Virus record (IMG/VR): IMGVR_UViG_3300020185_002296
Coordinates: 1-36,521 of that record
Direction: 5' to 3' (one strand)
DNA: 36,521 nt
Origin: a virus
Notes under the pieces: generated by a model
Told to the model about the DNA's origin: nothing
Seen by the model: the letters and a program-made list of their open reading frames with translations, nothing else
Database searches by the model: none
Made by a program: the position numbers and the translations under genes
Shown here: positions 1 to 36,521 of the stretch, one piece after another
Layout of the letters: each line of letters starts with the position of its first letter
Numbering within the stretch: position 1 is the stretch's first letter

Positions 1-1023
1 TTTATTTTTTGCACATGTTTTTATACATCTAGGTAAATGTAAATCATTATAAGGATGCCAACTTTCTACTAATAATTTTTTATACCACGGATGTTCTAGA
101 ACTTCATCTATGCTTTTATCTTTTAAGCTATTCCATCCATCGCCTTGTGTAGATAATTTTTCTAATATTTTATCTTTGTTTTCAAGTGTATTATCCCAAA
201 GAAAACAACATGGCCACAAAGTTAAATCATTAGCTATAAAGATTTCTCCCTCGTGTATGTATTTACAAACAATACTATTAGTCACAGAAGTTATTTTTTC
301 TTCTTCGACTTTTGTAGATTTGTATTCTTCGATAAAATCGTCTAATTCTTTTACTACATTTACTTTACTATGTTGCTTTTTACCTGTTGTAGTAATTGTT
401 TTTTCTTCCTGTTTATTTTTTTTGCCTAATTTAACAATCCAATCATGATAACTGTTACGCATACCAGTACGTGTTGCAAATTCAAATCCTAAAGATGCTG
501 CATGTTGTTTTGCAATTTCAAGTTCGTGTTCATTATGATCAAATACAATATAGATCCAAGCACCAGTTTTTTTAGCTGCAACTTTTGCATATGCTTCAAT
601 ATTTCTTTTTACAATATTCCATTTTGTATTCACACGATATATATGATTTGTTTCTTTATGACCATCTATACAGAAATGAATAAAAATATTATCTGGATTT
701 TCTGCTGAAATGCGTCCTAATTCTTCCCACCATTCAGCAGTATTATATCCGCCATTGGTACTAAAATGCACAAAGCCGCCGCAGCTTACAAGGTAACGTG
801 TCATTTCTAAACAATCAGGATTTACAATAGGATCTCCAAGCACTCCACAAAATTTAAATTCTACCCCTGAATAGTCATCAACAGGAAATAGTCTTTGCAA
901 ATCTTGCAATGAAAAACTATTTACTACTAGTTTGTCTATGTTTATTGTTCTAGCACACCCTGGACAAGCAGCATTACAATCACTTGTAATTTCAAGCTCG
1001 ATTTTTTTCAAATCTTTTAACAT
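1..1023 (-). CDS. Radical SAM protein with C-terminal SPASM-like module (partial, 3' end outside window)
   Basis: This reading frame is open from an ATG at 1023 to the left edge, giving 341 visible residues without a stop. The N-terminus has the radical SAM motif C16-x3-C20-x2-C23 (CNAACPGC), which binds the [4Fe-4S] cluster that cleaves S-adenosylmethionine. Instead of the usual GGEP motif it has CGVLGDP. A C-terminal cysteine module follows: C253, x18, C272-C273, then C333 and C337, as expected for a SPASM-type auxiliary Fe-S domain. It is clearly paralogous to the gene ending at 1043, with the same order of parts. The protein is probably nearly complete, since the final cysteines are already present. 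No Shine-Dalgarno sequence precedes the ATG; a TATAAATA box ends only five bases upstream. The substrate is unknown; SPASM enzymes act on peptides or sugars. Confidence 0.85.
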   Translation of the reverse strand, partial: MLKDLKKIELEITSDCNAACPGCARTINIDKLVVNSFSLQDLQRLFPVDDYSGVEFKFCGVLGDPIVNPDCLEMTRYLVSCGGFVHFSTNGGYNTAEWWEELGRISAENPDNIFIHFCIDGHKETNHIYRVNTKWNIVKRNIEAYAKVAAKKTGAWIYIVFDHNEHELEIAKQHAASLGFEFATRTGMRNSYHDWIVKLGKKNKQEEKTITTTGKKQHSKVNVVKELDDFIEEYKSTKVEEEKITSVTNSIVCKYIHEGEIFIANDLTLWPCCFLWDNTLENKDKILEKLSTQGDGWNSLKDKSIDEVLEHPWYKKLLVESWHPYNDLHLPRCIKTCAKNK

Positions 1024-1028
1024 CTAAT

Positions 1029-1040
1029 TATTTATAGCAC
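1029..1040 (-). promoter_or_regulatory. Possible late (TATAAATA) or extended -10 promoter
   Basis: Read on the minus strand, the 19-base gap between two radical SAM genes contains GTGCTATAAATA. TATAAATA at 1036-1029 is an exact match to the T4 late-promoter box. The same bases can be read as an extended -10 (TGC then TATAAA) with no good -35. Either reading puts the transcript start next to the ATG at 1023, which would give an almost leaderless message. In such AT-rich DNA a chance match is possible. Confidence 0.4.
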
Positions 1041-1042
1041 CA

Positions 1043-2122
1043 TTATTTAAATTGTTCAGAAAATGGATCAAACTCAACACCGCACTTCATTGAGCAAACT
1101 TTTAACTTTCCGTTATCACAGCCTGTTGTTTTCCAACTGCGTTCTATGTTATCAAATATACCTGTTTCGAATACAGCCTTCAATCCATTCTTTTTAGCAT
1201 TGATTGCATCTTTGCCGCCTACAGCATCAATAAAGTCCCATATTTGTTCAACCTTTGGATCTTTGTGCCACCACTTGTACATGCGTCCGGCAGTCCAACA
1301 GCAGGGCATTACAAGTCCTTCTGCTGTGATAAACAGACTACCCTCGTCTTTTACCTTGCAGTTAATAGGAACAACATCATAGTATGCATCCATACTACCA
1401 TATTTTTCTAATAGCATATCCTGTTTTGTTAATGCTTTGTTTTGGTACTTTTCATCTGGCTTTTTAAGTTCTGTAGTTTCTTTACCTTTTCGATTTACTG
1501 CTTGATGCGATTCTTTCTTTTTACTATCTGCTGTAATAAATCTACCTGTCTTCTTAGGTATGAATCTTTCACATCCCCATTTTTCAGCAAGTTCCTTTGC
1601 TTCATCTACTTGATGTTGATTGTGTTCGAAAATAAGAAAGTCCCAACGTGCTCTACCACCAGCATCTATAAACGCTCGCATATTGCGTTCTACATTGTTC
1701 CAGACAACACCCTGCCTGTATAGATGATTAGTGTCACTAAGACCATCCACACTGAAAATAACAGCACCCATTCTGCCAAAGACTTGGGCCAATTCACGCC
1801 ACCATGCTTCATCCTTTGCTCCTGCGTTTGTATTCATACTGAGCCACATTTTACTGTTATGCTCTCTAAAGTATTTGAATATATCTAATGTGTCTCTTGC
1901 AACAATAGGATCTCCTAAATTACCACACATGTACATAGTACCTAGCTGTTTGATAAAGTCAGGTTCAAATATACGTTTGCAATCTTCTAGTGTAAGCTCA
2001 CTAAGATCGATATGAGGATTTAAGCCTTCGCCATTCATGTTACGATCACACATAGGACAGTTTGCTTGGCAGTTCTGTGTGTTTTCTAAATGAATTGTTT
2101 TTATATCGTAATAATTGTACAT
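1043..2122 (-). CDS. Radical SAM / SPASM-domain protein
   Basis: This 359-aa protein starts at an ATG directly abutting the previous gene's stop. The radical SAM cluster motif is C18-x3-C22-x2-C25 (CQANCPMC), and CGNLGDP at 66-72 takes the place of GGEP. SVDG at 124-127 fits a later strand of the partial TIM barrel. The C-terminal third carries a SPASM-like auxiliary cluster module: C255, x18, C274-C275, a following tryptophan-rich stretch, then C335, C343 and C347. This is the canonical order, core first and SPASM second, in contrast to the five radical SAM proteins at 7290-13501. A lysine-rich linker at about 200-235 separates the halves. Family members modify peptides or sugar-like substrates. 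Here the neighbours (SGNH hydrolase, sugar dehydrogenase, glycosyltransferases) favour a glycan role, but that is inference. Confidence 0.88.
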   Translation of the reverse strand: MYNYYDIKTIHLENTQNCQANCPMCDRNMNGEGLNPHIDLSELTLEDCKRIFEPDFIKQLGTMYMCGNLGDPIVARDTLDIFKYFREHNSKMWLSMNTNAGAKDEAWWRELAQVFGRMGAVIFSVDGLSDTNHLYRQGVVWNNVERNMRAFIDAGGRARWDFLIFEHNQHQVDEAKELAEKWGCERFIPKKTGRFITADSKKKESHQAVNRKGKETTELKKPDEKYQNKALTKQDMLLEKYGSMDAYYDVVPINCKVKDEGSLFITAEGLVMPCCWTAGRMYKWWHKDPKVEQIWDFIDAVGGKDAINAKKNGLKAVFETGIFDNIERSWKTTGCDNGKLKVCSMKCGVEFDPFSEQFK

Positions 2123-2872
2123 TTATAGATTTTCTAAAATAAACTTGCTTATATTTTTGTTAGTTTCTGTCCCATTATGTTTATCATCGTAAGCCTTATC
2201 AACTTTACTTACATAAGGAACATCATAAAAAATACTATCTTCTTCGTCTTTAGAAAAGCTTATGTTTTTTATACTAAAAGATTTTAACATTTCAAATGTT
2301 GTATCCTTAGCCCACTGAGAATGTGTTTCTATGACATTACCATGTTTTACAAACTGTTCAAAAACAGAAGATCTTTTAATTTTGCGTCTAGTACTTGCTC
2401 TAATATTAAATACACCTGTATGAGGTTCAGTAAATGGTAAGCAGATACGCATATGTTCAGGCCATTGTATTAATACTGCGTCAGGTTTTTTTGGCGAAGT
2501 ATGTAAAAATTTCAAAAGATTCATCATAATAATATTAGAACTGCCGCCGCATATTCCTAAATTATAAGTTTTAATTCCTGTTGCTTCTTCTATCAAATTA
2601 GAATAACGTTCCTCTTCGTGCAAGTAAAGACCATAAGTATTACTACAGCCTAATGCTAGAATATATTTGTCATCATTTTCGAAATCAAATTCGTGTGTTC
2701 GATATCCCATAGAATTTTTATTAAAATAGATAGGATTTTTCTTGTGCAAGGATCTATATTTCCATCCCTCTCCTTGGAGTTTGCGCTGAATCCGCCATCT
2801 TTTTTCATCGTCAGGATGTGGAAAATTTATAGTGCTGTCTTTTTCTCCGCACTTTATTAATTCATATTGCAT
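2123..2872 (-). CDS. SGNH/GDSL hydrolase-like protein
   Basis: This 249-aa protein has the hallmarks of an SGNH esterase/acyltransferase fold. Block I is LGCSNTYG at 74-81, with S77 as likely nucleophile in a GDS-like turn. Block II is NLGICGGSSN at 104-113. A block III equivalent, QWPE at 136-139, replaces the usual GxND, so the oxyanion asparagine is not obvious. Near the C-terminus D229-x-x-H232 (DDKH) supplies the acid and histidine. Such proteins add or remove O-acyl groups on sugars or act as esterases. The ATG overlaps the upstream gene by 16 bases, with GGA eight bases before it. No signal peptide or membrane segment is visible, suggesting a cytoplasmic or virion-bound protein. Its place next to a sugar dehydrogenase and radical SAM genes suits glycan tailoring. 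Confidence 0.7.
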   Translation of the reverse strand: MQYELIKCGEKDSTINFPHPDDEKRWRIQRKLQGEGWKYRSLHKKNPIYFNKNSMGYRTHEFDFENDDKYILALGCSNTYGLYLHEEERYSNLIEEATGIKTYNLGICGGSSNIIMMNLLKFLHTSPKKPDAVLIQWPEHMRICLPFTEPHTGVFNIRASTRRKIKRSSVFEQFVKHGNVIETHSQWAKDTTFEMLKSFSIKNISFSKDEEDSIFYDVPYVSKVDKAYDDKHNGTETNKNISKFILENL

Positions 2873-3306
2873 TTTTCAAATCCATCTTTATAACTGTAAA
2901 AATAATTATTTTTTATATTTTTATTAAAATAATGGCTATAACTATCTTCTGGAAATACCATACTTAAATTTAGTATAACACCATATCTATTATTTTTCAA
3001 CCTTTTTATGTTATTATATATACATCTTCCTAAATGGAATCCACAAAAGTAAGTAGTATTATATAAGGGTAAGTCTTCAATAGTAGTAATTATTTTGCCA
3101 AATGATGTATCAATTTCGTCCATTAATTCTCTGCCACTAGATAGATAAAAAATATCTGCATTTATACTAATTAATTTTATTTGATGATTCAAAAAAGATC
3201 CAAATAATTTGGTTTCTGTCTGTAACCAAGGATATTGTTCTAAGTCTTCCTGCTCACAATTTTTCCAAGCATCTACTACTACTAAACAACTATCGTGTGT
3301 TGCCAT
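2857..3306 (-). CDS. Unknown protein, possibly a degenerate isochorismatase-like fold
   Basis: The 149-aa product is read from the ATG at 3306, chosen because AAGGCGG lies six bases before it; the frame extends further upstream but without comparable support. It overlaps the dehydrogenase gene by 17 bases. The sequence begins with a hydrophobic strand ending in Asp (CLVVVDAW, D12) and later has YFCGFHLGRCIYNN with C95. This layout resembles cysteine hydrolases of the isochorismatase family, with Asp after strand 1 and Cys on the helix after a Gly turn; K71 could be the third residue. The resemblance is weak, the protein is shorter than typical members, and the C-terminus is Asn/Tyr/Lys-rich. 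It should be treated as unknown. It sits in the middle of the glycan-type operon. Confidence 0.6.
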   Translation of the reverse strand: MATHDSCLVVVDAWKNCEQEDLEQYPWLQTETKLFGSFLNHQIKLISINADIFYLSSGRELMDEIDTSFGKIITTIEDLPLYNTTYFCGFHLGRCIYNNIKRLKNNRYGVILNLSMVFPEDSYSHYFNKNIKNNYFYSYKDGFEKCNMN

Positions 3307-4411
3307 ACTGAACCGCCTTATTATTGCCTCTGTAAGTTCTCCATGGATCAAATACTAAAACATTATCTGGTACAGTATCTGTTTCATGCACACGCACAAA
3401 AACTTGTGAATTATGATCAACAATCTGTCCGCCTAGTTCTTTCACATAATGTTGCACAAGTAGGCTATAAGATCCTTCAACATATTCTACATCAGGCTTG
3501 TAACTGTCGCTGCTAAATTGTATTAGATTGCCGTGCTTTAATATTTCTAATGCCATGTTTCGAGCTTGAAGTTCTCTAGCTTCCATAATAGTTCCAAATA
3601 AGTCATAACCTATTCCTAACTCTTTTGCCATATATCTTAATGCAATATTATCACGAGGATGACAAGCACCTCCGTCGCCCATACCTGCCTTCATATACTT
3701 AGACGACATAATTCTATTTGTAGAGTGGGCTAAAGCATCTGTAACAATATCTACATTAATATTGCCCTGTTGTTGTGCAACATCTTGTATCATATTTACA
3801 AGTCCAATTTTTGCACTAATAAATGTATTATAAAATACTTTGATACATTCAACTTCGTCCCATGTGCCTATTACATAACGTGGATTGTTTTCCATGATAG
3901 TTTTATAAAACTCTACAAGTTGCTTTGCATCACCTGTTTCTGTACCGTCTTGTGTGCCAATCATTACCATTTCGGGATTTACCATATCCCATGCTACACT
4001 GCCCATAGCAATAAGATAAGGATTATAAATAAATCGTGTATTTGACACCAGATCTACAAATTGGTTACGCACAGTACCAGGCAATACTGTACTAATAAGA
4101 ACTAACAGTTGATCGTTTGTCATGTGCTTGTTAGCTTCGGTTAGTACTTCTTTTACAATATCGTAGCTAAAATCTTTCGGTTCTAAGTGTGCAGTGGGTG
4201 CTCTGCCATCATAATCCGGATCATGAGGCGTAGGCACAGCAACAAATACTATATCTCTATCTTGTACTGCATCTTTGATAGTGGGAAACTGATCAACATT
4301 ATTAGTCTTACACTTTTTAATATCATAACCCGTTACATCGTGTCCTTTGCTTGCTATAACTTCTGCACACGGTAATCCTAGTTTTCCAAGTCCAATAAAA
4401 CTAATATTCAT
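3290..4411 (-). CDS. Nucleotide-sugar (UDP-glucose type) 6-dehydrogenase
   Basis: This 373-aa protein belongs to the UDP-glucose/GDP-mannose dehydrogenase family, which oxidises a nucleotide sugar at C6 to a uronic acid using two NAD+. It has an N-terminal Rossmann motif GLGKLG (7-12) and VAVPTP at about 57-62. The middle domain signature carries K191 and N195 (ECIKVFYN), and the catalytic site GDGGACHPRD has nucleophile C250 and D254. All expected catalytic residues are therefore present, with PRD replacing the common PKD. The C-terminal domain has YKPDVEYVEGS at 304-314 and FDPWRT near the end, so the protein is somewhat short but complete. The ATG overlaps the upstream stop as ATGA, with AGGG six bases before. 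It likely supplies an acidic sugar nucleotide for the neighbouring transferases. The exact sugar cannot be read from sequence. Confidence 0.88.
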   Translation of the reverse strand: MNISFIGLGKLGLPCAEVIASKGHDVTGYDIKKCKTNNVDQFPTIKDAVQDRDIVFVAVPTPHDPDYDGRAPTAHLEPKDFSYDIVKEVLTEANKHMTNDQLLVLISTVLPGTVRNQFVDLVSNTRFIYNPYLIAMGSVAWDMVNPEMVMIGTQDGTETGDAKQLVEFYKTIMENNPRYVIGTWDEVECIKVFYNTFISAKIGLVNMIQDVAQQQGNINVDIVTDALAHSTNRIMSSKYMKAGMGDGGACHPRDNIALRYMAKELGIGYDLFGTIMEARELQARNMALEILKHGNLIQFSSDSYKPDVEYVEGSYSLLVQHYVKELGGQIVDHNSQVFVRVHETDTVPDNVLVFDPWRTYRGNNKAVQYGNTR

Positions 4412-5553
4412 GTTAATCCCTGCACATATAATGTTAAACTTTCACTTAACCAATGTTTTCTTTGTAAAACAGTGTATAAATTTAAATTGTGTTCTAAAAT
4501 ATCTTGCATTTCTTTACGTATTCTTATAAGATCCGCACTTTTATATTGAGATAATTTTTTTAAGTTTTTTATAATTATTTCTATACGGCTATTTAAATCT
4601 AAATCTAAATCGTAGCCTTCATCCCACCAGTCACTGAAAGTTACAAACCCTCTTGTCCTTAAATCTTGCAATGTACCTGGATTGCCTAAAGTCATAAATG
4701 GCATACCTATTGCAATAGGTTTATACACTTTTTCACTAAAAAATAATTGATCACTTTCAATATTAGATTCTGTATTAAGAAACAAAAAACTTTTAGTGCA
4801 ATGTAATTCAGGAATACTAAAATTAGGATTTATACTAGATAGATCTTCAATATCTAAAACATCGAATGTTTGTTTTTCTATCTTCGTATATGGATTTTTT
4901 TCTTTATACAAACTAAATGCTCCATATACATCTCCCCAAGTATTATACCCGTTTGATAAAAGATTATTATCTATTATTTTTTCCATTAATACGCATCTAT
5001 GATGTCTTGCTACTCTGTTAAAATTAATATATAGCTTGTTAGGTCTGTAATCCAATATAGATTCTTTAGATTTAAAAGTTTCCATCCAGGTATCATTATA
5101 TACTACTGTTAGATTAGGCATATTACTATTAAATTTTTTATTTGCTGTAACTGCTAAAATATCAAATGAAAATTTGTGAGCTATTTCATTTACCGATTCT
5201 ACAAAATGTCTAGAAGTTTCAAACAAATCATATATAGCTAATACTACATTAGACTTTGACAGTAATTCTACATTATCATTAATAAACTTATCAATATGAA
5301 ATTTCCAATTTTCCAGTGTATCTAAACGTTCTGCATGATTATAAAATACAGGAACTATGTAAAAATTATTTTCCGACATTAATAGATCCGACTCGCAACG
5401 ATTAGCTGCCTCAAAAATCATACTAAAATCATTTTTGCTAGAAACATATATTTTTTCATAAGACCCTACAACATTTTCTAAGTTAAGATGAGAAAGTGCT
5501 TGACTGTGCTTATACTGTCTTTCATCTATAATTTTATATATAATCTGTGTCAT
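4408..5553 (-). CDS. Putative GT-B-type glycosyltransferase (SEK motif)
   Basis: This 381-aa protein has a weakly conserved N-terminal half and a recognisable C-terminal half. The best signature is FFSEKVYKPIAIGMPFMTLG at 271-290, followed by a leucine/arginine helix and GFVTFSDWWDEGYD at 302-315. A (T/S)EK followed by hydrophobic residues and P-h-h-h-G is typical of the donor-binding region of GT-B transferases, such as the fucosyltransferase-like GT10 group. The assignment to a specific family is not firm. The ATG overlaps the 78-aa gene by 20 bases and has no strong ribosome site, suggesting translational coupling. There are no membrane segments. Its position next to the sugar dehydrogenase supports a sugar-transfer role. 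It is unrelated by sequence to the four GT-A-like proteins in the window. Confidence 0.55.
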   Translation of the reverse strand: MTQIIYKIIDERQYKHSQALSHLNLENVVGSYEKIYVSSKNDFSMIFEAANRCESDLLMSENNFYIVPVFYNHAERLDTLENWKFHIDKFINDNVELLSKSNVVLAIYDLFETSRHFVESVNEIAHKFSFDILAVTANKKFNSNMPNLTVVYNDTWMETFKSKESILDYRPNKLYINFNRVARHHRCVLMEKIIDNNLLSNGYNTWGDVYGAFSLYKEKNPYTKIEKQTFDVLDIEDLSSINPNFSIPELHCTKSFLFLNTESNIESDQLFFSEKVYKPIAIGMPFMTLGNPGTLQDLRTRGFVTFSDWWDEGYDLDLDLNSRIEIIIKNLKKLSQYKSADLIRIRKEMQDILEHNLNLYTVLQRKHWLSESLTLYVQGLT

Positions 5554-5770
5554 CTAAAATTAAACTTATATTTTTACCTGGACCTGCACGACTAGGTAGG
5601 TCTCCGTATTTTTCAATATACCATTCGATTACAGCACGATACCAATTTTGACTGTTGTGGTGTGCTTGTTTATTGAACTGGTGAATATTATTATTAGTAG
5701 CCTGCATGGTACTAAGTGCTCTTGCACTTTCTTTTTGTAACTCTCTAAGACTTAATTCACTTATATCCAA
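5534..5770 (-). CDS. Small conserved-looking protein of unknown function (TTG start)
   Basis: This 78-aa frame lies between the methyltransferase-like and GT-B-like genes, overlapping both. An in-frame stop sits just upstream, so the first start is TTG at 5770, preceded by AAGG ten bases away. The next Met is at residue 22, which would discard a plausible amphipathic helix (LSLRELQKESARAL). The C-terminal half, with WYRAVIEWYIEKYGDLPSRA, looks folded and conserved. There is no cysteine, signal peptide or leader-like cleavage motif, which argues against a classic thioether RiPP precursor. It could be an adaptor or a small structural protein, and no function can be assigned. Confidence 0.6.
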   Translation of the reverse strand: MDISELSLRELQKESARALSTMQATNNNIHQFNKQAHHNSQNWYRAVIEWYIEKYGDLPSRAGPGKNISLILDDTDYI

Positions 5771-6602
5771 TTTTCATAAACCTTGAGTATTTTTCTAATT
5801 GTAATTCTCCTAAATAAAGACAATTACTCATAGGTGTAGATAAACTAAATTCTTCAGCATCTTTCGAACAATTAACATGTTCTTCTACTTCATAATAGTT
5901 ATTACTTTGTAGTATCACTAGTTTGCCTTGTGGTATTTTTGCATACCAGTTGGCAAAGTTTTCTATATGCTCGCAGCTAGTATTGATAATCGTATTAGGT
6001 GAATCTGTAATAGGATAGCTCATTCTATTGTTAGCATTACTCCAATACTGCCATGTATGTTCATTATAATTTATATCTTGTATATCTTCTACTAATGCTT
6101 TAAATTGCCACTGATTTGTAAACCAAGACTTATTGAAGGTTTCGGCTATGTCAACAGTTGTTTCATCAATATCAAAACTGCGGATTTTATCTACCTTAAT
6201 ATCGTTTTCAAAAATCATAGTAGCAAGTGTAGCATACCATCCTGCGCACAAAAACACAGTGCCGAGATCTACATTACATTTTTTAAGTTCATGCACTAAC
6301 CATAATTTACTTTTTAGTTGTCCTCTACTAAAACAATCATTATCAATATTAGTATCATTTACAAAAAAACTTTTAAAAGCTGGAATAAATTGGGTATTAA
6401 TTTGTTCACTTAATAATGGCCATAACTTCCAGGTATTATCTTCCATTATTAATTTGCGCAGGTCTTCTTTGTTTTTGTCAGTAACTAAGCGGAGTATACT
6501 AGATAAGTCCTTGTCAATATAAGACCTGCGTAAGTCTGCAAGTTTACTTTTAGTAGGAAACAGTAGTTCAAATCTATCTAATAACTCAAATGTTTGCAGC
6601 AT
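5757..6602 (-). CDS. Class I SAM-dependent methyltransferase-like protein
   Basis: The 281-aa product is read from the ATG at 6602, which has AGGAG seven bases upstream; an ATG ten codons earlier lacks such a site. The gene overlaps the preceding one by 17 bases. The middle of the protein fits a Rossmann methyltransferase. Strand 1 and motif I are VFLCAGWYATLA (116-127), replacing the usual GxGxG. The acidic end of strand 2 is SFDID (142-146), and a motif IV-like strand INTSCEHI lies at 206-213. The first 110 residues are helical and have no recognised domain. The acceptor could be a sugar, protein or small molecule; the neighbourhood suggests glycan tailoring. The G-W-Y motif I variant makes the enzyme call less certain than the fold. 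Confidence 0.55.
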   Translation of the reverse strand: MLQTFELLDRFELLFPTKSKLADLRRSYIDKDLSSILRLVTDKNKEDLRKLIMEDNTWKLWPLLSEQINTQFIPAFKSFFVNDTNIDNDCFSRGQLKSKLWLVHELKKCNVDLGTVFLCAGWYATLATMIFENDIKVDKIRSFDIDETTVDIAETFNKSWFTNQWQFKALVEDIQDINYNEHTWQYWSNANNRMSYPITDSPNTIINTSCEHIENFANWYAKIPQGKLVILQSNNYYEVEEHVNCSKDAEEFSLSTPMSNCLYLGELQLEKYSRFMKIGYK

Positions 6603-7269
6603 CAAATTGCTCCTGCAACCATTCAAAGTCATTTATTCTACGCAGATCTTGCGGTGATTGTGTGTGTTTTTCTCCGTATTTTTTGCCTTGAATAGCACCC
6701 TGGATAGCATACTCTCCAAAGTCTCTATCAGAGCCTACCGTAGTCCAAATTTTAAGTCTTGCATTTGTTTCGTCATCTTTTTGTCTATCAATTATTTTTG
6801 CACTTAATTTAGCACACTCTCTAAATGCACTTTTCCATGTTTCAAACGGTGATATATTATATTGTGTAATATTGGATATCTCAGGCATTGATTTAAATTT
6901 ATTTGTAATACTAGTTGTCATATCAGGCTTGCTAGTATCCATGTCAATTGTTGCCTGACGTGGAAATAGTTTTATACCGCCGTAGCCATACACAAGATCA
7001 TTAATAGGGTTTTGACTTCTCCATACATGCACATGATCTAACTGATGATCTGGAACTTTATAATTAAAATTAAAATCATCTACAATTCTTGCATCAGCGT
7101 CTACAATCCAAAACATTTTTGTAAAACATTTTTTAGCCGCTGCAATATGCGCCTGATGTATTCCTTTTACACCATGCACACGCTTTGCAGTTGGAAAATC
7201 TTCTTTTAATCTTTTCCAGTTCTGTTCAGCATTAATTTCTTTGTAACTTATATAAACTATATCATACAT
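6586..7269 (-). CDS. GT-A-like glycosyltransferase, short paralogue
   Basis: This 227-aa protein is a clear paralogue of the gene at 13501-14418. Shared features are DIVYISYKEINAEQNW near the N-terminus, AKRVHGVKG at 28-36, the DAD motif at 57-59 (IVDADARI), YGGIKLFP, and a C-terminal AWR/WKSAFRE-like helix. A DxD-type acidic motif after a hydrophobic strand is how GT-A transferases bind a nucleotide sugar through a divalent metal. The family has no assigned substrate that I recognise. It starts at ATG 7269, 20 bases after the last of five radical SAM genes, and has no Shine-Dalgarno site. A perfect consensus promoter lies immediately upstream, so the message may be leaderless. The two paralogues bracket the five-gene radical SAM array. 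Confidence 0.65.
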   Translation of the reverse strand: MYDIVYISYKEINAEQNWKRLKEDFPTAKRVHGVKGIHQAHIAAAKKCFTKMFWIVDADARIVDDFNFNYKVPDHQLDHVHVWRSQNPINDLVYGYGGIKLFPRQATIDMDTSKPDMTTSITNKFKSMPEISNITQYNISPFETWKSAFRECAKLSAKIIDRQKDDETNARLKIWTTVGSDRDFGEYAIQGAIQGKKYGEKHTQSPQDLRRINDFEWLQEQFDAANI

Positions 7270-7274
7270 ACTTT

Positions 7275-7303
7275 ATTATACTTTATTTTTTATTGTTTGT
7301 CAA
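7275..7303 (-). promoter_or_regulatory. Consensus sigma70-type promoter
   Basis: Read on the minus strand, TTGACA occupies 7303-7298 and TATAAT 7280-7275, with exactly 17 bases between them, matching the bacterial housekeeping consensus at every hexamer position. The predicted start is about 7268, at the ATG (7269) of the glycosyltransferase gene. This would launch a second transcription unit after the radical SAM array. The -35 lies within the end of the preceding coding sequence. Confidence 0.65.
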
Positions 7304-8516
7304 GATATAACCACGGTAGGTATTTTTTTGTATCTTGTTTTCTATAATTGTCTTGTTTTTCAACATGAGCTTTAAACTGTTCTATCTTCATTTTAGGTTT
7401 TGTAGTTTCCATTAAATTAATACATGCAATAAGTTGGTTATAAAGATATGTGTTTCGATCATTTTTCATTTTATCTGCATGTTTAAGTATTTGATTCTTA
7501 AGCTTTTGTTTATGTTTCTTTCTTAATATACTTGTACAAGAATGTGACGGACTATATGGCCAAATAAAATACGGAATAGTTCTAAAATTCTCTATATGCG
7601 AAAACTGATTAAAGTATTTTAATATATCTACAAATCCATGAATTCCGTAAGTTTGAAATACAGTGTGTATTTCAACTTCATAGGTAGGATGATTTTCAAT
7701 TAATTCTATTAGCTTCCTAAAGTTCCTGTCAACAACACTCCATTTGCCTGGATACCTTACATATTCGTATAAATCTCCTACAGCATCTATACTTATATGC
7801 ATACGTACCATTTTAAATTTAGACAATCTGTCAAAAAATTTCTTAGGCATAATAGTTAAATTTGTATGAAACGTAAATATAATATTTTTGCTTAAATCGT
7901 TATTATGTAAGTAATCGCAAAATTCTAAAAAATCATTGTTTAGTAAAGGTTCGCCGCCTGTTACTAGTAATTCTGTAACAGTAGCCGATATTTTATCTAA
8001 TGTTATTTTTAAATTTTTATAAGACCATTTATTATTATCAAGAGGCTCAAAAAATTTATACAAATCATTGTATTCTGTTTCAAGCTGATTTGATGCCCAA
8101 GGACCGCACATTTTACATTGTAAATTACATTTATTGCTCCAAGACAAGTCTAGGCTTTCTACTGACAAATTAATAATTTCTCCAGTTTCTAAATCTGTTT
8201 TATCAGTAAATTTTTCAACTTCAAAAGATTGCATAACACCATTACGAACACTTGTTCCATTTTTATCTTCTATAGAATAACATGCACTACATATATTAGG
8301 CCTCTCGCCATTTAACATTTGTTTGCGTATATTTTTGTAAAAATCTTGATTAAAATAATCTTTAATATTTTTTATTTCATCGATGTATATAGGATTACCG
8401 TCTGAATCTAGTATATCACCACTAGTACTGGTATTACAACAGATTCTCATTCTGCCGTCAGTATGTGTGCTAAAATGTGTCCAGGGATATGGACAAATAA
8501 CATCTTTAGAATTCAT
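7290..8516 (-). CDS. Radical SAM protein with N-terminal SPASM-like cysteine module (array copy 5)
   Basis: This 408-aa protein is the last of five tandem paralogues. The N-terminal module has C8, then C26-C27 after 17 residues, and C76-x2-C79 followed by Tyr. The radical SAM motif follows at C130-x3-C134-x2-C137 (CNLQCKMC), then GGEP at 187-190, which contacts the SAM amino group. HTNL and SIDA strands continue the barrel. The C-terminus is Lys/Asn-rich and lacks a second cysteine module. The ATG overlaps the previous stop as ATGA, with CGGAG eight bases upstream. The cysteine module is the kind that binds an auxiliary Fe-S cluster in twitch/SPASM enzymes, but it sits before the core rather than after. 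Substrate unknown; family assignment is strong. Confidence 0.88.
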   Translation of the reverse strand: MNSKDVICPYPWTHFSTHTDGRMRICCNTSTSGDILDSDGNPIYIDEIKNIKDYFNQDFYKNIRKQMLNGERPNICSACYSIEDKNGTSVRNGVMQSFEVEKFTDKTDLETGEIINLSVESLDLSWSNKCNLQCKMCGPWASNQLETEYNDLYKFFEPLDNNKWSYKNLKITLDKISATVTELLVTGGEPLLNNDFLEFCDYLHNNDLSKNIIFTFHTNLTIMPKKFFDRLSKFKMVRMHISIDAVGDLYEYVRYPGKWSVVDRNFRKLIELIENHPTYEVEIHTVFQTYGIHGFVDILKYFNQFSHIENFRTIPYFIWPYSPSHSCTSILRKKHKQKLKNQILKHADKMKNDRNTYLYNQLIACINLMETTKPKMKIEQFKAHVEKQDNYRKQDTKKYLPWLYLDKQ

Positions 8517-9853
8517 AAATCTAACTCCGGTATGTATTGTTTATGATCAATTTTTCTAAAATTATCTAATACTTTTATTCTATTTTTAAAATTTTCAAAG
8601 TGTTTTTCATTACGAGGAGCTTGTATTTCGTGTATTACTAGATCTATTTTATGAACAATTTCAGGAAACTCTTTAAGTATTAATGAGTTTTTCTTATATT
8701 CTTCTAATCTATCTATTGCAAGTGTTTTATTTCTTTCAGAAAGATTATTTACTGCCTGTCCTTCTGGAAAGTAAAGTAAGTTTATGTTATACGGCCATTC
8801 TTTGAAATACGGATATTCTGTACTTTGTTCTTCTATCCAATATAACAAATCAGTTAAATTTAATACATTTAATAAATTTACTGTGATATTAGTTGTTAAT
8901 TTAACATTATTAGCACTTAAATATGATTTTGCTTTTTTATAATTAGTCAAAAGTGCCGGCCACTTACTAGGAAATCTACAATATTCTTGAACTTTTTCCG
9001 TACCATCAATACTAGCAATAAGTTCAAACTTTTTAAAATGTGGCATAAAGTCTAGAAAACTCTGATGTATGTTTGTTAAATTAGTAGCAACATGTACGTT
9101 AATATTTTGACTTAATCCATTATCAACTGCATATTGTAGTGCTTTGCTTACCCAAGGCATTAACGGTGGTTCGCCTCCGGCAAAACTTAATGTTTCTATG
9201 CCAGGTAATATTTTACAGAAACTATTCCATATGTTTTCGTCATCACTCCAGTCTGGAACATCTATTCCTGCAAAATCTTTGTTGTTTTCTATTATGCCAG
9301 GCTTGTCTGATATCTTCTCAAATCTTCCTGTATTAACTTCAATTCCGCCATGTGTTTTTGCAAGTGCTTTTAATTCTTTTGCTATCTGACTGCTGTCATA
9401 ACTGTTGCACATTACACATTTTAAGTTACATAAGTTGTTGGGTTTTAGTTCCAATCTCTTCGGTGTCTTATCAGAGTGTCCGTTGTTGTCTAGTGTTTCG
9501 CTTACTCTGTTTAAAACTTCTCTATCATTTTTATATTCATTAACAGACCGTTGCCTCATACTTGCAATGCCATCTCTATAACAAATGTCACACGCAGATA
9601 ATTTTTCACCTTTATACATTTTAGTTCTAATATCTTTTAAACTATTACTGTTCCAAACTTCTTCAAACGTATTACCGTGGGATATAACAAACTGATCATC
9701 AACGCCGCTATCGAGCTCTGGTTTTAATGTGTCAGCATAATAGCAGCAAGGTTTTACATGTCCTGCAGGATTAGTGCTTAGTTCTAAAAAAGGATAAAAA
9801 CAAAAAGTATCACTTTCGATTATTTCTTTACGTAACTTATCTATCTTATCCAT
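8513..9853 (-). CDS. Radical SAM protein with N-terminal SPASM-like cysteine module (array copy 4)
   Basis: The 446-aa product is read from the ATG at 9853, which has GGAG seven bases upstream and overlaps the previous stop by eight bases; a TTG further upstream would add 23 unsupported residues. The cysteine module is C18, C36-C37, C88-x2-C91-Tyr, with the conserved EVWNS element between. The radical SAM motif is C142-x3-C146-x2-C149 (CNLKCVMC), with GGEP at 226-229. SIDG and NLTNI-type strands follow. It is especially close to array copy 1 around the cluster motif (both have SSQIAKE just after it), suggesting those two are more recent relatives. It is the longest of the five, with an insert between the CxxxCxxC motif and GGEP. 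The reaction is unknown. Confidence 0.88.
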   Translation of the reverse strand: MDKIDKLRKEIIESDTFCFYPFLELSTNPAGHVKPCCYYADTLKPELDSGVDDQFVISHGNTFEEVWNSNSLKDIRTKMYKGEKLSACDICYRDGIASMRQRSVNEYKNDREVLNRVSETLDNNGHSDKTPKRLELKPNNLCNLKCVMCNSYDSSQIAKELKALAKTHGGIEVNTGRFEKISDKPGIIENNKDFAGIDVPDWSDDENIWNSFCKILPGIETLSFAGGEPPLMPWVSKALQYAVDNGLSQNINVHVATNLTNIHQSFLDFMPHFKKFELIASIDGTEKVQEYCRFPSKWPALLTNYKKAKSYLSANNVKLTTNITVNLLNVLNLTDLLYWIEEQSTEYPYFKEWPYNINLLYFPEGQAVNNLSERNKTLAIDRLEEYKKNSLILKEFPEIVHKIDLVIHEIQAPRNEKHFENFKNRIKVLDNFRKIDHKQYIPELDL

Positions 9854-11105
9854 TATATTGCTCCAATATATCGTGAAACTCTGAAAATGTATCTTGGAAA
9901 CTTGTGTTTCGAATCTTATCAAGGCCTTGAATATAATCTAGGTATTGCGGATATAAATCTGATAAGTCTTCTTGATACATAAAATCTATTTGATGAGATA
10001 TTTTTTCATTCCATTGCTTGTTGTCGGGCAGTTTTAAGCTATCCCATTTGTCTTTTATTTTATCTTTTATTTCTTTAGGAAACATTTGTGTACAAAGATA
10101 TCTCGGCCAATGTACTGTTCCTGCATGAAATAATCCATTATGGTGCTTTATACCTATTTTTTTAAAGTTTTGTTCAAGTAACGATGTAGCAAAGTCTGGA
10201 ATATAAAATATATTCATTGCATGTACTGTGCAAAGTATTTTTACTTCAATATTATCAGGTGTATTATCTAATATATTTAGATTTTCTTGTATAACCTTCC
10301 AGTCAGCAGGGTATCTTACATAATCATGATGTTTGCTCCAAGCATCCATACTAATCATTAGTTCTACATATCCAAACTCTTTCCAAAGTTCTAATACTTC
10401 TTCTGGCAATACTGTGCCATTTGTATGATATCTAAGATTAATATGCTTACTATGTCCTGTCTCTACAAGTTTTCGTAACATTCTATGATGTTCTTTTATA
10501 AGCAGAGGTTCGCCGCCGGCAAAAATCATATGACGTATGTTTGCAAACATAGGTTCAAAGTCTTGCCATAGTTTTTCTTTTTTGTACCATTCGAACTTTG
10601 TAGTATCAATTTCTAGTTTGTGCTTCCAATCCCACTTTGCATCTGACTTTAATTCTTCTGCTAGTTTTTTAGCAGGATTTAACCACATACTGCTGTCTTG
10701 AGGCCTACACATTACACACTGTAGATTACAAGTATTGCCTAATCTAAAGTCTAGTGTTACTAAATCTTCTTCTAGTGTGCCGTCTTCTTGTGTAGATTCA
10801 ATTAAACTGTTGATTTTATCTTCGCCTAGTTCTCTAGTCCATAATGTATTTTCATTAATACGGTGGCTGCGGATACCTGCTGATTCTTCTTTATAGCAGT
10901 GTTCGCATGCCATGACTTTTTGTCCGGACAACATCTTTTTTCGAGCATCTTTCCAATGTTCGCTGTTCCATATTTCACTTACTGTTTGATCATTTAGATT
11001 GTGCTTGTAACTGTTTTTAGCAACACAGCATAGTAAGGCACTACCGTCAGTCCATGTAGCCATATGTGTCCAGGGTAAAACGCAAAATGTTTTTGATTCA
11101 GTCAT
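9846..11105 (-). CDS. Radical SAM protein with N-terminal SPASM-like cysteine module (array copy 3)
   Basis: This 419-aa protein starts at ATG 11105, overlapping the upstream gene by eight bases, with GGA six bases before. Its cysteine module is C8, C26-C27, C67-x2-C70-Tyr, with EIWNSEHWKDARKKML between the pairs, close to the IWN...R..L pattern of SPASM domains. The radical SAM motif is C126-x3-C130-x2-C133 (CNLQCVMC), with GGEP at 197-200. Downstream strands include HTNGTVLP and SMDAW. The C-terminal region ends in a conserved-looking helix (LDKIRNTSF) also seen in copies 1 and 2. All five cluster and auxiliary ligands are intact, so it is expected to be an active enzyme. The substrate is unknown. 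Confidence 0.88.
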   Translation of the reverse strand: MTESKTFCVLPWTHMATWTDGSALLCCVAKNSYKHNLNDQTVSEIWNSEHWKDARKKMLSGQKVMACEHCYKEESAGIRSHRINENTLWTRELGEDKINSLIESTQEDGTLEEDLVTLDFRLGNTCNLQCVMCRPQDSSMWLNPAKKLAEELKSDAKWDWKHKLEIDTTKFEWYKKEKLWQDFEPMFANIRHMIFAGGEPLLIKEHHRMLRKLVETGHSKHINLRYHTNGTVLPEEVLELWKEFGYVELMISMDAWSKHHDYVRYPADWKVIQENLNILDNTPDNIEVKILCTVHAMNIFYIPDFATSLLEQNFKKIGIKHHNGLFHAGTVHWPRYLCTQMFPKEIKDKIKDKWDSLKLPDNKQWNEKISHQIDFMYQEDLSDLYPQYLDYIQGLDKIRNTSFQDTFSEFHDILEQYNG

Positions 11106-12219
11106 TTAAATTCCATATCTCTTTAAAAGAAGGTACCATTTCTAAAAAGTTTAAGTTTCGTTCTTTATCTAGACTACTAATATTTTCTTTTACTAGCTGC
11201 CAGCTATCTATTCGATCTTCGCTTAATCTTTCGATTGTAACTTTGTAAGGATTATCAATTATAGCATAGTTATAGTCTAAATTCAACCGATTAAATTTTT
11301 CTATAAGATTATTTTTGGTACTATTAGGTAACGAACTTAGTTGTTGCCAATGAGGCCATCTAATCCAATCCCATTCTACCTTCCACAAAGGCAAATTATT
11401 ATGTATATAATCTACCAATTTATCTAGTTCTAATACATTAACTAAATTTACTACAGTGTGAATAATGAAATGCACATTACTTTTATGTTGCCACCATTCT
11501 TCAAATGTTTTAATTATCGAAATACAATCATCAAACTTAGAAGGCCATCTATACCAATCGTTTGCAGTATATATACCGTCCATGCTTACACACAAATATA
11601 CATTATTACATTGTTCAATTAAATCTTTTAGTTCTTGATCAGGTAATATAGTTCCGTTAGTACAAATTTGTAAATTTACTTTAGTTAAATCTAAACTACG
11701 TAACAGTTTCTTAAATTTAGCACCTTCCATAAAAGGCTCGCCGCCTATAATCTTTAGATCAGTTACAGATGATAAATCCCACTTTTCAAAATCAAAATCA
11801 TTTTTTAAAAATCCCTTTGTTTCTACTCTATTTGCTTTTTTATCTTCAGCTTGCCATTTACTACTAAAAAATCCACTACAATGCGCACATGCTAAGTTGC
11901 ATAGATTGCTAAAACTTACTTCTAATTGTTGTACAGGCACAGTTTTATTTTCAGTAGGTGTAAATTTTGAAAGACTATGCTGTCTCATACTACGCAAGCC
12001 GTTGCGCTCATCTTGATAGCAGCCATGACAACCTTCTACAGGTTCTCCGGATAACATTTTATCTCTAATGTCTTTCCAATGTTCTGTGTTACGCACACGA
12101 TCATTCCAAACGTAACTATCTTCTTCGTCGATGTGAGGATATCTACAGCAGGGTATTGTTAAACCGTTTGGCCTAATAGCTGCTGCAAAAAAAGGATATG
12201 AACAAATAGTCTTATTCAA
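11098..12219 (-). CDS. Radical SAM protein with N-terminal SPASM-like cysteine module (array copy 2, TTG start)
   Basis: This 373-aa protein is the shortest of the array. An in-frame stop lies two codons before the TTG at 12219, and no ATG occurs before the conserved first cysteine, so TTG is the start; AAAGGA lies eight bases upstream. The module is C6, C24-C25, C64-x2-C67-Tyr, with the radical SAM motif C107-x3-C111-x2-C114 (CNLACAHC) and GGEP at 159-162. CTNGT and SMDG strands follow. It overlaps the upstream gene by eight bases. The third cluster cysteine is preceded by Ala-His rather than the Arg/Lys/Val-Met seen in the others, making it the most divergent copy. A rare start codon within a coupled operon may lower its output relative to the flanking copies. 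Confidence 0.86.
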   Translation of the reverse strand: MNKTICSYPFFAAAIRPNGLTIPCCRYPHIDEEDSYVWNDRVRNTEHWKDIRDKMLSGEPVEGCHGCYQDERNGLRSMRQHSLSKFTPTENKTVPVQQLEVSFSNLCNLACAHCSGFFSSKWQAEDKKANRVETKGFLKNDFDFEKWDLSSVTDLKIIGGEPFMEGAKFKKLLRSLDLTKVNLQICTNGTILPDQELKDLIEQCNNVYLCVSMDGIYTANDWYRWPSKFDDCISIIKTFEEWWQHKSNVHFIIHTVVNLVNVLELDKLVDYIHNNLPLWKVEWDWIRWPHWQQLSSLPNSTKNNLIEKFNRLNLDYNYAIIDNPYKVTIERLSEDRIDSWQLVKENISSLDKERNLNFLEMVPSFKEIWNLND

Positions 12220-13501
12220 TGCCTAGTTCCTTTGCAAGATCAGGAATAGCATCTTTAAAACTTTCGTTTCTAGTCTTGTCTAGCATACGAGTATAATTTA
12301 AAAAGTTTTTCATTAGTGTTTCATGATCTTGATGCTGTTCTTTACGCATTAGATTAATAATACCCTGAATTGTGGTTTTAATTCTTGGTTCATTTAATAA
12401 TTTACCTTGATACAACTCTAAATTAAGTGCAGCCTTTTCTCTAATATGCTGCGGTAGTATTGTTACATCTAAGTAAAACGGATGATCGTTTATTAAATAG
12501 TCAATGCCGATCGGTCTGTTGTATTTTTCACTAATAGAATCTACATAATATAGCATATTATGACAATCTAAAACATTATAAGTTTGTACAACTGGCGAAA
12601 CGTCTAAATTAACATTTTTTAGTTGTGCAATCTTTTGAAAATTTTCATCAATTTTTTCCCACTTACTGGGCGAGCGTATATAGTCATTTACTTTTTGATA
12701 GCCATCTAGACTGCAATTGATTTTTATGTTAGAAAACTTACTAATTAAACTTAAAAATTTATCAGTTACATTTGTGCAATTAATATTAAAAAATATTTCA
12801 ATCTTATCTTGATATCCTGCTGCAACTATTTCTTCCATAAATCTATAATTATTGTTTATAAGAGTAGGCTCGCCGCCGGTCATATAAACTTTACTTAAAT
12901 TTGGAATAAGCCCTATAATTTCATTCCATAAAAAGTTACTATCAAAATTTAAGTCGCTATCTTTTAAGAAAGTAGGATTTGGGCCCCAGTTGTTATTCCA
13001 AAATTCTTTGTATTCTTCACTTTTTTCGTATGAGCTAAAGTGTTCTTTAGCAATTTGACTGCTATTAAACGGATTACACATACGACATTTGAGATTACAC
13101 AAGTTTCCTAGTCTAAGATCTAAATATACAGGTGGTAATTTTACTTCGTAGTTATTTTCTTTTGCACTATTAATAAAGTTGTGCAGTTCGGGTCCTAGTC
13201 TATTACGCCACTCAGCAGTCATTCTAGTTCTAAAGCTATCTAAGCCTATACTTTCTTGTTTGTAACAATGCTTACAAGCTTCTACTTGAACACCATTGAG
13301 CATATCTTTTCTAGCATCTTTAAAAACTTTACTATTCCATGCATCTTCTACACTGTTTTTGCCAACCATCATAGGAGATCCATCTGCATTACGTGCAAAG
13401 GCTGTTGGACCACTGGCAATGCAGCAATAACGCATTTTACCATCAGTGTTTAACATAGTACTAATAAATGGCATAGCACAGAAGGTTTTTGATTTTCTCA
13501 T
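12212..13501 (-). CDS. Radical SAM protein with N-terminal SPASM-like cysteine module (array copy 1)
   Basis: This 429-aa protein opens the array. Its ATG shares one base with the previous TAA (TAATG), indicating translational coupling. The cysteine module is C8, C26-C27, C76-x2-C79-Tyr, with AWNSKVFKDARKDML between. The radical SAM motif is C135-x3-C139-x2-C142 (CNLCN-type region, CNLKCRMC), followed by GGEP at 209-212 and a SLDG strand. The C-terminal part has a helix with MLDKTRNESF, related to that of copies 2 and 3. The overall build matches proteins often labelled twitch-domain radical SAM in marine viral sequences, whose reactions are not established as far as I know. It lies directly behind a GT-A-like gene. 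Confidence 0.88.
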   Translation of the reverse strand: MRKSKTFCAMPFISTMLNTDGKMRYCCIASGPTAFARNADGSPMMVGKNSVEDAWNSKVFKDARKDMLNGVQVEACKHCYKQESIGLDSFRTRMTAEWRNRLGPELHNFINSAKENNYEVKLPPVYLDLRLGNLCNLKCRMCNPFNSSQIAKEHFSSYEKSEEYKEFWNNNWGPNPTFLKDSDLNFDSNFLWNEIIGLIPNLSKVYMTGGEPTLINNNYRFMEEIVAAGYQDKIEIFFNINCTNVTDKFLSLISKFSNIKINCSLDGYQKVNDYIRSPSKWEKIDENFQKIAQLKNVNLDVSPVVQTYNVLDCHNMLYYVDSISEKYNRPIGIDYLINDHPFYLDVTILPQHIREKAALNLELYQGKLLNEPRIKTTIQGIINLMRKEQHQDHETLMKNFLNYTRMLDKTRNESFKDAIPDLAKELGIE

Positions 13502-14418
13502 TACTTTTCGATATCTATAAGTTTTCTAGAATTTCTAGATGGATTTTGGTAAACTGATTTAAAGAATCTACTTTGTTGTGCATTTAACGGCTGTTCTGCA
13601 ATAGGAATGTTTAGTTCGTTAATTAATTTAATTCCATATTCTTCTATTTCATAATCAACATCTTCAATTGATTCAAAAGACACTTTCCATAAATTATTTA
13701 AGTATTCAAAATCTCTCACATTTATAAAATCCCAGTCTGTACACATTGTCATATACAACCCTGCCCGAGCACCGAGTATTGCCCATTCACCATGTTCTGC
13801 ATCAGCACCTATCATTAACCAAATATATAAACGTTGTAAATTTTTCCAATGTCCTTTTACTAAATCATATTTGCTAGTACGTACACCTTCGTTCAGCGTC
13901 ATCTTAACACCTTCACGGAACCCAGCACGCCAGGCTTGCTGCGGTGTTTCATTATTATGTACAGTTGAAAAACAACTATTTTGTTGAATATAATTTAAAT
14001 CCCAGCAAAAGTCTACTTGTGCATGTGGGTTATCGTCTGGAGCATTTTCATGCGTTTTCATATTAAGAACATAATCTTTAGGCCAACATTTAATGCCGCC
14101 ATTACCGTACATTAACCCGTTAATTATATTTTTACCGCACCAACTTATTACACTATTTTCTAAATTAGATAATTGATCAAACGGTATTTCTTGATTTATA
14201 AACGAACCATCTATTTTATTATCAGCGTCTACAGTAATAAAACGATCTGTTTCACTTAGATTAGCGCAGGCTTTATGTGCAGCGTCTGAACCTTCTACAC
14301 CGTGTACACGTTTAGCCCAAGGAACTTTCTGACATAAGTCTGCATAATTCTTTTCTGCATTCGGCTCATCGTAGCTTAGGTAAATGATATCACAGTCTGC
14401 TACTCTAAAGTTATTCAT
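13501..14418 (-). CDS. GT-A-like glycosyltransferase, long paralogue
   Basis: The 305-aa product starts at ATG 14418, chosen because AAAGG lies six bases before it and because its paralogue at 6586-7269 begins at the same point; upstream in-frame starts would only add about ten residues. It overlaps the previous stop by eight bases. Conserved parts are DIIYLSYDEPNAEKNY, AKRVHGVEG (35-43), the putative metal/nucleotide motif DAD at 64-66, YGNGGIKCWP, and AWRAGFREG. This pattern fits a GT-A nucleotide-sugar transferase. It is about 80 residues longer than its paralogue, mostly at the C-terminus. It is coupled to the first radical SAM gene by a one-base overlap. Donor and acceptor are unknown. 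Confidence 0.65.
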   Translation of the reverse strand: MNNFRVADCDIIYLSYDEPNAEKNYADLCQKVPWAKRVHGVEGSDAAHKACANLSETDRFITVDADNKIDGSFINQEIPFDQLSNLENSVISWCGKNIINGLMYGNGGIKCWPKDYVLNMKTHENAPDDNPHAQVDFCWDLNYIQQNSCFSTVHNNETPQQAWRAGFREGVKMTLNEGVRTSKYDLVKGHWKNLQRLYIWLMIGADAEHGEWAILGARAGLYMTMCTDWDFINVRDFEYLNNLWKVSFESIEDVDYEIEEYGIKLINELNIPIAEQPLNAQQSRFFKSVYQNPSRNSRKLIDIEK

Positions 14419-15247
14419 CGTGTGCCTTTCTATTACAATCATACGCAACTGTTGTATATATACTTAATTGTTCTAGGTCAGATTCTTGGTCAAATATGAA
14501 AGGAATATTTATAACAATCTCACCTCTTTGATTAAGAGCTAACCATATCATATTGTCCTTTATGTATAAACCACCTGCAGGTGTATCTTTCCTATTAGTA
14601 AATACATTATCAATTACAACTTTATCTAAATCAATATCTAAATATTCATTAGTTAAACAATAAATTTTGTTATTATGAAATACATGATCTCCAGGATAGT
14701 ATACTGAATCTTTTTTATTATCCTTTAATGTAATACCTTTGTATACATGTTTGTCATTATATGTCATAGTGTTAAAATGAAAATCACACTCTAAAAGTCT
14801 TATTAATTTACGAGGATCATTTTTTTTTGTTATACTACATTTGAAAAATCTAGAATTGCCTATATTCTTTGATATAACAGTATTATAAAACTCTGTATCT
14901 ATTGTAATTTTCCATAGTTTTGATTTAACTATTTGTTGAATTGTAATATCACCGTGTTTTTTAAACAAAATTTCTTTAAAATTATTCCAGTTTAATGAAT
15001 CTTCTGAAGAATGTTTACTTATTAGTTGATACAATTTATCTTTTTTATTATACTGTACACAAAAATCATTTAGAGATCTTTCTTTTGATTTAATTTGTTT
15101 TTCTTCTAACTCATTAATTTCTACTTTGGAAGTATTTTTATCATTATCGTCAGGCCCAACTTTCCATACCTCACCTGATTCAGTACTATAGTATGCAAAA
15201 GTTTTATTCGGAACTTGTGTATTTTTTATAAGATTAATTAGATCCAT
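14411..15247 (-). CDS. Unknown 278-aa protein
   Basis: This protein is not recognised. It starts at ATG 15247, overlapping the previous stop by one base. The N-terminus (DLINLIKNT then FAYYSTESGEVWKV) looks like a short helix followed by a beta strand pair. A lysine/glutamate-rich region at about 35-70 follows. The second half is beta-rich, with several lone hydrophobic strands and the element TPAGGLYIKDNMIWLALN. No catalytic motif, cysteine pattern, signal peptide or membrane helix is visible. It lies between two GT-A-like genes in the same coupled operon, so it could be an acceptor, a scaffold or a structural protein. The strong coupling and uninterrupted frame make it a real gene. Confidence 0.7.
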   Translation of the reverse strand: MDLINLIKNTQVPNKTFAYYSTESGEVWKVGPDDNDKNTSKVEINELEEKQIKSKERSLNDFCVQYNKKDKLYQLISKHSSEDSLNWNNFKEILFKKHGDITIQQIVKSKLWKITIDTEFYNTVISKNIGNSRFFKCSITKKNDPRKLIRLLECDFHFNTMTYNDKHVYKGITLKDNKKDSVYYPGDHVFHNNKIYCLTNEYLDIDLDKVVIDNVFTNRKDTPAGGLYIKDNMIWLALNQRGEIVINIPFIFDQESDLEQLSIYTTVAYDCNRKAHDE

Positions 15248-16086
15248 TAATTTTCTCGCTTTGATTCATAAAGAGATATGAGTTTATCGTTACAAAAATC
15301 TTTTTCAGTATAATGAAATACTCCAGTTTGTATATAATTTCCAACAATAAGTTCTAATTCATCATTTATAAAACAGTCAATTCTGTCTTGCCAGGTATCT
15401 GTTGTTGACTTCCAACCTTGTACATTATTTTTCATATGTGTAAATGTAGGTATACTTATTCTATCATTTGTTACTTGATCTTCGATATTAAGAATTTTAA
15501 TTACCAACGATGCTGCTACATCTATACTTAAAAATTTAGGAGTATGTTTTGATATAAATTTAAAATAAAATGCTTCGTAGTTATTACAAACTATTTCTAA
15601 CATCTTATAAAAATTCATTGCAGTGTCACATTTTTTAAAATAATGAAATCCTACATAGGTATTAGGTAAGTCATTTAATTGAAATGCTTTTCTATAATAA
15701 CTATTTTGTATATAATCGCCTCTATATGTTTTTACATTTTTTACAAAATACAATTCATAATTATTTAAAATTTTCCACCACGACGAAATATCTTGTAATA
15801 CAATCATATCAGTATCCATTACTATAGTTTCGTCATATGGCGATGCATGATAAATCTTCCAACGATTTGAAACTTTCCAGTTATCATTAACAGCCGAATC
15901 GTTCCAAGGAATGTCAATTATTTTATCAAATATATTTTTATAGGTTTTATCTACAGAGTCATTTGTAATTAAGCTTACTTTTGTATCAGGATTAGTATGT
16001 ATTATACTTAACGCATTTAAATATGCTTGTTTGACATAGTTGGTTTCATCTGTATTCTGTGCCAACATTATTATGCCCTTAGTCAT
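15247..16086 (-). CDS. GT-A-like glycosyltransferase (MDTD family), second copy
   Basis: The 279-aa product is read from ATG 16086, with AAGGAG seven bases upstream; a TTG two codons earlier is not needed. It overlaps the previous gene by eight bases. It is paralogous to the gene ending at 16079: both begin MTKGI, have YVKQA at about 17-21, a strand with LITND or VVTDS, then SPYDETIVMDTD with a DxD motif (D91 and D93 here). This is the hallmark of GT-A nucleotide-sugar transferases such as GT8-like enzymes. The C-terminal half differs between copies, suggesting different acceptors. No membrane segment is present. Its start, coupled to an identical-looking junction in the neighbouring copy, points to tandem duplication. 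Confidence 0.68.
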   Translation of the reverse strand: MTKGIIMLAQNTDETNYVKQAYLNALSIIHTNPDTKVSLITNDSVDKTYKNIFDKIIDIPWNDSAVNDNWKVSNRWKIYHASPYDETIVMDTDMIVLQDISSWWKILNNYELYFVKNVKTYRGDYIQNSYYRKAFQLNDLPNTYVGFHYFKKCDTAMNFYKMLEIVCNNYEAFYFKFISKHTPKFLSIDVAASLVIKILNIEDQVTNDRISIPTFTHMKNNVQGWKSTTDTWQDRIDCFINDELELIVGNYIQTGVFHYTEKDFCNDKLISLYESKREN

Positions 16087-16924
16087 TTTCAAACTCCTTA
16101 TTAATAGCCCTACCTAAACTAAATTTATTCATAGCATGAATAGTTAAATCTTTTGTTTTAATAAGTGTATATTCTCCAGTATAATTTTCTTTTTGTATTA
16201 AAAATATAATCTCATTGTTATCTAATTTTATTACAACATCTCTATCTAAAATATGATATAGTCTGCCAGGTAACGGTGCTGCAAACGTTCCTTTTTGAAA
16301 TCCATTCATTATGTGAATAGCAATACTAAAAACAAAATCGTTTCTAAACAGAGCTGGTACTTGATATAAAGATTTATAATGCCACCAGTTATTTTCAATA
16401 TGTTTAGCTAAATCAAAAAATATGTCATTATTTTTAGTTTTTCTAAAGAAAAATATAGTTGCCCAGTAAAACTCAACACTAGCATCACTTATATGCTTAA
16501 ACTCAGATTGATCTCTCCAGTCAGCTAAATCAAAAGAGTCTTTATATATCTGAAAATCTTGTAGGCTAGAAAAGGCTTCCTTTAATTTATCATTACATAT
16601 TATTATGTCAGTGTCCATTACAATTGTTTCGTCATACGGACTTAACTCATATGCCAAAGTTCGAGAATTATTACGCCACGGAAGTCGATACTGAGATAAA
16701 GAACCGTCAAAATAAGTTTTAATATTAAATGATTTTAAATTTTCTTCATTTAATTTAATAACATTGTCAAAAACTTCAAAAGATTCTGCATAAGTTAGAG
16801 AATCTGTCACAACAGATACTGGAAGATCTAAATGAGTTTTACATCTTTTGGCAACAAACGCTGCTTGCTTTACATAATCTACTTTTTCGTTATTATTCGC
16901 AAATAATAATATACCTTTAGTCAT
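16079..16924 (-). CDS. GT-A-like glycosyltransferase (MDTD family), first copy
   Basis: This 281-aa protein starts at ATG 16924 and overlaps the 116-aa gene by eight bases (ATGACTAA), without a strong Shine-Dalgarno site. It carries MTKGILLFANN at the start, a VVTDS strand at 38-42, and SPYDETIVMDTD with D104 and D106 as the likely DxD metal-binding pair. Between these lies an insert with YFDGSLSQYRLPWRNNSR, where the sister copy has a shorter segment. A C-terminal region rich in Tyr/Trp may bind the acceptor. It is expected to move a sugar from a nucleotide donor in the cytoplasm. Related proteins are common in marine phages, usually without known substrate. Confidence 0.68.
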   Translation of the reverse strand: MTKGILLFANNNEKVDYVKQAAFVAKRCKTHLDLPVSVVTDSLTYAESFEVFDNVIKLNEENLKSFNIKTYFDGSLSQYRLPWRNNSRTLAYELSPYDETIVMDTDIIICNDKLKEAFSSLQDFQIYKDSFDLADWRDQSEFKHISDASVEFYWATIFFFRKTKNNDIFFDLAKHIENNWWHYKSLYQVPALFRNDFVFSIAIHIMNGFQKGTFAAPLPGRLYHILDRDVVIKLDNNEIIFLIQKENYTGEYTLIKTKDLTIHAMNKFSLGRAINKEFEND

Positions 16925-17267
16925 AATCTACTAATTTTTCTACTGATCTTTGAGATTTTAATTTGTTATACTCGGTTAGGTAAGTATTAGATGCAGAAAA
17001 GTATACATCCAGTATATCAATTAAGAAAGAATTTATATTGTCTATATTTACAGGTATATTATTATCATCTATTAAAACTGTATTGTCATTGTCGTTTTCA
17101 TTTAATAAATTTACAAAATTTATTAATTCTTTAGTTACAGTAAACTGACATCCATTATAATAATATAACGTATTTTCTATAAATTGTTCATTTAAAATAC
17201 GCTTTTGATTTGACAATGTTACCATGTAATTAGAAAAGTCTAGTGCTTTTTCTAAACGCTCGTCCAT
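16917..17267 (-). CDS. Small helical protein, first gene of the cassette
   Basis: The 116-aa product is read from ATG 17267, because GGAG lies six bases before it; an ATG four codons earlier (17279) has no ribosome site and in fact overlaps that GGAG. The protein is helical with a beta segment in the middle (YYNGCQFTVTKELINFVN) and ends in FSASNTYLTEYNKLKSQRSV. It resembles small conserved proteins I recall from T4-like marine phages, with no known role. It directly follows a sigma70-like promoter, leaving a leader of about 20 bases, and is coupled to the glycosyltransferase genes. Whether it belongs functionally to the cassette or to the tail module is open. Confidence 0.72.
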   Translation of the reverse strand: MDERLEKALDFSNYMVTLSNQKRILNEQFIENTLYYYNGCQFTVTKELINFVNLLNENDNDNTVLIDDNNIPVNIDNINSFLIDILDVYFSASNTYLTEYNKLKSQRSVEKLVDYD

Positions 17268-17293
17268 ATATTTCTCCATATAGCTGTAGTTAC

Positions 17294-17322
17294 AGTATAT
17301 AACAGAAATATATATTTGTCAA
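17294..17322 (-). promoter_or_regulatory. Sigma70-like promoter for the accessory cassette
   Basis: On the minus strand the 54-base gap contains TTGACA at 17322-17317 and TATACT at 17299-17294 with a 17-base spacer. Predicted initiation near 17287 leaves a short leader with GGAG before the ATG at 17267. No late NATAAATA box lies in this gap, so the cassette may be expressed early or middle rather than with the tail genes. No terminator hairpin is seen between the tail gene stop and this promoter. Confidence 0.6.
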
Positions 17323-17333
17323 ACAATAAATGA

Positions 17334-18530
17334 CTATAAAGATTGTACTGTAAGACCAGTAACATCAAATGTTACTGTATCATATGTTACACCGTTAATA
17401 ATCATTGTACCTAATGGCCTATAAAGCTCTACTAGGCTTGTTAATGTACCATTAACGTTTTCATCGACGCCAAAGCCACCTGGACTATCTAAGTCAGCAA
17501 ACTCTACCTTAAATCCTAACTGACTGTTAGAATTTCTTTTAGCGTATATTCTAAATCTGTTATTTGCGTAACTTGCTCCAAATCTTTCAACTAATACCTG
17601 ATAGCTAGTTGTTAAATTGTAAGGAGTAATAGTTGCATCAACAAAGTTTGCTACACCTGATACGTTTACACCTGTTCTATCAAAAGTCATAGAACCTATA
17701 CCTGATAACATTGTAGCCCAATCACCTGATTTAGATCCGCTATACCCTGTTAGTGATGGGGTGAAAATTATCTCACCGCTGGCATTCCAATATCCAGTTT
17801 GTTGTCCTTGTGTGGGAAATGTAAGATTTATTTCATGTGATCGAGTGCCGTTCCATGCTGATGTTCTAACACTAGTTACCGGAGTATTAGTCCCGTCTCT
17901 TAATACTTCTTCTGAAACTTGTGACGGATCTGCAATTAACAACCTATCAGTTTCGACACTAGACATAAGTGTCTCTAAATCTTGCAAATATGGTTCTGCA
18001 ATTACGTCACCAGTTGTAAGTGTTGCACTATTACCTATTGTAAATGCAGGTCCTACTTGATGTATACGTGCGCCTACTATATCTTTATATAAATTAAAAT
18101 AATCTTCTGCTTCTACAGATTCTGCATCTAGTTCTGTTAAAATATGTGTACTAGAAGCACCTGAAATAAAATTCAATTGTCTAGTAAAAGATTCATCCAA
18201 GTATAATTGTATATTATTTGCGTCTATTACTTTCACATAATAATGGGAATACTCATTCATTTCTTCTACTATAGGAGTATTTCCATTTGCGTTGTATCTT
18301 ACAAATTGTTTGTCAATTAAATTATGTCCGGCAATAGTGATTGTGTCAGTAGAATAGTTTACATCTGTACTCGGATCAAAAGTTTTATCTACAAATGTAA
18401 GAGGAACAACTTGAGACGAACGAACTGTTTGTCCATATCCGGTACCAGAAGATAAGCTAATTGCATCGCCGTATACTGCCTGTATTCGACTTTGTAAATT
18501 ATTATATCTTGTTGCTAAAATCGATACCAA
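17334..18530 (-). CDS. Phage structural protein, RYNNLQ family with inserted beta domain (TTG start)
   Basis: This 398-aa protein begins at TTG 18530; no in-frame ATG occurs before an upstream stop, and GGAG lies seven bases ahead. It is a paralogue of the next-door protein at 18596-19519: both start with ARYNNLQ/TRYNNLQ, contain a GYGQ turn, ARxHQ(V/T)G, and a shared C-terminal region with SWNGT or AWNGT, SGDWA/GSDWA, SFD or TFD, and DENVxGxL. It differs by about 90 extra residues at 45-135 carrying GHNLIDKQFVRYNANG and YYVKVIDANNIQLYLD. That pattern is a recurring beta module of adhesins and phage fibres. A role as virion or tail-associated protein is inferred from position and paralogy. 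Confidence 0.72.
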   Translation of the reverse strand: MVSILATRYNNLQSRIQAVYGDAISLSSGTGYGQTVRSSQVVPLTFVDKTFDPSTDVNYSTDTITIAGHNLIDKQFVRYNANGNTPIVEEMNEYSHYYVKVIDANNIQLYLDESFTRQLNFISGASSTHILTELDAESVEAEDYFNLYKDIVGARIHQVGPAFTIGNSATLTTGDVIAEPYLQDLETLMSSVETDRLLIADPSQVSEEVLRDGTNTPVTSVRTSAWNGTRSHEINLTFPTQGQQTGYWNASGEIIFTPSLTGYSGSKSGDWATMLSGIGSMTFDRTGVNVSGVANFVDATITPYNLTTSYQVLVERFGASYANNRFRIYAKRNSNSQLGFKVEFADLDSPGGFGVDENVNGTLTSLVELYRPLGTMIINGVTYDTVTFDVTGLTVQSL

Positions 18531-18555
18531 AAAACTTCTCCAATTCCTACTATAT

Positions 18556-18584
18556 TATATAGCACATTTTATAGCATATGTCAA
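18556..18584 (-). promoter_or_regulatory. Sigma70-like promoter upstream of the 398-aa structural gene
   Basis: On the minus strand TTGACA lies at 18584-18579 and TATATA at 18561-18556 with a 17-base spacer; TATAAT two bases later gives an alternative -10. A TGC directly before the -10 makes it an extended -10 type. Initiation near 18549 would give a leader containing GGAG seven bases before the TTG start. It is unusual among the tail genes, two of which instead have a late-type box in the upstream gap. Confidence 0.55.
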
Positions 18585-18595
18585 CTGATTAGAAT

Positions 18596-19519
18596 TTAAA
18601 TATACGAAATAGTAGTAAACAACGGAGTAGGCACATCAACATGTATACCCGAAGCTCTTTGTACTTGTATTATATTTGAAAGAGATCCTTGTACATTTTC
18701 GTCATAGTTTGGATCACCTGTATCAAAATCATTATATTCAACTCTAAAATTAATTGTTGCTGAGCCTTCAACTGCTCCTGCAGATATTTTATATATGTTT
18801 TCGCTATATACAGAAGAACCAGATTTTTGAAAAATTGTTGTAAATCCTGGCGTCAAATCAAAATAACCAAGGAGTGTCCCTGAACCTGAACCTGCAGGTG
18901 TTGTTGATGTATGATCAAAACTAACTATACCAGTATTACTTAACATACTTGCCCAGTCGGAACCTTTGGCGCCGACAGTATTACTTAAATTACTAGAAAT
19001 TCTTATTTCGCCGCCACTGTTGAAAAAGTGTCTAATATGATCTTGAGGAGTTACTGAACTTCCATCTGATAAGTCATATCCGCCAAAAACTACATTAAAA
19101 TCATGTTGTATTGTACCATTCCAAGAAGTTGTTCTTGTTACACTTAATCCTGACTGTACTGTCGACTGTTGTGGGCTTAGTAAAAATTTATCAGATTCAA
19201 TATCGATCATTAATTCTTCAAATGCTCTAAACGAAGTTATATTATACGGAGCATCATCATCATCTGTAATGACATCTAAATTTGCAACAAGTTGTCCTAT
19301 ACTATTAGGAATAGTACCTGTTTGATGCACTCTAGCATTAATCATATCAGTATATAAGCTATTCATATCACTTGCTTGTACTAATGTGTTAGTTAAAACA
19401 GAAGAACTTTGTAAAAGTTGTCCATAACCTTCATTATTTGCACCTGAACCTAAAATTGTTGCAGCTCTTGCTTGTAAATTATTATATCTTGCTGCTGTAA
19501 CTAAATCATTAACGGCCAT
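18596..19519 (-). CDS. Phage structural protein, RYNNLQ family
   Basis: This 307-aa protein starts at ATG 19519, with AAGGA seven bases before it. The N-terminus ARYNNLQARAATILG and a GYGQLLQSS segment match its paralogue at 17334-18530, and a short helix with ARVHQTG follows. The C-terminal two thirds are beta-rich, with TTSWNGTIQHDFNVVFGG, GSDWASML and DENVQGSL elements. No enzymatic motif is seen. Its place directly after three fibre-like genes and its sequence type suggest a virion component of the tail or baseplate region. I recall similar proteins in T4-like marine phages, annotated as hypothetical. The only gap to the previous gene is ten bases, so it is probably cotranscribed with it. 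Confidence 0.72.
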   Translation of the reverse strand: MAVNDLVTAARYNNLQARAATILGSGANNEGYGQLLQSSSVLTNTLVQASDMNSLYTDMINARVHQTGTIPNSIGQLVANLDVITDDDDAPYNITSFRAFEELMIDIESDKFLLSPQQSTVQSGLSVTRTTSWNGTIQHDFNVVFGGYDLSDGSSVTPQDHIRHFFNSGGEIRISSNLSNTVGAKGSDWASMLSNTGIVSFDHTSTTPAGSGSGTLLGYFDLTPGFTTIFQKSGSSVYSENIYKISAGAVEGSATINFRVEYNDFDTGDPNYDENVQGSLSNIIQVQRASGIHVDVPTPLFTTISYI

Positions 19520-19529
19520 AAACGTTTCC

Positions 19530-21050
19530 TTATACTTTTAATACACACTCTACTAGTTTTTCGCCTTCATTATCATTAGATTCTAATGCAATACCCACTA
19601 ACGCATTTGTTGCTGTTGTTCTGCATATACCATCATTCCAAGCATAGACCGCTTGTCCTTTTTTAACAGGACCATTTACCCTTACTGGAAGGCGTCCTTT
19701 AAGGCCGATGTACTGCCCGTCTGCTTCACTGTTCATCATATATGCAGGATCAGTTGATACTACGCCGATGCAAAAGTCGCTTGCACTTGCTGGAGCAACT
19801 TCATGCCCGTCATGCACACCTACTGCAACTGCTGTACCTGCTGGTAATTCTTCTGCTGTGCTATATTTTTCTGCTAAGTCAGCATATCTAGCCGATGTTG
19901 CAGTACCTTGAAATAGATTTGCATATATATCGCCTTGATCGTCTCTTACTGCTACACTATTCGGTGTAGAGGCTGTAGATCCCGCAGCTAAATTTGCATC
20001 CGAATTATCATATTTTAGATTTTGAGCATTTAATGCCATTCCGTTAAATTGTGTTGCATATACTGTTTGCCATTTTCTAGTGCTAGATCCTAAAATATAA
20101 GCATTATCAACACCCGGTGTTATACCTAATTGTGTTCCGCTTACTGTTCCAATACTAACTACATCTGTTAATGCTCCTAGATTGTCATTTGTTTTTATAG
20201 AAATTTTTGTTGAGGCGCCAGTATCATGTTGTAATATTCCATGATTTAAAGTAGGACCAGCTAATCTGTCAACATAGATTTTGAAGTCTTCACTGTATAC
20301 TCCTGATGAGCCGCCGATTGACAACCCGGCATCAACAAACTTACTTTTTACATTAAACTCTGGATTAATTTTAGATACAAAATTATCTGACGAAATTCCG
20401 CCTAAATTATCAGCATTAGATGCTGTGCCGTAAAATCTATGATTCGAACTTGTTATGCCGTTGGATCCGAGCATAGTATTAACTAATGTAATACCTTGTT
20501 TTATTCTATCAAATCCTATAACAGGATTTGATGGACCAATATCAAATTCGTCAGCACTTATAACTTGAACTACTTCATCATTTACATACGCTAATATAAC
20601 AGAGTGCGGATTACTTGCTGTGTCAAGTAGGGTAGCACTTAACATAGTTGTAACACCTTCGCCTGCATTTTGCGGACCTATTAATATAAATCGTGTACCG
20701 TTATATACATACAATTGTTCATTTAAAGTATCCCACCAAAAATCACCAGTTGCTAATCCTGTAGGTTCAGTATCTGATGTTTCAGAACCTCCTGTTGTAC
20801 GCCATTTATTTCCATCATAAAACTTTAATTTAGTTGCATTACTATCGTACCATCCTTGACCGCTTACTGCTCTCGGTGGCGGATTAGCGCCGCTGAAGTT
20901 TTCTAGCAAATACAAAAAATTTTCATTTTGAATTTCACCGTATCCTGCATAGTTTTTACCTATAAATTTTAGATCAGTTGTTGTATCAATTGTACCATCT
21001 TCTACAACAGCTAAAATAGTGTTGTTGTATCTATCAATTTGATATGCCAT
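19530..21050 (-). CDS. Tail-fibre-like structural protein with C-terminal DLAEKY domain
   Basis: This 506-aa protein shares an N-terminal module of about 130 residues with the two genes upstream: GYGEIQNENFLYLLENFSG, GQGWYDS, KLKFYDGNKW, GDFWWDT and LYVYNGTRFILIGP. The middle is a repetitive beta region with fibre-like strands. The C-terminal domain (about 390-506) begins ADLAEKYSTAEELPAGT and contains FCIGVVSTDPAYMMNS and LKGRLPVRVNGPVKKGQ. This resembles the peptidase-G2/intramolecular-chaperone-type ending found on phage fibre proteins. Autocleavage is not shown here. AAGGG precedes the ATG by nine bases and a late-type box lies in the gap upstream. It probably forms a trimeric fibre or spike on the tail. 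Confidence 0.75.
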   Translation of the reverse strand: MAYQIDRYNNTILAVVEDGTIDTTTDLKFIGKNYAGYGEIQNENFLYLLENFSGANPPPRAVSGQGWYDSNATKLKFYDGNKWRTTGGSETSDTEPTGLATGDFWWDTLNEQLYVYNGTRFILIGPQNAGEGVTTMLSATLLDTASNPHSVILAYVNDEVVQVISADEFDIGPSNPVIGFDRIKQGITLVNTMLGSNGITSSNHRFYGTASNADNLGGISSDNFVSKINPEFNVKSKFVDAGLSIGGSSGVYSEDFKIYVDRLAGPTLNHGILQHDTGASTKISIKTNDNLGALTDVVSIGTVSGTQLGITPGVDNAYILGSSTRKWQTVYATQFNGMALNAQNLKYDNSDANLAAGSTASTPNSVAVRDDQGDIYANLFQGTATSARYADLAEKYSTAEELPAGTAVAVGVHDGHEVAPASASDFCIGVVSTDPAYMMNSEADGQYIGLKGRLPVRVNGPVKKGQAVYAWNDGICRTTATNALVGIALESNDNEGEKLVECVLKV

Positions 21051-21078
21051 TTAGTTCTACCCTTCGACTGTATTATAT

Positions 21079-21086
21079 TATTTATC
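21079..21086 (-). promoter_or_regulatory. Putative T4-type late promoter box GATAAATA
   Basis: The 48-base gap upstream of the fibre gene starting at 21050 contains GATAAATA on the minus strand, fitting the NATAAATA late box described for T4-like marine phages. Initiation six or so bases downstream leaves a leader with AAGGG before the ATG. The match is short and the DNA AT-rich, so confidence is limited. Confidence 0.4.
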
Positions 21087-21098
21087 GTATTTTTGTTA

Positions 21099-23000
21099 TT
21101 AAGGCCAACCAGGCGCTAATGTGTAATCCGTATACACATCACTGCTAAATTGCCATGTATTTCCTATTACTGTAAACTTTTTCAATCCTCTAGATATACT
21201 AACTGCAACGTTTCCTGTCGCAGGAAAGAAGTTAATATCTTGTACAACTGATTCGTTTTGTGTGCCATTTGAGTCAACAGCAACAAACGACACATTTTTT
21301 ACAGAATCAATGTCAATATTTGTTGCAGTAGAACCTGCAAGGTTTTGTGTAACTACAAATGCTTCTGTACCTTCTTCTCTTAATCTGTATTCTGCTATTT
21401 GTGGTTGGCCAGGAACGTATACCGGATATACACTCGATATAATATATCCGATTTGATTATCTGTTAATCCTGTAGTATCTAGTGTTAGAGATAAACGTTC
21501 GCTTCTATTTTGTATATCAACATAATTTTTTGTAGCGACATCTTGAAGTTCTGTTGGATCAGCTAATCCTGTCATTCTTTGATTGTTAACAGTAATTTCA
21601 CCAGTTGATGTAATGTTTAGCGGTGAACTTGTAGTAATAGTTGCTGCGTTTAAATTAATATTATCAACATTTAAATATTGAAGTGTACCTATTCTTACAA
21701 GACCTTCAGCATATAAAACGCTGTCATCTATTCTATCTGCAGAAATCTTATTAACTCCGTTAATTTTATAAGATCGACCTTGATCTACATCAAAATTAAC
21801 ATTACTTGTCCATGCATTGTTTACTCTATTCCATAAAATAGACTTTTCAACTCCACTTGCTCTTAATATTACGCCGCCGCCGTCAACAAATTGATCGTCT
21901 AAAAGTGTACTATCTTCAGTAATGCCTAATTCTATATTAATATCTTGTACTTTTAGTACGTTTACATCTACTGAAGTAGATTCTCCTCTTACAGTAAGAT
22001 TTCCTTCTATAATAACATCTGTAGAAACTCCTACTGGAGTATTCGGCGCACCGATATGTAACATTGCTTCAGGGGCACCATTGAAAATACCCACTCTAGC
22101 TTCGCTAGAATCAATATATAAAGCATCAGTAGATACAGTGTCATATGCTGTACCTTTAACTCTGATGGAATAATCGTGATCTGTAAGTTGGTTTTCAGTA
22201 ATGTATGTAGTGCCTACAATTTTTTGCACATTGTTAAGATCAGCACCGATAATAATACCACCATTGTTTCTAATAGTTAATGTGCCTGATGTTTCACCGG
22301 CGGCATCATTTGGAAGAAACTGGTTTGCTGTTAGCACATCGCCAGCTTCATTAATAAGTGCTTCTGACGAAGTTGCTGTTCCTCTAAACTTAAAGTTAGT
22401 AGTATCTAATACATTTACACCTTTTCGAATTGTTCCTGTTGGATTAGACGCTGTTACAAGTTCAGCAATTCTTTCCTCAGGTGTCGGAGTAAAATCTATA
22501 TTACTTGTTACAGAAACTAAGTTACCTGCAACAAATGTTTTTGCAACAGGTCTTGCTCTACTTTGAACATCTTTAATAGAATCAATTTGAAATCCACTAA
22601 CACCTTGTAAGGAACTATACGCTGGTCCTATAAGAACTAAATTAGATCCGTCATAGAAATAAATCTGCCTTGTTTCTGAATTAATCCATAGGTCGCCAGC
22701 AACCATTTGTGGTCTGGTTGGCGTTACAAATGGTCCTCCACTTACTTTCCATTCTTCTCCATTAAATATTTGTAGTCGTTTACCAGTTACATCCCACCAT
22801 AACTGTCCCTCTAAAGGATTACTAGGAGGTGCAGTGTTTGAAAAGTTCTCTAAAACTTTTATAAAGTTTTCATTTATAAATTCTCCAAATCCTTCATAGT
22901 TTCGACCAACTAATACAAGATTAGTTGACGAAGTATCAATTTGTCCATCAATTAAATCTGTAAGTAGCGATCCGTTTGTTTTATTAAGTTTGTAACTCAT
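21099..23000 (-). CDS. Tail-fibre-like structural protein
   Basis: This 633-aa protein begins with the same module as its neighbours: GFGEFINENFIKVLENFSN, GQLWWD, LQIFNGEEWKVSGG, GDLWINSETRQIYFYDG and LVLIGPAYS within the first 130 residues. The central part is a long beta repeat region, including LHIGAPNTP and a strand set with NIELGITEDSTLLDDQFVDG. Near 475-490 it has MTGLADPTELQDVATKNYVD, a motif common in phage tail fibres just before the distal domain. The C-terminal 130 residues are beta-rich and unassigned. The ATG follows the previous stop by one base. The gene is expected to encode a trimeric fibre of the tail or baseplate. The receptor-binding tip, if any, is probably C-terminal. 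Confidence 0.75.
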   Translation of the reverse strand: MSYKLNKTNGSLLTDLIDGQIDTSSTNLVLVGRNYEGFGEFINENFIKVLENFSNTAPPSNPLEGQLWWDVTGKRLQIFNGEEWKVSGGPFVTPTRPQMVAGDLWINSETRQIYFYDGSNLVLIGPAYSSLQGVSGFQIDSIKDVQSRARPVAKTFVAGNLVSVTSNIDFTPTPEERIAELVTASNPTGTIRKGVNVLDTTNFKFRGTATSSEALINEAGDVLTANQFLPNDAAGETSGTLTIRNNGGIIIGADLNNVQKIVGTTYITENQLTDHDYSIRVKGTAYDTVSTDALYIDSSEARVGIFNGAPEAMLHIGAPNTPVGVSTDVIIEGNLTVRGESTSVDVNVLKVQDINIELGITEDSTLLDDQFVDGGGVILRASGVEKSILWNRVNNAWTSNVNFDVDQGRSYKINGVNKISADRIDDSVLYAEGLVRIGTLQYLNVDNINLNAATITTSSPLNITSTGEITVNNQRMTGLADPTELQDVATKNYVDIQNRSERLSLTLDTTGLTDNQIGYIISSVYPVYVPGQPQIAEYRLREEGTEAFVVTQNLAGSTATNIDIDSVKNVSFVAVDSNGTQNESVVQDINFFPATGNVAVSISRGLKKFTVIGNTWQFSSDVYTDYTLAPGWP

Positions 23001-23001
23001 A

Positions 23002-25065
23002 TTAGTTTCCAGTATAGATAATATAATTTAATGCCAAGTAAGGATTCATAATGTCCATAGGCGTACCTAAATTTTGTGTAGTTTTGATGCCGCCGCTTGA
23101 GGGTAAAGCTTGACCAGCTTGTGACCCTGTAGGTGCATCATATTGAATAGCTTGAGTATCTAATGGAGCACCAGTATTGTCTCTAATTGCATAGTATTGT
23201 GAACCTGCATCGCCTCTAAGATCGTGTTCGTGTTCAGGTAAATTAGAAACATCAATTGTAGCTTTTTCATTACCTAAGTTGTTGCCTACTGCTGTAGCAC
23301 CACTACTAGTAACTCTGCCTGCGGCACTATCATTCATATTGTCTAAACCTAAAGGAAATCTACCTCTCATATCAGGTAATGCAAATAAGTTAACTCCGCC
23401 GTCATCTAAGAAGTCTGGATCTAAGAACGAATATCCTATTTTTTGGAATAGTGCAGTAAACTCTGATTTTAAAACCTGTCTTCCATCACAAAGCAACCAT
23501 CCATTTGGTTCTTCGTCGCCGCCATATGGCAAAATAATGCCAATCGGTAAAGTAGGTAATCCACTTAAAAAATTAAGTCTATTTACTTTATAAATGCCTT
23601 GATCTGATCCGTAATTTTTATTTACTAAAACTTCTAATCTATCATCAGTGGAAAATAATTCTTCTTTTGTAGATATAAATCCATCTCCGACTGTAGTAAC
23701 AAATGTTTTTGTATTTTCTCCCGATTTACCATCAAAGGAAAAACTTGATGCACTTACATCGCCTTCCATTCTAAAAGTTGTAGCGGTAGTTAATCTCTCC
23801 GATGATCCAGATCTACCTGATACAGTTCCGTCTAAGTTTCCTTGGAATTGACCAAAAAATGTGTTAGCATAAATTTGATCAAATCTATTAATATTTGTAC
23901 CTATATTAAATACACCGTTTTCACTCGGTGAAATATTACCTGACGAAAGTACACCTTTAATTATTGCATCGCCATTAACATATATATTTCTACTTACGCC
24001 GATTCCGCCTAATGTAGTAATAGACCCTTCATCTTCTGCAAGACTATTTTCGCTATTCTTAACAATTATTCTACCTAATGTAGTGTCGGTTGACGAAGGA
24101 CTTAATTGTATATTACCTATGACATCTAACGCTTGATCAGGATCTAAGTTATTAATACCTACATTTTGCGAAGAATCAACTCTAATAACAGTTTTAGTAG
24201 TTGCGCCATCTTTTACTCTAATATCTAAATTACTACCCGAAGCTGTATGCTGTATAATACCTTGATTACCTTCAGCTTGAATTTTAACCTGTCCTGTTGT
24301 TCCAACTTCTAATCCTAAATCATTTTTTACTCTTAAACTAAAATTTGTTGTACTAGGAGAATCTGAACGCAATAAGTCATTTGCACTAACAATTTTTGTA
24401 CCATCGGTAGGATCATTTGTTACTTTTACATTTAATGCTTGCTCAGCAACTCCATTAAATTTATAAGCATCGTTTGTATTACTTAAATTAAATCCTTTTT
24501 TGATTCCGGCAGTAAACCCTTGTATTGTAGTTTTAGGAGAAAATTCATCGTTGGATATTATACCTACAGTTACATCTCTTATATCAATTTTTAATACAGT
24601 ATATTCTACATTATCTTGGCCTATTAATGTTACAGGAGTTGCACCTGTAACTAATCCATCTGAGAAACTAGGGCCAACTAATACCCAGCCAGCACCTGTA
24701 TATAAATATAATTGCTGGTTATCTGTGTCTACCCAAAGGTCACCGCTATTAGATATACTAGCAATCGGTTCTGACGTTCCCTTTTTTAGACCTGAAGCAG
24801 AAAGCCAGCTTGTTCCGTCATATATTTTAAGCTGATCTACTCCCTCTGAACTGTCGTACCATAGTTGACCTTCTACAGGTCTTTCAGGAGCATTTGGTGC
24901 TGCAAAGTTTTCAAGCAAGTGTAAAAAATTTTCACCTATTACTTGTCCGTAATCAGTTCTAAATCTACCCGGAATGCTTAAACTGGTATCAGTATTAATG
25001 GTATTATCCTGTACTGTTATTTCACCTTTATTTGCTTCGTCTGTGTATCTTATTTCATATGCCAT
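23002..25065 (-). CDS. Tail collar domain fibre protein (short tail fibre-like)
   Basis: This 687-aa protein shares the N-terminal module of the two following genes (GENFLHLLENF at 44-54, GQLWYD, LKIYDGTSW, GDLWVDT, LYLYTGAGWVLVGP). The middle has beta-helix-like repeats such as NVGINNLDPDQALDVIG. A phage tail collar domain lies at about 507-571: PIGIILPYGG, NGWLLCDG, LFALPDMRGRFPLG. The C-terminus has EHEHDL at 611-616, an HxH pair like the metal site of T4 gp12, and ends in NPYLALNYIIYTG, the usual collar-fibre ending. GGGAG precedes the ATG by eight bases. By analogy with T4 gp12 it could form short tail fibres that clamp to the host surface, though its N-terminus is unlike T4. Confidence 0.85.
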   Translation of the reverse strand: MAYEIRYTDEANKGEITVQDNTINTDTSLSIPGRFRTDYGQVIGENFLHLLENFAAPNAPERPVEGQLWYDSSEGVDQLKIYDGTSWLSASGLKKGTSEPIASISNSGDLWVDTDNQQLYLYTGAGWVLVGPSFSDGLVTGATPVTLIGQDNVEYTVLKIDIRDVTVGIISNDEFSPKTTIQGFTAGIKKGFNLSNTNDAYKFNGVAEQALNVKVTNDPTDGTKIVSANDLLRSDSPSTTNFSLRVKNDLGLEVGTTGQVKIQAEGNQGIIQHTASGSNLDIRVKDGATTKTVIRVDSSQNVGINNLDPDQALDVIGNIQLSPSSTDTTLGRIIVKNSENSLAEDEGSITTLGGIGVSRNIYVNGDAIIKGVLSSGNISPSENGVFNIGTNINRFDQIYANTFFGQFQGNLDGTVSGRSGSSERLTTATTFRMEGDVSASSFSFDGKSGENTKTFVTTVGDGFISTKEELFSTDDRLEVLVNKNYGSDQGIYKVNRLNFLSGLPTLPIGIILPYGGDEEPNGWLLCDGRQVLKSEFTALFQKIGYSFLDPDFLDDGGVNLFALPDMRGRFPLGLDNMNDSAAGRVTSSGATAVGNNLGNEKATIDVSNLPEHEHDLRGDAGSQYYAIRDNTGAPLDTQAIQYDAPTGSQAGQALPSSGGIKTTQNLGTPMDIMNPYLALNYIIYTGN

Positions 25066-25068
25066 TTA

Positions 25069-25671
25069 TTAGACTCCCGACAAACTTTGGATTCTTACAG
25101 TGTAGTCAATTTGTATTAATCGGTTTAAACTTTTTTGTACAGGATGGAAGATAACATGTGTTATTAATCTTCCGTTGCCTGTAGGACTATAACTACGTAA
25201 TCCTAACTCGTCGAACACAAATGGACTTTCTTGAGTATTTGCATTATCAAATGCATCTTGTCCAGCTGGTTCGCCATAATCAAGTAAACATGATACAAAA
25301 ACATCTGTATAGTTTGTGCCACTTACATGTCTAATTTCTAGTTTATTACGTGCAGGATCTGTATTATTAGCATTTCTATCATCTACAATTTTGCTAAATG
25401 TTTGTCTATATAAACTAGCATTAGTTCCAGTTGTATTTGGTGTTAGATATGTAATTATACCAGTTGGGTCTACACTAGTCCCGCCGCTTCCAAAACTCAT
25501 TTCACTAATAAAACCTTGTCCTGCATTACTTAAACTTTCTGCAAGAGCAATACTCATATTCTCATAGTGGATTGCATTTCGCTTATCGATTAAAATCTCG
25601 TTAGATTCTGGATCAAAGATCTTTATATGTCCTTGTACAAGAATACCACTTTTATCATTAATATCTGTCAT
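25069..25671 (-). CDS. Virion structural protein, about 200 aa
   Basis: This 200-aa protein has no enzyme motif. It begins with GILVQGHIKIFDPESNEIL, a beta hairpin, followed by RNAIHYENMSIALAESLSN, then GQGFISEMSFGSGGTSVDP. The C-terminal half has FVFDELGLRS and a final pair of strands with IDYTVRIQSL. I recall similar proteins beside fibre genes of T4-like marine phages, without known structure. Placement between the giant structural protein and the collar fibre suggests a baseplate or fibre-attachment role. AGGA lies eight bases before the ATG, and a late-type AATAAATA overlaps the preceding stop. The frame is clean and complete. Confidence 0.7.
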   Translation of the reverse strand: MTDINDKSGILVQGHIKIFDPESNEILIDKRNAIHYENMSIALAESLSNAGQGFISEMSFGSGGTSVDPTGIITYLTPNTTGTNASLYRQTFSKIVDDRNANNTDPARNKLEIRHVSGTNYTDVFVSCLLDYGEPAGQDAFDNANTQESPFVFDELGLRSYSPTGNGRLITHVIFHPVQKSLNRLIQIDYTVRIQSLSGV

Positions 25672-25689
25672 TTTTGTTTTCCTACAACG

Positions 25690-25697
25690 TATTTATT
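25690..25697 (-). promoter_or_regulatory. Putative late promoter box AATAAATA
   Basis: On the minus strand AATAAATA overlaps the stop codon of the giant gene and lies 18 bases before the ATG at 25671. It fits NATAAATA, but differs from the T4 consensus at the first base. The leader would contain AGGA. A chance match in AT-rich DNA cannot be excluded. Confidence 0.33.
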
Positions 25698-28600
25698 CCA
25701 ATAACCCACTGTCACTATCACGTACGAATCTAGCTATATTATTATTAGATTCAACAAGTGATTCTCCAGGAGTTGTCCATGTTTTTCCGATTTTTCTTAC
25801 TACTGTCACTTGTAAATTTTCTTGTGGTACAAAATTTAGTATTAAAGAATTTGATTTCCAAGATATTCCATTCCATGTAAATATATATTCACTTTGCATA
25901 TGCTGTGTGCCTATAGTTGGACTTAGTGGTCTTGTATTATCTGTAAAGTCAAACTCTGGTAATATAAATTCTCCTGGAGATAAAACATCTCCTTCGTTCG
26001 AATCTAATGCCAATGTTTGATCAAAAATATCTATTTCATTTTTTCTAAGTCTTCTACCTGCATAAAATACTTCAAATTCATTTAAATTATTAGGCACAAA
26101 ATCTAAAGCAAAGTTACTCGATATGCCATCAGTTGTAAAGTTTTGTGTAATTATTTGATCTCTATACGGAATTGTTTTTGATATTCCTTGATCAAAAATA
26201 TTAGTTCCTGCGTTAATTATATCCTTTGTACCAGTACCGAGTGTTCCTCGTCTTAGCTGTCTTAATAAATTGCCTTCTTTTACTAGATATTCAATACGTT
26301 CGCCTTCAATAAAAATTACACCAGGTATATTTTTACCTTTATTAGGTTCAGGTAATTTAGTACCGTCTATAACTTCAATACGTAAGTCATAATAATTTAA
26401 ATCTTGTGATAATGTAGTAGCAGCACTATCTAATCTTTTAAAGTGTGTTCTGTTTAACATATCTTTAAACTGTCTAAATGCAAAGGTATTAGTTACTACC
26501 GGTGCAGCAAAATGTATAATATCTATTACATCGTTAGGATTAGGTAATTCTAAAAGTTGCACTTTTTTCAAGTCACTAGTTATATGATAATCTACAGTGG
26601 GTGACAATAATTCACCATTTATACTTACCCAAACGTATTGTGCATCTATAGCAGGATAACGTAGTTCAATTTCACCTCTAGTAAGTCTATGATAAATTAC
26701 AAACTCATCTTGACCTTCGGAAATAATCGATCTAGCAACAACGTCTAAATTGATTCTTTCAGTTTGTAATATATCATGATTTGTAAATTTAATCACTTCA
26801 ATTAAACTATTATCTGCGGGTGGAACTTTAAATGTTACATCTGTTCCATCTATTGTATATTCGCCGTCTGTTACGACATATATTTCAAGAATATCACCTT
26901 CATTTCCTGTGCCAGGTGTTAATTCTATAGCATTATTAAATATATCAAATCTCCACTGTGCAGGGAAAGTTATAGTTTCTCCATTTAATATTACAAGTAA
27001 ATCGTTAACAGTAATAGATGCTTCCGGCTGTTGGAACAAATCTAAACTATACTGTGTAGTACCTACTAGTTCTTCGCTTAATTCATTATACTCAACTATT
27101 CGATTATTAGAATCAACAACAAACTGTTTGTTATATCCTGGATTTAATATTTTATTATCTACTTTTACAATTGTATTATGTTGAGTTGGTAATTTATACA
27201 AAGGAGATTGTGTTAAATTATATAATACACTCGAACCATCACCTTTAAATACGTCTTTTGTAACTTGACTATAATTTATTTTTGTGTTATCATAAAACAC
27301 AATATAATTTACCTGAGCATTCTCTGTAGGTGGAGTATCAAATCGTATTAAAAGATTTCCTTTTAAGTTTTTATTAGTACTATCAGTTGAGTCGTAATTT
27401 ACTAGAGTAGTGCTTACTTGTACACCGTCAATAGTTGCAAATACATCTAATAGTTCTGTGTAATCAACATCGACAATAACTTCGTATTTTACGCCATCGC
27501 CAACAAATGCATCAGTTGTTAGTATTTTTTGTTGTCCTGCACTAATAGTAATAATGTTAAGTTCTTTTTCACTATCTGGTACTTCGTTTAACGTTACTGT
27601 ATTATTAACAAAATCAATAGTATACTTGTCATTTGACAATATTACATTATCTAATTTTACTATTACAGCATCTTTAGTACTAGGAGTAAGTTCTAAATTA
27701 AATTCTACAGTACCGTCAGTTTTATAACTCTGTGAATAAATTTTTCCTTGACCGTCACCTTCTCTATGATATACTTTAATATCAAGAGTATCTACTAGTT
27801 GTCCCGGCACAAGTTCTTCAGGACCTTTAGAAGTTGTAGGCGTAACAAATCCGTCACCGTCAACAATAATATCTTCTGCATTTATACCTTGGGCAGTTTG
27901 ATAGTTTAAATCTCCGCCACTAAGTGCCGTATCATAACTTTCTGTATCCGGAGTAACACTGCCGTCACTTGTATTTTTTCTTATAATTAATACATCTCCA
28001 TCAGCAACGGTAATGCCCAACTCATCTAAGAAAATTGTATCTGTTGTGCCGTCACCGATTATGCTATTAATTATTACACCGTTATAATCAAATTTACCAC
28101 TATCAAAATTTGGATCATCAATTCTTACACCGTTAAGATATACATTATATTCTATATCTTGTGTTAAAGGCTGGCTTAATTTTATACTAACAGTTGAACC
28201 GTCAAATGTAAATATTTCATCTTCATATGTATTGTCATATACGTCCCACGAAGTACTATACCATTCTCCAGATCCCCAACCAGCAGGTCCTTCGAACTCG
28301 AAACTTCTTACTTCAACGCCGCCATAATCAATACCGTCCATAAGTTGTGCAAAATTCATCGAACCATCATTGTTTTCACCTATACCAAACATTCCTGTAG
28401 TAGGATTATATCCGTATGCTAATCTATCTTGTGCAGTAAGCATACTAATAGGCTTATAATAATCAATTACAATTTCTGCACCTACTTTAGGCGGAGTAGT
28501 AAATATTATTTGTCCTTGTTCTCTTGTATAAGTTTTATCTAAATTTTCTGTATTTGCAAATGTATAACGACTTCTTAATTGTTCTTTATTATCTATTAAT

Positions 28601-31600
28601 ACTTTTACTTTGGTATTATTTAGATCCATAGGAAAATTTAAATCAAAAACAAATTTAGATCCTGTTCCATAGTAGGTTTCTGATTCAGTTAATTCAGCAA
28701 TATATACGTTGCCACTAATTCTATCAAATTTTACTTTAATATTTGCTGTACGTGCAAGACCATTACCTAAAATTACACTTGCAGTTGCAGGAGTACCATC
28801 GTCTTCTTGTGAACCTACAATTTCAATATCTGGTTTAGATATATATCCTGAACCAGCATTAGTAACTTTGATTTCTACAATTTTTCCTTGGCTTATATAA
28901 GCTTCGGCTGTTGCATTCTGGCCGCCACCGCCGGTTATATTAACTTTTGGCTTTGTAAGATATCCCGATCCAGGATTTGCTAGTTTAATTTGTGTAATTT
29001 CGTATCCTACATTATCTAACCAGTGTTTCCTCGGATATTCAAGCATAATATCATCTATGCCTATAAGTTGTGTTTCTTGTGCTTTAACTTTAGAAGTTTG
29101 TATACTTTTTGTATTTTGAGAATAAAATGGAGGTAAGTCAAAATCTGTTGTAGAGCTTCTTGTATTATCAAAAGCATCATAATCTGTTACAAATTCTCTT
29201 ATAGTCGAACTATATGGTTTTGCTTCATTAATAAAATCTGTATAACTTGGTAAAGTATTGTTTTGGAAGTTTCTAGGCTGATCTAACATTCCTTTATTAT
29301 GTTTACCTTTTATAAAGCTAGTCTTAAATGCCCAATCTACATTATTTTGTTCTGAGAATATATATCTTAAACTTGCAAACCATAACTTATTATATTCTAC
29401 AGATAAGTTGTCTACAAACAAATTATCTCTTATTGTTTCTAATATAATTCTTGTTTCTTTAATAGGCTGAGCATCGTAAAAATAACTATCGTATGAACGA
29501 TTGTCATATCCGATAGAGTTACCTGCTAAATCATATAATGCATCTGAGAATTGTATAGAACCGTTTTGCCTACCTATAGTTTCATAATTTACTGTATAGT
29601 CATCTACAGATTCATTTGCTATTTTACGCAATAATAACCAACCGCCTGTGCTGATATTAGCAATTTTTACTGTATCGCCTATTACAGCTTCTAATCCTAA
29701 TAATTCATAACTTTGGTCTACTTCGTAATCTATATTAGTAAATTCATTTATACCTTCTTGGTACCAATCAATATAATTCCAAAATAAATTAACATCAAAT
29801 TCTTGTACTTGATATCTAAACCAAGTTTTTTCATCATAGTTTAATCTATAAATCGACCACTTGCCGAATACTGTTGAATCATTATTAACTAATACAGAAA
29901 ATGGTCTAACACTTATTGATGTATTGCTTTCATAACTGTTACCTTGTGATTCTACATTTATATTTGTAATTTGACCTAGATTATTAATTGTAATATCAAA
30001 AGAGGCACCATTTCCGTTACCTATAATAGAATATGTAGGAGCAACTTTATAGCCTCTACCAGGATTTATAATTCTAACTCTTACAATTCTACCATTTTGT
30101 ATAACAGGTTCAAGTATTGCCTGTTCTGCTTTCGATATACCTACAAATTGTAATTCCGAAGTTGTATCAATTACTGCATCATATTGATTACTTAATTGAG
30201 TAGGTGCAACTTGTGCTTGTGATAATGGACTTAAATTATATAAATCAGCAATAATATTCTTTTTCAGTATCATATTCACACGTTCTATTACTTGCTTCAA
30301 TGCTTCTTCACGGTTAACAAACATACTTTGTCTTGGTCTAAATTTGTTTCCATATCTATATTTCGGAGAAAGTGTAATATCTGGAACTACTTTAAGATTT
30401 GTATCATATCCGACAAGACTATCAAACCATTTTTGTTCTATTTCTGTATTCAATTTACTTGTTTCAAGACCTTCACTTATAATCTGATATTGATTATGTA
30501 TGTTTTGATCTATTGTATCTTCAGTCCATCTTATCGATAAAACAATATCTTTATTATTAATAAAAGAATTAATGTTGTGCATTGTTAATCGATTAGCTGA
30601 AAGAAAGTTCACATGTCGATACCCTTGTGCAGAAGGATTAGTAATTAATTTTGTAACATCTAATGCACTAATTTTTCTATCTTCTAAAGACGGAACTGTT
30701 GCTTTGTTCTTTACCCAGAAGTAGTTTTTAACAAAATATGCATTAGATACAGAATCATAAAACGTTTTTTGTGTATAGATTGCATCACTGTATATACTCT
30801 GGCCGCTGACGCCTTTTAATAATCCTTCTTGGGTATCAGCAAGTTCGTCATACTCACTAGGTGTAAATTCTGATTCTACCCATTCGTATACATCTACACT
30901 TGTGTTAAATTCTAATTTATTAAATGCACCATTTTGATAAATTGTGTCGCCCTGATAAGGGTATGTAAATCTAGCTTCGCTAATGTCCCACCATAATTTT
31001 CCAACGTTTTCTTCAGCCCAAAATTTCTCTTCATCGTATACATTTGCAACTGAACTTACATTATATCGAGCAGGATCAAACGGAATCTTATATGTTAATT
31101 CTTGTTCTGCAGGACCTGCAATTTTTCCTTGTATCGGATCTATCCAATCTAAGTAAGTTAGTATTTGATCTGTTCTTTTATTATAGAGGAAAATATTTTC
31201 AATTTTACTTGTATCAACTGGAGTAATTTTTTCTCTTGTTTTAGTCCATGCTGTTTTACCCGAATCTTTACGATATTCTAAAACTGTTCCTCTAGACTTT
31301 TGATTTAATGTTCCGTCTGGTAATATAATAGGAGCAGTACGTGTCCACTCTGCATTATCAAAGTCTCTATCTTCAATAACTAAACCCGGAGTAATATCAG
31401 CGTTAGCAACATATGCTATACCATCATATTCTACTATAGAGCCTTTTTTGTACGATTTATTTTTTGAAAATACATCGTAATCGTTTAAGATCATATTTGT
31501 CATGCCCATATAGACATGATTATTATTAATTTTTAAATTTTCACCTAATAATATTGCATCTTTATCACGTAAGACTAAGTCTTCTGCAAAAAGATATTTC

Positions 31601-34600
31601 TGTTCAATTTTTTCATAGTGATAAACTACACCTGAATCTTTATTAGAACCTGCAAATCTAGTAAAGTTATTATCAAACGCAGTTTCGCCTGTATCAAAAA
31701 TAGTAGGTATTACACTATCGCCGTTTGCACTAGTAATAAAAATGCCATTATTAGTTGCAGCTACAGTAAACCCAAACAATTCAGATTCTTCATTACTAGG
31801 ACTATATAACATTTGGCCTTTTGTAAATCTTGTTCCATTAAACTGATATACATGGACTTTACCTTGATCTATTTTATTAATGTCATCAAATGGTTCGCCG
31901 ATTGCTATAGTATTTCCGTCCGGACTGATCGAGATAGAATTAGCAAACCCGGTATTTGGTATATCTGGATAGATAGATTGATCTAAATAAAATTTATCAT
32001 TAATTTTTCTATATACTAAGACTATAGTTTCAGGAGTTGAATTTGTTTCTTGTGTACTAGTTGTGATTAGAACGTCACCTGTAGTACTTAATTCAAATTT
32101 TTCACCAAATCTAATTATATTAGTTTCTGGATCAAAAAATACTTCATCTCTAGCATTAAGTTGTTCTGTCCATTCATTTGGATTAAATCTGCGATTTAAT
32201 TCAATACTATTAGGAGTTATATCATTATTTGCTTTATACAGTTTTTCGTTATACACTACAATCGAATCAACATTATAAGATGCATTTTTATCAAAATCTG
32301 CAAAATCATATGCAACAAATCCACTATTATTAGGAATGTAACCTAAATAATCGATTCCGGTTGGAACAATGTCCCATTGAAAATAGTTAAACGACGAATT
32401 TGCTGAAATGTTAGTTTTTGCAACAAATAATCTATTGTTTCCACTATCAGGACCATCATATTTTACTATTTCACCAGCTCTATATGGTATTACAGGATCA
32501 TATTCTCCTCTATAATCTTTGTCAATGCCGTAAACAAAGCTTATATTTTTCCAGTATAAGTTATTTGTAACTAATATAGGATTATTAATATCTTGGATAA
32601 AATTAATTAATGTTTCATAGTATTCACCTCTAAATACTACAATATCTCCTTGCACATAATCTGAGTTTAAATCAAATTTGCCGCGATATCTTAATGATTG
32701 CTCATCATCAAGACCATGTGTTAAAAATTCTATAGTGCCGAAATTATTTAAAGATTCGTCGCCTGCTGAACTTACAGAAATATAATATTTGTTATTAACT
32801 TGTTTTACATTTATTCTAGATCCAAACTTTCTGTCATTTCCTCTATATCTAGAAACTATACTTCTAATGTATGTATATGCTCCGTTTTCACTACGTCTAT
32901 ATACAGATATAACACCTTCATTATCAAATTTCTTTTCGCCAAAACTGTCAACTGGTATGTTGAATACTTGTGTATAATCTTTATTAAACGAACTAGGTAA
33001 ACTTGCGCTTCTCGAATCACCACTTCTAGTTTGCTCATTATATAACCAGTATTCGTCATTAACTAAGTCTGCATTCTCTACAAGTGGCATAAAGAATGTT
33101 CCTGTTGAATCATTTATTATGTTATTTTTTACAACAAAGAGTTTGCCTATATTATCAGCTGTGTTTACAAGTGAAACTCCTACATCAACACTATCAATGA
33201 CTCCCATATCTCTATCTGGATCAGCTGCTCCTCTATATAAGTCATTACCTAATCTAGTAAATTCATATCTAGCAATATTAGTGTTGTATAATTCAAAGTT
33301 TCCGCCATAGGTAGTACCGTCATACTCTTGTAGAATTTTTACATACACTCTTACACGTAGGAAATCTCTTTGGTAAAACATTACTTCTGCCGCACTAGTA
33401 TTGTAACTGGTTAATGCAAGGCCGCCAAATTCATCAAAAGGTATTTGTTTATCAACAATTATATCTCCGCCATTTGGTCTTTCTGTAAGAACATTTCCTA
33501 CATAATGATATCTAGCCTGCGGTTCAAATGGATCTCCATTAAAATCAAATTCTGAATATTCAAATTCAATAAATCCGTCCCAGATATCAAATACATCATG
33601 AGATTTATTTATAATACTATCTTGAAATCCAAATTGTGTTAAATCAGTAGGGAAGTTTTCGTTTGACTGTAGTTCTAATTTTATACTTTCTCCTGAAACT
33701 ATAGAATTAAATTCACTAGTGTTCGGAGTTCTAAATACAAATATATCTGCAGGATAATCTGCAGGGGTATTATAAGGATTTCCTGAATAAGATAAATTTA
33801 ATATTTGACTTGCTTGTCTTTTTATTCCTGTATAATCGCCTATTACAGATGTTGTATTAAGTAAATTAAAATATTGATTCTTAACTCTAGATTCTTCAGA
33901 TCTTACTAAGTCTACATATACTAAACCATTTCCGGTATCATAAAACTCAGTACCGTTATTATAAGGTTCTGTTTCAATAAGCCAAAACCCTCCTACTACA
34001 TCAGGTGTAAGATTTTCTGCTATTAATGAATATGTGCCAACTAAGTTATCATTATTTACAAACATAACTCCTGTTTGTTGAAAAACTCCGGTTGTATTTT
34101 CTAGATATACAACAGTAGTTCCTCCCTGTTCTCCTACAAAAACAACTGTACCGGCTGCTGTTGGAGTTTCTAAAAAATCGCCTATTATTGGAAGAACAGT
34201 ATATTCCGGGATACGTACTATAACTTCTACCTTGTTTTTAATTTCAAACGCACCTGTTATGTCTGTAGCTTTAATATCTAATAGGTTATTCCATGGCTCG
34301 TATGCATCATTTATATTTGGATTGTTTTTCGAATATAAATTATATTGTAAATGTATAGTGTCTCCAACTGATGATGCAAGATACTGTTGTAACGGTGCTC
34401 TAACTAATACATGTCCTCTTCCTGTCTCAGGGTTATTAACATAGTTATTATCAAGACCAGGGGTTCCGGTAATTAATAATGCTAGTAATGTACTATCAAC
34501 TGTATCGTCATTAATAAAATCAGTGTAACTACTAAAAGTGTTATACGACTGGCTACCGATTGCTGGTAAAATATCCCTATTTGCTCTCCATAAACTTTCT

Positions 34601-36521
34601 TTATAATTTACAATATCAGATTTATTATATGGCAAAAATGGATCAAAGTTTTCTTTATATCTAGTTCTTACATTTGATGCTGTCGGAGAGCCTACAAACA
34701 AATAGTTTCCGTCAGGTGTATATGCAACCGAAGTACCATATCCTGATTCTGCATCATCACTACTAAAAATATCTCCACCTGACGTTAAAGTTTGATCTAA
34801 GGACCATGAACTAATATCATTTGATCTACGATAAACGTGTACTCTACCATCTAATTCTTTAGGAGATCCTACAACCATATTTCTGTTATTAGATGTAACA
34901 TCTAATGTTGATGCATAATTATGAAAGGTGCCGTCGTCAGTTGTAGGATTTTCTACACTACTTTGTAGATTGTATACTTCTTCATTTCTATACACTCCCC
35001 AATTAGAATCTCCGTCAATATCATCTACCCAAATCTGTTGATTGAGTGCTTTATTTTGTTGTAGGATAGCATTTGCACTATCTAAATCTGTACTTCTTAC
35101 TGATCGTAGTCCAACTACTTTTAAATCTAATTCATCGTTATGATCAACATCTACAAACTCTGGAAAATCTTTTTGTAACGGCCATTCGACTATCACATCA
35201 TTTCTATTTTTTTGTATTACTTTGTAGAAATTTACTATACCAAATAGTTCTGCATTAATAACAGAAATATAATCGCCTATTGCAATGTCTGTAGGAAATT
35301 TATTAAATGTAAATCTTACTAACGGATAATCTGAGTCTGGAGTAGTAGTAAGTTCTAAATTAACTTCTGATGTTCCGACTAATGTTAGATTTAATCTTGT
35401 AAATTGATGAACATTCCAAGTATTATTATCAATAGGAGACCAAATATATTGATCTTCTATTAATTGATTTACGTTAGCATAAATTATGTCTTCAAAATTT
35501 ACTACTTTAAAATCTACGTCTCCGTTATATACATATCCGCTAGATTTTATATACTCGTCAAATTTAGCCTTTGTAGGGAACGGTGAATTGTTATAATTTT
35601 TTGATTTGTGATATAGCTCAAAAGGACGCTGTCTATAAACTTTATCTGTATTATCTTGTGGTAGATAATCAACAAGTTCAATAGGTTGCGGCGAAAGTAG
35701 CATACTCTGTTCATCTAATACAATTTCTAATTCTTCTTTTTTATCAACTGATCCGTATCTACCTACCTGGATTGCCCATTCTTCATAGAACTCTAAACTA
35801 TCTTTGTCTGCTGTGTTTAACGCATCAAATAATTTATCAAGTGCATTTTTTGTACCCTTTTCTTGTATAAATCCTTGATAGAATTTATACTGACTAACAT
35901 CATCGTTGATTATATTTGACAAATATTTTCTATTTTGATAGCCTAATAGATGTTGAGCAAGTTTTTGTTTTTCTATATCAAAATTGTCACTATCTAAATC
36001 ATAAAAATCTGTAAATTCGCTAATTCTATAATCAAAATTTGTAAGTAACTGTGATTTTGGTCTTTCATCAAGTATTTGCCATTTAGATGTACTAAATGTT
36101 TCATTACCAGGAATATTTTCTAAAGCTACATAATAAAATTCTTTATATTTTATTAAATCACCAATAACATAATCTTGCCATTCTTGCCATTCAGTTACTT
36201 TTGCATCATCAAAAACAAACCCAGGAGCATTAAGTGTGCCATTCCACTCATCGCTTCTGTATCCTGAAACTTTTATTCTTTCTTGTCTATAACCTGTAGA
36301 CGGTTTGTATATAATATCGCTAAATTGTGTAGTATTGTCTAACAGCACAACATGCTCTTTTTGCACAAGAGGAAGTTTTATGTGATATATTCCGTCTTCA
36401 GTGTTTGCTAATCCTATGCTAATGCCCTTTGCAGATCTAGCTATTCTACTAGTATCTGAGTTAATTTGACTACCGTCTGCATTTAGAATTAATCCATACT
36501 CATAAAAATTATTATTAAGAT
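25693..36521 (-). CDS. Giant virion structural protein (partial, 5' end outside window)
   Basis: This frame is open from the stop at 25693 to the right edge, giving 3,608 visible codons and no ATG near the edge, so the protein starts outside. It is a mosaic of surface-type modules. Six segments have the pattern Y..GD.V.Y.G..Y.A....P....W, like CBM5/12 carbohydrate-binding modules. FG-GAP-like strands (SVAYTPDGNYLFVGSP, SISISPDGNTIAIGEP) appear at about 34678-34920 and 31880-31950. Glycine repeats (GSGYLTKPKV, GSGYISKPDI, GRGYKVAPTY) lie at about 28812-30070. The last third is a tandem series of fibre-like beta modules. A helical segment with NREEALKQVIERVNMIL lies near 30300. Very large structural proteins of this sort are found in T4-like marine phages, sometimes named VrlC. 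Baseplate or tail-fibre location is inferred. Confidence 0.85.
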   Translation of the reverse strand, partial: LNNNFYEYGLILNADGSQINSDTSRIARSAKGISIGLANTEDGIYHIKLPLVQKEHVVLLDNTTQFSDIIYKPSTGYRQERIKVSGYRSDEWNGTLNAPGFVFDDAKVTEWQEWQDYVIGDLIKYKEFYYVALENIPGNETFSTSKWQILDERPKSQLLTNFDYRISEFTDFYDLDSDNFDIEKQKLAQHLLGYQNRKYLSNIINDDVSQYKFYQGFIQEKGTKNALDKLFDALNTADKDSLEFYEEWAIQVGRYGSVDKKEELEIVLDEQSMLLSPQPIELVDYLPQDNTDKVYRQRPFELYHKSKNYNNSPFPTKAKFDEYIKSSGYVYNGDVDFKVVNFEDIIYANVNQLIEDQYIWSPIDNNTWNVHQFTRLNLTLVGTSEVNLELTTTPDSDYPLVRFTFNKFPTDIAIGDYISVINAELFGIVNFYKVIQKNRNDVIVEWPLQKDFPEFVDVDHNDELDLKVVGLRSVRSTDLDSANAILQQNKALNQQIWVDDIDGDSNWGVYRNEEVYNLQSSVENPTTDDGTFHNYASTLDVTSNNRNMVVGSPKELDGRVHVYRRSNDISSWSLDQTLTSGGDIFSSDDAESGYGTSVAYTPDGNYLFVGSPTASNVRTRYKENFDPFLPYNKSDIVNYKESLWRANRDILPAIGSQSYNTFSSYTDFINDDTVDSTLLALLITGTPGLDNNYVNNPETGRGHVLVRAPLQQYLASSVGDTIHLQYNLYSKNNPNINDAYEPWNNLLDIKATDITGAFEIKNKVEVIVRIPEYTVLPIIGDFLETPTAAGTVVFVGEQGGTTVVYLENTTGVFQQTGVMFVNNDNLVGTYSLIAENLTPDVVGGFWLIETEPYNNGTEFYDTGNGLVYVDLVRSEESRVKNQYFNLLNTTSVIGDYTGIKRQASQILNLSYSGNPYNTPADYPADIFVFRTPNTSEFNSIVSGESIKLELQSNENFPTDLTQFGFQDSIINKSHDVFDIWDGFIEFEYSEFDFNGDPFEPQARYHYVGNVLTERPNGGDIIVDKQIPFDEFGGLALTSYNTSAAEVMFYQRDFLRVRVYVKILQEYDGTTYGGNFELYNTNIARYEFTRLGNDLYRGAADPDRDMGVIDSVDVGVSLVNTADNIGKLFVVKNNIINDSTGTFFMPLVENADLVNDEYWLYNEQTRSGDSRSASLPSSFNKDYTQVFNIPVDSFGEKKFDNEGVISVYRRSENGAYTYIRSIVSRYRGNDRKFGSRINVKQVNNKYYISVSSAGDESLNNFGTIEFLTHGLDDEQSLRYRGKFDLNSDYVQGDIVVFRGEYYETLINFIQDINNPILVTNNLYWKNISFVYGIDKDYRGEYDPVIPYRAGEIVKYDGPDSGNNRLFVAKTNISANSSFNYFQWDIVPTGIDYLGYIPNNSGFVAYDFADFDKNASYNVDSIVVYNEKLYKANNDITPNSIELNRRFNPNEWTEQLNARDEVFFDPETNIIRFGEKFELSTTGDVLITTSTQETNSTPETIVLVYRKINDKFYLDQSIYPDIPNTGFANSISISPDGNTIAIGEPFDDINKIDQGKVHVYQFNGTRFTKGQMLYSPSNEESELFGFTVAATNNGIFITSANGDSVIPTIFDTGETAFDNNFTRFAGSNKDSGVVYHYEKIEQKYLFAEDLVLRDKDAILLGENLKINNNHVYMGMTNMILNDYDVFSKNKSYKKGSIVEYDGIAYVANADITPGLVIEDRDFDNAEWTRTAPIILPDGTLNQKSRGTVLEYRKDSGKTAWTKTREKITPVDTSKIENIFLYNKRTDQILTYLDWIDPIQGKIAGPAEQELTYKIPFDPARYNVSSVANVYDEEKFWAEENVGKLWWDISEARFTYPYQGDTIYQNGAFNKLEFNTSVDVYEWVESEFTPSEYDELADTQEGLLKGVSGQSIYSDAIYTQKTFYDSVSNAYFVKNYFWVKNKATVPSLEDRKISALDVTKLITNPSAQGYRHVNFLSANRLTMHNINSFINNKDIVLSIRWTEDTIDQNIHNQYQIISEGLETSKLNTEIEQKWFDSLVGYDTNLKVVPDITLSPKYRYGNKFRPRQSMFVNREEALKQVIERVNMILKKNIIADLYNLSPLSQAQVAPTQLSNQYDAVIDTTSELQFVGISKAEQAILEPVIQNGRIVRVRIINPGRGYKVAPTYSIIGNGNGASFDITINNLGQITNINVESQGNSYESNTSISVRPFSVLVNNDSTVFGKWSIYRLNYDEKTWFRYQVQEFDVNLFWNYIDWYQEGINEFTNIDYEVDQSYELLGLEAVIGDTVKIANISTGGWLLLRKIANESVDDYTVNYETIGRQNGSIQFSDALYDLAGNSIGYDNRSYDSYFYDAQPIKETRIILETIRDNLFVDNLSVEYNKLWFASLRYIFSEQNNVDWAFKTSFIKGKHNKGMLDQPRNFQNNTLPSYTDFINEAKPYSSTIREFVTDYDAFDNTRSSTTDFDLPPFYSQNTKSIQTSKVKAQETQLIGIDDIMLEYPRKHWLDNVGYEITQIKLANPGSGYLTKPKVNITGGGGQNATAEAYISQGKIVEIKVTNAGSGYISKPDIEIVGSQEDDGTPATASVILGNGLARTANIKVKFDRISGNVYIAELTESETYYGTGSKFVFDLNFPMDLNNTKVKVLIDNKEQLRSRYTFANTENLDKTYTREQGQIIFTTPPKVGAEIVIDYYKPISMLTAQDRLAYGYNPTTGMFGIGENNDGSMNFAQLMDGIDYGGVEVRSFEFEGPAGWGSGEWYSTSWDVYDNTYEDEIFTFDGSTVSIKLSQPLTQDIEYNVYLNGVRIDDPNFDSGKFDYNGVIINSIIGDGTTDTIFLDELGITVADGDVLIIRKNTSDGSVTPDTESYDTALSGGDLNYQTAQGINAEDIIVDGDGFVTPTTSKGPEELVPGQLVDTLDIKVYHREGDGQGKIYSQSYKTDGTVEFNLELTPSTKDAVIVKLDNVILSNDKYTIDFVNNTVTLNEVPDSEKELNIITISAGQQKILTTDAFVGDGVKYEVIVDVDYTELLDVFATIDGVQVSTTLVNYDSTDSTNKNLKGNLLIRFDTPPTENAQVNYIVFYDNTKINYSQVTKDVFKGDGSSVLYNLTQSPLYKLPTQHNTIVKVDNKILNPGYNKQFVVDSNNRIVEYNELSEELVGTTQYSLDLFQQPEASITVNDLLVILNGETITFPAQWRFDIFNNAIELTPGTGNEGDILEIYVVTDGEYTIDGTDVTFKVPPADNSLIEVIKFTNHDILQTERINLDVVARSIISEGQDEFVIYHRLTRGEIELRYPAIDAQYVWVSINGELLSPTVDYHITSDLKKVQLLELPNPNDVIDIIHFAAPVVTNTFAFRQFKDMLNRTHFKRLDSAATTLSQDLNYYDLRIEVIDGTKLPEPNKGKNIPGVIFIEGERIEYLVKEGNLLRQLRRGTLGTGTKDIINAGTNIFDQGISKTIPYRDQIITQNFTTDGISSNFALDFVPNNLNEFEVFYAGRRLRKNEIDIFDQTLALDSNEGDVLSPGEFILPEFDFTDNTRPLSPTIGTQHMQSEYIFTWNGISWKSNSLILNFVPQENLQVTVVRKIGKTWTTPGESLVESNNNIARFVRDSDSGLLE
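25940..28700 (-). repeat. Tandem beta-module array in the giant protein
   Basis: The C-terminal third of the giant protein repeats a module of roughly 70-100 residues with the scheme GDGS/TDG, a hydrophobic strand, P, V-x-(L/I)-D-(N/G) turn, a Y-x-(I/F) strand, then PP or P and a final I-x-hydrophobic strand. Examples begin at FKGDGSSVLYNL, FVGDGVKYEVIV, KTDGTVEFNLEL and FTTDGISSNFAL. The pattern resembles beta-sandwich repeats of phage tail fibres. Copies are diverged in DNA, so this is a protein-level repeat. Confidence 0.6.
31337..32700 (-). repeat. Cluster of four CBM5/12-like modules in the giant protein
   Basis: Four copies of a 45-50 residue motif lie at about 31337-31485, 32160-32308, 32365-32515 and 32536-32700. 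Each has an aromatic start, a (Y/V)-x-x-G-D/S-I-V-x-(Y/F) strand, a short turn, Y-x-A (or equivalent), a proline or asparagine loop and a closing W. Two further copies lie at 34531-34653 and 36070-36201. The fold and sugar binding are inferred from pattern only. Confidence 0.55.

Follow-up and report, generated by a model that had tools for sequence, protein, structure and literature searches.

The window analysed here, the whole 36,521-nucleotide stretch of the viral record IMGVR_UViG_3300020185_002296 (positions 1 to 36,521), carries a cassette of radical SAM (rSAM), transferase-like and sugar-dehydrogenase-like genes adjoined by tail-fibre genes. Its features are as follows.

1..1023, minus: rSAM A, cut by the window end (no stop); PF04055 at 27 bits, below cut-off; phrog_21308, E 5e-15
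1043..2122, minus: rSAM B, 359 aa; PF04055 above cut-off; phrog_21308
2123..2872, minus: SGNH-hydrolase-like protein, uncertain; DUF6473 and another family, both below cut-off; GxS-type motif by eye
2857..3351, minus: 164-aa protein; no family match
3290..4411, minus: UDP-glucose/GDP-mannose-dehydrogenase-like protein with Tyr132 for the catalytic Glu; PF03721, PF00984; phrog_9148, E 2e-91
4408..5553, minus: putative GT-B-like protein F; no Pfam, PHROG or PDB match
5534..5770, minus: G (G_78), conserved 78-aa protein, co-occurring with rSAM B
5757..6632, minus: putative methyltransferase-like protein H; conserved family, no Pfam match, no convincing PDB relative
6586..7269, minus: GT-A-like I, paralog of J (33% identity in A3)
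7290..8516, minus: T1, N-twitch rSAM; NF033640, 305 bits
8513..9853, minus: T2, N-twitch rSAM, likely ATG start at 9853; NF033640, 314 bits
9846..11105, minus: T3, N-twitch rSAM, structure predicted (pLDDT 93); NF033640, 386 bits
11098..12219, minus: T4, N-twitch rSAM; NF033640, 232 bits
12212..13501, minus: T5, N-twitch rSAM, partner of T3 by pairing; NF033640, 354 bits
13501..14448, minus: J, predicted GT-A-fold protein; model pLDDT 87, Z about 10 to GT-A enzymes
14411..15247, minus: 278-aa protein; no family match above cut-off
15247..16092, minus: L, tentative GT8-like protein, 281 aa; family A4, weak glycogenin match
16079..16924, minus: M, tentative GT8-like protein, 281 aa; family A4, invariant D104 and D106, weak glycogenin match
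16917..17279, minus: N (N_120), conserved 120-aa protein at the fibre-side cassette edge; also accompanies M and L in related loci
17334..25065, minus: five genes between the large virion protein and the cassette, three with tail-fibre or virion-protein matches
25693..36519, minus: very large virion structural protein, 3608 aa, 5' end open; phrog_10938, E 4e-116; tblastn matches to jumbo phages

A tblastn search with the 3608-aa virion protein identified jumbo phages such as 2.275.O as the nearest relatives. Among sequenced phages, none matched the cassette closely at the DNA level. The possibility that this protein is VrlC was rejected, since jumbo-phage virion proteins match it and a 2506-aa part gave no significant match to a 796-aa part of Mosig VrlC. 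The original description of a coupled operon beside tail-fibre genes agrees with the layout: tail-fibre or virion-protein matches were obtained for the three genes at 19530-25065 (none was found for the two at 17334-19519), and the 18 junctions that run from N_120 to A comprise 15 overlaps, one junction of 0 nt and two gaps of 19-20 nt, with the overlaps possibly overstated because gene starts were mostly set at the first possible start codon. In a near-identical contig, the region downstream of the window encodes two TauD dioxygenases, a sulfotransferase, a desaturase-like protein just below cut-off and two Asp/Arg-hydroxylase-family proteins, one of them just below cut-off.

Seven rSAM genes with the CxxxCxxC motif lie within 1-13501 and all match PF04055, five of them above cut-off; they had been described as seven intact genes, which is true of six, as A lacks a stop before the window end. 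A and B match phrog_21308 ('radical SAM'), the best 80 relatives of B sharing 76-100% identity with it. T1 to T5 are members of NF033640 (N_Twi_rSAM) by its curated whole-protein cut-off of 170 bits, scoring 232-386 bits, with A (26 bits) and B (43 bits) below it. In addition to CxxxCxxC, all five have an N-terminal cysteine (twitch) domain, for which the SPASM-like PF13186 scores above cut-off in T2, T3 and T5, and eight cysteines (C8, C26, C27, C67, C70, C126, C130 and C133) are invariant both across T1-T5 and in 31 T3-type proteins. We found no substrate for the NF033640 family in the literature searched. The predicted fold of T3 resembles sugar, peptide and nucleotide rSAM enzymes about equally, with tied or nearly tied matches to BlsE (Z 12.4, rmsd 3.9, 218 aligned), anSME (Z 12.2, rmsd 4.2, 220 aligned), MoaA (Z 11.7, rmsd 4.8, 218 aligned) and DesII (Z 11.4, rmsd 4.6, 227 aligned). 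Among cultured phages, T3 matched three records at 27-28% identity. Recent tandem duplication as the origin of the T1-T5 array was rejected, because every gene groups in a separate clade that includes phage as well as bacterial members (local support 0.998 for T1, 0.999 for T2, 0.99 for T3, 0.964 for T5 and only 0.66 for T4).

The four GT-A-like genes had been placed in the same 13.5 kb, where I (6586-7269) does lie, but the other three are at 13501-16924; none of the four proteins has a Pfam match of its own. The model of J has a predicted GT-A/nucleotidyltransferase fold, matching B4GALNT1 (Z 10.2, rmsd 3.0, 141 aligned) as well as the nucleotidyltransferases IspD/MobA (Z 8.4-9.1), so that glycosyltransferase activity of J is a candidate function only. 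D74 and D76 of its D-x-D motif are invariant, and a weak GT2 match occurs in one of 29 family members; J has no match among cultured phages, and sequence searches of the PDB gave no convincing relative for J or I. L and M match the glycogenin profile weakly (E 0.11-0.2), and none of the 28 members of their family has a Pfam GT match. Calling L, M and F glycosyltransferases and H a methyltransferase is putative, homology being weak or absent, and this counts against the glycan reading weighed below.

In the dehydrogenase, the domains of the UDP-glucose 6-dehydrogenase family and phrog_9148 are recognisable (NAD domain PF03721 and central domain PF00984, both above cut-off), but TIGR03026 for nucleotide sugar dehydrogenases scores 147.8 bits, below its 189.8-bit cut-off. 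The claim that all catalytic residues are present does not hold: the active-site Lys, Asn, Cys and Asp are kept, but the Glu of the NPEF motif, which we take to be a catalytic residue of UDP-glucose 6-dehydrogenase, is replaced by Tyr132. Tyr occupies this position in all 76 distinct viral homologs aligned among the matches listed, a count that describes the protein's own subfamily since the window protein served as query for them, and in one homolog from a bacterial-bin contig; Phe takes the place of the Glu in one case, and two more distant phage homologs retain the Glu. The subfamily also carries GDGGxCHPRD in place of the GFGGSCFPKD-like motif. Lacking the Glu of its known relatives, the enzyme may not make a uronate, a further point against the glycan reading. 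The same subfamily occurs in Synechococcus phage Bellamy, in an operon with epimerases, a nucleotidyl transferase, two glycosyltransferases and a carbamoyltransferase, and in Pelagibacter phage HTVC008M, in an operon with a glycosyltransferase and a carbamoyltransferase. A proposed identity of a 246-aa gene, located upstream of the dehydrogenase in some phages, with the NadE-like protein of these two phages was rejected, as the fetched loci gave no match under the limits applied.

Recurrence was assessed in loci fetched with cassette proteins (best 80 per query), so that co-occurrence is conditional on the query. For the counts in loci of at least 15 kb, loci with a common 200-base stretch were merged, the longest being kept, and shorter loci were dropped (53 of 73, 36 of 50 and 35 of 58 kept in the fetched sets); a T-type rSAM is a protein whose best blastp match is to T1-T5. 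Among the matches listed, a T-type rSAM is present in 34 of 35 dehydrogenase-fetched loci of at least 15 kb (I in 22 and J in 16 of the 35), and of the 37 fetched viral loci that leave 5 kb of room on both sides, 32 have one at most 5 kb from the dehydrogenase; likewise among the matches listed, J occurs with L in 47 of 49 fetched loci and L with M in 42 of 42. The window genes tested were found in none of 19 control loci of at least 15 kb chosen by capsid gene, and in 0 of 80 overall. One further set, with 18 of 18 loci, had been chosen for carrying the genes. Together with the family scores, this comparison shows that the observed gene combination exceeds chance. In longer contigs chosen by capsid gene alone, an NF033640 protein scored above cut-off in only three of nine, which, like the undiscriminating fold of T3, we count against the glycan reading weighed below.

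Within the array, T5 and T3 form a recurring pair. Counting was done in the T3 to T5 direction, which is less query-biased, after loci with a common 200-base stretch had been merged and the one with most T genes kept. Among the matches listed, T5 accompanies T3 in 20 of 23 cases in phages and in 10 of 12 in bacteria, and the pair also occurs on contigs of Bdellovibrionota MAGs, two of which show two GT2 genes followed by the T3-T5 pair. Its most frequent neighbours within 6 kb in 20 phage loci, again among the matches listed, are X311 (16) and an Asp/Arg-hydroxylase-family gene (14), followed by J (8) and the dehydrogenase (2), while neither the dehydrogenase nor any of J, I, L and M lies within 6 kb in the ten bacterial loci examined; both distributions likewise count against the glycan reading. 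The expected co-occurrence in related phages holds for T-type rSAM and dehydrogenase, but the full five-gene array is confined, among the matches listed, to two contigs, G001 and G002, as the T1 type was found only there in the fetched viral loci. The dehydrogenase is present in G002, with only a 30% match in G001.

Comparable islands are already known in other phages. As described in the available portion of a 2020 study (PMC7029224), the pelagimyophage host-recognition cluster is a similarly variable island with tail fibres, glycosyltransferases and rSAM cassettes, located between VrlC and gp14 and usually, not always, including UDP-glucose 6-dehydrogenase (UGDH) among its LPS-related genes; at our locus, in contrast, the edge protein is a jumbo-phage virion protein. 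Campylobacter phages CP220 and CPt10 have 11-12 rSAM genes each, five in one exchangeable cluster (2010; PMC2853527, in part), adjoined by two genes annotated as NDP-sugar transferases. Those rSAM proteins are distant (no match with T3, 22% identity with B), and the stretch covered has an amidinotransferase and no annotated UGDH. BlsE and DesII, which act on sugars, have the rSAM core fold in common with the T3 model, but the auxiliary cysteine domain is N-terminal in the T proteins, which show no sequence-level membership. BtrN and NeoN are further sugar-acting rSAM enzymes that oxidise or epimerise a sugar or cyclitol. No paper in the literature searched combined radical SAM, jumbo phage and glycosyltransferase. 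Hence rSAM-rich clusters, put forward as part of a notable combination, have precedents, but the conserved T5-T3 pair, which goes beyond the NF033640 family description, and the altered dehydrogenase look new.

We somewhat favour a glycoconjugate role: the locus would be an accessory, exchangeable island within the tail-fibre region of a jumbo-type marine phage and would serve to make or decorate a glycoconjugate at the surface, probably by building or decorating a surface sugar on the host envelope or the virion fibres. The fairly constant transferase-like genes M, L, J and I with their small partners would form a scaffold, into which the T5-T3 pair, extended here by T4, T2 and T1, the altered NDP-sugar dehydrogenase module and the oxidative tailoring genes downstream of the window would have been inserted. 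The CxxxCxxC cluster of each rSAM enzyme would cleave SAM to a 5'-deoxyadenosyl radical that abstracts hydrogen from the substrate, plausibly a sugar of the product, and the N-terminal cysteine domain may hold an auxiliary Fe-S cluster. The virus-encoded glycan pathway originally proposed remains the best reading because GT-like genes, an NDP-sugar-dehydrogenase relative and rSAM genes recur together in related phages and because this dehydrogenase subfamily also sits in sugar-gene operons of the two cultured marine phages. The predicted GT-A fold of J, the GT2 genes ahead of T3-T5 in two Bdellovibrionota loci and the make-up of the published pelagimyophage clusters likewise speak for it. The T3 fold and the scarcity of the dehydrogenase near T5-T3 leave a sugar substrate of the rSAM enzymes no more than plausible.

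SPASM/twitch maturases modify peptides in RiPP pathways, and the rSAM enzymes might instead act on a peptide or protein, such as a tail-fibre or host surface protein, with the glycosyltransferases separate or glycosylating the modified protein. The PF13186 matches, the ranking of anSME, SkfB and other sactipeptide-maturase matches alongside sugar enzymes, the peptide S-glycosyltransferase ThuS as top Foldseek match of J, and the presence of small protein G with rSAM B in 44 of 44 cases among the matches listed are in line with this. We nevertheless consider it unlikely: operon gaps of at most 20 nt provide no room for a separate precursor ORF, and G, the only short candidate examined, is conserved over its full length without a variable core. 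It is quite unlikely that the product of the island is a small molecule, lipid-linked or resembling a natural product, whose acyl, amino-acid or lipid A part is tailored by the rSAM enzymes, hydroxylases, dioxygenases and desaturase. The oxidative and sulfotransferase genes downstream of the window, the recurrence of the hydroxylase family beside T5-T3 and an annotated PagP near the rSAM cluster of Vibrio phage K566 would fit such a product, but the phage group has GT-like genes as common, tightly linked neighbours, and a scan of 20 window proteins recognised neither an acyltransferase nor a carrier protein. A boost to host metabolism, perhaps at low oxygen, has been proposed for CP220/CPt10 (PMC2853527, in part) and would suit oxygen-sensitive chemistry in general; for our locus it appears very improbable, given that no NCBIfam equivalog model scored above its own cut-off for the seven rSAM proteins among the matches listed and that the genes sit in a fibre-side cassette with GT-like genes.

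Within the favoured glycoconjugate reading, a bolder and doubtful version would have T5 and T3 cooperate as a new two-enzyme rSAM machine that edits a glycoconjugate and is common to diverse phages and to Bdellovibrionota, with the Tyr-variant dehydrogenases stopping at or diverting an aldehyde or thioester step and so feeding in a sugar unknown from bacteria. As experimental targets, the T5-T3 pair and the Tyr-variant dehydrogenase are small and expressible, which makes the question directly testable. If the glycoconjugate reading is true, it would provide a function for the N-twitch rSAM enzymes, named in NCBIfam by their domains only, and would mean that phages assemble surface chemistry from exchangeable modules.

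All genes discussed lie on the minus strand of the 36.5-kb virus record, and 15 of the 18 gene junctions from N_120 to A overlap. In transcription order they are as follows.

3608-aa virion protein, minus strand, first
200-aa gene, minus strand, second, after the 3608-aa protein
Five genes, minus strand, third, after the 200-aa gene; three of the five match fibre or virion proteins
N_120, minus strand, after the five fibre-side genes
M and L, minus strand, after N_120; 281 aa each, tentatively GT8-like
K_278, minus strand, after L
J, minus strand, after K_278; 315 aa, GT-A-like
7290-13501, minus strand, after J; radical SAM (rSAM) array T5-T4-T3-T2-T1
I, minus strand, after T1; 227 aa, paralog of J
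H, minus strand, after I; putatively methyltransferase-like
5534-5770, minus strand, after H; G, 78 aa
F, then dehydrogenase E (3290-4411), then D, then C, minus strand, after G
1-2122, minus strand, last; rSAMs B, then A

The 3608-aa protein matches phrog_10938, and its first half aligns over at most 20% of the query with jumbo phages (57 records, all below 60% identity), among them Vibrio phage 2.275.O and Escherichia phage 121Q. Three fibre-like proteins at 19530-25065 have common N-terminal matches to phrog_14394 and phrog_15511 and so may have an attachment domain in common. Across related contigs gp23 is found in 13 of 18; the capsid protein of a 256-kb relative (G006) is nearest to those of Sinorhizobium phage Phosso and Vibrio phage 2.275.O (70%), followed by Erwinia phages and Serratia phage BF (65.5%).

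The original prediction of seven intact rSAM proteins stands as to number, with all seven detected by PF04055 (five above cut-off), but gene A runs off the window end. T1-T5 belong to the N-terminal-twitch family NF033640 and share eight invariant cysteines, with T1, T2, T4 and T5 26-31% identical to T3. The T3 model (pLDDT 93.1) aligns best in the PDB with BlsE, anSME, MoaA, DesII, viperin, sactipeptide maturases and SkfB (Z 11.3-12.4), and its sequence profile places SkfB (E 3e-9) and BlsE (E 1.5e-8) on top. The J model (pLDDT 87.4) matches GT-A enzymes at Z about 9-10, with ThuS as the top Foldseek match (E 1.2e-4). The small protein G, 68-81% identical among 20 aligned relatives, accompanies 36 of 38 B proteins of at least 60% identity, and rSAM B lies less than 4 kb from G in 44/44 cases; could G be a dedicated partner or substrate of rSAM B?

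The dehydrogenase contains both UGDH domains. In nucleotide-sugar dehydrogenases the Glu of the NPEF motif has a role in catalysis, and the earlier claim that all catalytic residues are present fails at this point: Tyr132 occupies the position of this Glu in GDP-mannose dehydrogenase 1mfz. Tyr132, Lys191, Asn195, Cys250, His251, Arg253 and Asp254 each occur in 76/76 distinct viral homologs (68 distinct loci), a count that describes the subfamily of the window protein, with which they were fetched. NPY is also found in Bellamy, HTVC008M and AG-345-E15 and NPF in LR756502, while SP-15 and P-TIM68 retain NPEF.

Three IMG/VR scans, with rSAM B, the dehydrogenase or the N-twitch profile as query, gave the best 80 loci each (240 in all), which were merged where overlapping into 177; co-occurrence was counted in loci of at least 15 kb grouped by, and conditional on, the fetching query. 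Dehydrogenase-fetched loci contained a T-type rSAM in 34/35 cases, I in 22/35, a B-type rSAM in 21/35 and J in 16/35. B-fetched loci contained G (35/36), H (33/36), I (32/36), J (21/36) and the dehydrogenase (8/36), and N-twitch-fetched loci H (40/53), I (27/53), J (20/53) and the dehydrogenase (6/53). In a capsid-gene control the tested window genes appeared in 0/19 loci of at least 15 kb and in 0/80 without length limit. The cassette is thus modular, with a GT-like scaffold and rSAMs that recur widely and a dehydrogenase that is present in some loci and absent from others. Genome-wide, NF033640 proteins above the cut-off (170 bits) occur in only 3 of 9 longer contigs that were selected solely for their capsid gene, so not every phage of this lineage has the family.

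The near-identical contig G002 (47,971 bases) repeats the J-to-A order at 92-100% protein identity and continues past gene A with further rSAMs and other tailoring genes. The island past the window on a near-identical contig (L334, 347-9251) encodes an rSAM, a desaturase-like protein, two TauD dioxygenases, a sulfotransferase and two Asp/Arg-hydroxylase-family proteins. The sister contig G001 carries the whole array at 97-99%, with a weak dehydrogenase match (30%). Among the matches listed, at least 6 in G002 and at least 11 in G006 (one with an internal stop) exceed the NF033640 cut-off, and totals including weak matches are 4-17 across 18 contigs chosen for having the genes. At L024 14005-17541, a 1178-aa protein has a B12-binding radical SAM protein as its C-terminal part and an N-terminus that by eye resembles the neighbour protein Y453. 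Cassette-like gene runs are also present on contigs assigned to MAGs of Neisseriaceae, Rickettsiales, Gammaproteobacteria and Chloroflexi (L261, L262, L283, L307); these contigs may come from phages and have been placed in bacterial bins.

A tree was built from 486 rSAM proteins, namely the five of the window and 481 relatives that remained of 791 once redundancy was removed. In it the array genes fall into five clades, each with phage and bacterial-bin members (T4 clade support weak, 0.66). Counting genes on the same strand at most 1.5 kb apart as paired, T3 genes have a paired T5 in 20/23 phage and 10/12 bacterial cases, as against just 2-3/23 and 0-3/12 for T3 with T1, T2 or T4. T2 is accompanied by T1 in 4/4 bacterial and 2/5 phage cases, T1 by T2 in just 4/11 bacterial cases; among fetched viral loci T1 occurs only in G001 and G002. 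Within 6 kb of the pair, 20 phage loci have the neighbour protein X311 (16), an Asp/Arg-hydroxylase family protein (14), a short rSAM (12), Y453 (11), H (9), I (9), J (8) and the dehydrogenase (2); 10 bacterial loci have a carbamoyltransferase-like protein (3), a class-V aminotransferase (3) and GT2 (2), and 4 of these 10 none of the sought neighbours. The pair is therefore tied to a tailoring context rather than to the dehydrogenase specifically. That T5 and T3 are kept together over such distance suggests that they share a reaction or exchange electrons; for PapB, electron transfer between molecules has been argued (PMC10470005).

By record title, the bacterial rSAM loci are mostly Bdellovibrionota-type MAG contigs, and of 144 genomes in the same phylum as L248, 41 have a member over the cut-off. 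Dense N-twitch rSAM expansions occur in Bdellovibrionota MAGs (L269, L270, L253), with 26-37 family matches per genome, weak ones counted, in G022-G024. On the Bdellovibrionia MAG contigs L256 and L258, J, I and rSAM B (44-49% identity) occur alongside an N-twitch rSAM, an arrangement that is the bacterial counterpart of the scaffold in the phages.

A literature search not aimed at the Tyr variant alone found no published account of the T5-T3 pair or the Tyr-variant dehydrogenase. Pelagimyophage host recognition clusters, as described in PMC7029224, combine rSAM cassettes with GTs, like the window island, and usually include UGDH among their LPS-related genes. Campylobacter phages CP220/CPt10 have 11-12 rSAMs, five within an exchangeable cluster (PMC2853527), which is adjoined by two genes noted as NDP-sugar transferases; for Campylobacter phage IBB_35 an rSAM and a UDP-glucose dehydrogenase are reported (PMC3322345). 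Clusters with rSAM also occur in Pelagibacter phage Mosig, annotated there as molybdenum cofactor biosynthesis enzymes, and in Vibrio phage K566, where a gene annotated as PagP, for lipid A acylation (L327, 20718-21167), lies ~6 kb away. The window carries a real, recurrent and modular phage tailoring island, a variation on already known phage islands.
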